Shown here: positions 1 through 64,000 of the stretch, one piece after another
Numbering within the stretch: the first letter of the stretch is position 1
How the letters are laid out: every line of letters starts with the position of its first letter
Source of the DNA: Mariprofundus ferrooxydans PV-1
GTDB lineage: Bacteria; Pseudomonadota; Zetaproteobacteria; Mariprofundales; Mariprofundaceae
Reading direction: 5' to 3'
Assembly: GCF_000153765.1 (NCBI RefSeq)
Contig: NZ_DS022295.1
Location: forward strand, 690,887 to 754,886
DNA length: 64,000 bases
Position numbers and translations under genes: made by a program
Notes under the pieces: model-generated
The model's database searches: none
What the model was told of the DNA's origin: nothing
Seen by the model: the letters and a program-made list of their open reading frames with translations, nothing else

Positions 1-20
1 CAGACAAACCCCAGGTACAA

Positions 21-1310
21 ATGAAAGACGGGGCCAGCAGCAATATGAATGAAGCCGATGAGGTGGACGGTTACTTCGTACAGTTCAGCGAACTGGCAAA
101 CAGTGCTTCACAACAACAGGAAAACACGCCTGATGATGCAGACGAAGATCTGTTCATGAATTCGGACGAAGACCTGTTTGCCGGTGAAACGCCCTCCCCT
201 GCACCGGAGCAAAAGCCCATGATACACCCGCTTTCGCCACCAGCAGGCAAGCATAGAGCAGGACGCAGGATTGTAGCTGCCGCCCTGGCACTGGTGGCTG
301 TCGCGGGCGGCACCATGTACTGGCTTGCCACTCCGGAATCCGATCACCAAACCACTACTGACAGCCATACCCCTGCCACAACAATGACAGATAGCCAACT
401 GACGCCTCAGGAGCAGGCGATCAATGCGGCGGCCTACCCGGGTGAAGGTGTTGCCGATTCGAAAAAGCAGAAAAAACAATCGCCTGCCGAGCGCATCGCT
501 GCCGCAGAGAAGATACTGGCCGATGCCCGTGCAGCCAAAGCTAAAAACGTGCAGGCAACAAGTGCAACGACCGAAACAAATGCAAAACAGACGGCCAATG
601 CGCCAACTACCGCGGAACAAATTGAAACTGCCAAAGCCGAGCTGGCGGCCGAAAAGAAAAGGCTGGCCGATGCAGAAGCTGTTGCCGATAAAATTCGTCA
701 GGCAAAAGCCGACGCATTGCGGGAGGAGCAACGCCGGGCCAAGGCAGCCGCTGCAGTAAAACAGCTTGCAGAGAACAAGGCTGCAGCTGCCCGGAAAACG
801 GCCGGGAAACCGGCTACCGGAGAGAAAAGACCGGCAGCTCAACAGGTCGTCATCCGGGAGCACCAACCGATCAGCGACCACTCTGTCAGCAAAAAAATGC
901 GAACTCCCGGCCAGCGGCAGAACAAGGTCGGGCAGCTGGTTGTTGAGTACGGGGCTCTTGATGGCGGCGCATCGACCAGACCGACCGCCAAACCGGTTAC
1001 CTCCCCTGCAGTAACCCCTGTACATATAGATGCAGCTAAAGCAGGCAAGCAGACGCCTGCTCCGTCCGGACAGGCAGGTCGCTGGGCCGTTATCCTCACC
1101 TCGGCCAGTTCAGATAAATCCGCAAGGCAACAACGGGCTCGTATGCTTGAACTCGGTGTTCAGGCAGAGATAGCAAGAGTCACGAACCACGGTCGGGTTT
1201 TTCATCGCATCCAGATTACCGGTTTCGCAACCCGTCTGCAGGCACAGAAGCAGCTGGATCTCGTCAGCCGCAAGCTCGGACTACATGGTGCAAAAATAGA
1301 AAAACTGTAG
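21..1310 (+). CDS. SPOR-domain membrane protein
   Basis: Predicted single-pass inner-membrane protein of 429 residues. The N-terminal ~80 residues are acidic and cytoplasmic. A basic GRR stretch leads into one hydrophobic segment at about 83-103. A long Ala/Lys/Glu-rich, probably coiled-coil region follows (about 150-270), then a Pro/Thr linker. The C-terminal ~77 residues (from GRWAVIL, about 353) look like a SPOR domain, the fold that binds denuded septal peptidoglycan in division-associated proteins such as FtsN and DedD. The frame stays open to the left edge of the window without a stop, so the true start may lie upstream of this ATG. A role in cell division or envelope growth is inferred from the domain only. 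Confidence 0.75.
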   Translation: MKDGASSNMNEADEVDGYFVQFSELANSASQQQENTPDDADEDLFMNSDEDLFAGETPSPAPEQKPMIHPLSPPAGKHRAGRRIVAAALALVAVAGGTMYWLATPESDHQTTTDSHTPATTMTDSQLTPQEQAINAAAYPGEGVADSKKQKKQSPAERIAAAEKILADARAAKAKNVQATSATTETNAKQTANAPTTAEQIETAKAELAAEKKRLADAEAVADKIRQAKADALREEQRRAKAAAAVKQLAENKAAAARKTAGKPATGEKRPAAQQVVIREHQPISDHSVSKKMRTPGQRQNKVGQLVVEYGALDGGASTRPTAKPVTSPAVTPVHIDAAKAGKQTPAPSGQAGRWAVILTSASSDKSARQQRARMLELGVQAEIARVTNHGRVFHRIQITGFATRLQAQKQLDLVSRKLGLHGAKIEKL

Positions 1311-1390
1311 CTGTTTACTTTAAGCCACACCATTGACAGCCCGGCGACCGCTTCCTAACGTCGCGAAAATTTTTACCATAAGGATCTACA

Positions 1391-2692
1391 ATGTCAGATA
1401 TTTCCCGTTCCATGAATGATTTTGAACAGGCACAGAAGCTGTTGCCTGGCGGCGTCAATTCACCGGTACGTGCATTCAAGTCGGTCGGAGGTACGCCACG
1501 ATTTTTTGCCAGAGCTGCCGGCGCCTACGTCTGGGATGTGGATGATAACCGTTATATCGACTACGTCGGCTCATGGGGGCCGATGATTCTCGGCCACACC
1601 CATCCGGATGTTGTCAAAGGCGTGCAGGAAACTGCAGCGCTCGGCATGAGCTTCGGCGCACCGTGTGAGCTGGAGATCGATCTGGCCCGACTGGTGATTG
1701 ATATGGTGCCATCCATTGAGGTGGTTCGTTTTGTAAACTCAGGTTCAGAAGCAACGATGAGCGCCCTGCGTCTGGCGCGCGGCTTCACCGGCCGGGATAA
1801 ATTCATCAAATTTGACGGTGGTTATCACGGCCATGCTGACGGATTTCTGGTCAAGGCCGGTTCCGGTGCTGCCACCTTCGGCGAGCCTGACTCCGCCGGC
1901 GTCCCGGCAGACTATGCCAAGCTTACCCTGACCGCGCCGTTCAACGACATTGAAGCGGTCAAGAGCCTGTTCGCACAAAACAAAGGCGAAATCGCCTGCA
2001 TTATTGTCGAGCCGGTTCCCGGCAATACCGGTGTAATGTTGCTGCACGAAAACGGTTTCCTGCAACAACTGCGCGATATCTGTGATGCTGAAGGCGCGTT
2101 ACTGATCTTTGATGAAGTGATGTGCGGCTTCCGGGTTGGCGCAGGTGGGGCTCAGGAGCGTTTCGGAATCATGCCCGATCTGACCTGTCTGGGTAAAATT
2201 ATCGGTGGCGGCCTGCCGGTCGGCGCATACGGCGGCCGTGCGGAGATCATGCGCAAAATCTCTCCCGATGGTCCGGTCTATCAGGCAGGCACACTCTCCG
2301 GCAATCCGCTGGCCATGCGTGCGGGCCTTGAAACGCTGACACGCCTGCGCGCACCGGGCTTCTATGAGGAGCTGGAGCGCAAAACCACGCGTCTGGTGGA
2401 AGGGTTGCTGGCCGGCTGCAAGGCTGCCGGCGTCCCGGCTGTCGCCAATCAGGTCGGTGCGATGTTCACCGTGTTCTTCACGGAGCTTGATGCAGTCACC
2501 TGCTGTTCCGATGTCAGCAACCACTGCGATCTGGCCTTCTTCGGTCGTTTCTTCAATGCCATGCTCGATGAAGGCGTCTACCTGGCCCCATCCCAGTATG
2601 AGGCTGCCTTTATGAGTGCGGCTCACACCGATGCAGATATAGACGACACCATTGCCGCCGCCAAACGCGCGCTGAAGAGGGTCACAGCATGA
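1391..2692 (+). CDS. hemL: Glutamate-1-semialdehyde 2,1-aminomutase
   Basis: PLP-dependent enzyme that converts glutamate-1-semialdehyde to 5-aminolevulinate, the last step of the C5 route to tetrapyrroles. The 433-residue length is normal for HemL. The N-terminus has the family-typical [18 protein letters not shown]. The PLP lysine lies in [16 protein letters not shown] at about residue 269, and [11 protein letters not shown] is also typical of the family. AAGGAT lies about 8 bases before the ATG. The last four bases overlap the start of hisI (ATGA), so translation is probably coupled to the histidine genes downstream. Confidence 0.97.
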
Positions 2693-3060
2693 ATCAACTC
2701 GACCGTTTGCGCCTGATGGGCGAGATCAGTTTCAACGAGGCCGGACTCGTACCGGCCATTGCACAGAGCGTGGAAACCGGCCGTGTGCTGATGATGGCCT
2801 GGATGAATGAAGAAGCCGTGGAGCAGACACTGGATACGGGCTTCGCCCACTACTATAGCCGCTCCCGCAAAACACAGTGGAAGAAAGGTGAATCCTCCGG
2901 CCATGTGCAGAAGGTGGTGGAGATGTATCTGGACTGCGATGGTGACACGCTGCTTCTGCTTATTGAACAGAGCGGCCCTGCCTGCCATACCAACCGCGAA
3001 TCCTGTTTTTACAGGCTGAATCAGGGTGGTAAATGGGTCACAATTGAGGAGCCGCTATGA
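2689..3060 (+). CDS. hisI: Phosphoribosyl-AMP cyclohydrolase
   Basis: Third step of histidine biosynthesis: opens the purine ring of phosphoribosyl-AMP. 123 residues, a monofunctional HisI rather than the enterobacterial HisIE fusion. Zn/Mg-binding residues are visible in the segment ending [11 protein letters not shown] and in [13 protein letters not shown], and the WKKGESSGH region is typical. The start overlaps the hemL stop (ATGA), and the stop overlaps the hisE start in the same way. Confidence 0.96.
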
Positions 3061-3377
3061 GTGATATTCTAAGCCAGCTGGCAACGATACTGGAGGCGCG
3101 CAAATCCGAATCCGCCGAATCATCGTATGTCGCCTCCCTCTACGCCAGGCCGGACAAGATGCTGGAAAAGATCGGTGAAGAGGCCGTGGAAACCATCATC
3201 GCTGCAAAAAACGGAGATCGCGAACAGATCATCTATGAAACAGCCGACCTGTGGTTTCACACCATGGTCATGCTGGCGCAAAAAGGTCTCTCCCCCGATG
3301 ATGTTCTCAATGAACTGGCCCGCCGCTTCGGTGTTTCAGGCCATGCCGAGAAAGCATCCAGAACAAAAACAGTTTAA
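3057..3377 (+). CDS. hisE: Phosphoribosyl-ATP pyrophosphatase
   Basis: Second step of histidine biosynthesis: hydrolyses phosphoribosyl-ATP to phosphoribosyl-AMP and pyrophosphate. 106 residues with the MazG-like all-alpha motif [17 protein letters not shown] followed by [13 protein letters not shown], which carries the Mg-binding acidic residues. It overlaps hisI by four bases. hisI and hisE being separate but adjacent genes is common outside the enteric bacteria. No other his genes are in the window. Confidence 0.96.
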
Positions 3378-3763
3378 CTCACGACAGGCATCGCTGATGC
3401 ACCCCTGATCACCGTGCAACTGCGTAGGAATCAGTCAAGCCGGTGTACGGCCTTTGCCACGAGGTTGTTTTATTGCACTACCGGCACACCGTAGTTGTTG
3501 CAGTAAGCTCATTTACAGAAACTTGTCATAAATAGCATCGCACTCAGGCGAAAGGCCAGGATGCGAGACTGAAAAATATTTACTCTCCAAAATAAAAATC
3601 CCCCTGGCTGTTACCAGCCAGGGGGATTTCATCATTGGAACGCGGTTCGCTTCAACGTGTCAGATAAACCGCTTGTCCGACAGCTTTCGTAATGCAGCTG
3701 TTTAGATTTTACCTGCCTTTCACAGCATCAAACAGCGCTGCTGCTGCTTCATCTTCGTGAACT
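3378..3763. other. Intergenic region after hisE
   Basis: No credible coding frame. An imperfect inverted pair (CCGGTGTACGG near 3438 and CCGGCACACCG near 3480) lies here. A strong terminator hairpin is listed separately at 3596-3629. Confidence 0.6.
3596..3629. terminator. Strong hairpin terminator after hisE
   Basis: A perfect 15-bp stem (3596-3610 pairing with 3615-3629) closes a TTAC loop. A-rich sequence precedes it and ATTTC follows, so it could act in both directions: for the hemL-hisI-hisE operon and for the small minus-strand gene at 3764-4069. Confidence 0.8.
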
Positions 3764-4069
3764 TTAAATTGACTTGAACTGTCCCGTCATCATGCCTGCC
3801 CTTTTCTTCCATTTTGCATCAGCAGCAGCCAGGTTTGCGCGTCTCTCCACTTTAAAGCCCATCCTTAAAAACCTTTGCGCAGGTTTCAGACGCTGCGCAT
3901 AATGCCTTTGCCAACACCTGCGCCAGTCACGAACTACCTTGTGCTTATCCAACAGCATGGGCAAGCGCTTGCGACTATCAACGCTGAAAACGCCTGGCGA
4001 TGCAAGTGGTACCAGTGTGCCATATACTCTAAGCGCGCTACCGGCAGCAATCATCATTAATTTCTTCAT
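3764..4069 (-). CDS. Small exported protein, unknown
   Basis: About 101 residues from the ATG at 4069 (MKKLMMIAAG). A second ATG lies 12 bases upstream. The N-terminus is Lys-Lys followed by a short hydrophobic stretch, compatible with a signal peptide. The rest is strongly basic (many Arg and Lys, WRRCWQRHYAQR). GAGAGGA lies about 11 bases before the chosen start. No recognised domain. It stands alone, oriented toward the terminator at 3596-3629. It may be a real small periplasmic protein, but length and composition alone give modest certainty. Confidence 0.45.
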   Translation of the reverse strand: MKKLMMIAAGSALRVYGTLVPLASPGVFSVDSRKRLPMLLDKHKVVRDWRRCWQRHYAQRLKPAQRFLRMGFKVERRANLAAADAKWKKRAGMMTGQFKSI

Positions 4070-4425
4070 AATATCCAACATCCTCTCTCGAATTTTCGAA
4101 CATCAGCTGCTATCGCAAGCTGGGCTAGCGCCTAACACTGATAGAATTTGCTTGCAATGACAAATAAAACTTACTGTCGCACAAAATACACACCTTGCCA
4201 TTTGTGATCATGTATGCGTTATAAACACTCATATTTTTGCATTGCCAAGAACAATATATTGTAGTAATTTCAGTGTGTACAAACCAGCGCGGCAAGTAGC
4301 TGCTCCTGCTTAAAAAGAGGACTTATCATCGTAAAACTTCTTTAAGTAATAGATCATAGTGTCTCAATTATTGTCAGCTCTTTATTGCATCACGTAGTTA
4401 TGAAAGCCTGCCCGGCATGGTGAAC
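4070..4425. other. AT-rich intergenic region
   Basis: No convincing gene. The stretch is AT-rich relative to its neighbours and probably contains the diverging promoters of the small minus-strand gene and the GreAB-like gene. I see no repeat or RNA structure I can name. Confidence 0.5.
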
Positions 4426-4902
4426 ATGGATAAACAGAAAGTTCTGACTCTGATCATTGCGCAGCTAAGCGCTGATCTGGACGTATGTGAGCAGGCCGTG
4501 TCTATTGCCCGCGATACGGCGGTGCATGCCGACTGCCTGGGCTCCAGCAAGTATGAGACAATGGGGCTGGAAGCCTCCTATCTGGCTCAGGGTCAGGGAA
4601 AGCGACTGTTGGAGGTAGAGCGCGCCCTCGCCTACTTCGAGCAGCTCTCACTACCCGCTCCGTCTCCGGTTATCGGTTTATCATCACTGGTCGTACTGGC
4701 GGATGAACATCATGAGCAACGATACCTGTGGCTGGCAGCTGATGCAGGCGGCCTGAAGATAGATTACGCCGACACACCAATCACCATAATCACAGTCAAG
4801 TCACCTCTGGGCAGCGCATTGGTTGGTAAAGCTGCAGGTGACGAATTTGAGATCTGCATCGCCGGAAAAACACGGGCCTATACCGTTGTCTCGACCTGCT
4901 GA
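4426..4902 (+). CDS. GreA/GreB C-terminal-domain-like protein
   Basis: About 158 residues. The C-terminal third (ITVKSPLGSALVGKAAGDEF) matches the FKBP-like C-terminal domain of GreA/GreB transcript-cleavage factors, which binds at the RNA polymerase secondary channel. The N-terminal half is helical (LLEVERALAYFEQL) but lacks the usual acidic coiled-coil tip, so cleavage activity is doubtful. Such GreAB-like proteins occur in many proteobacteria with no settled role. An in-frame GTG/ATG nine bases upstream is an alternative start. Confidence 0.75.
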   Translation: MDKQKVLTLIIAQLSADLDVCEQAVSIARDTAVHADCLGSSKYETMGLEASYLAQGQGKRLLEVERALAYFEQLSLPAPSPVIGLSSLVVLADEHHEQRYLWLAADAGGLKIDYADTPITIITVKSPLGSALVGKAAGDEFEICIAGKTRAYTVVSTC

Positions 4903-4930
4903 ACATACGCTGCCCCGTCCCGCTCTCCGG

Positions 4931-5224
4931 ATGAAGCACGATACGCAAACCGGCGAGGCTGAATGGTCTCTCTATATGATTCGCTGCAAGGGCGGCCAGC
5001 TCTATACCGGAATTACTACGCATGTGGAGCGACGGCTTGCCGAGCATCAGTCCGGAAAAGGGGCAAAGTTCCTGCGAGGAAAAGGCCCTCTGGTACTGGC
5101 GTTCCAGCGCAACATAGGCTCACACTCCGAGGCCCTCAAAACCGAAGCGGCGATAAAAAAAATGGCAAAAGCGGACAAAGAGAGAATCATCAGCCATGGC
5201 TGGCCGGAAACCATACTGAAATAA
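4931..5224 (+). CDS. GIY-YIG domain protein (YhbQ/UPF0213-like)
   Basis: 97 residues. The GIY-YIG hallmarks are visible: WSLYMIRCKGGQLYTGIT carries the two Tyr-containing strands, ERRLAEHQSGKGAKF the conserved Arg and His, and EALKTEAAIKKM the catalytic Glu region. The family is a small nuclease-like domain related to UvrC and homing endonuclease N-termini; the cellular role of stand-alone members is unsettled. A longer in-frame start at 4823 would overlap the upstream gene. The ATG at 4931 gives the normal family length. Confidence 0.85.
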   Translation: MKHDTQTGEAEWSLYMIRCKGGQLYTGITTHVERRLAEHQSGKGAKFLRGKGPLVLAFQRNIGSHSEALKTEAAIKKMAKADKERIISHGWPETILK

Positions 5225-5351
5225 CACGGCGCAACCGGCGAGGCCACTACCACATTGGTCAAATCACACGCACTGCTGTATGCTGTCATCTCCGCGTAGT
5301 GAATCTGTTGAATCACGCATGCTGCGTATGACGGATTTAGCAGAGGTTATA

Positions 5352-6005
5352 ATGGCAGCAGTACGCGTCCAATATCAGACTATCGAGTTTGGCAACGTAG
5401 ATATTCATCTCCGCACTTTACGAGACAATCAGGAATTTTCTGATGATGCCGGTGTAGCCGAAAAGCTTGGCATATCATCAGCCTCATGGCCCCTGTTCGG
5501 TATTGTATGGCCTTCAGGAGAGGTACTGGCCCACTTGATGTTCGATTACCGCATTGAGGGCAAACGGATTCTGGAGGTGGGTTGCGGCATTGCCCTCTCC
5601 AGCCTGGTTCTCAATCATCGCCACGCAGATATCACTGCTACCGATTTTCATCCGGAAGCCGGGTCATTCCTGCAGAAAAATACCGCGCTCAATGGTGATA
5701 AAGCTATCCCGTTCATACGCACCGGCTGGCAGGATGGTGATCGCAGATTGGGCAAGTTTGACCTGATCATCGGCAGTGATCTGCTCTATGAACAGGGGCA
5801 TGCAGAAATGCTGTCGGGCTTCATTAATGATCATGCCAAAGCCCACTGTGAAGTCATTATTGTTGATCCGGGTCGCGGTCGCCATGCCCGCTTCAGCAAA
5901 CAGATGATCACTTTTGGTTACTCACACAGGCAGAGTCGACCTGAAAACACCGTCTATCTGGATAAACCGCTGCCAAGAGGCCAGATTTTACGCTATCAGC
6001 GTTAA
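5352..6005 (+). CDS. Class I SAM-dependent methyltransferase
   Basis: About 217 residues from the ATG at 5352 (GAGGTT just upstream); in-frame ATGs further up (5280, 5328) are alternatives. SAM-binding motif I is ILEVGCGIALSSLVL, the acidic loop is ITATDFHP, and motif IV is FDLIIGSDLLYE. This arrangement resembles the lysine methyltransferase group (Methyltransf_16, nicotinamide N-methyltransferase-like). The substrate cannot be read from the sequence. It stands alone between the GIY-YIG gene and phnA. Confidence 0.8.
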   Translation: MAAVRVQYQTIEFGNVDIHLRTLRDNQEFSDDAGVAEKLGISSASWPLFGIVWPSGEVLAHLMFDYRIEGKRILEVGCGIALSSLVLNHRHADITATDFHPEAGSFLQKNTALNGDKAIPFIRTGWQDGDRRLGKFDLIIGSDLLYEQGHAEMLSGFINDHAKAHCEVIIVDPGRGRHARFSKQMITFGYSHRQSRPENTVYLDKPLPRGQILRYQR

Positions 6006-6251
6006 ACCGGAGAGTCGTTTATCAATAAACGCTCGAACATGGTGAGGATTAACAGAGGGCCAATCATAATACATGGCGCATACATGGTTATAATAGATAC
6101 CACAAAATCGTTGCCTGCAAAATCGGAGGACACCGATCCCATAACGTAATTGACATCATACGATTGTAGTCCAAGGCTTCGCCGATAAAAATTCAGGCGG
6201 CTTACGAGCAACTCCGGCATAGCGCCATTAGCCCCGAAGGATCGATAAACC

Positions 6252-6845
6252 ATGACAGAAAAAGCATTACTGGCGCGTAGCGAAGGCAAATGTGAATTAT
6301 GCAGCGCAGTTGATAACCTGGGAGTCTATGCAATTCCTCCTGCCTCCGACGGGAGCGCGGATCAGTCTGTACTGATCTGTTCCACCTGCCGTAATCAGAT
6401 CGAACATCCGGAGATGGTGGATGCCAACCACTGGCGCTGTCTGAACGATAGCATGTGGAGTCAGGTGCCTGCAGTACAGGTCATGGCCTGGCGCATGCTC
6501 ACCCGCCTCAGAGGCGAAGGCTGGCCGCAGGATCTGCTTGATATGATGTATCTGGATGATGAAACCCGCACCTGGGCCGAAGCCGAAAGCGCCGGCGAAG
6601 CGGATAAAATTATTCACCGTGACTGTAATGGTGCAGTGCTTGAGGCAGGCGACACGGTGACCCTGACCAAGGATCTCGATGTCAAAGGCTCCAGCATCAC
6701 AGCCAAACGCGGCACAGCTGTACGTAATATCCGTCTGGTACAGGACAATGCCGAACAGATCGAAGGACGCGTAGATGGTCAGCAGATCGTGATTCTGACC
6801 AAATTCGTCAGAAGTAACGTGCATGAGCGACTGCCTGTTCTGTAA
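6252..6845 (+). CDS. PhnA-family zinc-ribbon protein (YjdM-like)
   Basis: 197 residues. The N-terminal zinc ribbon has two Cys pairs (CELC near residue 15 and CSTC near 43). The C-terminal part carries the PhnA beta domain (DCNGAVLEAGDTVTLTKDLD and VKGSSITAKRGT). The family is historically linked with alkylphosphonate genes, but stand-alone members have no established reaction and no phosphonate genes are nearby. Its 3' end overlaps the HIT-family gene by 23 bases, starting a compact chain of four genes. Confidence 0.88.
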   Translation: MTEKALLARSEGKCELCSAVDNLGVYAIPPASDGSADQSVLICSTCRNQIEHPEMVDANHWRCLNDSMWSQVPAVQVMAWRMLTRLRGEGWPQDLLDMMYLDDETRTWAEAESAGEADKIIHRDCNGAVLEAGDTVTLTKDLDVKGSSITAKRGTAVRNIRLVQDNAEQIEGRVDGQQIVILTKFVRSNVHERLPVL

Positions 6846-7152
6846 AATCATCGCCGGTGATATCCCGTCGGATAAAGTCTACGAGGATGATGATGTCTAC
6901 GCCTTCAGGGATATTCACCCCAAGGCCCCGACACATGTACTGGTCATCCCGAAGCAGCATGTCGCCACCCTCTCCGACTGCGATGACCCGGCCCTGCTGG
7001 GGCTGCTGATGAATCGGGTGCGTACCATTGCCGATGATGTATTAAACCTTGCTGCAGGCTATCGCATCGTGATCAACGTACGCGCAGGCGGCGGACAGGA
7101 AGTATTCCATCTGCATGTGCATATCCTCGGAGGCAAGAAGCTCCCGTTTTGA
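6823..7152 (+). CDS. HIT-family nucleotide hydrolase (HinT-like)
   Basis: 109 residues. The signature histidine triad is HLHVHILGG near the C-terminus, and the N-terminal CLFCKIIAGDIPSDKVYED is typical of the HinT/PKCI branch. These enzymes hydrolyse adenosine phosphoramidates and aminoacyl-AMP. The gene starts inside the end of phnA and its stop overlaps the TTG start of the next gene. Confidence 0.93.
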   Translation: MSDCLFCKIIAGDIPSDKVYEDDDVYAFRDIHPKAPTHVLVIPKQHVATLSDCDDPALLGLLMNRVRTIADDVLNLAAGYRIVINVRAGGGQEVFHLHVHILGGKKLPF

Positions 7153-7664
7153 GCAGGCACAACAAGCGCCCCCACTCCCATCTCACCGGGCTGCAAAGTG
7201 GCCTGACCGCACTCCTGGGTGAGGATTCTCTGGAACAGTTGATCGGCATTGCCCGGCTACGCCGGGCATGGCCGCATATAGTCGGCCCGATGATGGCCGG
7301 TCGCACTGAACCGGTCAGCATCGAGCACCTGAGCGACAACGGTATATGCCTGTGGGTTGCCGTCGATCACCCCATCATGGCGCAACAGATCCGTTTTTTG
7401 CGCGACGATATTCGCAAGGCTTGTTTCAAGCATGCGCGCATGACCAATCTGCATCAAATCCGCAGCCGCGTTCAACCGGGAGCCGGCATCAAGGTAAAGG
7501 TAAAGCAGCAGGTCAAAGCAGTGCCGGTCACCTTCAGTCGTAAACGGGAGCTTGCACTGGGCGTGGCATGCATAAAGGATCGCACACTGAGAAGAGCGGC
7601 CTTTCAGGCGCGCCTTGCACAACTGGCCTATGATATGGCCCCACACGAAGGAGATCATGAATGA
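7149..7664 (+). CDS. DUF721/DciA-like protein
   Basis: 171 residues from a TTG start that overlaps the HIT stop codon. The core LRRAWPHIVGPMMAGRTEPVS followed by a basic strand region is the DUF721 pattern, the family of DciA, which helps load the DnaB helicase in bacteria lacking DnaC. The C-terminal ~70 residues are basic and less conserved. The helicase-loader role is inferred from the family. The stop overlaps the following Tim44-like start. Confidence 0.7.
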   Translation: MSRHNKRPHSHLTGLQSGLTALLGEDSLEQLIGIARLRRAWPHIVGPMMAGRTEPVSIEHLSDNGICLWVAVDHPIMAQQIRFLRDDIRKACFKHARMTNLHQIRSRVQPGAGIKVKVKQQVKAVPVTFSRKRELALGVACIKDRTLRRAAFQARLAQLAYDMAPHEGDHE

Positions 7665-8530
7665 AACAATTCTTACTGCTGGTTATGATGGCAGCATTTG
7701 GACTATCCCTGTTCGGACTCGCGGATGATGCCGATGCCCGTCGCTTTGGTGGCGGCTTCAGCTTCGGTAAACAGCGTATGCACACCCCGTCACAGCCACG
7801 CTCATTCTCTCAGCAAAAGGCCGCGCCTAAAGCAACAGGTCAGCGCGGCAGCGCCCGCACAGGCATGATGGGGATGCTCGGCGGACTGGCCATGGGTGGA
7901 CTGCTCGGCGCCCTCTTCTTCGGCGGTGCATTTGAAGGCATCAATTTTCTCGATATTGTCATGATCGGCGCTGTGCTGGCCCTGTTATTTTTCTTCCTGC
8001 GCAAGCGCTCAACACCTGCACAGCCCTCTTATGCCGGCGGCCAGCCTATGCATGATTATGGGCAGAGTTATACCACCGACGTCGAAGATCAGGTGTATGA
8101 AGAGAATACCCCGCGCGATCCGGTTGGTACCGCCCTGCGCCCTGATATTGATGAGAAACATTTTATCCCGGCGGCAAAACAGATTTATGTGCGTATGCAG
8201 AAGGCCTGGGATAACGGCGACACCGAAGACATCCGAAAATTCTGCACAGCTGAAATCGCAGAGCGCATTGCCAGCGATATGAAGCCGGGCACGGAGAATC
8301 GCACGGAAGTGGCCACACTGAATGCCGAGCTCGCCGATTCATGGGTCGAGTCCGATCTGGAATGGGTCGCTGTCAACTTCACCGCCATGCTGCGCGAGCA
8401 GACACTCGACGCATCAGGCACGACATTGGATGATCAGACGGCTGAAGTAAATGAGGTATGGATTTTCCAGCATGCTCCAAAATCGGACGATCCGACCTGG
8501 TATCTGGCAGGCATCCAGCAAGCCGGCTAG
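7661..8530 (+). CDS. Tim44-like domain protein
   Basis: 289 residues. An N-terminal signal peptide or membrane anchor (MKQFLLLVMMAAFGL) is followed by an FGGGFSFGKQR segment typical of bacterial Tim44-like proteins. A Gly-rich then strongly hydrophobic membrane region lies at about 70-115. The C-terminal ~145 residues form the Tim44-like NTF2-fold domain (FIPAAKQIYVRMQKAWDNGD onward, ending in WYLAGIQQ). The cellular role in bacteria is not established. It is the last gene of the phnA-HIT-DUF721-Tim44 chain and is followed by a clear terminator. Confidence 0.85.
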   Translation: MKQFLLLVMMAAFGLSLFGLADDADARRFGGGFSFGKQRMHTPSQPRSFSQQKAAPKATGQRGSARTGMMGMLGGLAMGGLLGALFFGGAFEGINFLDIVMIGAVLALLFFFLRKRSTPAQPSYAGGQPMHDYGQSYTTDVEDQVYEENTPRDPVGTALRPDIDEKHFIPAAKQIYVRMQKAWDNGDTEDIRKFCTAEIAERIASDMKPGTENRTEVATLNAELADSWVESDLEWVAVNFTAMLREQTLDASGTTLDDQTAEVNEVWIFQHAPKSDDPTWYLAGIQQAG

Positions 8531-8550
8531 GCATCACTCATCTGTAAACA

Positions 8551-8582
8551 AAAAAGGCTGACCTTTACGGTCAGCCTTTTTT
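8551..8582 (+). terminator. Rho-independent terminator
   Basis: Stem GGCTGACC (8556-8563) / GGTCAGCC (8569-8576) with a TTTAC loop, an A-run before it and TTTTTTGTT after it. It closes the phnA to Tim44-like unit. Confidence 0.93.
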
Positions 8583-8794
8583 GTTGGATGGATGGTCTGA
8601 ATAAATCTTCCACCTGATCAACCGCATGTTTTCAGCGATGCCTCTTGGTCACTCTGCCTGCTTTGTAATGCATCAGGTCTAATGTGTGTCTGCATCGCTT
8701 CGTGCTACATCCGAATGTGAACTATCCCATGATGCTTTCGAACCAACGCAAATAGGGCAATAACCGAAGCGGCTACTGCCCCCCCAGCCAAGGG

Positions 8795-9103
8795 CTACAG
8801 TCTTCCCGATGAATCCACCCGACAAACCCAGTACACACCCTGATTTCGCTCATTAATCATCGCTTCGCGCAGGTGAGCAAGCACCGGCTCCACATCGTCA
8901 TCCGCAAGTAATACTTCCACCTTGATGCGCGGAGTATAGCCGACGACACGATCCCGACTCGAAAGAAACGGGTCGGTATCAACGTGGCTACCATGTCCCT
9001 GTACCGGGGTAAACGTGAAGCCACTGACCTGTTCGATATCACGCAGGGTGTCGGACAATTGATGTTGCATATTGGCATGAGTCACGAGGTTCAGCATCTT
9101 CAT
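8795..9103 (-). CDS. P-II-like / DUF3240-type protein
   Basis: 102 residues with a P-II-like ferredoxin fold pattern: an N-terminal MLNLVTHANMQHQL strand-helix, a loop with GHGSHVDTDPF, then IKVEVLLADDDVEPVLAHL. Small proteins of this kind are often the last gene of heavy-metal RND operons and are thought to be regulatory or metal-binding; the His-rich loop suits that idea. Its ATG overlaps the stop of the RND pump gene (ATGA), so it is co-translated with the pump. Confidence 0.75.
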   Translation of the reverse strand: MKMLNLVTHANMQHQLSDTLRDIEQVSGFTFTPVQGHGSHVDTDPFLSSRDRVVGYTPRIKVEVLLADDDVEPVLAHLREAMINERNQGVYWVCRVDSSGRL

Positions 9104-12100
9104 ACGCTTGTTTCTCCCTTGGCCCGAAGGCGTTGTTCCGCACGGCCTTCAATCCAGCCGTAGAGCATCGGCAGCAGTAGCAGTGTCAGCAGGGTCGATG
9201 TTACCAGCCCGCCGATCACAACCACAGCAAGCGGCTTCTGTAACTCGGAACCTGCACCGGTTGATGTCAGCAGCGGCAGCAAACCGAGGCTGGCAATCAT
9301 GGCCGTCATCAAGACAGGGCGCAGCCGGCGTTCCGCGCCTTTACGCACGCTTTCTAACACGCTGTTACCCGCTTCGCGCAGTTGATTAAAATAGCTGACC
9401 ATCACCACGCCATTAAGAACAGCCACGCCGAACAGTGTGATGAATCCGACCGATGCCGGAACCGACATATACAAGCCGGAGATATAGAGACTGATGATAC
9501 CGCCGATCATGGCAAACGGGATGTTAAGCAGGATTACCGCCGCCTGTCGCACTGATCGGAAGGTTGAGAAGAGCATCAGGAAGATCAGTACGATGGAGAG
9601 CGGGATTACCATTGCCAGACGGGCCGCAGCGTGCTGCTGGTTCTCAAACTGCCCGCCGAAGGTGACATAATAACCCTGCGGAAGTTTGATATCCCTGGCC
9701 ATCGCTGCTTTGACCTCTTCGACAAAGCCGACAATATCACGTCCCTTGACGTTGGCCTGAATCACGACCTGGCGACGAGCTGATTCGCGGGTGATCTCCA
9801 CCGGGCCCTGGGTCTTGTGGATGTCAGCCAGTAGCCGCAGCGGTACCTTGGTCCGGCTCGGCGTCTGGATCAGCAGGTTACCGAGCGCTTCGGGAGAGTT
9901 GCGCACATCTTCCGGCAAACGCAGTAACACGCCGGTGCGACGATTGTTCTCGATCACGGTCGTCACCACACGCCCGGCCACACCCTCTTCAATCACACGG
10001 TTAATATCCTGAACATTGATGCCGTAACGGGCAATCTCACTACTTTTGATATCGATCTGCAGGTAGTTCTGCCCGGTCAGCCGTCCGCGGAAGATGCCTT
10101 CGGCCCCCTTAATTGTGCCAAGCAGCTTCACAATCTCGTCGGAGAGCGAGTCGAGCTTGTGCAGATCATCGCCATAGAGCTTGATCGCCATGGCAGCACG
10201 CACACCGGTCAGCATCTCGGAAACACGCATATCGATCGGCTGCGTAAAGGCATAATCGATACCCTTGAACTCAGAGAGCTTCTCAGCCAGTGCTTTTTTA
10301 AACTCGGGAAGCGTACGCGTCCATTCGGAGCGCGGGCGGGTCTGAAGGAAGTTATCCGTCTGATACAAACCCATAGGGTCCATTCTCAACTCATCCGCAC
10401 CGGTGCGGGAGACCACACCGGTCACCTCCGGCAGGGACATCATGGCCTTCTGAATTTTCTTATCCATCTCCAATGAGTCGCTCAGCGATATATCCGAAGC
10501 CTTCTCAAGTGTGACCACGGTTGTACCCTCATCCATCGTCGGCATAAACTCCTTGCCGATCTGCGGAAACAGCCAGCCGGCCGCCCCCAGTGCCGACAGC
10601 GCCAGAAACAGGGCAATCCAACGATGATTCAGTACACCCTCCATCATCGGCAGATAGAGGCGTTTGAGCAGCCTGATCAGCAAGCCGTCTTCTTCATGCC
10701 CTTCCCCCTCTTTGCCGCCATGGGAACGCATAATGATGCTGGCCAGTACGGGAATCACCGTCATCGACAACAATAGAGAGCCGATCAGTGCAAAGGCAAT
10801 GGTGATGGCCAGTGGCTTGAACATCTTGCCTTCAAGGCCGGTAAGGCTGAAAAGCGGTAGAAATACGACAACAATAATCAATATACCGGCAAGCACCGGT
10901 GTCGCCACCTCAAGCGTGGCCCGATACGTGATATGAAGACGATCTGCCCTGGGACCTGCCTGCGACAAACGGGTATGAATATTTTCCACAACGACCACTG
11001 CCGCATCAACCAGAATACCGATGGCAATCGCCAGGCCGCCAAGTGTCATCAGATTCGCGCTGATGCCGAAGAGTCGCATCATGACAAAGGTAAAGAGCAC
11101 CGATAGCGGCAGAATCAGTGCGACCGTCAGGGCGCTGCGCAGGTTGCCCAACATGATAAGCAACACCACCAACACCAGCACCACGGCTTCACCGAGGGCT
11201 TTCTGCACTGTCCATACAGCTTCGTTAACCAGCGTACTCCGGTCATAAAACGGCACAATCGTCACACCCGGTGGAAGCGTGTGCTGCAGCGATGCCAGTG
11301 CGCTTTTGATCCCTTCCACAGCCGTTCGGCTGTTGGCACCGCGGCGCAGCAGGGCCAGTCCGGTTACAACCTCGCCTTCACCATCAGCACTCACCGCACC
11401 GTAGCGTGTCAGCGAACCAATCTTCACACTTGCCACATCGCGGATATGGACGGGCCGGCCATTGCGCAGTGCCAGCGTAATATTCCCGATATCCTCTGCA
11501 TTATTGAGTTTGCCGATACTGCGTATCAGAAAGTTGCTGGCATCCATCGTTACCCGGTCACCGCCGGAGTTGCGGTTGTTGTTCATCAGAGCCGTTTTCA
11601 GGTCATCCAGAACCAGACCATATTCCGTCAACCTGGCCGGATCCGGCGTCACACGGAAGGAGCGCACCTCGCCGCCCAGTGAATTGATATCGGCAATGCC
11701 GGGCACTGCGCGCAAATACGGCCGGATCACCCAGTCCTGCAGACTTCTCAGCTCCCGGTTGCTGTAGTCTTTACCGACAATACGGTACATATAGATACTG
11801 CCAAGCGGGGTTGTAATCGGTGCAAGCCCGCCCTCCACACCGGCCGGCAGAGAACTCCACAGCTGGCTCAGACGTTCTGATACCTGCTGGCGAGCCCAGT
11901 AAATGTCCGTACCTTCGCTGAAGTCGAGAATGATACTTGAGAGCGCATACTTCGTCGTAGAACGCATCACCGTCTGCTTAGGCAGGCCTTGCATTTCCGT
12001 CTCTATGGGGAAGGTAATGCGCGACTCCACCTCTTCCGGCGCCATGCCCGGTGCCTTGACAATGATACGTACCTGCGGCGAAGAGACATCCGGGAAGGCA

Positions 12101-12210
12101 TCGATAGGCAGCGTCTGGAATGACCAGAGGCCTGCGCCTGCCAGAGCGAGCGCGGCAAGCAGGAGCATCACCCGCTGACTGAGAGAGAAACGAACAAGTG
12201 GTTCAATCAT
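9100..12210 (-). CDS. Heavy-metal efflux RND transporter (CusA/CzcA type)
   Basis: 1036 residues, the usual HME-RND length, with about twelve TM segments in two repeats and two large periplasmic loops. The first periplasmic loop begins DAFPDVSSPQVRIIVKAPG. The TM4 motif is AIAIGILVDAAVVVVEN: the second Asp and the Glu are kept, but the first Asp found in the CzcA-type DFG motif is absent. That makes it look more like CusA or the uncharacterised HME groups than a Co/Zn/Cd pump. Metal specificity cannot be decided. It overlaps the TolC-type gene upstream and the P-II-like gene downstream by four bases each. No membrane-fusion protein gene is present in the operon. Confidence 0.93.
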   Translation of the reverse strand: MIEPLVRFSLSQRVMLLLAALALAGAGLWSFQTLPIDAFPDVSSPQVRIIVKAPGMAPEEVESRITFPIETEMQGLPKQTVMRSTTKYALSSIILDFSEGTDIYWARQQVSERLSQLWSSLPAGVEGGLAPITTPLGSIYMYRIVGKDYSNRELRSLQDWVIRPYLRAVPGIADINSLGGEVRSFRVTPDPARLTEYGLVLDDLKTALMNNNRNSGGDRVTMDASNFLIRSIGKLNNAEDIGNITLALRNGRPVHIRDVASVKIGSLTRYGAVSADGEGEVVTGLALLRRGANSRTAVEGIKSALASLQHTLPPGVTIVPFYDRSTLVNEAVWTVQKALGEAVVLVLVVLLIMLGNLRSALTVALILPLSVLFTFVMMRLFGISANLMTLGGLAIAIGILVDAAVVVVENIHTRLSQAGPRADRLHITYRATLEVATPVLAGILIIVVVFLPLFSLTGLEGKMFKPLAITIAFALIGSLLLSMTVIPVLASIIMRSHGGKEGEGHEEDGLLIRLLKRLYLPMMEGVLNHRWIALFLALSALGAAGWLFPQIGKEFMPTMDEGTTVVTLEKASDISLSDSLEMDKKIQKAMMSLPEVTGVVSRTGADELRMDPMGLYQTDNFLQTRPRSEWTRTLPEFKKALAEKLSEFKGIDYAFTQPIDMRVSEMLTGVRAAMAIKLYGDDLHKLDSLSDEIVKLLGTIKGAEGIFRGRLTGQNYLQIDIKSSEIARYGINVQDINRVIEEGVAGRVVTTVIENNRRTGVLLRLPEDVRNSPEALGNLLIQTPSRTKVPLRLLADIHKTQGPVEITRESARRQVVIQANVKGRDIVGFVEEVKAAMARDIKLPQGYYVTFGGQFENQQHAAARLAMVIPLSIVLIFLMLFSTFRSVRQAAVILLNIPFAMIGGIISLYISGLYMSVPASVGFITLFGVAVLNGVVMVSYFNQLREAGNSVLESVRKGAERRLRPVLMTAMIASLGLLPLLTSTGAGSELQKPLAVVVIGGLVTSTLLTLLLLPMLYGWIEGRAEQRLRAKGETSV

Positions 12211-13517
12211 GGGTGCACTGCTCCTGTACCATTGGCGGCGAGCAGTGAGCGACCCAACACCTGTTTGATGTCGATCGCTTTCTGGTGACTGCGGAATATG
12301 ATGTCCAGATAACGGTTTCTGGCATTAAAATAGGTATTGTAGGCATCGATCAGCGCCAGACTGCTTGCAGCGCCGATGTCATAGTTTCTTTCCGTAGCCC
12401 GCAGCAGATTTTTAGCCGGCTGCAGCACCGCCTGTTTGAAGTGCCCTGCCTGAGCCAGCAGGTGCTGCAGTTGGATGTGACTCTGGCGCAGACGAGCGAT
12501 CAGCTCGCGCTTTGCCACATCGAATCGTGATTCGGCACGCATCACCTCAGCCTGAGCCTTTTCGATGTTACCGTGGTTTTGGTCCCACAGCGGTAAGCTT
12601 ACTGTCAGCATCACACCGTTATAGGAAAACTCCTGATTATTAAGATTCACGTTCTTTTCGCGGATCAACGTCAGTTCAGGGTCGTCAAAGCGGCGTGCAT
12701 GCTGCAGGTCGACACCGGCCTCTGCCTGCAGAACACGGTGATGCAGGCGACGCAGCAGCACGGCGTCCGAATCAAGCTGCTGCTCAAGCGTCGACAGTGC
12801 GGCGGGAGCCACAGCCGGACGCATGGTCGGAAGCGTGACGGGAGCATCAGCAGGCAAGGCGAGATAGTTGCGAAACATCTCCAGAGATTCCTGATAGTTA
12901 TTGCGTGCTGCAGCCGTATCCTGGTCAGCAGCAGCATGCAACAGCTGCAGTCGGGAGCGATCAAGCGGGTCAACATAACGGACGATGCCGGATGGATCTG
13001 ACTTGTGGCGTGAACGAACGCGTTTGTGCGTGAACTTCAAGCGTTGCTCCGCCAGCTCCAACTTTTCATGGTCGAGCTGAAGCGACAGAAACAGTCGCGC
13101 CACCCTGTTCTCAATGTCGAGACGGGTCTGGGTAACATCGGCTCTGGCAGCAAGCACGCCCTCCTCTGCAACCTTCTGTTGAGGCTTGAGGCGCCAGAGC
13201 GGGATCGGCTGCGATACGGTAAGCTGATCCACCGTATAGCCGCTACGCATCTGCTGCTGTCGGATATTGTTTTCAACACGCAAGCTGATACGCGGATTCG
13301 GCCATTCACCGGCCCGCTTCAGCTCACCTTCGCCGGCCCTGATTCCGGCCTGAGCACTCTTAAGCTCGGGGGCAATGGCAATGCCGCGCTCAATACTGCG
13401 CTGCAACGTCCACGGTTCAGGTGAGAGAGGTGCTGCAACAGCCGAATATGACGAAATAAAGCCGGTTGCCATGCCAGTCAGGCATAAAAACCGGGCCACC
13501 CTTCGTATGCTTGTCAT
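12207..13517 (-). CDS. TolC-family outer-membrane efflux protein (CzcC-like)
   Basis: 436 residues. An N-terminal signal sequence (FLCLTGMATGFISSYSAVAA) is followed by two outer-membrane efflux repeats, each a long helical hairpin with short beta segments (NPRISLRVEN in the first, DPELTLIREKNVNLNNQEF in the second). The SLPLWDQNHGNIEKA motif is typical of CzcC/CusC-type channels. It is the first gene of the leftward operon and should form the outer-membrane exit duct of the RND pump. Confidence 0.9.
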   Translation of the reverse strand: MTSIRRVARFLCLTGMATGFISSYSAVAAPLSPEPWTLQRSIERGIAIAPELKSAQAGIRAGEGELKRAGEWPNPRISLRVENNIRQQQMRSGYTVDQLTVSQPIPLWRLKPQQKVAEEGVLAARADVTQTRLDIENRVARLFLSLQLDHEKLELAEQRLKFTHKRVRSRHKSDPSGIVRYVDPLDRSRLQLLHAAADQDTAAARNNYQESLEMFRNYLALPADAPVTLPTMRPAVAPAALSTLEQQLDSDAVLLRRLHHRVLQAEAGVDLQHARRFDDPELTLIREKNVNLNNQEFSYNGVMLTVSLPLWDQNHGNIEKAQAEVMRAESRFDVAKRELIARLRQSHIQLQHLLAQAGHFKQAVLQPAKNLLRATERNYDIGAASSLALIDAYNTYFNARNRYLDIIFRSHQKAIDIKQVLGRSLLAANGTGAVHP

Positions 13518-13738
13518 TAAAAATGCTCCGTTGTGTGCAAGAATTAGTACCTGTGTCAGTCCGGATCACAGGCGGTGTCTGTAATATCTCTTAACCGATC
13601 TGGGGTATTATGCCGCAACGATAACGGCCCAACCTGAAACAGGCCTGAACAGTGCCGGGGGGCTTCTTCTGCAATCGAAACAACCAGATAGGGAAACTGC
13701 ATGGTGTGACGTATGATAGCGCATGAATGCCCCGGTGA

Positions 13739-14686
13739 CTAACCCAGCAGAGCGCTCCAGTTATCCGGCCAGGGGGCTTTGCATTCGAGAGACTTTCCGC
13801 TAACAGGATGTGTAAAACGTAAACGCCAGGCGTGCAGCATCAATCCTTTGCCGCCAAGCGATTTATAAGCCGCAAGCTGGGCCTTTTCGCCATATTTACC
13901 GTCACCGAGAATCGGATGTCCTTCATGCTGCAACTGCACCCGCAACTGGTGCGTGCGACCGCTGTGCGGGTTCAATGCCACCATGGCATAGGGAAAGCCA
14001 TGTCGCTCGTACTCGATCATCACCTGATAATCGGTAACCGACGCCTTGCCCTCTTCGCTATCCACCACCATGCGTTCGCCACCGCGCACGACACCTTTTG
14101 CCAGGTTTGAACTCATGCGGCCGGCATGGGCGTAAGGGTGACCTGCAATCAGGGCGAAATAGGTTTTCTGCATATCCCGTTCACGAAACGATTCGGTCAG
14201 CCGCCTTAATGCATCCAGGTGTTTGGCCATGAGCAGAACGCCGGATGTATCCCGATCCAACCGGTGTGCCAGACGCAAGTCATCCAGCCCGCGGCTCTGC
14301 TTCAATGCCTCGATCAGACCGGCTTCGTGTCCGCTGCCGCCGTGCACGACCATGCCGGCAGGCTTATTCACCACCAACAGTGAATCATCCTCATAGAGCA
14401 CAGGGATTGAAGCCATTTTACCAAGCAGAGATGCCGACACCGGCGCCCGCTCCATTGTGTCCGGCTCACGTAAGCTGACCGGCAGAAACACCTGATCACC
14501 GGCTGCAACATGCGTTTCCGGCTTGCAGCGCTTCTTGTTTAAACGCACATTACCCTTGCGAATCAACCTCAGGATCAACGCACGATGGCCTGCTCCCAGG
14601 TGGCGACTCAACACCCGATCCAGGCGACTACCATCCTCATCCGCACCTATGGTCAAAACCCCGTTTTCTGCAACACTGCTTGCCAA
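13739..14686 (-). CDS. rluC: 23S rRNA pseudouridine synthase, RluC-like
   Basis: 315 residues. An N-terminal S4 RNA-binding domain (about 18-75, LDRVLSRHLG...IRKGNVRLNKKR) is followed by the RluA-type catalytic domain with HRLDRDTSGVLLMAK, whose second Asp is the nucleophile, and PHSGRTHQLRVQL. Assigned as RluC rather than RluD because it diverges from rne, as in E. coli, while an RluD-like gene lies downstream of rne here. RluC modifies U955, U2504 and U2580 of E. coli 23S rRNA. Confidence 0.85.
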   Translation of the reverse strand: MASSVAENGVLTIGADEDGSRLDRVLSRHLGAGHRALILRLIRKGNVRLNKKRCKPETHVAAGDQVFLPVSLREPDTMERAPVSASLLGKMASIPVLYEDDSLLVVNKPAGMVVHGGSGHEAGLIEALKQSRGLDDLRLAHRLDRDTSGVLLMAKHLDALRRLTESFRERDMQKTYFALIAGHPYAHAGRMSSNLAKGVVRGGERMVVDSEEGKASVTDYQVMIEYERHGFPYAMVALNPHSGRTHQLRVQLQHEGHPILGDGKYGEKAQLAAYKSLGGKGLMLHAWRLRFTHPVSGKSLECKAPWPDNWSALLG

Positions 14687-15154
14687 ACCGCTCTCCTTAT
14701 CTGTAGGTTTATCCGCTTGCGCAGCAAGCTCCGTTTTTGTTGCACGATATCGTGATGCGCGTGCGCATCGTCAGGCTTAACAACTAGAGCAGTGGAATCT
14801 AGAGACTTTTGCCGGGAAGCCCAGCCTTCGAATATTCACCTCGGGCTTGGTTACTGCCCTCCCCGGCCCGTTACCTGATGATGCCCCCTATCGATGATGT
14901 GCTGCAAACGTAGAGCCTGCGCTAATTAAACTGCGTTTGAATGACTTGTGGTTGGAGCCTGTTATTAATAAACAGAGCCCGACATAACAAATAGCTATGT
15001 GCGTCTGCTACGCGCCAACCGGATGTGACACCGGTGTGCATCTGCAGCTACGTCCTTGATAGTGCGGCCTGTAAACACAACGGGCTCGTGTGCACTATCC
15101 GGCAAGCACCATAGTGCCTGTAACAAGCCCCTCAAGCGCCAAAAGGAATCAGGC
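14687..15154. other. rluC-rne divergent intergenic region and rne leader
   Basis: 468 bp without a gene. It should hold diverging promoters and a long 5' leader of rne. Near the rne start there are stable-looking inverted repeats, listed separately. In E. coli the long rne leader mediates autoregulation by RNase E cleavage; a similar role here is inference. Confidence 0.6.
15022..15099 (+). promoter_or_regulatory. Candidate structured leader of rne
   Basis: Two consecutive hairpins. One is GATG-tg-ACACC / GGTGT-g-CATC (15022-15042). The other has an 8-bp perfect stem, GATAGTGC (15058-15065) with GCACTATC (15092-15099), enclosing a smaller ACAC/GTGT pairing. A partial repeat of the second hairpin's left arm (ATAGTGC then CTGTAACA) lies at about 15111-15124. 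Position just upstream of the GTG suggests feedback control of RNase E synthesis. Confidence 0.45.
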
Positions 15155-17356
15155 GTGACAACAATAAAACGCATGCTGATCAATGCATCCCACGATGAAG
15201 AGTCGCGTGTTGCCATTGCAGAAGATGGCTACTTACACGAACTCGATATTGAGTCAGCACAGAAAACACTTACCAAAAGCAACATCTATAAGGGCAAGGT
15301 CACCAAGGTTGAAGCAAGCCTTCAGGCAGCCTTTGTCGAATACGGTGCTGCGCGCCAGGGCTTTTTATCCCTGAGCGAAATCCATCCGGACTACTGGAAG
15401 GACGGCGTCGACAAATCGACCAATCCCCGCAACATATCCATTCAGGATGTACTGGCACCCAAGCAGGAGCTGCTGGTGCAGGTGGTCAAGGAAGAGCGCG
15501 GCAACAAGGGCGCAGCTCTGACCACCCAGATTTCGCTGGCCGGTCGCTATCTGGTACTCAGCCCGAATACCACCCGCGGCGGCATCTCCCGCAAGCTCTC
15601 GGATGAAGAACGCCGCTCGATGAAGGAGATCCTCTCCCAGCTGGATGTGCCGGAGAACATGGGACTGATCATCCGTACTGCCGGCAAGGATCAGACACTC
15701 GAAGCCCTGCAACGGGATTATCAGTACCTGCGTCGTCTGTGGGATGAAATCCGCATCAAGAGTGAAACAACGCCCCCGCCTGCCCTGATTTATCTGGAAG
15801 GTGATCTGGCCACACGCGCTATCCGCGATCACTTCTCTGATGATGTCGATGAAATCTGGGTCGATAATCATGAGATATACACCCACACCAAGGCCTTCGT
15901 GCATGCTGTACTGCCCGGCAAAGAGAAGCTGGTCAAACTCTACCGGGGCAAAATACCGCTATTCCGCAAATACGGCATTGAGTCCCAGTGTGAAGAGATG
16001 CATGAACGTGAAATCCGTCTGCGCACCGGCGGCTCGATTGTGCTGGACCCGACCGAAGCCCTGACCTCCATCGACGTCAACTCAGCCCGTGCCACCAAGG
16101 GCAAGCATATTGATGATACGGCTCTGGCCATCAATCTGGAGGCAGCCGAAGAGATTGCACGCCAGTTGCGCATCCGCGATATCGGCGGCCTGATTGTTAT
16201 CGACTTTATTGATATGGCCAGCCGCAAGCACGGTCAGCAGGTTGAAGATATGCTGCGCAAGGCCTGCAAAGGCGATAAAGCCCGTATCCAGTTTGCCCGT
16301 ATATCCCGTTTCGGCCTGCTCGAGATGTCACGTCAGCGTCTTCACCCCTCCGTGCGCGAATCCACAACAGAGCCTTGTCCCCGCTGCCAGGGACGCGGTT
16401 TTATCCGCACTGTCGATTCGATGGCGCTTCAGATGCTGACACGCATGGAAGACTGGGCCGAGGCCGGCAAAAAGCCGACACTGGTTGTGCAGGTACCATC
16501 CGACACCGGCGAATATCTGATGAACAACAAGCGCGACAACATTGCCCGCATCGAAGAGACCTACGAGATCCAGATTACGCTACAGATCCGCCCTGACCTT
16601 GATATTCCCCACTATCGCATTGAGCGCCAGTGGACAGAGAATAATCAGCAACGCGTTGAGGTACTGGAAGATACGAACAAGCGTGTTAAACCACCGCGCC
16701 CAAACCGCAAACTCAAACCCATGAAACCGGTCGTTGGCATTCCTACACCACCGCCGGAGCTGGCTGAAAAGGCTGAGGAAAAGAAGAAAGGACCACTGAC
16801 CACCCTGATTGCCATGCTGACCGGTCAGAGCCGCAAGGAAAAACTGCAGAAAGAAGCTGAAGAGAAAGCACAGGCTGAACGCGAAGCACAGCGGCAGAGT
16901 GAGCGCTCCAGAAACTCACGTGCACGCGGCGAGAAGAAAAGCCGTCGCAAACCTGCCGCAGCCAAAACATCTGCCCCGGAAAACGTGGCTGAAGAGAAAC
17001 AGAAAACAGACAGCAACAACCCCAATAGCGAGAAGAACACTCCGAAAAAGCCGCGTCGCCCGCGCAAACCCCGCGCGCCGAAGCCGGAAGGTGAAGCAAC
17101 TGTAAATTCAGCAACCGAGCAACAGTCGGCCGAGGGCACTACGGATGCGCCAAAGCCAAAACGCAGGCGCAGACGCAGACCAAGACGTCCTGCCGGCAAT
17201 GGTGAGGCGAATAACAATTCCGGACAGGAAAATTCAGCATCAACAGGTAATGGCGGCACATCCGAACCGGCCGCAGACAAACCTGCTGCCAGCCGGGCTC
17301 CCGAGTCCGCTACTACTGTGCAGGCCGCCCCCCCATCTACACCGCAAGGGGAGTGA
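15155..17356 (+). CDS. rne: Ribonuclease E
   Basis: 733 residues from a GTG start with AAGGA upstream, giving the typical N-terminus TTIKRMLINASHDEESRVA. The S1 RNA-binding domain occupies about 35-125. The Mg-binding catalytic Asp residues lie in TSIDVNSARATKGKH and GGLIVIDFIDM. The Zn-link CPRC (Cys408, Cys411) mediates subunit dimerisation. After about residue 500 the chain becomes a disordered tail rich in Arg, Lys, Pro and Glu (RRRRRRPRRP), suited to RNA binding and degradosome scaffolding; this supports RNase E over RNase G. The stop overlaps the GTG of the next gene. It acts in mRNA decay and in rRNA and tRNA processing. Confidence 0.95.
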   Translation: MTTIKRMLINASHDEESRVAIAEDGYLHELDIESAQKTLTKSNIYKGKVTKVEASLQAAFVEYGAARQGFLSLSEIHPDYWKDGVDKSTNPRNISIQDVLAPKQELLVQVVKEERGNKGAALTTQISLAGRYLVLSPNTTRGGISRKLSDEERRSMKEILSQLDVPENMGLIIRTAGKDQTLEALQRDYQYLRRLWDEIRIKSETTPPPALIYLEGDLATRAIRDHFSDDVDEIWVDNHEIYTHTKAFVHAVLPGKEKLVKLYRGKIPLFRKYGIESQCEEMHEREIRLRTGGSIVLDPTEALTSIDVNSARATKGKHIDDTALAINLEAAEEIARQLRIRDIGGLIVIDFIDMASRKHGQQVEDMLRKACKGDKARIQFARISRFGLLEMSRQRLHPSVRESTTEPCPRCQGRGFIRTVDSMALQMLTRMEDWAEAGKKPTLVVQVPSDTGEYLMNNKRDNIARIEETYEIQITLQIRPDLDIPHYRIERQWTENNQQRVEVLEDTNKRVKPPRPNRKLKPMKPVVGIPTPPPELAEKAEEKKKGPLTTLIAMLTGQSRKEKLQKEAEEKAQAEREAQRQSERSRNSRARGEKKSRRKPAAAKTSAPENVAEEKQKTDSNNPNSEKNTPKKPRRPRKPRAPKPEGEATVNSATEQQSAEGTTDAPKPKRRRRRRPRRPAGNGEANNNSGQENSASTGNGGTSEPAADKPAASRAPESATTVQAAPPSTPQGE

Positions 17357-18330
17357 ACGACTTGCAGGATGATGATGACTCGCTGAGCATCACAGTCAGC
17401 ACTGAAGCCTCAGGCAAGCGTCTGGATGCCGTACTGGCTGCTGCATGCGAACTCAGTCGCAGCCGCATACAGACGCTGCTACGCGAGGGACATGTACGCA
17501 CTGCCGGCGGCAGCGTTATCAGTCAGGCTTCAGCCAGGGTATGGGAGGGTGAGCGCTATCTGCTGACCCTGCCACCGGTAAAACCACTGATTCTCGAGCC
17601 TGAAGATCTGCCGCTGGATATCCTGTTTGAAGACGAGCATCTGATTGTTCTGAACAAGCCGGCCGGCATCGTCGTTCACCCGTCACATGGCCACGATCAC
17701 GGCACACTGGTGCATGCGCTGCTGCACCACTGTAAAACACTGCCCGGCATCAACGGCGTTGAGAGACCCGGCATCGTCCACCGCCTCGACAAGGACACAT
17801 CCGGCTCTCTTGTCATAGCCAAATCCGAGGTCGTACACCAGCGCCTCTCCGAGATGTTTGCCGAGCACAACCTGAACCGGCAGTACATTGCCTGGTGTCG
17901 GGGCGTACCCTCATGGCGCGTCAAATGCATTGAACTGCCTATTGGCCGTCATCCTCACCAGCGCCAGAAAATGGCTGTCACCGATAGCGGCAGGGAATCA
18001 ATTACCGATGCCGCTGTTGAGCATATCTTTGGGCCATTCAGCCAGATGCGGCTGACGCTACATACCGGTCGCACCCATCAGATCCGCGTCCATATGGCAC
18101 ATGAAAATCTGCCTGTACTGGGCGATCCGGTATATGCACGCAGTTATCATCCGGGCAGGGAAATTCCCGAGCCGGCAAGACACGCCATTGCCACACTGTC
18201 CCGACAGGCGCTGCATGCCGAACTATTGGAGTTTGATCACCCGATCAGCGGCGAGCCGATGAGCTTTCGCGCCCCGCTGCCCGAAGACCTCACCATATTG
18301 CACGATGCCCTGACCAAGAGTTATGGCTGA
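17353..18330 (+). CDS. rluD: 23S rRNA pseudouridine synthase, RluD-like
   Basis: 325 residues from a GTG that overlaps the rne stop. An S4 domain (RLDAVLAAACELSRSRIQTL, about 20-80) precedes the catalytic domain with HRLDKDTSGSLVIAK and HTGRTHQIRVHMA. Its partner pgeF follows with an 8-base overlap, as rluD-yfiH does in E. coli, and bamD is next; this context supports RluD (helix 69 uridines 1911, 1915 and 1917). It is one of two RluA-family enzymes in the window. Confidence 0.9.
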   Translation: MNDLQDDDDSLSITVSTEASGKRLDAVLAAACELSRSRIQTLLREGHVRTAGGSVISQASARVWEGERYLLTLPPVKPLILEPEDLPLDILFEDEHLIVLNKPAGIVVHPSHGHDHGTLVHALLHHCKTLPGINGVERPGIVHRLDKDTSGSLVIAKSEVVHQRLSEMFAEHNLNRQYIAWCRGVPSWRVKCIELPIGRHPHQRQKMAVTDSGRESITDAAVEHIFGPFSQMRLTLHTGRTHQIRVHMAHENLPVLGDPVYARSYHPGREIPEPARHAIATLSRQALHAELLEFDHPISGEPMSFRAPLPEDLTILHDALTKSYG

Positions 18331-19084
18331 CTGCGACATTCTTGTATCGCAGTTACTCGCAGCGCATGGCATTGATGGTTACTTCACCACCCGTCGCGGC
18401 GGCGTAAGTCCTCCACCCTATGACTCCCTGAATTTCGGAGCAGATGCGGATGACACTCCGGAACACATCGCCATCAATATCGAACGACTGCTCACCTGCA
18501 CAGGCCTGAGCAACCCGCCCCACCAAAGCAGGCAAATCCACCAGTGCGGGCACCTGTGGTGTTCCGGTCGCGGCGGCATGCATGATACTAATGCTGACAT
18601 CCTGCTCAGCCGGAGTCGCGAAGCAGCCGTTGCAGTACGTACCGCTGATTGTCTGCCCGTGCTGCTGGCCGACCCCATCTCCGGGATCATCGCCGCCGTT
18701 CATGCCGGCTGGCGAGGCACCGCCGCGGGTGTTGTCACAGCCGCCATAGATGAGATGATCAGCAACGGCGCCAACAGCGAGCATATTATCGCATCCCTCG
18801 GCCCCTGTATCGGGCCGTGCTGCTTTGAGATCGGTGAAGAGGCAGCCATAGCATTGGGTAACAGCACAGCCGGTGCCGACCATCTCATTCAGACCGATCC
18901 CCTGCATGCTGATCTTGCCGGTATCAATCAGCTGCAACTGATAAACCGCGGCATCGACGCAACCCATATTGAGAGACACAATCTGTGTACTCTCTGCAAT
19001 CCGGAGCGTTTTTTCTCCTATCGGCGAGACGGACGCCGCTCCGGCCGACAACTGGCCGTTGTCGCCATTCCATCGGCAACGTAA
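18323..19084 (+). CDS. pgeF: Peptidoglycan editing factor / polyphenol oxidase family (YfiH)
   Basis: 253 residues. Conserved YfiH signatures: TTRRGGVSPPPYDSLNFG near the N-terminus, ADCLPVLLADP, the metal-ligand segment HAGWRGTAAG, and GPCIGPCCFEIG. The family was annotated as a multicopper laccase or purine nucleoside phosphorylase; E. coli YfiH corrects peptidoglycan precursors that wrongly carry L-serine. It overlaps rluD and sits 9 bases before bamD. Confidence 0.93.
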   Translation: MADCDILVSQLLAAHGIDGYFTTRRGGVSPPPYDSLNFGADADDTPEHIAINIERLLTCTGLSNPPHQSRQIHQCGHLWCSGRGGMHDTNADILLSRSREAAVAVRTADCLPVLLADPISGIIAAVHAGWRGTAAGVVTAAIDEMISNGANSEHIIASLGPCIGPCCFEIGEEAAIALGNSTAGADHLIQTDPLHADLAGINQLQLINRGIDATHIERHNLCTLCNPERFFSYRRDGRRSGRQLAVVAIPSAT

Positions 19085-19093
19085 GCTTCGCCC

Positions 19094-19831
19094 ATGACTT
19101 CAAAATTACTCACTATTCTATCCATCTGCCTGATCGCCACCGTAATGACCGGTTGCGCCGGCAAGGACAAGCCATTTGAAAACGATGCGCAGCGTGCATA
19201 CGAGAAATCCAAACATCAGGTCACCATTGGTAACTATGCCGAAGCGACAATGGCCCTTGAGCACTTCAGCAGCAAATATCCCTACAGCAAATTTGCCATT
19301 CAGGCAGAGTTGCTGCGTATTTTCGCCGCCTACAAGGATGATGAGTTTGTTCTCTCCGAAGTACTGAGCCAGCGATTTATTGACCTGCACCCGGGACATG
19401 CGAACGCAGATTATGCCATGTACATGCTGGCAATGAGCCAGTACAAACAACGTGCATCGGCAGAAAAGGATCCAACCCAGAACAAGGCAGCCATCAAGTC
19501 GTTCAAAAAACTGATCCGGGAACATCCGGACAGCAGCTATGCCAAACAGGGAAAAATGTACCTGCAATCACTGTATAACTCTCTGGCCAAACATGAACTG
19601 ACCATCGGTAAGTTCTATTTTGACCGCGACCGTTACGTGGCTGCAGCCAATCGTTTTCAGCAGGTCATCCAGCATTACCAGACCACCCCCTCCATCGAGG
19701 AGGCACTGTATTACCTGGCCTCCTCCTATGCTAAAATGGATATGAAAACGGATGCCAGCCAGACCGCGCAATTGCTGCAGCATAATTATCCACATAGTTC
19801 GTGGAGCTCAAAAGCCGAACGATTCCTCTAA
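19094..19831 (+). CDS. bamD: Outer-membrane assembly lipoprotein BamD
   Basis: 245 residues. Lipoprotein signal with lipobox MTGC, then TPR-like helical repeats (AYEKSKHQVTIGNYAEATMA, SSKYPYSKFAIQAELL, FYFDRDRYVAAANRF). Length and repeat layout match BamD, the essential periplasmic partner of BamA in folding beta-barrel proteins. It follows pgeF closely in one operon; in E. coli bamD (yfiO) also neighbours rluD. Confidence 0.93.
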   Translation: MTSKLLTILSICLIATVMTGCAGKDKPFENDAQRAYEKSKHQVTIGNYAEATMALEHFSSKYPYSKFAIQAELLRIFAAYKDDEFVLSEVLSQRFIDLHPGHANADYAMYMLAMSQYKQRASAEKDPTQNKAAIKSFKKLIREHPDSSYAKQGKMYLQSLYNSLAKHELTIGKFYFDRDRYVAAANRFQQVIQHYQTTPSIEEALYYLASSYAKMDMKTDASQTAQLLQHNYPHSSWSSKAERFL

Positions 19832-19851
19832 CAGGGCCAGGCACGCAGGCA

Positions 19852-20274
19852 ATGGTCTTCCACGTCAACAAACCTGGACGGGTACTACTCCTGCTATTCG
19901 CCCTGTCGCTTGGCGCATGTGTCAATCACGATAAAGATGCTATCAATGCCGTACTTGATGCGCGCGATCAGGCTGTCAGCACACACGACATACTGGCATA
20001 TGATGCCCTGTTACTACCCGACTACATGGAAAGGAACAATAGCAAGGCAGATCTTATTATTCGCATGCACAACCTGTTCAAGCAGTTTGATACCATCAAG
20101 ATGGCATCGGATAACCGCATCATTCGCATACAGGAGGATGGTCGTCATGCCCTGTGCGAACAGAGCTATCACCTGCGCGTGGAATCCGACGGCGTCTGGC
20201 GAGAGCTCTATCAACGTGAACAGATTGCCCTGACCCGGACAAAAAGCGGCTGGAAAATCAGCGGCGGTCTGTAA
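19852..20274 (+). CDS. Small lipoprotein with NTF2/SnoaL-like domain
   Basis: About 140 residues from the ATG at 19852; an in-frame start at 19801 would lie inside bamD. Signal peptide ending in the lipobox LGAC. The mature part (DAINAVLDARDQAVSTHDILAY through EQIALTRTKSGWKISGGL) has the helix-then-sheet order of NTF2-like proteins with a typical GWKI ending. No catalytic residues can be assigned. It probably shares the rne-rluD-pgeF-bamD transcript. Its 3' end overlaps the convergent fadE by 17 bases. Confidence 0.65.
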   Translation: MVFHVNKPGRVLLLLFALSLGACVNHDKDAINAVLDARDQAVSTHDILAYDALLLPDYMERNNSKADLIIRMHNLFKQFDTIKMASDNRIIRIQEDGRHALCEQSYHLRVESDGVWRELYQREQIALTRTKSGWKISGGL

Positions 20275-22681
20275 ACGACTCGGCGGAAAAATCGTCGACC
20301 ATCACAGCCTGACGGATCGACAGACGCGCCTCGCTCAACAGATCGGCCTCAGCCTGGTTGAGCATGGATGCCGCCACCAGCCCGTGTAACCATTCATCAT
20401 AATCCTGATCCGGGCGATGAACCTGCCCCAGCTCCTTAAGCTTGCGCTCAATCGATTCAGTATGAATAGTCATCCGCATCGCATGATGCAGACGGCCGAT
20501 CAGATCATCGCTGTCAGCACTGATGTAGATCCCCTCAACCAGTCGTTTACGCGTGGCTGACGGTTCGATCAACATCTCGGCCAGTTGATGCTTCAATACA
20601 TCACCGGGCATGCTGGCCCTGCGCCCCAGAGGAAAGGCCCAGACACGCATTTTCCATGCAACCATCCGATACGGAAAGTTACGTATAATCCCGTCCAGTG
20701 CCTGTTGCACCTGATACAGGCTATGTTGACATGCCCAGTGCATTAACGGCTCATCAGAGCGTTGGCGTCCCTCGTCTTCAAAGCGCTTGAGCACAGCCGA
20801 GCAGAGATACATCCAGGCCATGGCATCGGCAAAGCGGCCGGAAATCGCCTCCTTGCGTTTGAGCGTGCCTCCGAGTGCCATCAGCGCCAGATCAGCCATG
20901 GCCGACGTCGCGGCGCTGTAACGGGCAATCTGGCGGTAGTAACGGGCTGAGCTACCGGCTACCGGCGAAGGTGCCAGACTGCCGATGATTCCGTAGAGCA
21001 CGGCCCGGGCGGCGTTGGCTGTCGTGTAGGCAAGATGCGCCATCAGTGCGGTGTCAAAGCGGTGCAAGGCATCATCGCCGTCTGCTCTCGCAGCAGCAAT
21101 CTCCTGCTGCAGATATGGGTGACAGCGCATTGCCCCCTGACCGAAAATCATCAGCGAGCGGGTCAGGATGTTGGCTCCTTCCACCGTAATCGCAACGGGC
21201 ACGGACTGATACAGACGCCCCAGATAGTTCGACGGCCCCATACAGATACCCCGGCCACCATGCACATCCATCGCATCGTCCACCACCTGGCGCATTGTCT
21301 CGGTCAGATAACGTTTGACGATAGCTGTGACCACTGCCGGCTTTTCACCTGTATCCAGCGCCGACACCGTCAGCCGCTCACCGGCATCCATCAGATAGGT
21401 CAGGCCGGCCATACGCGCCAGCGCCTCCTCCACCCCTTCAAAACGACCTATCGAGGTATGGAATTGCTTGCGCAAACGGGCATATGCGCCGCTACTGTCC
21501 ACGCACATCTTGCCTGCAGCTACGCTCAACGATGGCAGTGATATGCCGCGCCCGATCGACAGCCGCTCAACGAGCATCCGCCAGCCCTTGCCGATCATCG
21601 CAGGGCCGCCAATGATATGATCCAACGGTATAAACACATCCTTGCCACTGTTCGGGCCGTTCATGAATGCAATATTTAACGGATCATGGCGCCGCCCGAT
21701 TTCAACGCCCGGCATATCGGTCGGAATCAGTGCACAGGTGATACCCAGATCCTCCTGCTTGCCAAGCAGGTGTTCCGGATCGTAGACATGAAAAGCCAGT
21801 CCCAACACCGTCGCCACCGGCCCCAGCGTGATATAGCGCTTTTCCCAGTTCAATTTGATGCCGAGCACCTCTTCCCCGCCAAATTCACCACGGCATACGA
21901 TGCCGGTATCGGGAATGGCGCTGGCATCCGAGCCCGCCGTCGGACCGGTCAGGGCAAAACAGGGAATCTCATCCCCTGCCGCCAGCCGAGGCAGATAATA
22001 ATCTTTCTGTGCCTCTGTACCGTAAGCCAGCAACAACTCAGCAGGACCGAGAGAGTTCGGCACCATAACGGTGACTGCCGCCGCTGTACTGCGACTGGCA
22101 ATCTTCTGCAGTACCCGCGAATGGGCATGGGCGGAAAATTCCAGACCACCGTAGTGAGCGGGAATAACCATGGCAAAGAAACGATGCCGGCGAATAAATG
22201 CCCATACATCAGGAGGCAAATCACGCAGATCATGACTGATCTGCCAGTCATCCAGCATCGCACACAGCTCATCGGTCGGCCCGTCCAGGAATGCCTGCTC
22301 TGCTGCAGAGAGTGCCGGTTTGGGCGTTGTAAGCAGACGGGAGAAGTCAGGGTTGCCGCGAAACAGCTCTCCGTCCCACCAGATCGTACCCGCTTCAATC
22401 GCTGCTTTTTCCGTATCCGACATCGGCGGCAGTGATTTGCGAATATAATTCTTGAGCGGGCGGCTGACCCATTTCAAGCGCAGAGCATCTGTAGCGAACA
22501 GCACTCCGGCCGCTCCGATCAGCAGCAGGATGAGCATTACCACCGGCATACTCATACCGGCCAGCATCAGTATCACATCGGCAATAACGAGCAGACCGAG
22601 CCACCGTGTAAATGACAACTTTACTTTGGCCAGCAAAATCAACATGGCGAACAGCAACACAACAAGAACAACCCAGAACAT
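20258..22681 (-). CDS. fadE: Acyl-CoA dehydrogenase FadE
   Basis: 807 residues from the ATG at 22681, preceded by GGAGGT four bases upstream; the ATG 12 bases further up lacks a ribosome site. The N-terminal ~60 residues form two or three membrane helices. The acyl-CoA dehydrogenase core follows with ALTGPTAGSDASAIPD and the substrate region MDVHGGRGICMGPSNYLGR. The C-terminal extension (DUF1974) matches the FadE branch, close to E. coli FadE at 814 residues. It catalyses the first oxidation of fatty-acid beta-oxidation. fadL lies just upstream on the same strand, separated by a terminator. Confidence 0.93.
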   Translation of the reverse strand: MFWVVLVVLLFAMLILLAKVKLSFTRWLGLLVIADVILMLAGMSMPVVMLILLLIGAAGVLFATDALRLKWVSRPLKNYIRKSLPPMSDTEKAAIEAGTIWWDGELFRGNPDFSRLLTTPKPALSAAEQAFLDGPTDELCAMLDDWQISHDLRDLPPDVWAFIRRHRFFAMVIPAHYGGLEFSAHAHSRVLQKIASRSTAAAVTVMVPNSLGPAELLLAYGTEAQKDYYLPRLAAGDEIPCFALTGPTAGSDASAIPDTGIVCRGEFGGEEVLGIKLNWEKRYITLGPVATVLGLAFHVYDPEHLLGKQEDLGITCALIPTDMPGVEIGRRHDPLNIAFMNGPNSGKDVFIPLDHIIGGPAMIGKGWRMLVERLSIGRGISLPSLSVAAGKMCVDSSGAYARLRKQFHTSIGRFEGVEEALARMAGLTYLMDAGERLTVSALDTGEKPAVVTAIVKRYLTETMRQVVDDAMDVHGGRGICMGPSNYLGRLYQSVPVAITVEGANILTRSLMIFGQGAMRCHPYLQQEIAAARADGDDALHRFDTALMAHLAYTTANAARAVLYGIIGSLAPSPVAGSSARYYRQIARYSAATSAMADLALMALGGTLKRKEAISGRFADAMAWMYLCSAVLKRFEDEGRQRSDEPLMHWACQHSLYQVQQALDGIIRNFPYRMVAWKMRVWAFPLGRRASMPGDVLKHQLAEMLIEPSATRKRLVEGIYISADSDDLIGRLHHAMRMTIHTESIERKLKELGQVHRPDQDYDEWLHGLVAASMLNQAEADLLSEARLSIRQAVMVDDFSAESFTDRR

Positions 22682-22735
22682 CGCGACCTCCATGATTTAC
22701 CCGTTATCCAGTATAGACATCACCCTTTTCACAAA

Positions 22736-22760
22736 AAAGGGGCTCTTGAAGAGCCCCTTT
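22736..22760 (-). terminator. Terminator between fadL and fadE
   Basis: A perfect stem AAAGGGGCTC / GAGCCCCTTT with a five-base loop. On the minus strand it is followed by six T residues, so it ends the fadL transcript. fadE then needs its own promoter in the short gap or partial read-through. Confidence 0.88.
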
Positions 22761-22778
22761 GTCATGCGTCAGCCATCA

Positions 22779-23975
22779 TTAAAAACGGTACGTAAGCGAT
22801 GCCGCAGCCAAATGGATATGCGACTTGTAGGTGCCATTTCGTACTACATTGGTACCCGTCGATTGGGTTTGCAGGCGATTGGAGAAAAACACATAAGTAT
22901 AGGCCAGATCGAGCGTTGCCTGATCCGACAAATCCACGCCGTAACCGACATGTACCGCCTGCCTGTCATTTCCCGGCAACAGCGGTGTGAAATAGACCGG
23001 ATCAATAGGAGTCGGGTCATAGGTATAACCTAACCGAGCCCGCATCGTCTCCGAATAGGCCCACTCAGCGCCAGCACGGAATGCCCAGGTCGCTTTCCAG
23101 TTTTCCTGCACCGTGAGCGAAGGCAGGGCACCACCTGCCAATGCTGGTGTATAGATAAAGGCCAGTTTGTCGAATTTCTTCCAGTTCACCCAGTCAGCAT
23201 CGGCACTGATCGTCCACTGTTTTGTCGGATGAAAAGCCACGCCGATATTCAGCATATCGGGCATAGTCACAGTGATGGCATTACTGCTTGTAGTGGCTGA
23301 TGCGATATGGGTTGACTGACCTTTTGACTTGAGCTTCACACTGGAGCGGTAGCTGATACCGGCATTGAACATCTCGGTCTTATAAAGTGCTGCGACATTG
23401 TATCCCCAACCGGTCCCTTTGAAATTCTGCTTCAGTGCGGTGCCGTTAAAATCAACCTTGTACATATCGACAAAATCCACACCTGCGGCCACTGCAAAGT
23501 TGTCACTTAATTTAAACGCCACGTTGCCGTTCACATTAATAGCCTGCAACCTGCCGTATTCAGAAGCACCTGAAAAAACTGCTGTTGTCGGCCATCTCAC
23601 CTCAAGGCCAAACGGCGCATTGACACCAATACCGGCTGTCAGGTCAGAGTCGGTGGCGATAACCATATAGGCATGTGGAACAACGATCTTTTTCTTGTCC
23701 ATACTGGAACTGGAGGGAGCGAGAGGATTACTGGCGTTGGCTGTGAAATCCACCTTTGGCATCACGGCAACAGCGCCAACGGTGACAGCCGTCTGCTGAA
23801 ATGACAGACCGGCCGGATTAAACCAGTTAGCCGAAGGGTCATCGGCAACGGCGGTGAATGCATTACCCATTCCCATCGCCTTCACACCCATTTCCGGGAT
23901 CTGAAAGCCTCCTGCATGCGCAACCTGCAACCACGCAAACAGCATGCTGAACAAGAACAGTACTCGTTTCATCAT
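22779..23975 (-). CDS. fadL: FadL-family outer-membrane long-chain fatty acid transporter
   Basis: 398 residues with a signal peptide (VLFLFSMLFAWLQVAHA). The mature N-terminal hatch GGFQIPEMGVKAMGMGNAF and the ADDPSANWFNPAGLS motif are diagnostic of the OmpP1/FadL/TodX family. It ends in a beta-strand with terminal Phe (ASLTYRF), as expected for outer-membrane insertion by Bam. A strong GGAGGGGGG site lies before the ATG. With FadE downstream it suggests uptake and use of long-chain fatty acids or other hydrophobic compounds. Confidence 0.93.
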   Translation of the reverse strand: MMKRVLFLFSMLFAWLQVAHAGGFQIPEMGVKAMGMGNAFTAVADDPSANWFNPAGLSFQQTAVTVGAVAVMPKVDFTANASNPLAPSSSSMDKKKIVVPHAYMVIATDSDLTAGIGVNAPFGLEVRWPTTAVFSGASEYGRLQAINVNGNVAFKLSDNFAVAAGVDFVDMYKVDFNGTALKQNFKGTGWGYNVAALYKTEMFNAGISYRSSVKLKSKGQSTHIASATTSSNAITVTMPDMLNIGVAFHPTKQWTISADADWVNWKKFDKLAFIYTPALAGGALPSLTVQENWKATWAFRAGAEWAYSETMRARLGYTYDPTPIDPVYFTPLLPGNDRQAVHVGYGVDLSDQATLDLAYTYVFFSNRLQTQSTGTNVVRNGTYKSHIHLAAASLTYRF

Positions 23976-24127
23976 CTAATCCCCCCTCCGCAAAGTCGAA
24001 ACAGCTTAGTCAATGAACGGGGTTGTGTAAATTACAGCCTTGTAATAGAGGAAATCGCACCAGCAGCGACAGCGTCTGCTCTTATGCCGGTAGCGGAACA
24101 TATTCAGCATATCTGCCATGCCCGGTA

Positions 24128-24158
24128 TTGAAAAACAGTATCTGTTTCACTATATAAT
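24128..24158 (+). promoter_or_regulatory. Sigma-70-like promoter of hsp20
   Basis: TTGAAA (24128-24133), 17 bases, TATATA (24151-24156) overlapping TATAAT (24153-24158), about 50 bases before the hsp20 ATG. I see no CCCCAT-type RpoH -10 element. Confidence 0.55.
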
Positions 24159-24207
24159 TCATCACCGGATAGATATATCCCGGTAATTATAAACAAGGAG
24201 GTGTATC

Positions 24208-24636
24208 ATGACCCTGATGCGTTGGTCTCCCTGGCAGGAACTCGAATCCGTAAACAGCCAGCTTAGCCGCCTGCTTGAGGGTAACAGTACTGTTGCAGGC
24301 ACTGAAAGCGGCCAGTGGGCACCGTCGGTGGATATTCGGGAAACCGATGATGCATTGCTGGTGCAGGCTGAACTGCCGGGTATTGATAAAAAAGATGTGC
24401 AGGTCGAAGTGCATGACGGCGTATTGACGCTCTCTGGTGAGCGTCGTTACGAAAAAGATCTCAAGGAAGAGAATGTGCACCGCATTGAACGCGCATACGG
24501 AAGGTTCAGCCGTAGCTTTTCACTGCCGACCCATATCGATACAGACAAGGTAGATGCTCAAATGAACGACGGTGTGCTTGAGATCAGGCTGCCAAAGCAC
24601 GAAACAGCCAGAGCGAAGGCCATTGAAATTCGTTGA
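24208..24636 (+). CDS. Small heat-shock protein, Hsp20 family
   Basis: 142 residues. The alpha-crystallin domain runs from about 40 to 130 (PSVDIRETDDALLVQAELPG; DGVLTLSGERRYEK; NDGVLEIRLPKHE), and the tail AIEIR supplies the I-x-I anchor for oligomers. It is an ATP-independent holdase that keeps unfolding proteins soluble. A strong AAGGAGGTG site precedes the ATG and a GC-rich terminator follows, so it is a single-gene unit. Confidence 0.95.
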   Translation: MTLMRWSPWQELESVNSQLSRLLEGNSTVAGTESGQWAPSVDIRETDDALLVQAELPGIDKKDVQVEVHDGVLTLSGERRYEKDLKEENVHRIERAYGRFSRSFSLPTHIDTDKVDAQMNDGVLEIRLPKHETARAKAIEIR

Positions 24637-24675
24637 CGTCACGCTTTTGTATATTCATGCGGAGCATGCTCCGAC

Positions 24676-24706
24676 CCGGGGCCGTAAACTTACGGCCCCG
24701 GTTTCC
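24676..24706 (+). terminator. Terminator after hsp20
   Basis: A 12-bp perfect stem, CCGGGGCCGTAA (24676-24687) with TTACGGCCCCGG (24690-24701), followed by TTTCC. The loop is very short, so the inner A-T pairs probably open. Confidence 0.75.
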
Positions 24707-24945
24707 TGTTATTCGCAGGCTAAGTTACTGCACTGCTGAAATGATTATGCAGAAATGAAAGGCGGGTCAGCCAACAAACAATCATAAATACTGTAGTATC
24801 CGTGCGCACGACAGAGTGCACCTGAGGTTTGCAACTGAGCAGCAGGCAGCCCAGTATCTCTGTTAACGGAACATCCGTTTTACCGTGTAGAGCATGACGG
24901 CCAGGAACCGGGCACAATGCCGACACGGGTTGGGGGATGATACTG

Positions 24946-25887
24946 ATGCCAACGGATAAACAGAAAATCGGACTCGCCCTCGGCAGCGGCTCAGCCCGTG
25001 GCTGGGGCCATATCGGCGTCATTAAAGCGTTGCAGGAGCAGCACGGCATTCGTCCGGATATCATTTGCGGCTGTTCCATAGGCGCACTGGTTGGCGCCGC
25101 CCTGGCATGCCGGCACATGGATCAACTCGAACAATGGGTCAGAGATATCTCGATGCGGGATATTGTCAGGTTACTTGATTTCAACCTGGGTGCGGGCGGC
25201 CTGATCCAGGGGGAGCGCCTGCTGGAATCCTTCTGCCGTTATGTCGATAACGTACCGATTGAGCAATTACCGGTACCATTCGGCGCTATTGCCACCGATC
25301 TGGAGAGCGGGCGTGAATGCTGGCTTCAGCAGGGCAGCCTGCATGATGCAGTCAGAGCTTCGATCGCCCTGCCCGGCCTCTTCTCCCCGCACCACCTCCG
25401 ACACCAATGGCTGGTGGATGGCGGGCTGGTGAATCCTGTTCCCGTATCCTTATGCCGTGCCATGGGTGCAGATATTGTTATTGCAGTAAATCTGAATAGT
25501 GAGCTGGTCGGCAACCATGCCCGTGCGGAGGGGCGGGAAACAAGGCTGGCGCTGGCACTGCCTCAAAATGAGCTGCTGCAAAAGATTGCCACAGGGCTCA
25601 CTCCGCTGGCAAAACGAGCCAAAGCCATGCTGACAAACGGTGACGATGATATTCGCATACCGGGCATGTTTGAAGCCATGACCGGTGCTATCGATATCAT
25701 GCAGGATCGCATTACCCGTAGTCGACTGGCAGGTGATCCTCCCGATGTACTGATCTCACCACGACTGGGACATATGGGGCTGCTTGAATTTGATCGGGGT
25801 GAAGAGGCAATTGAAGAGGGCTATGCAGCTGTGGCATCAGCCGTGGCAAACGGTGCATTCAGGGCCGTAAATATGGAAGTTACGTGA
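24946..25887 (+). CDS. Patatin-like phospholipase (RssA/NTE type)
   Basis: 313 residues from the ATG at 24946, spaced better from GGGGG than the ATG nine bases earlier. All patatin hallmarks are present: oxyanion Gly-rich GSGSARGWGHIGV, nucleophile Ser in GCSIGALVG, and the Asp of the dyad in VDGGLVNPVPV. These are cytoplasmic serine acyl hydrolases acting on lipids; the physiological substrate here is unknown. It stands alone. Confidence 0.9.
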   Translation: MPTDKQKIGLALGSGSARGWGHIGVIKALQEQHGIRPDIICGCSIGALVGAALACRHMDQLEQWVRDISMRDIVRLLDFNLGAGGLIQGERLLESFCRYVDNVPIEQLPVPFGAIATDLESGRECWLQQGSLHDAVRASIALPGLFSPHHLRHQWLVDGGLVNPVPVSLCRAMGADIVIAVNLNSELVGNHARAEGRETRLALALPQNELLQKIATGLTPLAKRAKAMLTNGDDDIRIPGMFEAMTGAIDIMQDRITRSRLAGDPPDVLISPRLGHMGLLEFDRGEEAIEEGYAAVASAVANGAFRAVNMEVT

Positions 25888-25945
25888 CAAGTATGCTGCG
25901 GAGAGCGGAAGAACAAGCGTACTTACATCAGCGATCACACTGCAG

Positions 25946-26200
25946 TTAACGCAGCGGCGTCACCGAAACACGGCCATCAGCACTGATATTGATCTGATAA
26001 CGGGTGCCGTTCGGACACGTCGCCTGAATAACCTGATTGCCACGACTATCCGTATGCTTGCTGATCTGACTGACCTGACGGCCACCGCAATCATATCCAC
26101 GCAGCAGAATGGTTGCCGCAATATCCTGTGCTTCGGAAACGGCTTCGGCCGCAGGCGATGCCAACAGCATCATCGCCATAAACAGTAACAGATGTTTCAT
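25946..26200 (-). CDS. Small periplasmic protein, unknown
   Basis: 84 residues. A clear signal peptide (MKHLLLFMAMMLLASPAAEA) is followed by a compact mature part with two Cys (YDCGG and ATCPNGTRY) that could form one disulfide. No family recognised. Its ATG overlaps the stop of the upstream gene at 26197 (ATGA), so the two are translated together. Confidence 0.75.
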   Translation of the reverse strand: MKHLLLFMAMMLLASPAAEAVSEAQDIAATILLRGYDCGGRQVSQISKHTDSRGNQVIQATCPNGTRYQINISADGRVSVTPLR

Positions 26201-26649
26201 GCCTTCACCTCCAACAAGCTGTTCCAGAGCAACTCGCGATTCGTGTAGAGATCACGGGACAACGCCGGGTCGTCCTCCAACAGAGCCATGATTTTCAATA
26301 TCAGGCCATCAAAACTGGATCTGATCTCCTTCAGGCGACTCTGCAGCCGTGCCTGCTTGCGATAGGCCCTGATCTCATCGACCAGATCCATAATATCATT
26401 TCGGATAGCCAGCTTGGTGAAGATACCGATCGCCCGGGTGTTTTTCAATCGATCTTCCAGCACCTGCACATTTGCCACGGTGTCGGCCTGCGACTGCGCT
26501 TGATGCACTTTCGCCAGCTGTTGCACAGCTGCTGTAGCAACTTCACTTTGTCCAGCCTGCTCTCCAGCCACGGCCACCGTAGCCGCCAGCAACAGCCAGG
26601 CAACAGATAACGCCCTGATGTATCTGTTTGCCAGCCTTATAGCATTCAT
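26197..26649 (-). CDS. Exported helical protein, unknown
   Basis: 150 residues from the ATG at 26649 (an ATG at 26664 is possible). The signal peptide has the hydrophobic core ALSVAWLLLAATVAVAG. The mature protein is almost entirely helical and charged (VQVLEDRLKNTRAIGIFTKL; EIRAYRKQARLQSRLKEIR), so it is probably a periplasmic helical bundle. The frame is also open for a long way upstream, but that part antisenses nothing and overlaps the glycosyltransferase in another frame, so I discount it. It is coupled to the small disulfide protein downstream. Confidence 0.7.
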   Translation of the reverse strand: MNAIRLANRYIRALSVAWLLLAATVAVAGEQAGQSEVATAAVQQLAKVHQAQSQADTVANVQVLEDRLKNTRAIGIFTKLAIRNDIMDLVDEIRAYRKQARLQSRLKEIRSSFDGLILKIMALLEDDPALSRDLYTNRELLWNSLLEVKA

Positions 26650-26731
26650 ATGAACCCGTCTCATACGCTTAAGTGTAGTTAAACCTCGCCCTGCCGGAAA
26701 GTGGCAGGCACTTACACCCGAGGCTCGCTGA

Positions 26732-27808
26732 TTACGCCCGGCCACGACTCCCGGCAGATCCGGCCAGGCAAACCTCTGCCGCAACAATTGCCCCGTCACC
26801 AGCGGTAGCGGGAAAACTGCGTGGTGAAGCGATGCTGGCTGCCAGAGCCCTGCCCCACTGGCCTGCGGCAAAATCGGAGCGCGACATGCCGGCTGCAGGA
26901 AACCTGTTCTGTAACCACCCTTTAAGCATGGGAAACTCGGGAAAGTCCGGTCGCTCCACCCAGGCGATCGGGGTTTGCGTACTCCAGCATTCAGCCAGAA
27001 TGCCATAACCGGGCTTGCAAACCACCGTATCGACATGCGCCATAACATCAACCGCCCGCAAATCGGGCCCGAATCGGACAGGCGTTACATTGACCGGGAT
27101 ATCTGTAGTCGACAGATGCGGTATCAGAAACTGCCACGAATCGAGCCGGGAGAGCGCCTGTATATCATAGGGTGGTTGCGCAGAACCACCGAAAATGACC
27201 AGTGCAATCTTGCCCGCCACTGTTGGCGCTGAATACGCAGAGCTATCCGCAACAGCGGCAATCAATGGAATCTGCTGTTGCCGGGAAAAGATTGGCATCT
27301 GCATAGCCATAGGCGGTGTCAGCAACAGGTCGCACACACGATAGGCTGTAGCCAGTATCTCCAGCACCGGATCATCTGTTGCCAGCCAGTGCGAATAGAT
27401 GGTATGCCAGTCCAGCGTTGCCAGTCCTATAGCGGGAATAGAGAGCGCTTTGGCTGCAGGAAAGGCCAACGGTGAAATATTGGAGAGCACCAGTGTCGGG
27501 GCAAACTCTCGCAGTAATTCGATCTCGCGCTGCACGTTAGCATCAAAGCCGGTCAACCAGAGGCGCATCTGTCGGATCGATGCATCCCTGTCCTCTTCGA
27601 TGGCAGATTTCTGCACAACCCCGATATCCACCGACTCCTGATCGAGATCAAAATCAAACTCCAGGCGAGCCCGAATCTCCGCTTCCGGCAGCGAACAGCG
27701 GATCAGAAAATGGCATGCCGGTTCCAACCGGTATAGCGCATTGAGCACCGGCGCAAGCTGTGCCAGATGACCGAATCCGTGCCCGGAAATGTAGGCGGCT
27801 AATCTCAT
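26732..27808 (-). CDS. GT-B-fold glycosyltransferase-like protein
   Basis: 358 residues. The N-terminal AAYISGHGFGHLAQLAPVL and the C-terminal CKPGYGILAECWSTQTPIAW followed by RPDFPEF match the glycosyltransferase-like domain that, in plants, is fused to the N-terminus of L-arabinokinase, and related UDP-sugar-binding GT-B proteins. Substrate unknown. It is the first gene of a leftward group with the two small exported proteins (82-base gap to the next). Confidence 0.7.
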   Translation of the reverse strand: MRLAAYISGHGFGHLAQLAPVLNALYRLEPACHFLIRCSLPEAEIRARLEFDFDLDQESVDIGVVQKSAIEEDRDASIRQMRLWLTGFDANVQREIELLREFAPTLVLSNISPLAFPAAKALSIPAIGLATLDWHTIYSHWLATDDPVLEILATAYRVCDLLLTPPMAMQMPIFSRQQQIPLIAAVADSSAYSAPTVAGKIALVIFGGSAQPPYDIQALSRLDSWQFLIPHLSTTDIPVNVTPVRFGPDLRAVDVMAHVDTVVCKPGYGILAECWSTQTPIAWVERPDFPEFPMLKGWLQNRFPAAGMSRSDFAAGQWGRALAASIASPRSFPATAGDGAIVAAEVCLAGSAGSRGRA

Positions 27809-28158
27809 TTGAGCATGGTAAGGCGATTATCCTGTCGGTCAATCGGCGTGGATACCTGCAGAATCATTGACGGAACCAAGAGAGCTCTCTATATCTCCTT
27901 TTTCCCGTCAGAAGATACAGTCATTGCATTTTTAGCACCCTTATCCACTGCGGGAGGCTGTGAATGTATTACTTTCACGACTTAGCTAAATATAACAGAA
28001 TAAACATTAAATAAAAACTTCAATATACTGTTTTTATTGATAAATACCTATTGCTTATATTATAGGCTTTGAACAGCGGATCACTACAGGCGTTGCCGGG
28101 TAGCGGAAGTCACCCCAACTATCCCCAGAGTTATCCACAGAGCCTGTGGATAGAGAGA
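27809..28158. other. AT-rich intergenic region with DnaA boxes
   Basis: No gene. It contains a TTATCCACT match at 27941-27949, a strongly AT-rich stretch at about 27965-28068, then three DnaA-box-like sites within 35 bp: CTATCCCCA (28119-28127), the perfect consensus TTATCCACA (28131-28139) and, inverted, TGTGGATAG (28145-28153). This is origin-like in layout but could also be a DnaA-titrating or regulatory site. Confidence 0.55.
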
Positions 28159-28335
28159 TCAGATATCAAAAGCAGGGCTTTCGCCATGCAGTGTGACGAT
28201 AATCTCTCTTGCCCCGCCATGATTCCGGTGCTCTCCAAGCCAGATACCCTGCCAGGTACCGAGCGCCAGTCGGCCCATTTTAATCGGCACGGAGAGACTG
28301 TTGCCCAGCAGGCTGGCCTTGATGTGGGCCGGCAT
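28159..28335 (-). pseudogene. yjbQ: yjbQ (UPF0047), 3' fragment of the disrupted host gene
   Basis: The minus strand encodes [18 protein letters not shown] through [19 protein letters not shown], the C-terminal 57 residues of a YjbQ-family protein, ending at the TGA at 28161-28159. It has no start of its own. It joins in frame with the 5' fragment at 48129-48392 when the island is removed (88 + 57 residues). The conserved [12 protein letters not shown] motif is intact, so the gene was probably functional before insertion. Confidence 0.93.
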
Positions 28336-28365
28336 TTTCTTACACACCACTTTTATGATTCAAAT
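28336..28365. repeat. Left terminal inverted repeat of the element
   Basis: TTTCTTACA (28336-28344) followed by a TGATTCA block (about 28356-28362). The right end read on the minus strand has the same two blocks in the same order, with somewhat different spacing. This is the probable recombinase core site. Confidence 0.7.
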
Positions 28366-28370
28366 AGGAC
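28359..28370 (+). repeat. Subterminal direct repeat, left copy
   Basis: TTCAAATAGGAC, identical in sequence and orientation to 48046-48057 near the other end. It is a candidate accessory binding site for the recombination machinery. Confidence 0.6.
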
Positions 28371-28428
28371 ACACCTAGCACTGAATATTATACTACATCT
28401 CATCCATAATTCTTCGTATGCTTCGATG

Positions 28429-28848
28429 ATGTGGATACAAAAGACCATCACCCTGAAACCTCGCAGCCGTGGATTTCACTTAATCACCAGTGAAATCATT
28501 TCCAGCCTAGCCGAGCTAAAACAATTCAACATAGGCATTGCGCATCTCTTCATTCAGCACACCAGTGCAAGTTTAACGATCAATGAAAATGCTGACCCTT
28601 CAGTTCGCTCAGACATGGAGAATCATTTCAATCAAAGCGCCCCGGAGAACCAAAAGTTCTATACCCATACCTATGAAGGCCCAGATGACATTACGGCCCA
28701 CTTAAAAACCACAACCATTGGAAACAGCCTTACCATTCCTATCAAAAACGGCCAGCTTGGATTGGGTACCTGGCAAGGCATCTATCTGGGTGAACACAGA
28801 AACCATGGTGGATCAAGAAAACTAGTTGTAACGATGAATGGCGACTGA
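28429..28848 (+). CDS. YjbQ (UPF0047) protein carried by the element
   Basis: 139 residues, full family length, from the second of two adjacent ATGs. Conserved motifs are complete: RSRGFHLIT, FIQHTSASLTINENAD, DMENHFNQSAPEN and [20 protein letters not shown]0047 proteins have been reported to show weak thiamine-phosphate synthase activity; the physiological role is open. It is clearly diverged from the disrupted host gene, oriented oppositely, and lies less than 100 bases inside the left terminus. At the site matching the host insertion point it reads GATGACATTACGGCCCAC against the host GATGACATGCCGGCCCAC. It probably replaces the function lost on integration. Confidence 0.93.
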   Translation: MWIQKTITLKPRSRGFHLITSEIISSLAELKQFNIGIAHLFIQHTSASLTINENADPSVRSDMENHFNQSAPENQKFYTHTYEGPDDITAHLKTTTIGNSLTIPIKNGQLGLGTWQGIYLGEHRNHGGSRKLVVTMNGD

Positions 28849-28949
28849 GCTAATTACTTTCCAATTTACATCTACGATATTTCAAAGGGCAATCACTTCA
28901 TTTAAAACGTTTAAGTATCAAGACGGGAACCTATCCAGAATCCCTTTTA

Positions 28950-29531
28950 TTAAACCCTCATTATTCTTGATTTCTTGGATAAGTGACTGATTTTATTTTT
29001 CTTGCGAGGGCTGATAAAGAAGGAAAGTGTTGCTTTCTTATTTACCAAGTCAGCAAAATGCTTGATCAAATATTCATAGGCATTACCTAACATGTCTGGA
29101 TCAACAGACATGTTGCCTAATGTGTATTGAGAAAAGTGCTCTACAAGATCCACCAGAAGCCTGTCAGAGAGTTTGTTTTTATTACTCCACTGAGCATCAC
29201 CAAAGATACCATACAAGTATTCCTGGTTAGCTTGCTCGATTCCTCTCAATGCTTTTTCTATGGCTTGCCCTACATTGGTGGAAGTCTCTCTTACATCTCG
29301 CCAGTGGCAGCCTTCAGGGATTTCAAAACGATGGAACTCTGGGAGCAATGCATACTCTTTATCGCCATCGGACTCTTCCAGCGCGATGCGGAATTCTTCA
29401 TCGTAAACATCGGAAATACGGTTAAAGAGCAGCAGTGGAAAGATGTATACCTCGAAATCAGAAGCATCTACTGGGCCCTTCAGTATCCAGGCCGCTTTGG
29501 AAAGATACTGCTCTAATTGCGATAACGACAA
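28950..29531 (-). pseudogene. Truncated type I restriction-modification methylase (hsdM remnant)
   Basis: 193 codons from a TTG. The first ~173 match the N-terminal region of HsdM (QLEQYLSKAAWILKGPVDAS; FPLLLFNRISDVYDEE; DMLGNAYEYLIKHFADLVNK). Where HsdM continues with GEFYTPR the sequence changes to unrelated residues and stops, so the SAM-binding and NPPF catalytic motifs are absent. Complete HsdM is about 500 residues, and no hsdS or hsdR is present. It is a remnant left by an earlier cargo rearrangement. Confidence 0.88.
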
Positions 29532-29779
29532 TGCCTGCTAATTCATTCAGAAAAACCCTCCCCATACCCAATGTTGCAACAGATAGTCTATTACCGATGA
29601 GGAGAAACTTTAACTCCGTACAATGAGCTAATAATGGACTTAGTCTCATAAAATGCTTGACAGAAAAAATCATATGATACAGCTTAACATACTGATTCAT
29701 AAGGATTATATATTAGTCACCGACTATTCCACAATAACTTCCTTGATCAGTTTTAGCTAAATGGTCAGGGAGGTTTTTC

Positions 29780-31936
29780 ATGGGTCAGAGAAAGTTAAGA
29801 TGTCACTCATCGCGAAACAGAACCAGTTTCGCTGACATTTCTCTGCCGCTACTTGACCAATTACCAGATGACCTGGCCGACGAGTGGCTAAAGAATCTCG
29901 AACGATGGGCCAAAGGTTTTTCTACCCCAATGCAGGCATTTAAACTCCAACAGGTAACGACCTTTTGGGTAAATTGTCATATCAAATCGCCGCACCAGTA
30001 TCCACTCCCGCCTTTGCTTAAATCAGAAGCCCATGGGTTGATTAAAAATTTGCGGCGGAGTTGGTATGAACACGATATAATTGATCAAGGCGTACAGATG
30101 GATACTGCATCTACGGCTTGGTCTGTATTCCTCCGTTGCATTAAAATTATGTCCCGCGCGGGGCTATTCCCCGAACTCGATTTTTATAGCAAATCGTACC
30201 GTGCCTTTCACATGCAAAAAACCAGAGTATCTCGTGGCCTAGTAAATCCAAAGGTACTGAATGAATGTGCCTCGACGCTGCATGCCACAATGGACATCGA
30301 TAACGACAGTTATCATAGCTGTTTATTGGTACCACTATCGATTCATTTGTCGGATAACGAGTATCTTGAAAATTATGAAAACGAGCTCAGATCATCCATC
30401 AATTGTTTTTCTACGTGCGCAAATCAAGAATTTGAAACATTACAATTGCTAGAAAAAAAAGGTCAGCAGTTAATTGACTCAGTCGACTATGATTTAATTC
30501 AACGAATACTTAATAGTCGAAGGAGAATTGATGGCAGAGTTGATGGAACCAAAGGCGGCTATATTGACCCTTCAAATGGGAGAAACTGGTTTAACCCTAA
30601 AGGTGGCCACCCAGCAGTCTTTGCGAACAACCTCGCACTAGTAAAGTATGAGATGGGAGATCTTCCACAACCATACGTATTTAATGTAGAGAACAGAAAA
30701 TCAATAATTAATGGAAAAAATCATTGGCGTTTTCCAATTCAATTCGGCCGGGAAAAATTATTTTCTCACCTTGGTATATTGACGTGTCGAAACGCAATTC
30801 CTCTGATCGTGCTGCTTTTAATAGATCACCCGCGTTTGAACGTGGAATCTTTACTTAATGCCCGCTTGGTCGACAGCAAAAATCAAAAAATATTAATTGC
30901 CAATGCAGGAGAAAATGGAACGGACCTGCGTCTTACTGTTAACAAAATGCGAGCAAAAAGTCAAAAATCAAGCGTACTCACGCCGCGAGGAAAGGCTATT
31001 CTTGCCGCGGTTCTGAAATGGACAAATCCTGTGCGGAAGTCATTGATCCAACAAAATCGATTGGATGATGCTCGCTATTTATGGGTCGGATTCACACATA
31101 TCGTCGGTTACAAAGTTGGACGCTTCTCAATAAATCAAATGAGAGAAATGTTCCGCAAACCAAATGCGAAAATTGCTAATATAGAAAACAATATTGAAGC
31201 CTCAAATCCAGAAACGGTCCACTCCAGAACTGACTTTATCAGGTCTCATCCAAGCCTTTCACCTTGGGCAACGACAGCAAGGTTATCGAGCCTCAGAGTC
31301 TCTTCCGGAGTCTTATCCTGGTTTGAGTCCCAAGGTGACGTGGCTGTGACAGCCAGAGCATTTGGGCACAAGAATTTAAAAACAACAATCGACAATTATA
31401 TCCCCAAGCCGATACAGGAAGCCATGTATGAGCGTCAAATACGCCGCTGGCAAAATTTAATGATAAGCGCTGCTTGCGCCAAAAAACCTTATCTTTTAAC
31501 AGCAACAGACTTCTCTACACAAGCTCAACTACATGAATTCATTTGTGGCCTACTTCTCGATGCAAATCAAAGTTTCGCAGATGAGACTAGCTCAGCACTG
31601 CTCTCACGATTAAAAGAAATCATTAATCCATCAGTGCTAGAAAGCAAAGAGTTAGTAACTGAATGCAATTCAAAAACATTGCTAATAAATGACCCCCAAA
31701 AGCTTGCTGTGACCATGCTCTACGAAGAAGTCCTTCGTGAGTGTCCGGAGGCTGATCTTGATGCACCAGATCCATCTACAAAAACGACGCCTCGGATGTG
31801 GATTGATTTACTCAATGTATTGAGAGGACCATTACCCGACAGCATGCATGAGTTGAAGACTGCTGTACGCGCAGCTGAAATTATCGCGGGTGAAATTCGC
31901 GGTATCATTTCATTCCCTACGCTCACCGGAAGTTAA
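29780..31936 (+). CDS. Tyrosine-recombinase-like protein 1 of the element
   Basis: 718 residues. The C-terminal part has the recombinase pattern FGHKNLKTTIDNYI, giving His530 and Tyr540. Where HxxR is expected the sequence reads SSLRVSSG, so the first His of the motif appears lost. The N-terminal ~350 residues are an unrecognised, probably DNA-binding region. It is the first of a tightly packed co-directional series (3 bases before the next gene). The altered motif makes independent strand cleavage uncertain. It belongs with the large recombinases of non-conjugative integrative elements. Confidence 0.8.
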   Translation: MGQRKLRCHSSRNRTSFADISLPLLDQLPDDLADEWLKNLERWAKGFSTPMQAFKLQQVTTFWVNCHIKSPHQYPLPPLLKSEAHGLIKNLRRSWYEHDIIDQGVQMDTASTAWSVFLRCIKIMSRAGLFPELDFYSKSYRAFHMQKTRVSRGLVNPKVLNECASTLHATMDIDNDSYHSCLLVPLSIHLSDNEYLENYENELRSSINCFSTCANQEFETLQLLEKKGQQLIDSVDYDLIQRILNSRRRIDGRVDGTKGGYIDPSNGRNWFNPKGGHPAVFANNLALVKYEMGDLPQPYVFNVENRKSIINGKNHWRFPIQFGREKLFSHLGILTCRNAIPLIVLLLIDHPRLNVESLLNARLVDSKNQKILIANAGENGTDLRLTVNKMRAKSQKSSVLTPRGKAILAAVLKWTNPVRKSLIQQNRLDDARYLWVGFTHIVGYKVGRFSINQMREMFRKPNAKIANIENNIEASNPETVHSRTDFIRSHPSLSPWATTARLSSLRVSSGVLSWFESQGDVAVTARAFGHKNLKTTIDNYIPKPIQEAMYERQIRRWQNLMISAACAKKPYLLTATDFSTQAQLHEFICGLLLDANQSFADETSSALLSRLKEIINPSVLESKELVTECNSKTLLINDPQKLAVTMLYEEVLRECPEADLDAPDPSTKTTPRMWIDLLNVLRGPLPDSMHELKTAVRAAEIIAGEIRGIISFPTLTGS

Positions 31937-31939
31937 AAA

Positions 31940-34204
31940 ATGATTAGCCTTCCCAAAGACCTTGTTGAGTATCTAAATAACGATAACGATCAAATATCCC
32001 TAAATGTCAAACCAAGCTGGTTAATAAATAACTTCAAAGATCCTATTTGGTGGCTCAAAAACGCCAATCAAACGCGGCTTGTAAACGACAAGTGGCGTGG
32101 TGCGATTACCATTGACTGGGGAATGAAATTACCTCAAGGAAGACTGACTGACATGCGTTGGAGCAAGCTGCTCCTCCACTGTCAACTCATTGTGATTGCG
32201 CACATCGAATGCCCTCAAGCAGCAACTAGCAACTTAAAGGAAGTTGCAAAATTTCAGCGGACCATGCTTCGAATTTCAGAATACCTTATTTTTAACGCCC
32301 CTGATCAGGCTGAATTGCTTGGATTATCGGCATTATCCAATCATCGAGTCGAAATGCTCCTCGTAGACTCCCTTCATGGGGGGATTTGTGGAACAGGCAG
32401 TTGGTGTAAGCGATGGGATGCATTTATTCAAAGCATTTATTCTGACTTGAAAACAAGGGGGAAGGTAAAACACTGGGCATCAAATCTTCCATCAGACGAA
32501 AGGAGTAAAATCGACAACTGGAACAGGGAAATTATTTCTTCAGATCCTAAATGTCTTCCTGGCATGCCGACTCCTACCACCTTGAGCTCTGAAGAGCTCA
32601 TATTTGCTCGGCGCTGGCTGAAAATGGAAAACATGTTGGATAGAAATGGAACCGTACCACTACTTACAGTTGCCGACCGAATTGGTGTTGACAGAGTGCG
32701 CATAACAAAGTCCAAACATCTAATTTACCATCTTCGCCCGTTTGAACAGTGTATCGATTATCGGCATCAAGAGCAGGCCAGCAACCTCTGCCGTGAAAAA
32801 CTTAGCCATCGCCATAAGACCATTGCTCAGATAGCTACAACCCATTGTAGCTCAAGCGCACAACTAAACCTATATCAAGGGCTGAGTTACTTACGCCGCT
32901 ATGTACAGTATTGCGACAGCTTAAAAGATTCACAGTTACACGCATTAAATTTAGAGCGTATTCCCCCTGAGCTAAAGGGATGCGGGCCAAAGAATCGTAC
33001 TCCAACTCTACCTGTTGAAGTCGCACTATTCATTTATGATCATATGATAGATTGGGTTCTAAACTTAACTATTCCGTTGATTGACTATTACTTAGAAATT
33101 TTAGGCAAGGTCATCAAGCAACAAGGCAATGCATTACGAATTTCAAAAAACATGAGAGCCGGCTGCGATGCACTGGGCATAGATATGCCCGACTACTGGG
33201 AGAATGCATTCTCTGAGACCCCTCCTCCAGCAGAGCTTAAACGCTTAGGTATCTGGAGGGTTGGACCAATCTTTTATGAGGCTATTAATTCACCGAAAAA
33301 ATATCGCGATGCCGCAGGGAACAGTCTGTTGCCTAGCATCATACGCAATTCAGGGTTAACACTTATTGATGCCATGTTAATGAATTCAGCTGTCATTGTG
33401 GCTGTTACAGCTGCATTTTCAATACGACGTATCCAAGAACTCCTGAATTTGCATCCATCAGCGGTAAAAATAACTCAGGGAAGAAACTACCTCGACTTTA
33501 ACCTGGAAAAAGTAGGCATTGATGACACACGTTCACCGGCTTGTCGTCCAATACCCAGCTTTGTTGGAAAAGCACTTAACAAACAAAATCTATTATCACG
33601 AAAATTATCAGATGCCAATAAGTTACGAAAACATGACCCCCAAATAGATAAACTATTATTTATCAGGCCCTCAAATTCAGCAGGAACGCCCCTTTGCTAT
33701 ACTTTTTTCAGAAAATATCTTGACCTGTATTGCGATTATATTGAATCACCATGCGATAGAGAAGGTAGGCGGTGGTATTTGCAAAGTCACGAGCCCCGTC
33801 GTTTTGGCGCAATGAGCTTCTTCCATCTCTGTGGGATGGAGAACTCACTCCCAGCCCTCACTTGGTTCATGGGCCACGGGGATATTAGCCAAACCTGGCA
33901 TTATATTCGCGAAGAACTAACTGGCGCAGAGGTTACAAGTATCGAGGTTGCAATGGCAACTTCAGCCCTACTTAATCAACAAGTTCTTGGGTCGGTCAAG
34001 GGGGACAAAAAACTTAAAGATGTTCTAGCCAATCACTTTGGATCAGACAGGCTGGATCTCATTGATCCGAATGACTTGGATCAATATCTACAATATTTAC
34101 ACGAAGAAGGTGTTTATACAGTTACACCTCACACTATTAAAACAAGTAATGGAGAAAAGCATGTGATTGTCATCAATTACTCAAAGGAGGTTACCCATGC
34201 CTAA
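31940..34204 (+). CDS. Tyrosine-recombinase-like protein 2 of the element
   Basis: 754 residues. Catalytic signature visible near the C-terminus: FSIRRIQELLNLH (first Arg), HEPRR (His617, Arg620), MGHGDISQTWHYI (His646, Tyr655). The N-terminal half has no recognised domain. It overlaps the next gene's ATG by 8 bases and begins 3 bases after recombinase 1, so the set is one operon. The large size and arrangement recall the 'tfp' or large Int proteins described for strand-biased circularising elements of Vibrio; that comparison is from memory. Confidence 0.82.
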   Translation: MISLPKDLVEYLNNDNDQISLNVKPSWLINNFKDPIWWLKNANQTRLVNDKWRGAITIDWGMKLPQGRLTDMRWSKLLLHCQLIVIAHIECPQAATSNLKEVAKFQRTMLRISEYLIFNAPDQAELLGLSALSNHRVEMLLVDSLHGGICGTGSWCKRWDAFIQSIYSDLKTRGKVKHWASNLPSDERSKIDNWNREIISSDPKCLPGMPTPTTLSSEELIFARRWLKMENMLDRNGTVPLLTVADRIGVDRVRITKSKHLIYHLRPFEQCIDYRHQEQASNLCREKLSHRHKTIAQIATTHCSSSAQLNLYQGLSYLRRYVQYCDSLKDSQLHALNLERIPPELKGCGPKNRTPTLPVEVALFIYDHMIDWVLNLTIPLIDYYLEILGKVIKQQGNALRISKNMRAGCDALGIDMPDYWENAFSETPPPAELKRLGIWRVGPIFYEAINSPKKYRDAAGNSLLPSIIRNSGLTLIDAMLMNSAVIVAVTAAFSIRRIQELLNLHPSAVKITQGRNYLDFNLEKVGIDDTRSPACRPIPSFVGKALNKQNLLSRKLSDANKLRKHDPQIDKLLFIRPSNSAGTPLCYTFFRKYLDLYCDYIESPCDREGRRWYLQSHEPRRFGAMSFFHLCGMENSLPALTWFMGHGDISQTWHYIREELTGAEVTSIEVAMATSALLNQQVLGSVKGDKKLKDVLANHFGSDRLDLIDPNDLDQYLQYLHEEGVYTVTPHTIKTSNGEKHVIVINYSKEVTHA

Positions 34205-34733
34205 GCTAAAACCTGGTGAAATAGCCCCTGGTGTTGCTGCTATATCACAAAAGAAGCAGGCTTCTGTCCGCAACCTTTTAAAGGTCCTTCAGAAAGCATT
34301 GTCTACTCCTAAGGATACGCCACAGACGACACTAGATGCTATGAGCGGCTACAGGGCGCTATGCAAATGGAAAGATACTGATCTTGGTATCACGCCCATG
34401 TCAGAAGCTACTTTGCGTAAATACATAAAAAAATTCTATAAAGGTGGCCTGCCTAGCTTCGAAAAAGACCGCCAAAAAATCCTTATCAGATCTGTTTCAG
34501 CCATTGCAAAACCAGGCACCAGAGATGCGTATAAACAAACATGTAAAAACGTGCATGATGAAGATCAAGTTATTACCAATCACATTCTACAATTCTCCAA
34601 TCAATATCTGGACTTATTAGAAAAAACATCAGAGATAAGCCGCTCTCATAAGTTTCTACAGGATACTCTTAAAGCTCATACCTTAGCTTATCCAAGTGCA
34701 TTTCGTGGCCTTCGAGTCATCACCGATGAATAA
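34197..34733 (+). CDS. Small protein inside the recombinase operon, unknown
   Basis: 178 residues from the ATG at 34197, chosen because AAAGGAGG lies 6-7 bases upstream (an earlier ATG at 34167 lies further inside recombinase 2). Basic and helical (KKQASVRNLLKVLQKAL; ATLRKYIKKFYKGGLPSFEK), with no catalytic signature. It overlaps both neighbours by 8 bases, so it is probably a stoichiometric partner of the recombinases, such as a DNA-binding or directionality factor. Confidence 0.75.
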   Translation: MPKLKPGEIAPGVAAISQKKQASVRNLLKVLQKALSTPKDTPQTTLDAMSGYRALCKWKDTDLGITPMSEATLRKYIKKFYKGGLPSFEKDRQKILIRSVSAIAKPGTRDAYKQTCKNVHDEDQVITNHILQFSNQYLDLLEKTSEISRSHKFLQDTLKAHTLAYPSAFRGLRVITDE

Positions 34734-36153
34734 ACAAACAATAAAAAGACAATTGTGGAAAACAACTGACGAGCGTTGCAAGTTAACCCTGTATCTAGGA
34801 AGCAATGGCCCTGTCTACCGATCTGTTTCAGGCGTAAGAGTCCTGTTCTGGCCCAGTCTAAAACCTTGCTGGGAAGCCAATATGTATATTGTACACCGCC
34901 TACGCATGGGGAGATCAATTGGAACAGTAAGGAACGATGCTGCTCAAATTGCTTTACTATTAGTATTCTTATATCAACAAAATCTCTCTTTTGATGATAT
35001 TTCAAATGACGTGATGAATGCATTTAGTGATTACCTTGTTAATGAAGAAGACAGGGTCGTACCGCAGTCAAAACGTCGTGGTGGTCGGCAAACAAACAAA
35101 ATTCTACGGCGAACTTTAGACTACCTCCAGTGGTATCAAGCTCTGTTTCCGGTTCGCAATGTTCTCGTGGGGCCTTACGGGAGTGGAGCTCAAATTACCG
35201 TTGAAGAAAAGTCGGTTAAGGTTAATCGCAGAAATACCCATTATCTGCGCCATGAGTGCATGGTACCCAACGATATAGCAAGAGATGTTAAGCCTATGGC
35301 TAGAAATATTTTTACATCGCTATTGGATGCATGTGGTGAAATAGCAAAAAGCAGGTTCGTACAATCCCGGGCAAGAATAATGCTTAAGCTGCTGAGTGAC
35401 ACTGGTGCCCGTCGCGTAGAAATAGCCACAATTCTCGTTGAAGATGTTTTACGGACCAAAAAAAATGGTAGTTGCAAACTCCTACTAAAAACAGCTAAGC
35501 GTGGAGATTGGAAGGAACGTCTAGTGCCAATTCCAGAGGCCACGTTAGATGCTCTTTTAACATTTATCGAAATCGACCGACGCTTGCATCTTCGCAAACT
35601 TAAACACAAACAGAAAGAAATTACTGACAATACAGGACCATTACTTCTTACATTTAGAGGCAAACCATTGAGTACGCCGACTATTACCGTGGATATCTCC
35701 CGGTTACGTAAAATTGCAGGCATCTCTGAGCGAGCTACTGCACATATGTTACGCCACAGGTGGATCACCATCCAGGTTGTAGAGCGCCTAAAAGCATATA
35801 TTGGCAAGAAGTTACCCATAGATATTGAAAATACTATTCTTACAAAAGTCGCCTCCATGACGGGCCACAAACAGATCGAAAGCTTAAAACCATATATCTA
35901 TTTGGCGTTTGATGAAATGGGGGTTTGGGATACTTCTGATGCTGTTATCAATATGCGTGTTAATGCGGAGGCAGCGCATCGAGAAATCCAGGAAATCAGA
36001 CAATCTCATCCCGATGGTGAATCGTTAAAGAAGAATGACTTAAAACGAGTGGATAAGCTGCTAGAACAACTTTTGGAACATATAAAACCAGAATTTGTCG
36101 AGATAGCAAACAAACGGCTTTATGGTGAGGTAAGTTTGGATGCTTATATGTGA
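34726..36153 (+). CDS. Tyrosine recombinase 3 of the element
   Basis: 475 residues. All catalytic elements are seen: SDTGARRVEIATILVED (first Arg), a Lys-rich beta hairpin around LKTAKRGDWKERLVPIP, HMLRHRW (His340, Arg343), MTGHKQ, and PYIY with Tyr390 as likely nucleophile. The N-terminal region resembles a SAM-like core-binding domain. It is the most canonical of the three recombinases and probably the main strand-exchange enzyme. Its ATG overlaps the end of the preceding small gene. Confidence 0.88.
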   Translation: MNKQTIKRQLWKTTDERCKLTLYLGSNGPVYRSVSGVRVLFWPSLKPCWEANMYIVHRLRMGRSIGTVRNDAAQIALLLVFLYQQNLSFDDISNDVMNAFSDYLVNEEDRVVPQSKRRGGRQTNKILRRTLDYLQWYQALFPVRNVLVGPYGSGAQITVEEKSVKVNRRNTHYLRHECMVPNDIARDVKPMARNIFTSLLDACGEIAKSRFVQSRARIMLKLLSDTGARRVEIATILVEDVLRTKKNGSCKLLLKTAKRGDWKERLVPIPEATLDALLTFIEIDRRLHLRKLKHKQKEITDNTGPLLLTFRGKPLSTPTITVDISRLRKIAGISERATAHMLRHRWITIQVVERLKAYIGKKLPIDIENTILTKVASMTGHKQIESLKPYIYLAFDEMGVWDTSDAVINMRVNAEAAHREIQEIRQSHPDGESLKKNDLKRVDKLLEQLLEHIKPEFVEIANKRLYGEVSLDAYM

Positions 36154-36218
36154 CCAAAGCAGCATCAAAGGTACTAGCGTCCAAAATGCCAAGTAAAAAT
36201 TAATAAAAAGGAGTTGTT

Positions 36219-36422
36219 ATGAACACGCACACACTAAAATTCCCATCTGGCTGCTCTGTCAAACATTGCAAACAAGATGCTAAAGCCATTGTCAAAAACT
36301 CAAAACAATCCAATTCCCCCATACCGCTACATGCTGCGTTGGATATGGTTGCTTCGGATAATGGTATAAACCTGCCGTGGGAACGCGCCTTAAAACAATT
36401 AATGGCAGGAGATGTTAAATAA
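36219..36422 (+). CDS. Small conserved-looking accessory protein of the recombinase block
   Basis: 67 residues with a strong AAAAAGGAG site. Basic and Cys-containing (CSVKHCKQDAKAIVKN). It lies 65 bases after recombinase 3 on the same strand. Its position matches the small 'srap' gene that follows the recombinases in Vibrio strand-biased circularising elements; I cannot confirm homology without a search. Possibly an auxiliary recombination factor. Confidence 0.65.
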   Translation: MNTHTLKFPSGCSVKHCKQDAKAIVKNSKQSNSPIPLHAALDMVASDNGINLPWERALKQLMAGDVK

Positions 36423-36553
36423 CCTAAAACTGCTCAAACGCACCTACTTGGTCATGCATTAAACCTACGCATCAAGAAAGGCTTAATTGACATGGGCAGC
36501 ACTGACGATGCTGACGAAGGATTTTCCGTCTGCATGCTTAGGTGTAAATTACA

Positions 36554-36571
36554 GTGTAAATACATTTACAC
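36554..36571. promoter_or_regulatory. Perfect 18-bp palindrome, candidate operator
   Basis: GTGTAAATACATTTACAC, two 8-bp arms around AC. A direct half-site GGTGTAAAT lies just upstream (36540-36548). It sits about 25-45 bases before the degenerate integrase gene, the right place for a repressor site. Confidence 0.5.
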
Positions 36572-36595
36572 ATAAACTTACGCAAATGGAGATTG

Positions 36596-37126
36596 ATGAT
36601 GATGGCGAAGATGAAATTGATGAGTAAACAGGACCAAGCGCGGATGCTTCAGTATCTCGATAGCGAAGAGGAACACATATTGGCGAAGACTATATATTCG
36701 CTACTTCTGGATGGACTATGTGTAGGCGAGATAGTGCGGCTGGACTGTGAGAATCTGCGAAATATTGAAGATGGAAATTGTATTTTAGAATTGGCGAGCT
36801 CTGGCAGGTCGGCGAACCACTACACTGGGTATTTGCTGAGCAAAGTGTCAATTGAAGCCTTGCTCAAGCTGAAAGATGCAAAAAATGAGAAAGCCGGGCC
36901 GGTTTTTCGATCCGCAAATGGAAAAAGGATGACTGCTCATGAGCTAAGTCGAATTCTCACTAAGTCATTAGAAAAAGCTGGATCAGAAAGCTATTCCAGC
37001 GATTCAGTTCGAAAGACGGGGATAATGCGTCAGTGGCTTTCGATGGCCCCCAAGCCTAGTCAGTTGAGTCAAGATGTTAACATCGATATGGTGAACGCAT
37101 ATTTGAAAGAGATTGATCAAAAGTAA
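36596..37126 (+). CDS. Degenerate integrase-like protein
   Basis: About 176 residues; three consecutive ATGs follow GGAG, so the exact start is open. It resembles only the catalytic domain of tyrosine recombinases: YSLLLDGLCVGEIVRLDCENL corresponds to the TGLR-x2-E region but has Cys where the catalytic Arg should be, and DSVRKTGIMRQWL stands in for the HxxR helix. No GH...Y ending is visible. It is probably inactive, or a DNA-binding derivative. Confidence 0.6.
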   Translation: MMMAKMKLMSKQDQARMLQYLDSEEEHILAKTIYSLLLDGLCVGEIVRLDCENLRNIEDGNCILELASSGRSANHYTGYLLSKVSIEALLKLKDAKNEKAGPVFRSANGKRMTAHELSRILTKSLEKAGSESYSSDSVRKTGIMRQWLSMAPKPSQLSQDVNIDMVNAYLKEIDQK

Positions 37127-37278
37127 TCTATTTGCATATTCCAGTCAAAAGTCCCACCTCTTCTTGGCAATTTTAGCCAAGACAGTTTCAGCACCCCCCT
37201 CGGCCTAGGGCCAGCAACCGTTGCCAACACTCGTGGGTTACGATCAGGTTCGAGGTAGGTGCTTTTTTGCCTGTTCAG

Positions 37279-37330
37279 GGCGGACATCTGCCGATCGATC
37301 ACCACAGGAAACTCGCGGCCAAAGCAGACA
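37279..37330 (-). repeat. Palindromic island repeat, copy 1 (partial)
   Basis: Read on the minus strand it has TGTCTGC-TTTGGCCG, then CCTGTGGTGATCG and CGGCAG, and ends TGTCCGCC. It shares the core of the intergenic repeats found further right and lies between the degenerate integrase and the polymerase gene. Confidence 0.6.
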
Positions 37331-37357
37331 CTAACTTAATCAACCAGAGGCCTGAAT

Positions 37358-38599
37358 TCAATTTGCCTCAATCATTGGATACATAAACCGAACTCTCTGC
37401 CCTGATATATTTGAAACATGGGCGCCAGCGACCCTCAATGTACCTCTCCCATATTTCTTATTAATGTCATCCATGGTGGCAAAGATGGAGGCCTGTTTTG
37501 CATCAGTTTTCATAACACCAAACAAGTCAGGCATAGAATCTTCAGCGTTGGTAATGCTCTCAGCAATGATACCGCAAGCCCGATATAGTTCATTGGGCTG
37601 ATAAAGATCGGCCATCATGGCCTGAACAGAGCGACTGAGTCTGAAGTAGTTGTTTGTCGGATATTCGAAATCAGCCTGGGCTGACAGCGAGCTGAAGTCT
37701 TTCAATCTCAAGAAAATAGTAATGCGCTTGGTAAGTAGGCGCTTTGTCACAAGCTCTGTGGCTAGTCGAGAAGTATGGCGGATCAGATGAGAGATAATGG
37801 TTTTTCTGTTACCAGTAACCTCTCCCATGCTGGCGGTTCGGGCCATGCTTTTGGGAAGTTGAGCATGCAACTCCAGCCCTATGGCCATCGTGCCCTTCAT
37901 CTCATGCCAGAGATCGGTCCCGGCCTTTCCGAGTAGTTGCTTGATGACCTCAATGTCAGCATTAACAAAGTCCATCGGAGTATGAATGCTAAACTTGTTC
38001 AAGGTTGCGAGCCTGTTGCGTCCAATACCGCATACATCAGACAGTTTTACCCGTTTGAGAAAGAGTTGAATCATGCTGCTAGGCACAATGGTTACGCCAT
38101 TCGGTTTATTATATTCCGATGCGATTTTTGCCAGAATCCGTGTCACTGAAACTCCTACTGACACGGTAATTCCGACCTCACGATGCACGGCACGCCGAAT
38201 GTCATGGGCAATACCTTTGTAGTCCTTCTTCCAGAGCTGCCTGGTGCCGTTTAAATCAAGGAAGCCCTCATCAATGGAGTAGACCTCCATATCTGGGGAA
38301 TACCGCCTTAGAATCGAAAACATCTTCTCAGATATTAACCCGTAGAACCGAAAGTCTGCTGACAGATAGGTGGCATGGGGCATCAGCTTCTTCGCATCCC
38401 AGATAGGCATGCCTGTTTTAATCCCCGCTGCCTTCGCATCATAGGTTTTGGCTATCACGCATGCATCTTGGCTCGAAAGAATGCACACAGGCGATCCTAT
38501 GAGGTCTGGGCGGCGTACAAGCTCACATGATGCGAAGAAACAATCCGCATCAATATGGGCAATGGCATTTGGCCAATCATGGTCTGGGGGAGTCGTCAT
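37358..38599 (-). CDS. Y-family DNA polymerase (UmuC/DinB-like)
   Basis: 413 residues. The active-site acidic residues are in AHIDADCFFASCE and YSIDEGFLDL; VGVSVTRILAKIASEYNKPNG is the family-typical palm/thumb segment, followed by a helix-hairpin-helix region (VCGIGRNRLATLN) and a little-finger domain. It would perform translesion synthesis. No umuD partner is adjacent, so it may use a host UmuD' or act alone. A perfect palindrome 12 bases before the ATG suggests LexA-type control. Mobile elements often carry such error-prone polymerases. Confidence 0.92.
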   Translation of the reverse strand: MTTPPDHDWPNAIAHIDADCFFASCELVRRPDLIGSPVCILSSQDACVIAKTYDAKAAGIKTGMPIWDAKKLMPHATYLSADFRFYGLISEKMFSILRRYSPDMEVYSIDEGFLDLNGTRQLWKKDYKGIAHDIRRAVHREVGITVSVGVSVTRILAKIASEYNKPNGVTIVPSSMIQLFLKRVKLSDVCGIGRNRLATLNKFSIHTPMDFVNADIEVIKQLLGKAGTDLWHEMKGTMAIGLELHAQLPKSMARTASMGEVTGNRKTIISHLIRHTSRLATELVTKRLLTKRITIFLRLKDFSSLSAQADFEYPTNNYFRLSRSVQAMMADLYQPNELYRACGIIAESITNAEDSMPDLFGVMKTDAKQASIFATMDDINKKYGRGTLRVAGAHVSNISGQRVRFMYPMIEAN

Positions 38600-38610
38600 T
38601 TGCGAACTAT

Positions 38611-38628
38611 AGTGTACGTTCGTACACT
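38611..38628. promoter_or_regulatory. LexA-like operator/promoter of the Y-family polymerase
   Basis: Perfect palindrome AGTGTACGTTCGTACACT directly upstream of the polymerase ATG. On the minus strand it runs into ACTATAGT, a likely -10 region, so a bound repressor would block transcription. The GTAC-N4-GTAC core resembles the LexA2-type sites I recall from Pseudomonas rather than the CTGT-N8-ACAG box. Confidence 0.65.
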
Positions 38629-38779
38629 TATGAAGACTTGTGCTCAGGTCTTCGATGTTGGCGGACCGCCATCAAGGTTGCCGAGTCACGACGCATCAAC
38701 GAGCTGATCTCTGCTTTGGGGCGTCGGCACTCATTCTGCTATAATGCCCCTGAATCAAGAATCAAAGGGAGGGGCATCC

Positions 38780-39085
38780 GTGAAACATATTCTTTTACTA
38801 ATTGCCAGCTTACTGCTCCTGCCTATCACGGCCGAGTCAGCAGACAACTATTGCCTGGATGCCAAGACTAACTCAACTTGGGCAAAGATGCTGAGCGAAT
38901 CACCGCATGATGATTTGGTAGCTGAATTGTTTGCGCTTAGAATTGGCCTCTGTGAGCTTGTTAAAAGAAAAACCATCAGCCTTGATCGCGCGACTGCTAT
39001 TTTTGAAGAGGCCCGTGGACGTGCGGTGGTTCAGCGAAAAGCCGATGAATTGCGCCAGAAACACTTAAGGGGCGGTAATACATAA
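38780..39085 (+). CDS. Small exported protein preceding the nuclease
   Basis: 101 residues from a GTG with AGGGAGGGG upstream. The signal peptide core HILLLIASLLLLPITAESA is clear. The mature protein has two Cys (NYCLDAK and GLCELVKRK) and a helical, charged C-terminus. It is followed by a 55-residue ORF and the secreted nuclease in one transcription unit. No known family; possibly a partner or periplasmic inhibitor of the nuclease. Confidence 0.75.
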   Translation: MKHILLLIASLLLLPITAESADNYCLDAKTNSTWAKMLSESPHDDLVAELFALRIGLCELVKRKTISLDRATAIFEEARGRAVVQRKADELRQKHLRGGNT

Positions 39086-39097
39086 ACTGGAGTAGGA

Positions 39098-39265
39098 ATG
39101 TCTGAGCAAAGAGAAACAGTCACTTGGGAAGAGCTGAGCTGGTCAAATCATATCGAACAGGAGGCGCTTGTTCGGCTACTGATAAACAAAGGGATACTCT
39201 CGCAAGATGAGCTGCTGAATGAAGTCAGGCTCGTTCAACAAGCTTACGCAGGGCAGAAGTCATGA
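39098..39265 (+). CDS. 55-residue ORF in the nuclease operon
   Basis: ATG preceded by GGAGTAGGA. The peptide begins MSEQRETVTWEELSWSNH and continues with a helical HIEQEALVRLLINKGILS segment, ending QAYAGQKS. Acidic, with no signal peptide, so cytoplasmic. The stop overlaps the nuclease ATG by four bases, so the two are translationally coupled. The similar segment ALVRLLINKGILSQDEL is a helix-turn pattern seen in small phage and plasmid proteins. Function unknown. Confidence 0.7.
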   Translation: MSEQRETVTWEELSWSNHIEQEALVRLLINKGILSQDELLNEVRLVQQAYAGQKS

Positions 39266-39927
39266 GGCTGCCGGTGCTTCTTGGGCTCGGCCTAATCACC
39301 TTCATCAATATAGCATCAGCCACTGAGATCAGAGATTTTATCAACAGTCGGAATTGCGACCAAGTATTGGACAAGGGCTTCTATCAGATATGCTATGACT
39401 ACAGTGCCAAGGGTGCGCGGTATGTCGGCTACACGCTTGATGGAAGCAAAGTGAACGCTGGCGACATAAAGAAACGACCGCGCTTTTACCCTGACACGGC
39501 AATCCCTGCCAAATATCGAACCACATCTTCTGACTATACCAAGAATGAGTTTCACGCAGACCGTGGCCACTTGGCACCCGATGCCTCATTTGACTGGTCA
39601 CAAAAATCACTCCACTCTGTCTACTCGATGGCCAACATCATCCCACAATACTCCAAGATCAATCGCAAGACATGGGTGAAGGCTGAGAAGTATGAGCGGC
39701 TGGTTGCCACCAAGCTGGGGAAAGTAACAGTCATCAATGGTGTAATTTATGGTTTAAATCCTCAAAGAATGCGGAAGTCGGGCATTGCCTATCCTGAAGC
39801 TTTCTGGAAAATGCTTTATGATAACCACGGCTTTGAACGCTGCTTCTATTACAAGAATGACAGCCATGCAAAAATCAAAGGCGATAAGTTGCGTGATCAT
39901 GTTGTTGATTGCGGTGGGCTTAAGTGA
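39262..39927 (+). CDS. Secreted DNA/RNA non-specific endonuclease
   Basis: 221 residues. Signal peptide (LPVLLGLGLITFINIASA) and a beta-beta-alpha-metal nuclease domain: catalytic HADRGHLAPDASF (the DRGH motif) and the Mg-binding Asn in MANIIPQYSKINR. The four Cys could form disulfides, as expected for a periplasmic or secreted enzyme. Related nucleases occur on plasmids and integrative elements. Roles could include nutrient scavenging, degrading incoming DNA or competitor attack. Confidence 0.92.
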   Translation: MRLPVLLGLGLITFINIASATEIRDFINSRNCDQVLDKGFYQICYDYSAKGARYVGYTLDGSKVNAGDIKKRPRFYPDTAIPAKYRTTSSDYTKNEFHADRGHLAPDASFDWSQKSLHSVYSMANIIPQYSKINRKTWVKAEKYERLVATKLGKVTVINGVIYGLNPQRMRKSGIAYPEAFWKMLYDNHGFERCFYYKNDSHAKIKGDKLRDHVVDCGGLK

Positions 39928-39989
39928 CGGCGTCAGGATGAACGGCTTAAATGGTACTCAAGGCGCCTATTTCCTGATGTGAGGATAAG

Positions 39990-40235
39990 TCAATTTATGA
40001 TGGTGAAGCTTTGAGATTCAAAATAATGGACAGCCCCATGATAAGAGTTGTCTGTTAGAAGTTTTTCCAGTGTTTCAATGTCATCACAATACTTGGCTTC
40101 ACCACTCTCAGAAGTTAATAGTTTAATGTCATGGCTGTGGTCGAAAAAAAATACAACATAGCCATCCACACGAGGAAGAACATTAATCTCTTCATCCAAT
40201 TGAGTAGCCACTCTACAAAAGTCTTGGATAAGCAT
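39990..40235 (-). CDS. Small hypothetical protein
   Basis: 81 residues from the ATG at 40235 (AAAGGTGG seven bases upstream). Acidic, with alternating strands and helices (VDGYVVFFFDHSHDIKLLTS; DIETLEKLLTDNSYHG). No recognised family. It is convergent with the nuclease gene. First small gene of the repeat-separated array. Confidence 0.6.
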   Translation of the reverse strand: MLIQDFCRVATQLDEEINVLPRVDGYVVFFFDHSHDIKLLTSESGEAKYCDDIETLEKLLTDNSYHGAVHYFESQSFTIIN

Positions 40236-40370
40236 AAATCCACCTTTATCGAACAAGATATTGCTCCATCATAGCAGAATAGTTTCCGTTGCGGCCAAAA
40301 GGCTTCGCTATCAATACAACGGGAACTCTGGACTACCCCCGAAACAATAGACACTGATTAGTTCCTATTC

Positions 40371-40436
40371 GAATGGCTAATCCTGGCCGTGAGACGCCTG
40401 TCGCGATCTGCAGAAGTCGGCCAACAACGGTCATTC
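40371..40436 (+). repeat. Palindromic island repeat, copy 2
   Basis: GAATG...TGGCCG at one end and CGGCCA...CATTC at the other pair with each other. Centre: TGAGACGCCTGTCGCGATC. Plus orientation. Confidence 0.75.
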
Positions 40437-40492
40437 AGCAAATGTTTACGTAATAAGCTATCCTGACAGGAAACAGTTGGATGTGGGGGAAT

Positions 40493-40747
40493 ATGTTTAC
40501 TCATACGAAAAAAAAGAGTTTGCTTCAGGGCAATGAACTCACGAAACGCGCTGAAGAGTTGGGTGTTTCGCTAATTGAGCTATACGATGTACATGGCGTT
40601 CGCTCTGAACCAGAGTTGCAACGCCGCGTAATCGAAGCTGAGCGAGCAGAACGAGAATCACGATTATGGCTTATTGCAGTCATTTCTTCTGTTGCTTCAG
40701 TGTTTAGTGCTATAGCAGCTTGTATTGCGGTTGCCACCATGAAATAG
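40493..40747 (+). CDS. Small membrane-anchored protein, unknown
   Basis: About 84 residues from the ATG at 40493 (GGGGGAAT just before it); an ATG at 40481 with AGGAAACAG is equally possible. The N-terminal part is charged and coiled-coil-like (TKRAEELGVSLIELYDVHG; RRVIEAERAERESR). The C-terminus is one membrane helix (WLIAVISSVASVFSAIAACI). A tail-anchored topology is likely. Followed after 44 bases by another small TM protein. Confidence 0.65.
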   Translation: MFTHTKKKSLLQGNELTKRAEELGVSLIELYDVHGVRSEPELQRRVIEAERAERESRLWLIAVISSVASVFSAIAACIAVATMK

Positions 40748-40791
40748 CTTTTTTTCCCAATGGAAAATTATTTATTTGAACAGGAGGGTTT

Positions 40792-41082
40792 ATGTTTGAG
40801 GTTTTCATAATGCTATTATTTTGTGTTATTTCTCTATCCCATATTATGCTGGTGCGAAGAGTGAAACATTTAGAACGAGTTACTAGATGGGTCGAGACTC
40901 AAGCAAATAATAATGCAATCAACTTTAACGCAGTTTCTTTTGCGATTGATTCTCTTCCAAGAGAGCTTTTGACACCACCAGATGAAGCTATGAAAGCTGA
41001 TATTGAAGCAGCTAACATTCCACTGAAAGATAGAAACGAGCACCTTAAATCTTTAGGTGTCTCAAGCAATTACTGCACCTGA
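40792..41082 (+). CDS. Small membrane protein, unknown
   Basis: 96 residues with a good CAGGAGGG site. A single N-terminal TM segment (VFIMLLFCVISLSHIMLV) is followed by a basic turn and a soluble helical tail (PPDEAMKADIEAANIPLKD). No family recognised. It probably pairs with the tail-anchored protein just upstream. Confidence 0.65.
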   Translation: MFEVFIMLLFCVISLSHIMLVRRVKHLERVTRWVETQANNNAINFNAVSFAIDSLPRELLTPPDEAMKADIEAANIPLKDRNEHLKSLGVSSNYCT

Positions 41083-41166
41083 TTGTTTATGGTCAGTGAA
41101 TATTTTGTGCTGTTTTATATGCCCGGGTCAGGCATGAGTTATTGAGTTATTCATTCAAGCTAATGG

Positions 41167-41228
41167 ATGTCTGTGTTTGGCCGTGAGTCGCCTGTCGTGA
41201 TCGGCAGTAGTCGGCCAACAGCGGACAT
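41167..41228 (+). repeat. Palindromic island repeat, copy 3
   Basis: ATGTCTGTGTTTGGCCG pairs with CGGCCAACAGCGGACAT; the centre is TGAGTCGCCTGTCGTGATC. It is the best preserved copy. Plus orientation. Confidence 0.8.
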
Positions 41229-41300
41229 ACGATTTAGTGATTTACGCTAGCCGTAACAGGCGCCATGCTGCGAAGCGCATCGAAGAGTTTGACGTCATTG

Positions 41301-42266
41301 TTATGTCTTCGTGATCAGCCATGCTAAACCACTCTGCGGTAATGCCCACGAGCCATAGGTGAACTTAAGATACCCATCGTATTTGGTTATTTGACTAACC
41401 ACATCCTCGAGTACTAATGTTTTAAACTGCATGCCGCACCCACTTGGATACACAATTGTGATATCGAAAGACTTTGTGGGGTGTGCCATTTGCCAATGCT
41501 GGAATTGACCCAGTTTGGCAATGTACACTGCTTTAGTAATCACAACTAAACCATCGATATTACTGTATTCAGCAAGCGTGGCCTTTGCTCCTTTCGTTAG
41601 ATCAATTTCTGCGTCACCATCTGGGGGATATATTCGGATAACCTCGCCGGATTTTTCGTGGCTTTGCGGAAATTGGATAGAAATAGTCAAGGACTTAACT
41701 TCTTCGAATTCACCTTCATCAGGTTTCCACCCAACATGCTCTTGAATCTTTCCTCCAGAAGCCCTGCAAACGTATCTGACTTTGTCGGTAACAAGGAATG
41801 CATCATTACGCCCCTGCTCAAAGCTCATTAAGACCTCTGTTGATACATCTTCCCTGTATGGCTCAGATATATGCTTATGCAGATGAAGGTGAAAATAATT
41901 CAGAAAACTTCCTTCTTTATCTATTGTTTGATCTTTGAATTGTGCTTTTAGAACGTTTGTTTGAAGGTCTTTCAGTGTATCTTGATCTAAAGATTCCAAG
42001 TATTTTCTTTCCACCACGATTTCTTTAAGTCGTTCGCTAAAATACTCTCGCCAGTTCTTTGTATCGAGGGCAAAGCTAAACAAACCAAACCCAAACAGAG
42101 CAATTGAAATTGTGGTTAAAGCTGTAGCAAAGGCGCTTCTAAATGAACCTGGAGCGGGGTTCATTGATTCAGCAAAATATGCCGATGTAAGCACACCAAT
42201 AATCCCCACCATCAAAACTATTATGGTCAATAGGGTAATGGTTTGTTTTGTCTTGGACTCACTCAT
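41301..42266 (-). CDS. Two-TM membrane protein with C-terminal beta-rich domain, unknown
   Basis: About 321 residues from the ATG at 42266 (AAAGGAG roughly a dozen bases upstream); the frame extends 43 codons further. Two TM helices near the N-terminus (TITLLTIIVLMVGIIGVL and TALTTISIALFGFGLFSFAL) are followed by a charged helix and a soluble, strand-rich domain of about 200 residues (LTISIQFPQSHEKSGEVIRI; SFDITIVYPSGCGMQF). A two-TM anchor plus sensor-like domain is common among phage-defence effectors, but I recognise no specific family. Confidence 0.7.
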   Translation of the reverse strand: MSESKTKQTITLLTIIVLMVGIIGVLTSAYFAESMNPAPGSFRSAFATALTTISIALFGFGLFSFALDTKNWREYFSERLKEIVVERKYLESLDQDTLKDLQTNVLKAQFKDQTIDKEGSFLNYFHLHLHKHISEPYREDVSTEVLMSFEQGRNDAFLVTDKVRYVCRASGGKIQEHVGWKPDEGEFEEVKSLTISIQFPQSHEKSGEVIRIYPPDGDAEIDLTKGAKATLAEYSNIDGLVVITKAVYIAKLGQFQHWQMAHPTKSFDITIVYPSGCGMQFKTLVLEDVVSQITKYDGYLKFTYGSWALPQSGLAWLITKT

Positions 42267-42440
42267 CTGCTGATGGAACTCCTTTTTTCGGCATAACCTG
42301 GTAATACGTGCACTAGTTTTTCCATGTATTACCCTCCTATATACGCCCTTGTTTTCCATGTTATTGCATATTAAAGGCAAAACAATGTACTGCATCAGAT
42401 TTTCCTGAGTAGATCCCGATTTTCACAGAAAGGTTGCTGA

Positions 42441-42500
42441 CTGTCCATTTGTGGCCGTGAGTCGCTTGTCGTGATCGGCAAATAGCAGCCGTTCAGGGTT
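42441..42500 (+). repeat. Palindromic island repeat, copy 4
   Basis: CTGTCCATTTGTGGCCG, then the same TGAGTCGCTTGTCGTGATC centre as copy 3, ending GCAGCCGTTCAGGG. The right arm is degenerate. Plus orientation. Confidence 0.7.
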
Positions 42501-42537
42501 TTGGCTATGATGTTCCATCTGAGGGGCGGAAAGACTT

Positions 42538-43296
42538 ATGAATAATTTTCCTTTTGAAAAAAGCTCATTGCCAGTTTTAGGTGTCGACGAACAAGCTGAG
42601 AAAGTATACGGGATTGGAACCTGTACCCTTGCTCACCTCGACGACGGAAGAAATTTTTTAATAAATTGTGCACATACGATTAATACTTGGGGAGAGAGTC
42701 CAATTTATATAGCTCTACCTATAGGTAGAAGTATTGAATTGCCATTTGCTCTAAAGTCAAAATCTAAAACTGTTGATAAATTAGATATTGCTGTAACTCC
42801 ATTGGATGGAGAATTTGGCGCACATTTTTATGATAATGATCTAACTTCCAATTCTCTAATAGATAAGCCCATACCTAACAAATATAAAAACCTACCTAAA
42901 AGAGTGGTGTTCTTTGGATATCCAGCATCAAGGGCTAACATTGATCTAAAGGCAAAGAGGATAAATTCAAAATCAATAGCCATTGTTGGCATTGAAGTAG
43001 AAAGTGTTTCAGAGAAAACATTAGAAACTTACGATATTGATTTGGCAACTCATCTGTTAGCAAGCTTTTCAATAGGAAAAATGAAGGATCAAAATAATAA
43101 AATGAAGAGAGCACCTAAACCGAATGGCATCAGTGGGGGGGCTGTGTATATTGCTTATGTTGAAGAAGGTAAGGGCATAGACTCTTTAGTGGCAATCGAT
43201 TTCGTTGGAATTGGTACCGAATACCTTCAAAACATTTCAAGACTAAAGGCTACCAGGAAAGCAGCAATTGCAGATTTTATTAAAAGTAGTTTCTAA
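42538..43296 (+). CDS. Trypsin-like serine protease
   Basis: 252 residues. A chymotrypsin-fold triad is visible: His46 in LINCAHTI, Asp83 in KLDIAVTPLD, Ser199 in NGISGGAVYIA. No signal peptide, so probably cytoplasmic, unlike housekeeping DegP-type proteases, and no PDZ domain. Trypsin-like domains of this kind occur as effectors in several anti-phage systems. It lies alone between two island repeats. Confidence 0.82.
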   Translation: MNNFPFEKSSLPVLGVDEQAEKVYGIGTCTLAHLDDGRNFLINCAHTINTWGESPIYIALPIGRSIELPFALKSKSKTVDKLDIAVTPLDGEFGAHFYDNDLTSNSLIDKPIPNKYKNLPKRVVFFGYPASRANIDLKAKRINSKSIAIVGIEVESVSEKTLETYDIDLATHLLASFSIGKMKDQNNKMKRAPKPNGISGGAVYIAYVEEGKGIDSLVAIDFVGIGTEYLQNISRLKATRKAAIADFIKSSF

Positions 43297-43351
43297 AATA
43301 GTTCAAAGACAAAATATTCATGCTAGATGCAGTAGTTTGCCTCTGGTTGCT

Positions 43352-43413
43352 GAGTGTCTTTTGGTCGATTTGAGCCGGTCGCGACAGGCGACTCACGGCC
43401 ATAAGCAGACATT
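43352..43413 (-). repeat. Palindromic island repeat, copy 5
   Basis: Minus orientation: read on the minus strand it runs ATGTCTGCTTATGGCCG, TGAGTCGCCTGTCGCGACC and ends CGACCAAAAGACACTC. The core equals copies 2 to 4 inverted. Confidence 0.75.
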
Positions 43414-43499
43414 TGTGCTCACTATGAATATGCTATAAGCTAAAATGAAAGTGCGCTTATTCGACTAGCGTGAAACTCGGATATTAATTGGAGAAGCCA

Positions 43500-43877
43500 A
43501 TGGCATGTTTAGTAGTCTGGGAGGCGGAAGGTGCTTATAGAGAATTCACTGGCGTTGTTAGTGTACATGAAATCTTAAAATCTAATCTTGAGTTATACGC
43601 TGATCCTCGATTTAAGAATGCTTCATATCTTATTGATAACTTCTCAGAAATATCAGGCTCTACGGTAGAGCCCTCTGATTTAGGGGCTTTAGAAGTAACA
43701 GATGAAATCATATCGCAGGAATATCACGATATTAAAATCGCTTTTATAGTTGCCCAGGAACCACGTGAAATTGATATGGCAAAGAGTTATTGTGATCAAA
43801 TGAAAGACAAGGGTTTTAAGTATGAGTATTTTCTGACCGTTGATAATGCTCGAAAGTGGGCTACCAACAAACTCTAG
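43500..43877 (+). CDS. SpoIIAA-like (STAS-related fold) protein
   Basis: 125 residues from the ATG at 43500 (GGAGAAG upstream; a TTG lies at 43488). The sequence follows the SpoIIAA-like family: an N-terminal VVWEAEGAYREFTGVVSVHEI, the middle NASYLIDNFSEISG, then IKIAFIVAQEP and a final strand-helix. The family is small, cytoplasmic and of unknown function. It is bracketed by island repeats on both sides. Confidence 0.75.
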   Translation: MACLVVWEAEGAYREFTGVVSVHEILKSNLELYADPRFKNASYLIDNFSEISGSTVEPSDLGALEVTDEIISQEYHDIKIAFIVAQEPREIDMAKSYCDQMKDKGFKYEYFLTVDNARKWATNKL

Positions 43878-43886
43878 TTAATTTAT

Positions 43887-43942
43887 GAATGGCCGCTTAT
43901 TGCCCTTCGTGACAGGCTGGGTGCGGCCATGAACGGCCATTC
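43887..43942 (-). repeat. Palindromic island repeat, copy 6
   Basis: GAATGGCCG and CGGCCATTC form the outer arms; the centre contains CCTGTCACGA on the minus strand. A shorter, diverged copy ten bases after the SpoIIAA-like stop. Confidence 0.65.
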
Positions 43943-43973
43943 TTTAATAGGGATCAATGCGCGAAACGAGTCC

Positions 43974-44005
43974 TGACCCCTATCTCACGTGACCCCTATC
44001 TCTTG
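43974..44005 (+). repeat. 16-bp tandem duplication
   Basis: TGACCCCTATCTCACG is followed at once by TGACCCCTATCTCTTG. Two units in the gap after copy 6; no function evident. Confidence 0.6.
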
Positions 44006-44071
44006 TGAATTTATTTCGCGCTTAGGTGTCCAGAATCAGGGCGAGGGCGAAAGTGCCTATCGAACTATTTG

Positions 44072-44293
44072 TTAGTTGGAATTACTTTGCCACTTGGCTC
44101 TCATTTTTTCTCTGTACTTTCGTGCGGATTCAATGCCACCACATGAGTAAGCAGCCTTCTCTTCCTTATCGCATTGCTGACAATATGACCTGTTTTTTCT
44201 ATTCCCATATTCGTACTCAGAATCTATATACCAATTACCACAAATCGAACATGTTTTACCATCATGTGTTTCATTTGGAATATTATTTTTCAC
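44072..44293 (-). CDS. Small zinc-finger-like protein
   Basis: 73 residues from a GTG with GAGG upstream. Two Cys pairs (TCSICGNWY near 15-18 and YCQQCDKEE near 38-41) form a probable treble-clef or zinc-ribbon knuckle like that in HNH-type proteins, followed by a basic helix (SARKYREKMRAKW). No catalytic His-Asn-His is present. Probably a small nucleic-acid-binding protein. Confidence 0.65.
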   Translation of the reverse strand: MKNNIPNETHDGKTCSICGNWYIDSEYEYGNRKNRSYCQQCDKEEKAAYSCGGIESARKYREKMRAKWQSNSN

Positions 44294-44345
44294 GCCAGAC
44301 CCTCATCCCTATATTTTGCTAAAAGCTATACTTTAGTATCAAAAC

Positions 44346-44672
44346 TTAGTTCCCCTGTTTGATCATGGCACGGTATTTATCCACTAGGTTTTGGTTAGCA
44401 GGATTTCTGCCTGATTCAAAAAGACCCCGACCAGTGCCGACAACAACCTCAACAGACAAAGGACATTTAGACACCCCATTCTGATGGGCAGAAACTACGG
44501 AATTGTACATTTTTTCAGAATTTTTATGCACTGTATCAAAAGCCACAAACACAGCCGTTATTTCATTGGTACACGTTGTATCAGCATCAGGCCCATTAAA
44601 TGAGTATTCTCCAGCACTGGCCAAACCTGACACAAAAAAACTCACAAGGAAGGCGATCATTAAATCTTTCAT
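44346..44672 (-). CDS. Small exported protein, unknown
   Basis: 108 residues from the ATG at 44672 (AAGGGGAG upstream). Signal peptide core MIAFLVSFFVSGLASA. The mature part has two Cys (TTCTNEI and SKCPLSVEV) likely to form a disulfide. Unrecognised. It lies 52 bases upstream of the zinc-finger gene on the same strand and may share its transcript. Confidence 0.65.
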   Translation of the reverse strand: MKDLMIAFLVSFFVSGLASAGEYSFNGPDADTTCTNEITAVFVAFDTVHKNSEKMYNSVVSAHQNGVSKCPLSVEVVVGTGRGLFESGRNPANQNLVDKYRAMIKQGN

Positions 44673-44791
44673 ATTGTTCTCCCCTTTATAATTGTAGGCC
44701 CGGCACACCATTAATTCTCTTGATATTGGATATTAAGATCAAACATGGAACGCGCAATGTGCTTTGATGATACTTTCAGATGCCTGCTTGA

Positions 44792-44812
44792 GTGTCCATA
44801 GTTGGCCGAAAT
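44792..44812. repeat. Palindromic island repeat, copy 7 (half)
   Basis: GTGTCCATAGTTGGCCG followed by AAAT: only one arm of the repeat. It runs straight into the left copy of the 39-bp inverted repeat. Confidence 0.55.
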
Positions 44813-45063
44813 CAGCCCTTCAATAGAGGGTTACTTTCATCTGAATATGCATCTTGCCTCAAGGCTGTCCTATATCGCATAGCCTGAATGAGAATTAAGT
44901 TCATAATTATACAGCCAACGGTAAGCGCAGTATCCAGCTGGCTGATATCTTCTAGCCAAATGATCGCGCTGAAGATAATCGTGGTAATAGAGCAAAAGTA
45001 GATGACTGACCTTTCCAAGGTGAGCCCACCCCTTTTTTTGGTTTCAAAATCTATATTGCTCAT
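44812..45063 (-). CDS. Small two-TM protein bounded by long inverted repeats
   Basis: 83 residues, with a charged N-terminus and two TM helices (SVIYFCSITTIIFSAIIWL and ALTVGCIIMNLILIQAM). The C-terminal codons (about YSDESNPLLKG) lie inside the left copy of a perfect 39-bp inverted repeat whose other copy is upstream of the gene. No family recognised; no obvious ribosome site. Confidence 0.6.
   Translation of the reverse strand: MSNIDFETKKRGGLTLERSVIYFCSITTIIFSAIIWLEDISQLDTALTVGCIIMNLILIQAMRYRTALRQDAYSDESNPLLKG
44813..44851. repeat. 39-bp perfect inverted repeat, left copy
   Basis: Exact reverse complement of 45121-45159. It starts with CAGCCCTTCAATAGAGGG and covers the 3' end of the two-TM gene plus its stop. 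Beyond the 39 bases both copies run into arms of the palindromic island repeats (TTGGCCGA on the left, TGGCCGTC on the right). Confidence 0.95.
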
Positions 45064-45120
45064 AGGAGACAGAATATGACCCTATAAGTGTCTTTACAAG
45101 AAGATATCGGGTAGCCACCT

Positions 45121-45159
45121 TGCATATTCAGATGAAAGTAACCCTCTATTGAAGGGCTG
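45121..45159. repeat. 39-bp perfect inverted repeat, right copy
   Basis: Exact reverse complement of 44813-44851; begins TGCATATTCAGATGAAAG. It lies upstream of the two-TM gene, so the 3' end of that gene has been duplicated in inverted orientation. Confidence 0.95.
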
Positions 45160-45163
45160 CTTC

Positions 45164-45217
45164 TGGCCGTCTATTGCCTGTGGCGACCGGCAAGGTTCCG
45201 CCATAAAGAGACATTCA
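45164..45217 (+). repeat. Palindromic island repeat, copy 8
   Basis: TGGCCGTCTATTGCCTGTGG, then CGACCGGCAAGG, ending CCATAAAGAGACATTC. Diverged but clearly related to copies 2 to 5. Plus orientation. Confidence 0.65.
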
Positions 45218-45303
45218 GAATTAAGTGTATTTAGTAAACTGTCAGCGTAATTCTAATTCGTAACTTCGATTTGTTAGCTGTCATTTATGAGTACGGTAAA
45301 AGT

Positions 45304-47568
45304 TTACGATGGATGCGCTCCACTCTCTGGGTGATGAGTGCTAGTGGGAACATTCTCAACGTAGTCTGAGCCCATCATCATTCTATAGTGAGCCCCGTGC
45401 CCCGCCCTTTCGAATACTTTTTTGAAAACGTCAAGGTAGGCATCAATCATGGAGTCATCACAGGCGGTATAAATATCATCAGTGGCAAAGTGAGAGCCAT
45501 CGTTAACCCAAGAGAAGAGCGAGTTACACAGTAATCTTTCCCGACCTTCGAAATAAGAGCATATTTCATCACGGTCAACACCTCCTGTGATCGTGAAATA
45601 GTTTTCCAAAACTCTTCTTAGAGTGTTCTGCATAGAATGATTCGAGCGGTGTTCGCGATCTCTGACATCGGCCCATAAAAGTTCATATGAGGTTTTTATC
45701 GGATTGGAATTATGGCGCTGTATTGCTGACTCGCTGTTACGTTTCCTGACGGTCCAGAAAGACTCATGACTCATCAGGCCGCCTCGCCGATTACGGTTGT
45801 ACGAAACTTCTTTATGAAAGTAAACGTTGTGAGTAAAAACAAACACTTGCTTTATGTGGCCGGCTCCTGAAGCGACTTCATCAAGAAGGCCTTTTATCAA
45901 ACTGCTTACGACAAATAATATGTCACTATCCAGACTGGAGATCGGATCATCAAAGACTACGATGCGATCTGTTGTCATTCCGCTTTCTGACTCACTTCCT
46001 TTGAGTAAGTGGTAAAAGTATAGAAATGTGATGAACGTTTTCTCACCTTCGCTCAAAGACTCCTTCGCATCAGTGCCATCTGCGCGAACAAGTTTATAAA
46101 AGCGTTCTTGGTCCGATGGGGCTAGGGAGAATCCGTGAAATCCAAATGAAGCAAGCAAAGCATTAATGCTATCAATGGTTGGTTGGATGCTAGTCATATT
46201 CCTTTCAAGGGTTCTGATTTCTTGCTCTTTAGTTCGGATGTCATTTGTTTTTGATTGAACTTGGCTCACTAATGAATCAATCGCTCTTCTCAAGGCCGTT
46301 TTATTGCGCTGATAGTCGCTAAGGTCATGGGATATTTCGTTATCCAACAAATACTTCCACACCTCGGTTGTTAGCTTGCTTCGCTCTTGCTCAAGGTTTG
46401 AAACCATTTGATTGTGTTCCAAGATGGCGGTGTTAGCAGCGGCAAGCAGGGAGTTGATTTTGTTTATGATGTTGGACAGAGACTCAAGCTCAATCCTCTG
46501 ACGCGATTCGTTTTTCTTTTCTCTAATACGTTGAAGGTTGACCTCAACTTTAGACTTCAGCAGCTCTACCTCTGCCTCAAGCAGATTTACATTCAGAAAT
46601 CTCGAAGGGGAGGACATGATTTCTAACAGCTTTTGCTGAATGCGAGTGCTTTCGGTCAAGTAATCATCGTACAGTTGCTGAATCGACTGAAGGTCGTTTT
46701 CGTAAGCTTCATCAAAGTAAGATTCAAGGCTTGCTGCGAAGGTCTCCTCTGTTTCTCGTTGACAGAAGGGGCAGTGACCATCGTTGATGTCGAAGAATGA
46801 CCTTCCCTGCCTGACCCAGTCGCTATTGCCTAACCTTTCGATCATCGCCGCTATATCCACATCGGATTTGCCGACTACCACTCGGCCCAGGATGGGGTTG
46901 CTTTCATAAGCAAGAAGGACATCAGAAGAAGGGGGATCTATTTCACCTTCAGGACTGGGGGTTTCTCCAAAGACAGAAGATGCTTTTTGGCGAAGGTACT
47001 CTAGCGCTTGAGCACTAGCCGTATTTGTTTCTGCTTCTGACATCAGACGAGCAGTGAATCGTTCCTTACTATTTCGGACCCCTTGGAAAGCACCTTGGAA
47101 GTGCTCGTCAAAGCTGTTTTTCAACCGCCAGCAAACCTCTTGGAAGCGTTGCTCTAGAGCGGCGAGTTCAGCTCGTTTTCCACCTTCGCCATCGTTTCCT
47201 TCAAGAGTTCTTTTCAACCGAAGGATTTCGGCAGTTAGAGAGTCTTTCTCGGCTTTAGCATCGTCAATTTGTTGCAGGAGGGACATGTCTGACTCCCCCA
47301 AAGTAAAAACGCCTTTCAATTCAGATGATTGATCAAAGTTACTCTCTACAAAATCACGGTTATAGACCATCGTTTCAAGAGGGCTTCCCCCTCGCCAAGA
47401 AATGGTACAACTCGGATACGCCCTTTCATCAGCTATGACGCGAGCTATTGTGGTTTTCCCAGAGCCATTCGGGCCATAAATAAAGTTGTGCTTCGTTAAA
47501 CCGGACATCGTAACTGGAGCACTGCCATAGCTTGCTACATTACATATGGAAATATCCTCAATCATAGG
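45304..47568 (-). CDS. RloC-like AAA/ABC ATPase with zinc hook
   Basis: 754 residues from the ATG at 47568 (AGGGGGGTGG upstream). Domains in order: Walker A GPNGSGKT (31-38); a long coiled coil split by a zinc-hook motif CPFC (Cys266, Cys269) as in Rad50; ABC signature LSEGEKTFI; Walker B RIVVFDDPISSLDS; H-loop FTHNVYF; and a C-terminal domain. That domain has Arg651-x3-Glu655 (TLRRVLENYF) and His693 (DGSHFATDD), a spacing close to the Arg-Glu-His triad of the PrrC/RloC tRNA anticodon nucleases. It is therefore a candidate phage-exclusion tRNA nuclease. The motif also occurs in related AAA_13 proteins, so the nuclease call is tentative; the ATPase call is firm. Confidence 0.82.
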   Translation of the reverse strand, partial: PMIEDISICNVASYGSAPVTMSGLTKHNFIYGPNGSGKTTIARVIADERAYPSCTISWRGGSPLETMVYNRDFVESNFDQSSELKGVFTLGESDMSLLQQIDDAKAEKDSLTAEILRLKRTLEGNDGEGGKRAELAALEQRFQEVCWRLKNSFDEHFQGAFQGVRNSKERFTARLMSEAETNTASAQALEYLRQKASSVFGETPSPEGEIDPPSSDVLLAYESNPILGRVVVGKSDVDIAAMIERLGNSDWVRQGRSFFDINDGHCPFCQRETEETFAASLESYFDEAYENDLQSIQQLYDDYLTESTRIQQKLLEIMSSPSRFLNVNLLEAEVELLKSKVEVNLQRIREKKNESRQRIELESLSNIINKINSLLAAANTAILEHNQMVSNLEQERSKLTTEVWKYLLDNEISHDLSDYQRNKTALRRAIDSLVSQVQSKTNDIRTKEQEIRTLERNMTSIQPTIDSINALLASFGFHGFSLAPSDQERFYKLVRADGTDAKESLSEGEKTFITFLYFYHLLKGSESESGMTTDRIVVFDDPISSLDSDILFVVSSLIKGLLDEVASGAGHIKQVFVFTHNVYFHKEVSYNRNRRGGLMSHESFWTVRKRNSESAIQRHNSNPIKTSYELLWADVRDREHRSNHSMQNTLRRVLENYFTITGGVDRDEICSYFEGRERLLCNSLFSWVNDGSHFATDDIYTACDDSMIDAYLDVFKKVFERAGHGAHYRMMMGSDYVENVPTSTHHPESGAHPS

Positions 47569-47810
47569 TCCACCCCCCTGATGATCACAGGATAGACCTA
47601 ATTTATGATAATGAAAGGAGTGCACCCACCACCCACCGAAACGCACCGAAGGGGGAGTTTGCTCAGTTACCAAGGTGCATTATTTTTAGCGGCTCAGCGA
47701 AATTTTCTCTTATGTTTCAATAGGATTTAGGCCACTGGTGGCGCGTCCCTAAATCGTCACCATGATTGTTTTGAATCCATTAGATTTTAGCCATCTGAAT
47801 GTCCACTATT

Positions 47811-47967
47811 GGCCTATTCTGTTGAAAAACTATTTATCTAGTCTCCGTCCAAAAAGGCGACCTCACCAAATCCTCTACAATCGATTTTTCGTCATAGGGT
47901 AAGGATAAATGACCCCATGAAATAGGATAAATTTCACCCCAATCAGAGTTTTTCAACAGAATAGGCC
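47811..47967. mobile_element. 157-bp MITE-like element
   Basis: Bounded by perfect 21-bp inverted repeats (47811-47831 and 47947-47967) containing TATTCTGTTGAAAAACT, an end sequence common in IS-derived elements. No ORF inside. It has inserted into the GGCC of an island palindrome, splitting copy 9. Confidence 0.75.
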
Positions 47968-48045
47968 GGATTGAGACAGTTACTAGCTTGATAGCAATAC
48001 AACAACGTTCACCTTAGCTAATAGCCACGTACCTTTTTGATGGGT

Positions 48046-48057
48046 TCAAATAGGACT
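48046..48057 (+). repeat. Subterminal direct repeat, right copy
   Basis: TTCAAATAGGAC, identical to 28359-28370 and in the same orientation, about 70 bases inside the right terminus. Confidence 0.6.
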
Positions 48058-48098
48058 AAATGTAGGAAAACCTATATAAAAACTAAGTATTTTATCTT

Positions 48099-48128
48099 TC
48101 TGAATCAATGTGATTGTAAGAAAAACTT
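48099..48128. repeat. Right terminal inverted repeat of the element
   Basis: TGTAAGAAA (48115-48123) followed by AACTT and the host CAT; TGAATCA lies just inside at about 48101-48107. It is the counterpart of the left end, but with five extra bases (AACTT) before the host sequence, so the ends are not fully symmetric. Confidence 0.7.
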
Positions 48129-48392
48129 CATGTCATCGGCTCCCTCCAGCGTATGGAGATAGTAGCTCTGGTTCTCCGGCACAAAATGTTTGAAGTGTGA
48201 TTCCATATCCGTCCGCACATCAGGGTCGGCGTTTTCGTTGATCGTCAGACTGGCGCTGCTATGTCGAATAAAAATATGTGCCAGGCCGACATCTATCTGC
48301 GCAAGCTCCGGCAGCTGCTCCGTCAGCTCCCGTGTAATCAGATGAAACCCCCTGCTTCTGGGCTGCAGTTTCAATGACTTCTGTATCCACAT
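48129..48392 (-). pseudogene. yjbQ: yjbQ (UPF0047), 5' fragment of the disrupted host gene
   Basis: Encodes the first 88 residues: MWIQKSLKLQPRSRGFHLIT, FIRHSSASLTINENADP, ending EGADDM at the island junction, after which only KFFLQSH is read before a stop. It lies 23 bases after the RlmL-like gene and was probably co-transcribed with it. It joins in frame with 28159-28335. The fragment keeps the start signals, so a truncated protein lacking the [12 protein letters not shown] region could still be made. Confidence 0.93.
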
Positions 48393-48415
48393 ATCTCCGA
48401 CCTTCGCCTGCATCC

Positions 48416-49546
48416 TTACTCATGCTCCAGATGCAGTACGTGCACCCAGTGACCGCCATGTTTCACCTTCAAACGCCTCTTCACAGGCATAGCGAGTGCG
48501 CGCTCGCAACCCTGATCCGGTACAACCACGACCATGCGCCAGCCGCTAAAACGCTCCCTGAACAACTTGCCCAGCTGCGCATAGACGGCTCTGGCATCGG
48601 CTTCAATGCGACCGCCATAGGGCGGATTCACCAGAATCAGTCCATTCGCGGCTGTCGGCATCAGCTTTGCGATATCCAGTACGGAATAATCGATCAGCCC
48701 GGCCACGCCCGCATCGTTCGCATTTTGCCGCGCCTGCGCCAGCATTCGGCCGTCCAGATCGGAAGCCAGAATCTGTACCTTTGGCTGCCCCACTACCATT
48801 GCTTCCGACTTCTCCTTTACACGCTGCCAGCGCTTCTCTTTCAGGCATGGCCAGTGCAGAAAAGCAAAATCATGCGTCGATCCCGCTGCCTTTTTTGCTG
48901 CCATCAGCGCAGCTTCAATGGCAAAGGTGCCGGAGCCGCACATCGGTGTCAGCAAGACCTCTTCCGGCTGCCAGTCGATCCACTGCAGGATCGCGGCAGC
49001 AATGGTTTCACGCAGCGGCGCCATACCGCTGTGCAAACGGTAACCCCGCCGATCCAGCCGCTCACCACTACAATCGATACTGATGGTGCACTGGTCTTTG
49101 TCCACGCGCACCAGAATCTGCTGCCCGCCCTCATCTTCGCCTGCCGTTACCTGAATAGAGCCATCGCGAATAGCATCGAATACCGCCTGCTCCACCCTGC
49201 CTGAATGCAGCAAACGTGATCCGTGGCAGGAGGCGCGCAGCGCAACCGCACTCCCTTCAGCCAGATAGCGTTGCCAGTCGATGCGCTTGCTCTTGTTGTA
49301 CAACTCGGGAAATGAGAGCGCCTTAAAGGAGGCCAGCCTGAGCAGCACGCGTGTGATACAACGGGCGCGCAGGTTAATCCGCATCATCGTATCCATCGAT
49401 GCCGTGAACTCGACGCCGCCGGCAATCGGATTGATCTCATGCGCGGAGAGTGCCGCAAGCTCTGCCGCAGCAATGGCCTCCATGCCCGGTGGTGTAATGG
49501 CAAAAAAGTGGTTGGCGTTGCTTTTGGGTGGGTTTGATGTGGTCAT
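48416..49546 (-). CDS. THUMP-domain rRNA (guanine-N2) methyltransferase, RlmL-like
   Basis: 376 residues. An N-terminal ferredoxin-like/THUMP region (about 10-160) is followed by a UPF0020 methyltransferase domain with SAM motif LLTPMCGSGTFAIEAALM, the acidic loop ASDLDGRML and the catalytic NPPYGGR. The family resembles the N-terminal half of E. coli RlmL (m2G2445 of 23S rRNA); it lacks the RlmK half. It precedes the broken yjbQ. Confidence 0.85.
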   Translation of the reverse strand: MTTSNPPKSNANHFFAITPPGMEAIAAAELAALSAHEINPIAGGVEFTASMDTMMRINLRARCITRVLLRLASFKALSFPELYNKSKRIDWQRYLAEGSAVALRASCHGSRLLHSGRVEQAVFDAIRDGSIQVTAGEDEGGQQILVRVDKDQCTISIDCSGERLDRRGYRLHSGMAPLRETIAAAILQWIDWQPEEVLLTPMCGSGTFAIEAALMAAKKAAGSTHDFAFLHWPCLKEKRWQRVKEKSEAMVVGQPKVQILASDLDGRMLAQARQNANDAGVAGLIDYSVLDIAKLMPTAANGLILVNPPYGGRIEADARAVYAQLGKLFRERFSGWRMVVVVPDQGCERALAMPVKRRLKVKHGGHWVHVLHLEHE

Positions 49547-49587
49547 GTCGCGAAGCTAGCGCCCTGTGTTGTTAATAAACACCTGTT

Positions 49588-49608
49588 TGCCGGCGCAAGC
49601 TGCCGGCA
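49588..49608 (-). terminator. Possible terminator after the phosphohexomutase
   Basis: TGCCGGC / GCCGGCA stem with a seven-base loop. The following T-run on the minus strand is weak, so intrinsic termination is uncertain. Confidence 0.4.
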
Positions 49609-49674
49609 CGCATCAGTGTCGCTCTCTTTTTGCGCCTTCGCACCTTGTGCTTCAGGGCTATGCAAAAACCGGTT

Positions 49675-51222
49675 TTAACGCCATCCATCCATGATAGCCA
49701 TGCAGATCCGGTTCATTTCAGCTGCACGCGCCTCGGTTGCGGCCTCGTTATAGCAACGCAATTCCGGTGCATTACCACTCGGGCGCAGGTGTACGACCTC
49801 TTCGCTGGCAAAGGTAATGCGCAACCCGTCAGTATCGTTAATGGATGCCACCGTGCCGAACTGCTCGCCGAACAGCGCTTCGATTGCCGCCTTGTCAGTC
49901 GCTATATCGCCGCTACTCAGGGCTTTAATGCGTGCCTGAGCGATGTCCGTCGGAAAGGCTTTCAGGCGATCACTACAGCTAAATCGCTGCGGCAGGCTAT
50001 CCAACAGACCGCCAACCGAAACGCCGCCCTCAATCGCCAGCAGCAATATGGCCACAGGTACAATCACGGCATCGCGCGTTGGCAATGCAGTCAGTGTTTT
50101 GCCGTGCAGCTCGATATCGGTAGCAATCAGGAAGCCGCCATTGGCTTCATAGCCGACCACGCTCGAAGCACCGTCGGCCACAGCCATATCCATCGCTTCA
50201 ATTACGTAAGGTGATCCTATACGGGTACGTGCCACCTGCTTGAACCAGTTGGATTTTTCCACCGCTGAATTACTGCTAACCGGCGTGACCACATGCGTAG
50301 CCTCGAGATAACGGGCGCATAGTATCCCCGCCACATCGCCGCGCAGCCAGTTGCCGTGCTCATCACTGATCAGCGGACGATCTCCATCACCATCGGCCGA
50401 TACCAGACAATCAAAATCACCCTTCTCCGCCCATACTGATGCTAACTGCACATCTTCCGGACGTATCGCTTCGGTATCGACCGGAATAAATGAGAGTGAG
50501 CGTCCCAGTGCCGTGACACTGGCCCCTAACCCTTCAAAGACTGCCACCATAATATCACGGTCCACGCTCGAATGCTGATAGACACCCACCTTTCGCCCCT
50601 GCAGGCAGCCTGCGGGAAAAAAGTCCAGATAACGTTGAATATATTCGGTTTCAGCCGCCGTGTTTACATGCGGCAGCGCCTCGCACCCACCCTCCATGCT
50701 ATCCGGCAATATCTCTCCATCATCATCGAAGCAGGATGCCAACACCTCTCCTGCAACGCCGAAACGTGCCGGCAGTTTCACCTCACTGCGGCTGATGGCC
50801 TCCTCATCAGGCTTGAGCACTTCGCCAGTCGGCTTGTAGAACTTGATACCGTTACGATCATCCGGGATATGGCTGCCGGTCACCATGATACTGGCCTGGC
50901 CGCGCGCCATCGCATAACAAGCTACGGCCGGCGTTGGAATAAAACCGCAGTTAACGGGCAAAAAGCCGCCATCGCGTACTGCCAAAGCAACGGCATTCAT
51001 AATGCGAGGTGAACTGGGTCGATAGTCGCCTGCAATGGCCACCTCATCACCGCGCCTGATGTCGCCCTTTGATTCCAGATAATGAAGAAAAGCGGTGGTA
51101 TAGGCATAACAGACCCGGTCGGTCATATCTGTTGCCAGACCGCGTGCGCCGCTGGTACCGAATTTAACACCGCTCTCTTCCATCAATGAGGAAATCAGTA
51201 TCTGCTCACTCTGTACTGCCAT
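49675..51222 (-). CDS. Phosphohexomutase (phosphomannomutase/phosphoglucomutase family)
   Basis: 515 residues from the ATG at 51222 with GGAGG seven to eight bases upstream; the frame extends further but without a better start. The four alpha-D-phosphohexomutase domains are recognisable: KFGTSGARGL near the N-terminus, the phosphoserine loop VTGSHIPDDRNGIKF, the metal loop SADGDGDRPL, the sugar-binding loop GYEANGGFL and the phosphate-binding RPSGNAPELR. Whether mannose, glucose or glucosamine phosphate is preferred cannot be told. It supplies sugar-1-phosphates for surface polysaccharides. Confidence 0.9.
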   Translation of the reverse strand: MAVQSEQILISSLMEESGVKFGTSGARGLATDMTDRVCYAYTTAFLHYLESKGDIRRGDEVAIAGDYRPSSPRIMNAVALAVRDGGFLPVNCGFIPTPAVACYAMARGQASIMVTGSHIPDDRNGIKFYKPTGEVLKPDEEAISRSEVKLPARFGVAGEVLASCFDDDGEILPDSMEGGCEALPHVNTAAETEYIQRYLDFFPAGCLQGRKVGVYQHSSVDRDIMVAVFEGLGASVTALGRSLSFIPVDTEAIRPEDVQLASVWAEKGDFDCLVSADGDGDRPLISDEHGNWLRGDVAGILCARYLEATHVVTPVSSNSAVEKSNWFKQVARTRIGSPYVIEAMDMAVADGASSVVGYEANGGFLIATDIELHGKTLTALPTRDAVIVPVAILLLAIEGGVSVGGLLDSLPQRFSCSDRLKAFPTDIAQARIKALSSGDIATDKAAIEALFGEQFGTVASINDTDGLRITFASEEVVHLRPSGNAPELRCYNEAATEARAAEMNRICMAIMDGWR

Positions 51223-51414
51223 GACATGTCCTCCACTCCTGTAACGAATACAGCTCCGATACTGCCAGTTTTGTGCAATCAAAGAAATATCCTGCGCCGG
51301 AATAATCATCCCAACCTTGTGCGACACTTTCACTCAGCAAGAAAACGTTGAATTATGTTATAGGGTTAAACATCCGGACTGATACGAAATTTGCGAGAGC
51401 GAACAGTGATCTGC

Positions 51415-51945
51415 TCACAGGTGCCGTTTATCAGCAATAGATGCACTACCGTCTGCGAGCAGCGATGCCTCCACCCCCAGTATTTCTGCCAAATCATTCA
51501 GATCGTAGCTGACATGCACCATGACACCAGAGCCTTCAATCAGGCTTTGATACATGCGGATGGTTCCGTACAACAACGCGTTAGGCACCAGATAGCAGGC
51601 ATGGATCGCTGTCGATTGTCCTTCGCGCATCACCCCTTCGCTTTCGCACAATTGAACAACCTCCCGAAAGCCCAGTTCAATGGAGGTAATATCTCTCAAG
51701 TCGTGAAATCGGTTAACCTGAATCAGCCCTGACTGCTGGATACATTCCCGGCAAATGGCGACGTCATTCATCAAATCACTGGTCAGCTTGCCATGCGGTC
51801 GACAGATCAATAGCTCATATTGTGAATAGTACTGACCACATTTAAACGGACAGGTAATCATAGACACCTCCACCATAGCGTCATTTCCCATCCATTTTTG
51901 ATGGATCATTGTTATAGCAGAATGCTCCGAAAACTCAATACTCAT
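51415..51945 (-). CDS. Hypothetical protein, conserved-looking
   Basis: Up to 176 residues. A GGAGGTG site favours starting at 51858 (MITCPFKCG, 147 residues), while GGAAAG supports the first ATG at 51945. It contains a Cys-rich N-terminal patch (CPFKCGQYYS, ICRPHGK, AICRECI) followed by an alternating strand-helix region (IQVNRFHDLRDITSIEL; STAIHACYLVPNALLYGTIR) reminiscent of the STAS/SpoIIAA-like fold seen in small sensory proteins. No firm family. Confidence 0.6.
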   Translation of the reverse strand: MSIEFSEHSAITMIHQKWMGNDAMVEVSMITCPFKCGQYYSQYELLICRPHGKLTSDLMNDVAICRECIQQSGLIQVNRFHDLRDITSIELGFREVVQLCESEGVMREGQSTAIHACYLVPNALLYGTIRMYQSLIEGSGVMVHVSYDLNDLAEILGVEASLLADGSASIADKRHL

Positions 51946-52240
51946 CCGCTTTCCGTGGTAAATTGAGGTTTACATGACGCCAGTAGCGCAAGCCGATCCG
52001 TATCCATCCACCCCCGGTAACTTACCGGCTTCGGGGCGTGCTATGCAGAGGGCATTGCAGGTGGAAGGCCGATTAAAACCAGACAGGACATAGCGTTGTA
52101 CACCATGTGGCACAACGTTTTCCCCAAGGGTTTCTTTGCAGAAATTACCATTTTACAGCCACGTAAAAAGAGGTCTATAATATCCGAGCATTATAGTCAG
52201 ATATAATGCTCCCGCAGCTGCGGGCAGAAGGAGATCAGTG
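51946..52240. other. Intergenic region with promoter and inverted repeats
   Basis: 295 bp. The left part has a CCGGTAA-c-TTACCGG hairpin (52014-52028) of unknown meaning. The right part holds a good promoter with an operator-like inverted repeat, listed separately. Confidence 0.55.
52152..52224 (+). promoter_or_regulatory. Promoter with operator-like inverted repeat and leader hairpin
   Basis: TTTACA (52152-52157), 18 bases, TATAAT (52176-52181). Directly downstream is a perfect 10-bp inverted repeat, GAGCATTATA (52186-52195) / TATAATGCTC (52202-52211), then a 14-bp palindrome CCCGCAGCTGCGGG (52211-52224) just before the AAGGAG of the next gene. The first looks like a repressor site over the start point; the second could mask the ribosome site. 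Confidence 0.5.
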
Positions 52241-52615
52241 ATGAAAACCCTGTTTATAGCTATATTGACCACTTTACTGTTTATCTCAGCACCGATGGCG
52301 GCATCGGCTCACGGAGCCCTGTCCGAAATGGTCTCAATCATCATACATCTGAACCATTATCCGACAGCGGATGATAAAAAGGCACTGGCAGAGATTGCCG
52401 CCGACCCGCAAGCCACGGCCGGCGACAAGATCATTGCCGGAGCGCTGATGCGCATGCGCCACCGCGTTGAAGGAGCCGATGCCGATGCATTACGCAAGCT
52501 GGCGAACAATGATGCCACTCCGGCATCTGAAAAAGAGCTGGCCACGATCCTGCTCGGTATTGCTCACCATCCGTCGAGCAGGGATGTCGCAAAATTAAAA
52601 GCCATTGCACAATAA
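52241..52615 (+). CDS. Small periplasmic helical protein, unknown
   Basis: 124 residues from the ATG at 52241 (AAGGAG upstream; a GTG directly precedes it). Signal peptide ending SAPMAASAHG. The mature protein is a chain of short helices rich in Ala and Asp (ADDKKALAEIAADPQATAGD; KLANNDATPASEKELATILL), repeat-like. No family recognised. It may be co-transcribed with the membrane protein 48 bases downstream. Confidence 0.7.
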   Translation: MKTLFIAILTTLLFISAPMAASAHGALSEMVSIIIHLNHYPTADDKKALAEIAADPQATAGDKIIAGALMRMRHRVEGADADALRKLANNDATPASEKELATILLGIAHHPSSRDVAKLKAIAQ

Positions 52616-52663
52616 GCAGCCAATACCGGAGAGTACCGGCTTTCTGATTACGGGAGGGTTCAC

Positions 52664-53080
52664 ATGCGAAGGTTGTTGTTTGGCTTTATTGCAGGATTCT
52701 TTGCCACGCTGATATTTCATCAGGCGGCGGTGTACGGATTAGGACAGCTACATATTGCGCCGTTCGGAGCATTCAATGTGCATCCGACCAGACCCTTCGG
52801 GGTTCCGGCAGTGCTGTCGCTGGCTTTCTGGGGTGGCATTTGGGGGATACTGTATATCCTCATCCACAAATCGTTCCCGTCAGGCAGCGGCTACTGGCTG
52901 GCCGCTTTCCTGTTCGGTGCTATCGCACCATCACTGGTTGCCCTGATGGTGGTCATGCCGATGAAAGGCCTGCCGATGGGTGGTGGCTGGCACCCTCCCC
53001 TGCTGCTCACCGCCTTTCTGGTTAATGGTGCATGGGGCATCGGCACCGGCTTCTTCCTGCGACTACTGGGCAGCCGATAG
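52664..53080 (+). CDS. Four-TM membrane protein, unknown
   Basis: 138 residues with about four TM helices (LLFGFIAGFFATLIFHQAA; VLSLAFWGGIWGILYILI; LAAFLFGAIAPSLVALMVV; LLLTAFLVNGAWGIGTGFFL). GGGAGG site upstream. It resembles small uncharacterised inner-membrane proteins of proteobacteria. Substrate or role unknown. Confidence 0.75.
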   Translation: MRRLLFGFIAGFFATLIFHQAAVYGLGQLHIAPFGAFNVHPTRPFGVPAVLSLAFWGGIWGILYILIHKSFPSGSGYWLAAFLFGAIAPSLVALMVVMPMKGLPMGGGWHPPLLLTAFLVNGAWGIGTGFFLRLLGSR

Positions 53081-53132
53081 TCTGCGGGTGCTCAAGGCGA
53101 CAAAGCCTGACACTCCCATCCTGCAAACAGAT

Positions 53133-53160
53133 GCGCACGGGCTATAAACAGCCCGTGCGC
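53133..53160. terminator. Hairpin between convergent genes
   Basis: GCGCACGGGCT / AGCCCGTGCGC, 11 bp perfect, six-base loop, followed by CAGCTTTTAG. It separates the four-TM gene and HU and probably serves both. Confidence 0.65.
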
Positions 53161-53206
53161 CAGCTTTTAGTATGTACAGGACACACACCCTTGCGGGTGG
53201 CCCTAC

Positions 53207-53479
53207 CTAGTTAACAGCATCCTTCAAGGCTTTGCCCGGCTTGAATTTTGGCGCATTCGATGCAGCCACTGCTATCGCTTCACCTGTGCGTGGATTGCGT
53301 GCGGTCCGCGCGGCTCTCGCTGTCACAGAAAATGTACCGAATCCCACCAAACTAACTGAGCCGCCGCCGGATAACGAGGCGGTAATGCCGGAAAGTACGG
53401 CATCAACAGCGTCGCCAGCTGCTGTTTTACTCATGCCTGCTGATGAGGCTACGTGATCAATCAAATCTGTTTTATTCAT
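53207..53479 (-). CDS. HU-family nucleoid protein
   Basis: 90 residues from the ATG at 53479 (GGGGGATTTC before it), the standard HU length. MNKTDLIDHVASSAGMSK is the helical dimer part, LVGFGTFSVTARAARTARNP the conserved strand and DNA-binding arm with ARNPRTGE, and the ending PKFKPGKALKDAVN is typical. It binds and bends DNA without strict sequence specificity. Confidence 0.95.
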   Translation of the reverse strand: MNKTDLIDHVASSAGMSKTAAGDAVDAVLSGITASLSGGGSVSLVGFGTFSVTARAARTARNPRTGEAIAVAASNAPKFKPGKALKDAVN

Positions 53480-53591
53480 GAAATCCCCCGATGTTTTGCA
53501 TGCGAATGTAGTTATGCACATGTCGATTTATGTGCCGCAGATCACATTTTAACCCGTTGATCCAGTCTCCCCGAACCCTGTTACCTGAAAT

Positions 53592-56500
53592 TCACGCAGA
53601 TTCGCCTTCAATGGCCGGAGCAGATGGCACTTCGCACAGGGCATCGAGCATCGGAAAATAGAGTGCCGCGCGGATCTCCCGCTGCGGTTCCAGCTCGCCC
53701 AGAATCGCGGCATAGCGCTGTAACTGCGGCGCATGGCGTGTCGACTCCTCGGCAAGGAAGCCCTGCAGGTCGCCGCCTTCGTGCGAGGCCGTTTTATAAT
53801 CAATAATCCAGCGCACGCCATCGGCATCGATAAAACTGCGGTCAATCACGTGATGGGAGATAAAACCGCCATGGTGCGAACTCAGTGCCCACTCGCAATG
53901 CGCATCGCTCTGCTCTCCGGAGAGAATCCGCTTTGCGTGATTGCTGGCCAACACACGTGTCAGTGCCGCCTCGCAGCGCGCGGTGGCATCGGATAGCGTA
54001 CGACCGGATAAGCCCTCGGCCATGAGCAGTCTCGATATCTGTGCGACTTCGGCCGCGCTGTCGGCTGCCTGCCAGCGCTCGATACCGCGCTCAGCCACAT
54101 GCTGCAGGGCTGCATGCATGGCATTGCCGACCGGTGCCGCCTCCGCACCGGCCCAGAAGTATTCGGTCTCACTCTCTGCCGTGACAGGCAGATCATCGGG
54201 CAACAGCGGCAGGCTGCACATGCGCAGCAGTGGTGTTTTGGCGGAGAGTGTTGTCGCCTCACTCTGTGTCGCCTCAACCCTGTCGGCACCAAAACAGTCG
54301 TCTTCAATACCATCAGGTAACAGCAGCTTCAGTAGTGAACCGGCAGCCGCCTGCCCGCTCTTCTCCGAGACCTCTCCGAACATCAGCAGCGTGGTTTCAG
54401 CACGCGTACATGCCACATAAAGCAATCGTGCCAACTCATTGTTTTCACGTTTCTTTTCAACATCACGAACCAGGTCGTAAACGGCATCGCTGCTACGCAC
54501 GGCAGCACGTACGGCAATCAGCGGATGCACGCCCTCCTGTACCGGCACATCGGCAAATGCGAGCACCGGTGTATCACTATTGCTCCCCTTTTTACCCAGC
54601 CCTGGCAGAATCACCACATCCCACTGCAATCCCTTTGCACCGTGCATGGTCAGCAATTCGACACGGGGAGATTCGTCACCCCCTGCTAAGAGGGATGGCT
54701 CCGCATAGAGCTTTTCCAGTCGTTCATCAAGCAGGCTGAAGACAATAGAGCCCCCCTCTTCCAGCTCATCAATCAGCGCAAGCATCGCATCGATATTGCC
54801 TGTCGCCTCAGGGCTTAGCAGCCCCGGCATACCCATGCGCTGCCAGGCGCATGTCAGCAGGCCGCGCAGAGGTACGCGGCCGGCAGCCTGCAGCGACGGC
54901 GCAAGCGCCCGGATAAGGAAGCGGACGCGATCTCTCGCATCCGCATCGATTCCGGCCAGACGCGTTTCATCAGAGAGGGTCGATAGCACCGGCCTCGCAT
55001 CGCCGGAGAGCAGTCCGTGCAGCGCTTGCGTGGAGAGCCCGCAACAGGGACCGCGCAACAGTGCTGCCCACGACTCCCGATCGGCCGCATGCAGCAGCGC
55101 CCGTAACAGAGCCCGCATCTGCCGGATCTCCGGACGCCTGTTCAGCGGCAGAATATCGATGGCCTTATAAGCAATCGAAGCGGCAGTCAGCGCCGGCATA
55201 ATACTGTGCAGGTGCTTGCGTGAGCGGGCCAGAATGGCAATCCGCTGCGGCTTGCCGGCCGGTGTTCTCTTTCCCAGCTCCTGCCGCACAGCTTCAACCA
55301 CGGCCGCTGCCTCCTGCTCATCATCCTGCTGCAGGGAGAGTCGCACAACACCCGCATGATCCAGTGCAGCATCCGCCGCCGCATGCTCGACAGCGCCAAG
55401 CAGTATATCCGGCTCATCCGGAAAGATCGTTGCAAACGCACGGTTTACCCAGTCGACAATCGCCGGAGCCGAGCGGAAATTGCGCTCCAGTGTCAGCTTC
55501 TCCACCTCGGGCAGACCCGCCCGGTTTGCCGATGCCAGTAGGAACAGTCCCACCTCCGCCTTGCGGAAGCGATAGATCGACTGCATCGGATCGCCGACCA
55601 TGAACAGGCTGCGATCATATCCGTCCGCCGCCTGCCAGCCGGCGGTCAGGCTCTGCAGCAGCCGGATCTGCAGCAGTGAAGTGTCCTGGAACTCGTCCAC
55701 CAGAATATGATGAATGCGATAATCCAGCTTTAGCAGCAAATCGGTCGGATTGCCCGCCTCATCTTCCAGTGCCCGCATCGCCCGTAACGCAATCTCGATA
55801 AAGTCCGCCTCACCGCGCTGCTCGAAGAGTCGCTGCAACCGGGTATCCGCTGCCAGCAGCAGCGAGAAGAGCGATTCCAGCACCTGCCACTGGCTCTCGG
55901 CGAAACGGGGTTCTGCAGGCAGCGTCATCAGAGCCGCAAAGCTCTCCTCCAGGCCGTCAATCTGCGCCAGTTGCTCCAGCCACTGCTGAAACTGCTGTTT
56001 TGTCGCCGCATGCTCTTTAGTGGCGGGGAAACCGCGCCTGACATTGATGCCGCCGGGCTTTCTCAGTCCATTTGCCGTCATCAGTTCCGGCAGCAGACGC
56101 TGCCATTGCGGCAAATTCGTGATCCTGGCTGCAGGCCATGATGACAGTGCAGCCAGATCATCATCGCCGCGATTGCTGCCGGCAAAAGCGAGCAGTGCCG
56201 GCAGCTCCTGTTTCGCGCCGGCAGGCATCAGTGCATCGCACTGTTGCAGGCGCTCATCCATAATCGCAAAGAGGGAATCCTCCAGCACGGCACGCAGCGC
56301 ATGCGTATCTCCGGCATGCAGCTGTACATCCCTGAGCCACTGATCGCGTCGTCCCAGCATCGCCGCAACCAGATTGATCAGCGCGACACTGTTATGATCC
56401 TGATGCAACAGCAGCACGGCTGCCCGATCAGGCGAGCGCAGTATCATCTTCTCCACCGCCAGCTCCGCAGCTTCCCGGTAGAGCGGCAGCGGATAATTAC

Positions 56501-56909
56501 AGGCTGCAGGCATACGGCCGAAACCGGAGAGCAGCGGCATCTGGCTTGCCAGCGCATGCGTAAAGCTGTCGAGCGTCATCATTCGCAAGCGGGAGGGATG
56601 CTTTTCCAGGTGCCAGCCGCAGGCATTCGATCGGGCCAGCGCCGCCTGCGCCAGACGCCATGTATCCATCTTGTGCGAAGCCGGGTCCACCGGCTCAGTC
56701 ATTGCCAGAGCTTCAAGTACGCGCCCGCGCATCTCGGCTGCCGCTTTGCGGGTAAAGGTCAGCGCCAGTATCTCCTCCGGCGCATCGACCACGGCCAGCA
56801 ATCGCAGAATGCGCTGAGTTAACAGCTCGGTCTTGCCGGAGCCGGCCGGAGCCTGCACCAGAAATGATGCTGCCGGATTACGCGCCTGTAGCCTGACTTT
56901 GGCACTCAT
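53592..56909 (-). CDS. addA: Double-strand-break repair helicase-nuclease subunit AddA
   Basis: 1105 residues. UvrD-type helicase: Walker A APAGSGKTELL at 20-30, Walker B with HILVDEFQDTSLLQ, and later helicase motifs including MVGDPMQSIYRFRKAEV and LLTMHGAKGLQWDVVI. The C-terminal PD-(D/E)xK nuclease has RWIIDYKTASHEGG. Together with AddB it resects DNA ends to load RecA, doing the job of RecBCD. Its start overlaps the addB stop by four bases. Confidence 0.93.
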   Translation of the reverse strand: MSAKVRLQARNPAASFLVQAPAGSGKTELLTQRILRLLAVVDAPEEILALTFTRKAAAEMRGRVLEALAMTEPVDPASHKMDTWRLAQAALARSNACGWHLEKHPSRLRMMTLDSFTHALASQMPLLSGFGRMPAACNYPLPLYREAAELAVEKMILRSPDRAAVLLLHQDHNSVALINLVAAMLGRRDQWLRDVQLHAGDTHALRAVLEDSLFAIMDERLQQCDALMPAGAKQELPALLAFAGSNRGDDDLAALSSWPAARITNLPQWQRLLPELMTANGLRKPGGINVRRGFPATKEHAATKQQFQQWLEQLAQIDGLEESFAALMTLPAEPRFAESQWQVLESLFSLLLAADTRLQRLFEQRGEADFIEIALRAMRALEDEAGNPTDLLLKLDYRIHHILVDEFQDTSLLQIRLLQSLTAGWQAADGYDRSLFMVGDPMQSIYRFRKAEVGLFLLASANRAGLPEVEKLTLERNFRSAPAIVDWVNRAFATIFPDEPDILLGAVEHAAADAALDHAGVVRLSLQQDDEQEAAAVVEAVRQELGKRTPAGKPQRIAILARSRKHLHSIMPALTAASIAYKAIDILPLNRRPEIRQMRALLRALLHAADRESWAALLRGPCCGLSTQALHGLLSGDARPVLSTLSDETRLAGIDADARDRVRFLIRALAPSLQAAGRVPLRGLLTCAWQRMGMPGLLSPEATGNIDAMLALIDELEEGGSIVFSLLDERLEKLYAEPSLLAGGDESPRVELLTMHGAKGLQWDVVILPGLGKKGSNSDTPVLAFADVPVQEGVHPLIAVRAAVRSSDAVYDLVRDVEKKRENNELARLLYVACTRAETTLLMFGEVSEKSGQAAAGSLLKLLLPDGIEDDCFGADRVEATQSEATTLSAKTPLLRMCSLPLLPDDLPVTAESETEYFWAGAEAAPVGNAMHAALQHVAERGIERWQAADSAAEVAQISRLLMAEGLSGRTLSDATARCEAALTRVLASNHAKRILSGEQSDAHCEWALSSHHGGFISHHVIDRSFIDADGVRWIIDYKTASHEGGDLQGFLAEESTRHAPQLQRYAAILGELEPQREIRAALYFPMLDALCEVPSAPAIEGESA

Positions 56910-59551
56910 ATATCCGCTCCCGCATCGCTGTCGAACCCGGTCTCATCGATCCGGCACACCGCTTCCAGAGCGCAATATTGACAGGCTGATGCATCCACCG
57001 GTGCCACTTCACTTCGCCCGCTGACAAACTCCGCCGCCAGCGCATTGATATCATTCTGCCACGTCTCCAGTACCTGCAGCCAATCCTCCGGTCGCCGGCT
57101 CTTGCCGTCGCAGACGGCGATTCCGTGGATGCCGGTGTTCTCGCCGGAGAGCCCCTCAAAGTCCATATCGCCGCTGCGCACGCGCGCAAATGCCACCGCA
57201 TCATGCTCGCCGAGTCCGGCTGCCACGGCATAGAGCGGCAGCTGCGGCTCACTCATGCGCTCTCCCATCCATTTGCCGATGCTCTGCCCCTGCCCGGTCT
57301 TGTAATCGATAAGGATCTGATGCCCCTCTGCATCCTTATCGATTCGGTCGGCCTTGATATTGACACTGAACTGAGTGGCCGCTGCTTGCGGCAGCTGCAA
57401 GCGATAGGGCTGCTCACATTTGACTACGGTGAATGGCGGCCTGCGCTGTTCGATCTCCAGCCATTCGGCCAGCACACCGGCCATACGTTGCTGCTCAAAG
57501 CCGCGTGCAGCACCGCTCACGCTCGTCCGGTCGGATGCAAATGCCGCTTCGACTGCCGCTGCGATCAGAGTCTCTCTCCCCGCCTGATCCAGCGCCAGCA
57601 ACGCCTGCTGCGAGCCCAGTTTCCGCCAGATAAATTCCAGCGCCCGGTGAATCAATGATCCCTTCTCGGCCGCATCAATACCTGGCTCTGTTTCATCCAG
57701 CGGCACGATGGCCAGCCTGTGCGTGGCAAAGGCGCGGAACGGGCAGGCCGACTGATTTTTGATGATGGAAGCACCGCCGTAGACCGATTCGTTCTGCTCG
57801 AGCGGAACTGCCGGCGTGTCGGTATAACTCTCCGTCTCCGCAAGCTCCGTTTCAACCGGCTCAACTGTAGCAATCGACTCGGACAATCCGGCCAGCAAAG
57901 GTGAAACCGACAGCTCCCGCTGCTCACCCTCGCAGGCATAGCTCAGGCAGAGAATCGGAGCTGCGTGCTGCAACTGCTGCCAGAGAAAAGTTGAGGCGGC
58001 AAATGCCGATTCAGCCGTTGCACCGGGCAGATTGTATTTGCGCTGCATACTCAGCGGCAGCAGCGGTTGCACCATTGCAGGCTCAGGCAGCGCCTCATCA
58101 TCCATACCAATGGCAAATGCGGCATCATAGCGCATACCTGCAATGGCGGAGAGCGGCATCACACTCACCTGCGGCAGCTCTGCCGGCAGCGGCAGCTGCG
58201 TCTCACTGCTGACCTGCCTGAGCAGGGATAAAAAGCGGGACCACTCAAGTGTCTTGCAGACGCACTCCATCGACACCAGCGAGCTCAGACAATCCCTGAA
58301 AGCATTGAGCTGACGCACCTCTATCGCGGAGCGCGCTTCTGTCGGATCAGATTGTAAAAAGCCGCATGTCTGCATCAGGCCATGCACCGCTCTCACCCAC
58401 TCGCCCGCTGTCTGGCGCCCTGTTTTCCACAGCAGCAGCTGCTTGAGTATATCGGCGAATGCTTTGAGCTCATGAAGCTGCTCGGATGCCAGAAGTGATT
58501 TAAACGAGACATAATGGCGGTTGTGTTTGCGCAGTAGAGCATCCAGCCCGGCCCGCGCCAGCCGCTCATCCTGATACCCTTTAAGACCGGGCGAGAACAG
58601 CAGTCTGGAGAAATCGGTGAAGCCCGCGCCGCTACGACCGGCCAGCGACAACAGGTGCAGCAACTGGCTGATTAACGGCATCGATGACAGCGCAGGCCCC
58701 GGCATATGCACCGCCTGCAGACAGGCACCCACCGGCAACGCCTGCTGCTGCAACAGCGTTTCATCGAGTATCCTGCCCAGCTTTGCCTCGTCCACCCGTC
58801 GCGAGGCGGTAACAATAGCGATGCGCCGGTTCGGATTCTCAGCCAGCATCGTTTTGACAGCGCCGGCCAGATGACGGTATTCAGCCTCCGCATCGCGACA
58901 GCAAACCAGCTGCATCAACGGCTCTTCACACCGCGTAGTCTGCACCGATTCAATGTTCACACCCGCCTGCTGCAGGGCAAGCAGCAACGCCTGCTGCATC
59001 GGCGTATAGCCATCAAAGCCGTCGAGCAGGATATGGGAGCAGGCAGCGGCAGATGCAATCCCCGGCAGTAGTGCTGCGGCCGTATCGGCCACAAGCATAC
59101 GCCCGTTTTTGCGGCACTGCTGTTGCATCTGCTGCTGCCAGCGACCGAATGCTTCGGCCTCCTCTCCTGCACCGGCAAGCCCGTTCACATCCATCCGGTA
59201 TTCGCACATCAGCGCATAAGCACTATCGGCATGCACCGCCAGGCCGCGCAGCGAAGCGGAAGCCGCGCCCTGCGGCAGATCGGCGCGAATAATCTGCTCC
59301 CACAGCTCAATGGCCTGCAACTGATTATAGGCAACCGGTATCTCCGGCTCTGTGCGGGCCATGCCGTTTAACCAGCGCTGCCAACTCTCCACCGCAGGCG
59401 TGGCGGTAACAGCGCATCCCGAAGCCGTTACAAGCCGACGTTTCCAATCCCCGGCCAGCGATGAGGAGGCTGTCAGCAGCAGCGCACCTGCCTGCAGAGC
59501 GTCTGCTACCGGCGTCTGGCACTGCGCTATATTCAGCGGCTGCATCGTCAT
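56906..59551 (-). CDS. addB: AddB-like PD-(D/E)xK nuclease subunit
   Basis: 881 residues from the ATG at 59551, which overlaps the stop of the PQ-loop gene (ATGA). An inactivated-helicase-like body is followed by a C-terminal nuclease domain (HQILIDYKTGQGQS). The four Cys expected for the AddB iron-sulfur cluster are visible: one in SACPFRAFATHRL and three in CQYCALEAVC near the C-terminus. Partner of AddA; in AddAB enzymes it cuts the other strand and recognises Chi. Confidence 0.88.
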   Translation of the reverse strand: MTMQPLNIAQCQTPVADALQAGALLLTASSSLAGDWKRRLVTASGCAVTATPAVESWQRWLNGMARTEPEIPVAYNQLQAIELWEQIIRADLPQGAASASLRGLAVHADSAYALMCEYRMDVNGLAGAGEEAEAFGRWQQQMQQQCRKNGRMLVADTAAALLPGIASAAACSHILLDGFDGYTPMQQALLLALQQAGVNIESVQTTRCEEPLMQLVCCRDAEAEYRHLAGAVKTMLAENPNRRIAIVTASRRVDEAKLGRILDETLLQQQALPVGACLQAVHMPGPALSSMPLISQLLHLLSLAGRSGAGFTDFSRLLFSPGLKGYQDERLARAGLDALLRKHNRHYVSFKSLLASEQLHELKAFADILKQLLLWKTGRQTAGEWVRAVHGLMQTCGFLQSDPTEARSAIEVRQLNAFRDCLSSLVSMECVCKTLEWSRFLSLLRQVSSETQLPLPAELPQVSVMPLSAIAGMRYDAAFAIGMDDEALPEPAMVQPLLPLSMQRKYNLPGATAESAFAASTFLWQQLQHAAPILCLSYACEGEQRELSVSPLLAGLSESIATVEPVETELAETESYTDTPAVPLEQNESVYGGASIIKNQSACPFRAFATHRLAIVPLDETEPGIDAAEKGSLIHRALEFIWRKLGSQQALLALDQAGRETLIAAAVEAAFASDRTSVSGAARGFEQQRMAGVLAEWLEIEQRRPPFTVVKCEQPYRLQLPQAAATQFSVNIKADRIDKDAEGHQILIDYKTGQGQSIGKWMGERMSEPQLPLYAVAAGLGEHDAVAFARVRSGDMDFEGLSGENTGIHGIAVCDGKSRRPEDWLQVLETWQNDINALAAEFVSGRSEVAPVDASACQYCALEAVCRIDETGFDSDAGADI

Positions 59552-59820
59552 GCTATTTTCTGCCTGAAGCTGAAAATCATGGCGATAATCGTTAAGCAGC
59601 AGAGGGTTCCGAAAACCGATACGGTAACCATCATCCACTGCTCCAGATGCACATAATAGGCGGCAAATGTGGCCGATGCGGCGGCAAACACCACCCACTG
59701 CAGCAGCGATAACCCCTCCACATCACGGGTCTTGTAGGTGATGCGCAGCTGATCCACGAAACCGACGGTAAACGCCAGCGCCGCCATTGAGCCCATCATC
59801 TGCCAAATATCGATATCCAT
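59548..59820 (-). CDS. PQ-loop / SemiSWEET-like small membrane protein
   Basis: 90 residues with three TM helices (MGSMAALAFTVGFVDQLRI; LLQWVVFAAASATFAAYYV; TVSVFGTLCCLTIIAMIF), the size and triple-helix plan of SemiSWEET sugar transporters. The usual PQ pair near the end of helix 1 is replaced by DQ. It overlaps addB by four bases, an unexpected partner for a recombination gene. Confidence 0.8.
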   Translation of the reverse strand: MDIDIWQMMGSMAALAFTVGFVDQLRITYKTRDVEGLSLLQWVVFAAASATFAAYYVHLEQWMMVTVSVFGTLCCLTIIAMIFSFRQKIA

Positions 59821-60085
59821 CTCACCTGCTTTTTACTCTGTCTTTATTGTCGTTTCTTATATCGGCCTTACAATCGCCCGCCCGTTAATGGTCAGCGAGC
59901 CTGACAAGCTGCCGGCGCCACTGCAATATTTGCCGGACTGCAGGCGCAGCAGAAGGCTGCCCGAACACAGAAGCGCTGGAGGATCACCCCTTATCCGGGT
60001 TATACTGCCGCCCTATGCACTCCGGCGGATTACCGAAGCCAACACTGTATCGACTTTGCCGGGCCGGCTTTTTCGGGAGAATGCA

Positions 60086-60691
60086 ATGAGATTGCGATGG
60101 TTGGAGTGGTGCCTGCTGTTCCTCTGCCTGCCGCTGTTGCTGTTTCTGAACCTGCTGCCGTTTAGTAAATTCGTCTACCTGAGTCTGGCTGCACTCTATG
60201 CGCTCTCCGTCATCCTGGCCTGCAAACCCGATTTTACAGTCACCGGCCAACCTCTCACACAACAAACAGCCCTGCGCATCGTGCTGGTCACCGCCTCGAT
60301 CTTCCTGTTTTCCCGCCTGGCCTTTCCGAATCATTTTCTCAGCATACCGGCACTGCATGCCAAGATCTGGTTGATGATCCTGCTCTTCTACCCGCTGATT
60401 TCCGTGCTGCCGCAGGAGTTTGTCTACCGGCGCTTTTATTTCTGGCGCTACAGCGCGCTGTTTCCGAACTCCGTCCTGCTACTGCTGAGCAACATCGCGA
60501 TGTTCTCATTCGCGCATATCATGTACGGCAATATGGTTGCCGTATTCCTGTCGATGCTGGGCGGCATCCTGTTCGCCAGATCCTATCTGCAAAGTGGACG
60601 TCTGCTGCCGGTCTGGATTGAACATTCGCTCTACGGCATCGCGATTTTCACTTCCGGGCTGGGCCACTTCTTTACCAGCGTATTAAGCTGA
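60086..60691 (+). CDS. CPBP-family intramembrane protease-like protein
   Basis: 201 residues from the ATG at 60086 (GGGAG nine bases before). Multi-TM. CPBP/Abi motifs: PQEFVYRRFYFWRY (the E...R motif, with a single Glu where EE is usual), MFSFAHIMYGN (conserved His) and WIEHSLYG (second His). Such proteins include prenyl-protein proteases and bacteriocin-immunity proteins; the substrate here is unknown. It is followed after 8 bases by the ceramidase-like gene. Confidence 0.8.
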   Translation: MRLRWLEWCLLFLCLPLLLFLNLLPFSKFVYLSLAALYALSVILACKPDFTVTGQPLTQQTALRIVLVTASIFLFSRLAFPNHFLSIPALHAKIWLMILLFYPLISVLPQEFVYRRFYFWRYSALFPNSVLLLLSNIAMFSFAHIMYGNMVAVFLSMLGGILFARSYLQSGRLLPVWIEHSLYGIAIFTSGLGHFFTSVLS

Positions 60692-60699
60692 GGTGCACA

Positions 60700-61332
60700 A
60701 TGATTGACCTGTACTGCGAACGAACGGTCACCGGCCTGTGGGGGGAACCGCTCAATACCCTGAGCAATATCGCTTTTTTCATCGCCGCCTGGACCATCTG
60801 GCGGCAGGCCCGCCGCAATGACCGCGTGGATGCATCGCTCGGCCTGCTGCTGGTACTGCTGCTTGCCATCGGTACAGGCTCGACGCTGTTCCATATGTTC
60901 GCCAATGCCTGGAGCGAATGGCTCGACGTCATCCCGATCACGCTATTCCAGCTTGCCTTTATCACCCTCTACCTGCGCCGCGTCGCCGGTCTTTCCCTGC
61001 TACCACTGTCGGCACTGCTGGCCGTTTTTCTCTCGGCCAGTATTGCGGCATCCCACTATCCGCAGCTGATCAACGGCTCGGCCGGATATCTGCCGTCGCT
61101 GCTCTTTCTCTCCGGCATGGGCATCTATCATTATCGCAGCCGAAAAAACGGTCCCTGGCTGCTGCTTGGCGCTGCCGCCCTGTTCCTGGTGTCGCTGATC
61201 CTGCGCAGTATTGATAACGCTGTTTGTGCCGCCCTGCCGATGGGTACGCACCTGTTCTGGCATCTGTTCAACGGCGCTGTGCTCTACCTGACCCTGCGCG
61301 CCCACATGGATAATACCCGGCATGGCGATTAG
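60700..61332 (+). CDS. Ceramidase-family membrane protein
   Basis: 210 residues with about seven TM helices. Alkaline ceramidase/CREST signatures: DLYCERTVTGLWGEPLNTLSN at the start, GTGSTLFHMFANAWSEWLDVIPI (Ser, His and Asp metal/catalytic residues), and THLFWHLFNG near the end with the paired His. The predicted activity is amide hydrolysis of a lipid; bacteria often use the family on unknown substrates. Confidence 0.88.
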   Translation: MIDLYCERTVTGLWGEPLNTLSNIAFFIAAWTIWRQARRNDRVDASLGLLLVLLLAIGTGSTLFHMFANAWSEWLDVIPITLFQLAFITLYLRRVAGLSLLPLSALLAVFLSASIAASHYPQLINGSAGYLPSLLFLSGMGIYHYRSRKNGPWLLLGAAALFLVSLILRSIDNAVCAALPMGTHLFWHLFNGAVLYLTLRAHMDNTRHGD

Positions 61333-61680
61333 ATTCAGCCATTGTCCTGAATTAGCCAACTACGGTCACTTGTTCGAGTCCTGTTTGGCTCCCCGGACAG
61401 GACAAAACTGGGCACCATTGGAGTGAGGGTATCAGATTATCCTGAGCGATTGCTTTCGGCCGAGCATGTATACTCAATGTGTCTATAAATCGATGGCTAT
61501 TCAACATGCCTGAATCAGGGGGCTCTCTGGTGACGAAAGGCTGGAATGCTGGATTCCTCTTATAGCGGCATAGACAGCTGGTATATACCTCATTATTATC
61601 CACTACGCTCTAAAATAAATAAAGTCGTATAAACCAATCATTTATATTGTACATGATTTTTTTGTTTAGCAAGGATTTTA
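61333..61680. other. Intergenic region before the AT-rich gene
   Basis: No gene. The left part holds a tRNA T-arm-like sequence that is one half of a 26-bp inverted repeat; the composition then falls to strongly AT-rich toward 61680. Confidence 0.6.
61363..61388 (+). repeat. 26-bp inverted repeat flanking the ASST-like gene, left copy
   Basis: Starts CGGTCACTTGTTC, ends CTGTTTGG, and matches the reverse complement of 63340-63365 at 24 of 26 positions. With the following CTCCCC it resembles a decayed tRNA T-arm and 3' acceptor end, but only three of five T-stem pairs form. Confidence 0.75.
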
Positions 61681-63021
61681 GTGGAAGAATTTTTATATAA
61701 AAAAATCCCAATTTGGATTGTATCGCTCGGGGCAATATTTTTAATTATTGGCACAATTTTGTTTGCTAACCACTATAGAAACAGGGTCAGTCTAGTTGTA
61801 GACAATATAAAACAGATTATTTTTCATTTCCATGATGCCGAAATAATAGACCCTAGTGTTGGACTACGAACCAAAGAGCAACGATTTGAGGGGGAAAAAG
61901 GTTTTACGTTTAATTACATGCCAGGGACACGTCCTGATCTCGGGTATCTATTGCTAAATCGTTATGATCGCGATTTAGCAATGGGTGTGTCGGAGTTGAT
62001 TGACCTGAATACACAGGAACTAATACATCAGTGGCATTTTGATGTGGACCCACTATGGGAACAGACTGATATAAAAACTAATTTGAATGATTTAAAAACG
62101 AATAATAATACTAAACGATTTATTCCAATGCATGATATTTTATTGGAGAATGGTAATTTAATTTTACGCGGGCAAGGGTATACCCCGCTGTTAAAGAGTG
62201 ACCTTTGCTCGAATTTGACAATATTTAAAGATGATGATTTGTACCACCACTCTATTGAAATGGATGATGATGGTAACTTATGGGTGCCTAAAGTAATAGA
62301 ACCAAAAACCGTAGAACTAGGAACGGTTAATTTTCATGACGATGCAATTACACAGATTGCTCCTGATGGCAGCATACTTTTTGAAAAATCGGTAGTGCAG
62401 ATCTTTAAAGATAATGATATGGAAGCACTGGTTTTTGGTGAAGTAGAAAATGATGATCCGATCCATTTAAATGATATTCAGCCTGTATTGGAAGATGGCC
62501 CTTATTGGAAAAAAGGTGATGTATTTTTAAGTATGCGGAATCAATCAATGTTAATGCTTTATAGACCATCAACAAATAAAGTACTTTGGTATCAACAAGG
62601 GCCTTGGCTTCATCAGCATGATGTTGATATTGTTAATGATCATGTGATTGAAGTTTTTGATAACAATCACATATCAACTGGCATTCCAGGTGGTCGTGTC
62701 AAAGGATCCAGTCAAATAGACCTATATAATTTTCAAACAAAAACACTTAGCAAGCCGTTTAAAGATGTTTTTAATAAATTGGATATACATACGGAAACAA
62801 GAGGTCGATCCGACCTGGTAGGAGAAAATGAACTTTTTGTTGAAGAAACAAACAGCGGACGTTTACTGCAGTTCGATACAAATGGAAGCATTACATGGCA
62901 ACATATCGCTCGAGAATCAGACAACAGGGTATATTCAGGTGGATGGAGCCGATTAATTCCAAGAGAATTAGGTGACAAGGTGCGCGAAAAAGTTAAAGAC
63001 GTAAAATGCGATCAACAATAA
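61681..63021 (+). CDS. Arylsulfotransferase-like (ASST) membrane-anchored protein
   Basis: 446 residues from a GTG with AAGGA eight to nine bases upstream. One N-terminal TM anchor (IPIWIVSLGAIFLIIGTI) is followed by a beta-propeller-like exported domain. Motifs shared with the arylsulfotransferase family: HHSIEMDDDGNLWVP, HLNDIQPV, and NKVLWYQQGPWLHQHDVDI. The sulfate-acceptor substrate is unknown. The gene is much more AT-rich than its neighbours and is flanked by inverted repeats, so it was probably acquired horizontally. Confidence 0.8.
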   Translation: MEEFLYKKIPIWIVSLGAIFLIIGTILFANHYRNRVSLVVDNIKQIIFHFHDAEIIDPSVGLRTKEQRFEGEKGFTFNYMPGTRPDLGYLLLNRYDRDLAMGVSELIDLNTQELIHQWHFDVDPLWEQTDIKTNLNDLKTNNNTKRFIPMHDILLENGNLILRGQGYTPLLKSDLCSNLTIFKDDDLYHHSIEMDDDGNLWVPKVIEPKTVELGTVNFHDDAITQIAPDGSILFEKSVVQIFKDNDMEALVFGEVENDDPIHLNDIQPVLEDGPYWKKGDVFLSMRNQSMLMLYRPSTNKVLWYQQGPWLHQHDVDIVNDHVIEVFDNNHISTGIPGGRVKGSSQIDLYNFQTKTLSKPFKDVFNKLDIHTETRGRSDLVGENELFVEETNSGRLLQFDTNGSITWQHIARESDNRVYSGGWSRLIPRELGDKVREKVKDVKCDQQ

Positions 63022-63553
63022 AGACGGACTATCCCTCAAGTATCGGGCGATGTGATGGGTACGTTCAATGGACTTCCATAAGTTCAGGTTATTGAGATTT
63101 CGACTGTTTCTGGTGCTCTTCTAAATTCGCATTGCTTGCAAGCCGATAGTCATCGGCGGTACCACTCGCACGGCAACCTGCAATGTTCAGCCAGTGGCAG
63201 AGCAGAAGTAACACGGGAGCCTACGGATACATGACCCCAAACCTTTCGAAGGTTTCTCTATAGCGTAAATATGTGAGTTATGTGCATTACTGGTGATTAT
63301 CAGGACACTTCATGCCTGCTACCGTCCAGACACGGCTCCCCAAACAGAACTAGAACAAGTGACCGCTGCTACCCAATTTCTGCCGGTCATCTATCCCTGC
63401 AACCTTGCTCGCCCTCCCCATCTGAGGTGACAGAGTCACACAATTATTGCCATACCTGTGAGTCGGGAACCAGCAACCTGTAAATTGTGCCCGAGTTGAA
63501 TCAACAACGGAGCGGACAATTGGCGCGGGGTTACTATAGAGTGCCCCGCTCCG
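63022..63553. other. Intergenic region before hrpA
   Basis: 532 bp without a supportable gene. It contains the right copy of the 26-bp inverted repeat; otherwise I see nothing specific. The open frames here lack ribosome sites and protein-like composition. Confidence 0.6.
63340..63365 (-). repeat. 26-bp inverted repeat flanking the ASST-like gene, right copy
   Basis: Inverted relative to 61363-61388, differing at two positions. Together the two copies enclose a segment of about 2.0 kb containing only the AT-rich arylsulfotransferase-like gene. Confidence 0.75.
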
Positions 63554-64000
63554 ATGAGCGACCACACACACATGATCGATGAGCTATCCGGCCAACTGGC
63601 CGAATGCATGATTGCCGAGCGACGTAAGCTGAGCAAGCGGCTGCACGGATTGCGCCGTCGCCTGCAACAGAAAAAACCGGTGGACCGCGCCCTGGCAGCG
63701 CTGACCGCTGAGATTGCGGCATCATCAGCCTGCCATGCCAGGCGGCGTCAGGCCTGCCCGGCAGTCAGCTATCCGGCAGAGCTGCCGGTGTCGGAAAAGC
63801 GGGAGACGATTGCCGCAGCCATTGCCAAGCACCAGGTGGTGATCATCGCCGGTGAGACCGGCTCGGGCAAAACCACCCAGATCCCGAAGATATGTCTGGA
63901 GCTGGGCCGCGGCATGGCAGGCCTGATCGGTCATACCCAGCCGCGCCGTATCGCCGCCCGCTCGGTAGCAACCCGTATTGCCGAAGAGATGGGCAGCCCG
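63554..64000 (+). CDS. hrpA: ATP-dependent RNA helicase HrpA, 5' part
   Basis: 149 codons are visible before the window ends. The N-terminal ~90 residues are basic and helical ([20 protein letters not shown]). Then follow DEAH-helicase motifs: a Q-like [10 protein letters not shown] region, Walker [18 protein letters not shown], and motif Ia [19 protein letters not shown]. This order and spacing match HrpA, a large (about 1300 residues) DEAH-box helicase involved in mRNA processing and rescue of stalled ribosomes. No strong ribosome site is visible before the ATG. Confidence 0.9.

Follow-up and report, generated by a model that had tools for sequence, protein, structure and literature searches.

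A conserved four-gene tyrosine-recombinase module in a 19.8-kb island that splits yjbQ in Mariprofundus ferrooxydans PV-1

The DNA analysed here (a stretch of 64,000 nucleotides of the Mariprofundus ferrooxydans PV-1 contig NZ_DS022295.1, called the window throughout) carries a compact group of four genes, three of which encode relatives of tyrosine recombinases. The first gene (R1) is separated from the second (R2) by 3 bp, and the next two junctions (R2/S and S/R3) are overlaps of 8 bp each. A preliminary description of this region had given the places and sizes of these reading frames and their 3-base gap and 8-base overlaps, and all were found as it had them. The recombinase-like genes and their small partner are:

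29780-31936, + strand: R1 (718 aa), catalytically degenerate protein with a likely tyrosine-recombinase fold (R506, H530 and Y540 kept; best solved fold XerA 5hxy)
31940-34204, + strand: R2 (754 aa), large tyrosine recombinase with the full R-K-HxxR-H-Y set; IntB counterpart (96.5%)
34197-34733, + strand: S (178 aa), small all-helical protein with a long C-terminal helix (AlphaFold2 pLDDT 92)
34726-36153, + strand: R3 (475 aa), ordinary tyrosine recombinase with the full R-K-HxxR-H-Y set; IntA counterpart (98.6%)
36593-37126, + strand: degenerate tyrosine-recombinase catalytic-domain fragment, 177 aa (Pfam E 4.7e-5, below cut-off)

The tight operon consists of R1, R2, S and R3. A 67-aa gene that follows it (36219-36422) had been counted with the operon, but neither this gene nor the 177-aa fragment, which had not been listed before, found a match in any of the homologous loci fetched. 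The 67-aa gene lies outside the conserved core and does not correspond to srap; the fragment, absent from every relative, was ruled out as a fourth partner.

Among the operon proteins the Pfam Phage_integrase model matches R3 alone (E 3.6e-12). R1, R2 and S have no Pfam match, and nothing usable for R1 and S came from sequence searches of Pfam, NCBIfam and the PDB. The R...HxxR...H...Y signatures previously reported for R2 and R3 are complete and invariant across the family alignments, as R497, K524, H617xxR620, H646 and Y655 in R2 (37 sequences) and R229, K258, H340xxR343, H381 and Y390 in R3 (22 sequences). In R1 the only invariant positions are R506, G529 and Y540, with H530 kept in at least 90%. 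The loss of the first His of HxxR in this protein had been recognised correctly, but the first Arg is gone as well, and what is left of the active site is the second Arg, the second His and the Tyr. The three proteins are all recombinase-like, as had been proposed, and only two of them look catalytically complete. The AlphaFold2 model of R1 (pLDDT 74) has XerA (5hxy) as its best solved structure, with a probability of 0.98 and an E value of 0.02, which is of modest significance; a recombinase fold is likely rather than proven for this protein. The fold search with the all-helical model of S gave no significant match to a known fold.

The operon is part of an island that splits the host gene yjbQ, leaving its C-terminal part at the left and its N-terminal part at the right. 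GC content is about 0.40-0.48 inside the island and about 0.55 outside; along the sequence it falls to about 0.42 between 28 and 48 kb. The features of the island, other than the operon, are:

28159-28334, - strand: host yjbQ, C-terminal fragment (continuity with the gene of congener G051)
28335-48124, no strand: integrated element, 19,790 bp from inverted repeat to inverted repeat (empty site in G051, terminal repeats, GC profile)
28426-28848, + strand: intact yjbQ copy within the element (Pfam UPF0047, E 2.3e-39)
28950-29531, - strand: truncated hsdM, N-terminal part only (Pfam HsdM_N, E 2e-18)
37358-38599, - strand: cargo UmuC-like Y-family polymerase (Pfam IMS, E 2.5e-44)
39262-39927, + strand: cargo DNA/RNA non-specific endonuclease (Pfam PF01223, E 2.3e-39)
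45304-47673, - strand: cargo AAA_13 ATPase, candidate defence family PDC-S06 (Pfam PF13166, E 4.9e-183; PADLOC, E 3.3e-290)
48131-48413, - strand: host yjbQ, N-terminal fragment (Pfam UPF0047, E 1.4e-19)

The congener G051, with a DNA identity of only about 70-75%, has the matching neighbourhood with an unbroken yjbQ and provides the empty site, its two matches abutting at window positions 28335 and 48129. The intact yjbQ inside the island is a possible replacement for the broken target. In another congener (G047, locus L090) yjbQ has the opposite orientation and is nearer to the island's copy than to the split host gene. A second island suspected at yjbQ in G057 was rejected, as it holds ordinary genes without integrase relatives. 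The operon starts 1.4 kb in from the left end, next to the truncated hsdM, and for this reason the island may have been rearranged.

We have collected relatives by alignment of R2 alone, in one scan of 85,000 species genomes that gave 80 more loci, and profiles of R1, R2, S and R3 were run against every ORF of 86 fetched loci and of the window. The order R1-R2-S-R3 on a single strand appeared in 80 of these 87 loci (71 with four clean ORFs and 9 with a split or extra piece); seven were incomplete and none had any other gene order. Since the loci had been picked by R2 alone, the co-occurrence of R1, S and R3 is an independent finding, and the shared order is far beyond chance. The window proteins share only about 15-36% identity with their relatives, which weighs against the main reading given below. 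The hosts are mainly gamma- and betaproteobacteria, with one alphaproteobacterium (Kordiimonas) and metagenome-assembled genomes of Geobacteraceae and Sericytochromatia; distant relatives with the same neighbour genes are carried by plasmids of Pseudomonas, Providencia and Acinetobacter. The family includes minimal elements of about 6.5 kb. The R2 profile was also run against 391 good genomes drawn evenly from the phylum and gave four strong and two weak matches. One of the strong matches is the window's own genome, and the other three (L111-L113) have all four genes in the order R1-R2-S-R3. The weak ones are L110, which adjoins ssb and has an SE-like order (see below), and L109. The set in L109 (7436-10966) is more distant and similarly ordered. 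Its first gene encodes a protein of 1176 aa that contains INRxHYAK-like tandem repeats, and two small genes sit between the large and the ordinary recombinase. No R2 relatives were found among 78 genomes of the host's own order or in the phage records searched, and E. coli genomes gave one partial match only (17%).

Sister insertions, which the preliminary description had proposed to look for, are present in these relatives. Near-identical modules occur in different hosts and different target genes, with sharp boundaries and with the module at the element ends. Conserved genes are truncated in the left flanks, as read by eye, and tblastn confirmed this for YggL, for HrpB (near codon 125) and for ComM (at codon 303, but at 344 in the P. 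aeruginosa group). In comM, hrpB, yggL and umuD the split falls at fixed codons. Both halves of comM are present in L069 (9.2 kb) and L073 (13.7 kb), and both halves of umuD in the umuD group, where the cut falls at the UmuD self-cleavage motif GFPSPA. Less certain targets, with flanks read by eye, are cinA, terD, topB, mscS, parA, rarA, ligA, cca and an endonuclease gene. In some hrpB elements an intact copy of the target lies past R3.

The umuD group shows some features of its own. In L005 and L023-L026 the insertion at the UmuD motif creates a new ORF (MGRMSSYGNPAQDYVE...) that begins 15 bp past the R3 stop and would in effect give a ready-made UmuD'-like protein following the operon of the element. 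LexA-like boxes (e.g. CTGTATGTATATACAG) are found upstream of R1 (L005:1581, L015:6731, L023:6581 and L025:6581), and L023 and L025 have another in front of their split umuD; the boxes upstream of R1 suggest SOS control of the recombination operon in this group. Inside the elements of L005, L023 and L025, to the left of R1, there is a class A beta-lactamase gene, 99-100% identical between Proteus and Providencia plasmids.

The ends of the window element are:

28329-28334, + strand: left 6-bp spacer CCGGCA, host-derived (continuous with host yjbQ and G051)
28335-28344, + strand: left terminal inverted repeat TTTTCTTACA (end analysis)
48115-48124, - strand: right terminal inverted repeat, TGTAAGAAAA on the + strand (end analysis)
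48125-48130, + strand: right 6-bp spacer ACTTCA, not host-derived (comparison with G051)

The joint predicted from them, TGTAAGAAAA-ACTTCA-TTTTCTTACA, is a perfect 10-bp inverted repeat around 6 bp; a repeat of at least 10 was seen in 1 of 4000 random point pairs within the island. At the left end a second box, TGATTCA, begins 21 bases past the spacer, and the left ends of the relatives have a TRTCA-like box 21-22 bases inside theirs. Of 76 loci, 50 have TRTCAA upstream of R1, where about 12 would be expected. The comM and umuD elements also have a right-end box at 31, whereas the right end in the window has no box at +31. A 12-mer, TTCAAATAGGAC, lies near both island ends in the same orientation (window 28358 and 48043). 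The spacers of the window element have a polarity (host at the left, foreign at the right) that is reversed with respect to the hrpB, comM and umuD relatives. In these the 6-mer beside R1 is foreign and variable, or constant across hosts in the umuD group, and the distal 6-mer is host-like in the comM and umuD elements, those for which the far ends were read. The reversal may reflect either the rearrangement of the island or a polarity that differs between subgroups. Inversion of the operon was considered as its cause, but the box at the left end, with its spacing of 21, argues against this.

Several known element classes resemble this one. The core of the strand-biased circularising elements (SE) has the order intA-tfp-intB-srap, and homologs of Tfp and Srap in synteny are the published rule for detecting it (PMC10214605). 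SE share with the window family two intact tyrosine recombinases (one ordinary, one large), a recombinase-fold protein without a full active site, a small helical protein, inverted-repeat ends, 6-bp spacers (one host, one foreign), target specificity and low GC (PMC10214605), and at the window the split target is retained, with inverted repeats in the joint and a 6-bp spacer, the three features by which SE ends are recognised (PMC10214605). To this extent, the kinds of parts and ends, the likeness to the SE core proposed in the preliminary description is real; it does not extend to the sequences of R1 and S. In the profile comparison that it had called for, made with four SE-type sets, R3 matched IntA with 98.6% probability (and a TnpA-like protein with 97.1%) and R2 matched IntB with 96.5%, but R1-Tfp and S-Srap reached only 1.8% each, with only four SE-type sequences to compare. 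R1 and S are thus not recognised, in this thin comparison, as Tfp and Srap homologs in synteny. The order is also different, being rotated to tfp-like, intB-like, small and intA-like in 80 of the 87 loci, and the 178-aa protein, taken before as an addition to the SE core, instead fills the small-partner position of the rotated four-part set. The window family, moreover, extends to beta- and alphaproteobacteria and beyond the Pseudomonadota. SE have been reported only from Gammaproteobacteria; a four-gene set in SE order is found in Paucimonas (Burkholderiales, L099). Judged by its sequence the window element is not an SE, since no relation of R1 to Tfp or of S to Srap could be detected; a remote common descent may nevertheless exist, the SE side of the comparison being thin (four sets).

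The GInt islands have an operon ginA-ginB-ginC-ginD, in which the Arg-lacking recombinase is third and the small gene last (PMC5385486; Tn6571 family, PMC10121019). An operon of three recombinase-like genes plus a small one, a cargo island, short imperfect att repeats and protein-gene targets are common to both. By the published description of GInt, the window family is set apart by its small gene in third place and its ordinary recombinase in the last. Neither the R1 nor the S profile matched the GInt candidate beside ssb (L110), and a search for Phage_integrase pairs as a chromosomal GInt reference returned only Tn554-like pairs and one SE-order locus (L099).

That the element is a strict-sense SE or GInt with reshuffled genes is, on balance, unlikely. 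The same four kinds of part, the 6-bp spacers, the inverted-repeat ends and the homology to IntA and IntB would fit this explanation. Set against them are R1 and S, which are not detectable relatives of Tfp and Srap, and a gene order constant over about 80 loci. Furthermore, in the R3/IntA tree, which has long branches, the R1-R2-S-R3 loci form one clade (88/95) apart from the SE-type IntA (97/95), and the profiles of R1 and S find no match in the loci with SE-like order (L096, L097, L099 and L110). These differences agree with the earlier suggestion of a distinct group.

Membership in Tn554-like or RIT elements, also raised before, was checked and neither fits. The Tn554 family (Tn554, Tn552-II; PMC12486829) likewise combines an ordinary recombinase, a large one and a small protein, and brings in flanking bases; Tn552-II has a 7-bp spacer and carries a target-gene-like gene, comparable to the yjbQ copy of the island (PMC12486829). 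It has, however, three genes only (tnpA-tnpB-tnpC) against four in the window, with no counterpart of R1. Only the homology between R3 and the TnpA-like protein is clear (97.1%); R2 is weakly similar to the TnpB-like protein and R1 has no TnpB-like match. The RIT archetype is similar in its three adjacent recombinase genes, but these encode proteins of 315-410 aa, all catalytic, without a small partner (PMC3414803, PMC10214605). The window proteins (718, 754 and 475 aa) exceed such "recombinase in trio" sets in size, as had been noted, and R1 is degenerate. We have found no description of the order R1-R2-S-R3 in the literature searched, which covers few subscription journals.

A slightly weaker explanation still, and an improbable one, is that the operon is cargo or a remnant in an island moved by another system. 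The operon is not flush with the element end, the spacer polarity is odd and a separate recombinase fragment lies at 36593-37126, all of which would agree with it. Yet a complete recombinase, transposase or relaxase besides those of the operon was not found in the island (28335-48124), its left end fits the pattern of the R1-R2-S-R3 relatives, and in these the module sits at the element ends. That the genes serve a resident function (DNA inversion or defence) is very improbable, despite the candidate defence gene in the island, given near-identical modules in different hosts and targets with sharp boundaries and the empty yjbQ site in G051.

We therefore regard R1-R2-S-R3 as probably the recombination module of a 19.8-kb site-specific integrative element in yjbQ, belonging to a widespread family defined by its fixed order; what the data show directly is the conserved module with its catalytic residues, the ends of the element, its empty site and the choice of targets in relatives. 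It is a real and conserved variant of the multi-recombinase integrative elements, and probably undescribed. With less assurance, we lean towards a widespread and so far undescribed family of tyrosine-recombinase elements with four proteins, which would be a sister of SE, GInt and Tn554. Its operon is rotated, starting with the degenerate recombinase and ending with the ordinary one, and it would prefer conserved coding motifs of housekeeping genes and often carry or re-start a replacement of the target.

The best reading is that the element works like SE, GInt and Tn554. R2 and R3, the two catalytic tyrosine recombinases, would do the cutting, and R1, with probably the same fold and an incomplete active site, and the helical S could be structural or DNA-binding partners. 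The two ends, imperfect inverted repeats, would be brought into contact by these proteins, and cuts at the edges of the 6-bp spacer would release a circle keeping one 6-bp flank, which could then recombine with the conserved coding motif of a target gene. The window copy itself is presumably mobile, and it may show strand bias or copy-out behaviour.

The family bears on the question why some mobile elements need three recombinase-like proteins and a small partner. A third independent lineage in which these four kinds of part recur in another order shows what is essential, and the family supplies many testable ends, targets and minimal elements. It also accounts for islands in comM, hrpB, yggL and umuD, labelled in databases only as integrases or hypothetical proteins, some of which bear resistance or defence genes.

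Follow-up and report, generated by a model that had tools for sequence, protein, structure and literature searches.

An inverted copy of a gene end anchored in two island palindromes of Mariprofundus ferrooxydans PV-1

How can the 3' end of a small gene come to be present a second time, inverted, upstream of the same gene, and does such an arrangement act as a switch? These questions are raised by a gene coding for 83 residues that lies in a genomic island of Mariprofundus ferrooxydans PV-1, within a window (the whole stretch of DNA that was analysed) of 64,000 nucleotides. An earlier note on this DNA had described exact 39-bp reverse complements around the gene, the left one being the gene's own 3' end, and both observations stand. 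The two arms (Table 1) are reverse complements at 39 of 39 positions, with the next base mismatched on either side, and the left arm corresponds to the gene end, the last base of the stop codon excluded; this codon reads TGA in the left copy versus TGC in the right one. The arms enclose the start, the upstream region and most of the gene. When mismatches are tolerated, they grow outward to 54 nt at 91% identity (44798-44851 and 45121-45174), with a spacer of 269 nt.

The repeat is far beyond what chance would produce. It is the longest exact inverted repeat in the window at separations of up to 3 kb, while dinucleotide shuffles of the window (n = 20) gave longest inverted repeats of 12-18 bp, and across 20 stretches of 20 kb sampled from this genome (400 kb) the longest one measures 25 bp. 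A search of the whole genome (2.99 Mb, 4 contigs) with the segment returned seven matches, namely the segment itself, two arm-to-arm matches and four at E values of 0.16 to 7; there is no other good match to it anywhere in these contigs. The inverted duplication of the gene end is real, well defined, single in the genome and anchored in two palindromes.

Table 1. Positions, in the 64-kb window, of the inverted repeat, the gene that it encloses and the palindromes of the island.
Feature	Position	Strand	Remarks
83-aa ORF	44812..45063	-	two hydrophobic stretches; near-orphan
Left arm (exact inverted repeat, 39 bp)	44813..44851	-	3' end of the 83-aa gene, through the TG of the TGA stop
Segment between the arms (269 bp)	44852..45120		would flip upon recombination between the arms
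Right arm	45121..45159	+	second, inverted copy of the gene end, on the upstream side
Palindrome family member	37264..37334	-
Palindrome family member	40371..40437	+
Palindrome family member	41165..41231	+
Palindrome family member	42439..42505	+
Palindrome family member	43351..43414	-
Palindrome family member	43877..43943	+
Left palindrome	44789..44821	-	outer arms lacking the central 34 model positions, GG/CC join; weak, 10.0 bits
Right palindrome	45151..45217	+	complete family member; 72.9 bits

Both palindromes belong to a family of interspersed palindromes of about 67 bp, with the consensus centre TGCCTGTCGCGACCGGCA, which separate the genes of the island between 37264 and 45217 and of which seven full-length members are present there. 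The two copies of the gene end had been said to run into arms of these palindromes. Both do so, and the right palindrome is complete, but the left one is a shortened member whose centre is absent. The alignment of the left palindrome to a covariance model built from 11 members (the right palindrome included, the left one left out) spans the model from end to end and lacks precisely its central 34 positions (10.0 bits, E 0.0033 for 201 bases). In view of this alignment, the left palindrome, initially interpreted as a half-site, is taken to have had its centre deleted. Each arm of the inverted repeat joins the final 30 bp of the gene to the palindrome's first 9 nt, in an identical model register on both sides.

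A palindrome is found at most 130 bp from the 3' end in 8 of 13 island genes, a list that was hand-compiled from the open reading frames; the left palindrome and one bearing a MITE-like unit are included in this count. Positions of this kind would fit bidirectional terminators or the limits of modules. With respect to distribution, the family has a match at E 1e-7 or better in 9 of 23 genomes of the genus, the own genome counted, and exact-pattern searches of genome contigs retrieved six stretches, five of them in Pseudomonas and one in a Burkholderiales MAG; related palindromes form clusters in Pseudomonas contigs. The palindromes, present in the genus and in Pseudomonas and delimiting many island genes, are the more interesting object of this locus. 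Should they mark the limits of modules, the island would amount to a type of cassette array for which a literature search with the palindrome core strings returned no description; this is a weak test, sequence strings rarely appearing in full text. The palindromes had also been suspected to be integron attC sites, on account of short GTTAGTT/GTTAGCT motifs, and this candidate was rejected because the consensus has no paired core sites of the attC type.

On the Pseudomonas aeruginosa plasmid NZ_OR283034.1, a family member (locus L030, 15001-15062) has toprJ1 on one side and a Shedu nuclease gene on the other. An interspersed repeat of the host, GTCAGGCATGAGTTATTGAGTT, is located at 41127-41148, just before the palindrome at 41165; the genome contains eight copies of it at up to 2 mismatches (control, 0), and in locus L076 two inverted copies are 966 bp apart. 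A MITE-like unit with exact terminal repeats of 21 bp (containing TTCTGTTGAAAAACT) occupies 47797-47985, within the outer arms of a member of the palindrome family. The same arrangement is present in the Pseudomonas loci L062 (14115-14294) and L065 (4617-4802), and L066 (5036-5198) carries a different unit between similar palindrome arms.

The 83-residue protein has hydrophobic stretches at residues 16-41 and 40-64 (19-residue Kyte-Doolittle windows above 1.4) and is without a match in Pfam, NCBIfam, PADLOC or PHROGs. In a search of 100 related genomes the gene was found in two, its own included, and a search of 398 genomes of the phylum gave two again, the query being a two-row alignment that already contained both matches. 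The sole relative found (genome G015, locus L026) is 29% identical over 59 residues (E 1.3e-4) and lies in a different context. Pattern searches for relatives of the gene yielded 127 stretches in genome contigs and 29 in viral contigs, with no relative among them, and none in plasmids; with the G015 relative as query, none of 15 stretches in viral contigs was confirmed and plasmids gave nothing. No second island with the gene emerged from these searches. A phage match of 54 bases to the gene body (E 0.03) was regarded as due to chance. The G015 relative aligns weakly into the C-terminal residues that are encoded by the left arm, and beside it an inverted repeat of comparable kind is absent, one chance-like pair (25 nt, 72% complementarity) being detected in 3 kb. 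The left copy is therefore favoured as the native one.

In our judgement, the inverted repeat is somewhat probably a scar of replication or repair, left by template switching or gene conversion between palindromes of opposite orientation, an origin for which no function of the repeat is needed. The homologous anchor would be provided by the two palindromes, which flank the gene in opposite orientation. A nascent strand may have switched template between the two palindromes, or gene conversion may have run over a short tract; DNA synthesis would pair at the shared palindrome arm, run 30 bp into the gene end and then return. As a result, the 30 bp of gene end beside the left palindrome would be placed, inverted, beside the right palindrome, 57 bp upstream of the start codon. 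The centre of the left palindrome could have been lost by slippage between its two GGCC steps; its gap lies exactly between GG and CC, as expected of such an event. Inverted copying of the gene end to a site upstream, as had been proposed before, is the best reading, with the boundary of the tract now placed inside the palindromes. The direction of copying (from the gene end to the upstream region), the mechanism, the timing and the loss of the left centre by slippage are what we infer from the present arrangement of the sequence.

The boundary of the copied tract can be located by comparing the two palindromes. Their columns outside the 39-bp block are identical at 15 of 24 positions, versus 39 of 39 inside it (Fisher p = 5.5e-5); the 15/24 was hand-counted from alignments, and since the block had been selected for maximal matching this p value is somewhat flattering, although the step is still sharp. 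The drop in identity indicates that the copied tract ends inside the palindromes. The 15/24 outside the block further suggests that the left and right palindromes are probably older, separate members of the family, between which the identical tract was copied.

In yeast, template switching between imperfect inverted repeats makes the arms identical and sometimes inverts the spacer, according to a published survey (PMC8604942). The present locus resembles such quasipalindrome-type events, since imperfect repeats of opposite orientation have gained an identical tract, in register, whose boundary falls in the pre-existing repeat. It differs from them in that its arms are 269 bp apart, whereas the spacers in that survey extend only up to 70 bp (PMC8604942). 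This long spacing speaks against template switching, as do the lack of microhomology at the inner junction and the low significance with which the model recognises the left palindrome (E 0.33 over 20.5 kb). The database searches yielded no locus, ancestral or sister, that shows the state before the event.

Perfect identity of the arms had been taken to suggest a recent event, a conclusion that is not supported. At 5% divergence, 39 bp would remain identical with a probability of 0.135, and the 95% bound on divergence is about 7.4%. Perfect identity is accordingly a poor measure of age, as 39 identical bp limit the divergence to no better than about 7%.

A different origin, rather unlikely in our view, is that the right copy is what remains of a second whole gene. 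Two head-to-head copies, each followed by a palindrome, would have been unstable, and a deletion would have left the last 30 bp of the right copy together with its palindrome. The right copy does consist of gene end and palindrome in the correct order and register, and 10 bp of the stub upstream of the gene (AGAAGATATC) recur exactly in the gene body, with the order and orientation that a deleted copy would have (shuffle p 0.021-0.023). However, apart from this 10-mer, positions 45064-45120 show no similarity to the gene body. Moreover, 9 of the 24 positions shared by the palindromes differ between them, whereas the gene-end blocks differ at none of 39; the right copy and its palindrome are thus not a recent joint duplicate. 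Kugelberg et al. are said to have described, in 2010, tandem inversion duplication in Salmonella, with asymmetric deletion of the inverted duplications. The likeness would be that inverted copies arise near palindromes and are trimmed by deletion. Here, in contrast to the direct-inverted-direct triplication, only two copies of the block exist in the genome, the third direct copy is absent, and one of the two is just 30-39 bp long.

It appears quite improbable that the locus works as an invertible switch, in which recombination between the 39-bp arms would flip the enclosed segment and yield the 83-residue protein in one orientation and a protein of 113 residues with a new C-terminus in the other. 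After a flip, the start and the 57 bp preceding it would be unchanged, but the stop would be lost and 30 residues would be gained by reading through the right palindrome. The arms are exact and their 39 bp fall inside the range of 10-40 nt reported for the inverted repeats of invertons (PMC11892184), and in yeast the spacer of perfect inverted repeats has been documented to invert, in the survey mentioned above (PMC8604942). The flipped frame is indeed open for 30 more residues, but this extension is simply the palindrome read through. Similarly, tyrosine recombinases are encoded elsewhere in the island (a match at 34696-36153 and a sub-threshold one at 36593-37126), but no recombinase adjoins the segment, the nearest of these reading frames, 36593-37126, being 7.7 kb away and having a Pfam match below the cutoff. 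Neither the core-like inverted arms in the repeat (shuffle fractions 0.07-0.64) nor the similarity of the arms to the island ends (0.09-0.88) is significant, and no second copy of the locus in which the other orientation might be seen was found in the genome, in genome and viral contigs, in plasmids, in phages or in the 398 genomes of the phylum.

The locus shares with invertons the exact inverted repeats of 39 bp around a segment of 269 bp, and differs from them, whose repeats are acted on by an invertase that is commonly encoded in the vicinity, in that no adjacent invertase was found and the repeat is explained by a gene end plus a palindrome. The suggestion of an invertible segment made in the earlier note, with no adjacent invertase and no significant core site, is unsupported, and a replication scar is the simplest account of the locus. 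The present case serves as a warning that exact inverted repeats enclosing a small gene do not by themselves make it an invertible switch. We also give very little credence to a combined possibility, in which the palindromes would act as recombination boundaries between cassette-like modules, each holding one or a few genes and lying between two palindromes, and in which the module of the 83-residue protein, once copied, would be flippable at the palindrome-anchored 39-bp arms, so as to alternate between a membrane protein of 83 residues and one of 113 with an alternative C-terminus.

Equally slight is the probability that the arms are the terminal inverted repeats of a small mobile element, a transposable unit of 347 bp carrying the gene. 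The terminal position and length of the arms fit such a unit, and a MITE-like unit with terminal repeats of its own does occur within palindrome arms (47797-47985), also in Pseudomonas loci. Nevertheless, further copies of the 347-bp unit number zero in the genome and none was found in viral contigs, plasmids or phages; there is no target-site duplication at the arm ends, and on both sides the arms end inside palindromes. Least probable of all is a functional RNA or DNA structure, in which the arms would pair in the transcript or in a cruciform and control the gene, for instance because RNase III cleaves the stem or the 3' end is sequestered: a long stem is predicted on both strands (-173.8 and -178.5 kcal/mol for 461 nt, energies without shuffle comparison), but such folding is common to any inverted repeat of 39 bp, and on the gene strand there are no promoter-like sites in or just upstream of the right arm, the nearest lying at 45277-45250 (two found versus a shuffle mean of 2.8).

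If the inverted repeat is a scar of copying between palindromes, the interspersed palindromes of the island can anchor inverted copying of adjacent gene ends. With regard to how often this occurs, scans for exact repeats covered 26 other palindrome loci (341.6 kb). Ten loci from Pseudomonas and the own genome (119,584 bases) contained no exact inverted repeat longer than 22 bp, and among the 222,010 bases of 16 loci in eight further genomes of the genus none exceeded 20 bp where the spacer was 20 bp or more. The inverted copy of a gene end beside a palindrome is most likely a one-off.

The island that hosts the locus is inserted in the chromosomal yjbQ, whose 5' part lies at 48392-48111 and 3' part at 28341-28180 (both on the minus strand); a complete, island-borne yjbQ (28429-28845, plus strand) is located just inside the left end. 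The island ends have in common TTTCTTACA (inverted) and the 12-bp TTCAAATAGGAC (28359-28370 and 48045-48056). Four overlapping or adjacent open reading frames, of 718, 754, 188 and 485 aa, occupy 29780-36153, the last one with a Phage_integrase domain and the first three fitting no named family. Distant relatives of the second (31940-34204), for the most part with integrase annotations, are carried by plasmids of Pseudomonas, Providencia and Acinetobacter (23-33% identity), and a search for this reading frame in 61 genomes found it in its own genome only. The last (34696-36153) was sought in viral contigs, where none was found, and in NCBIfam it obtained just general XerC/XerD-type matches below the cutoff and one chance match. 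This series of recombinases had led to the suspicion of a gamma-mobile-trio island, which was discarded since 29780-31936, 31940-34204 and 34167-34733 match no NCBIfam family. Between the right palindrome and the MITE-like unit, the minus strand (45304-47673) codes for an AAA_13 ATPase of 789 aa that matches the candidate anti-phage family PDC-S06 (E 3.3e-290). Near the left end of the island, also on the minus strand (28950-29531), there is a truncated HsdM N-terminal domain of 193 aa, which is probably a restriction-modification remnant.
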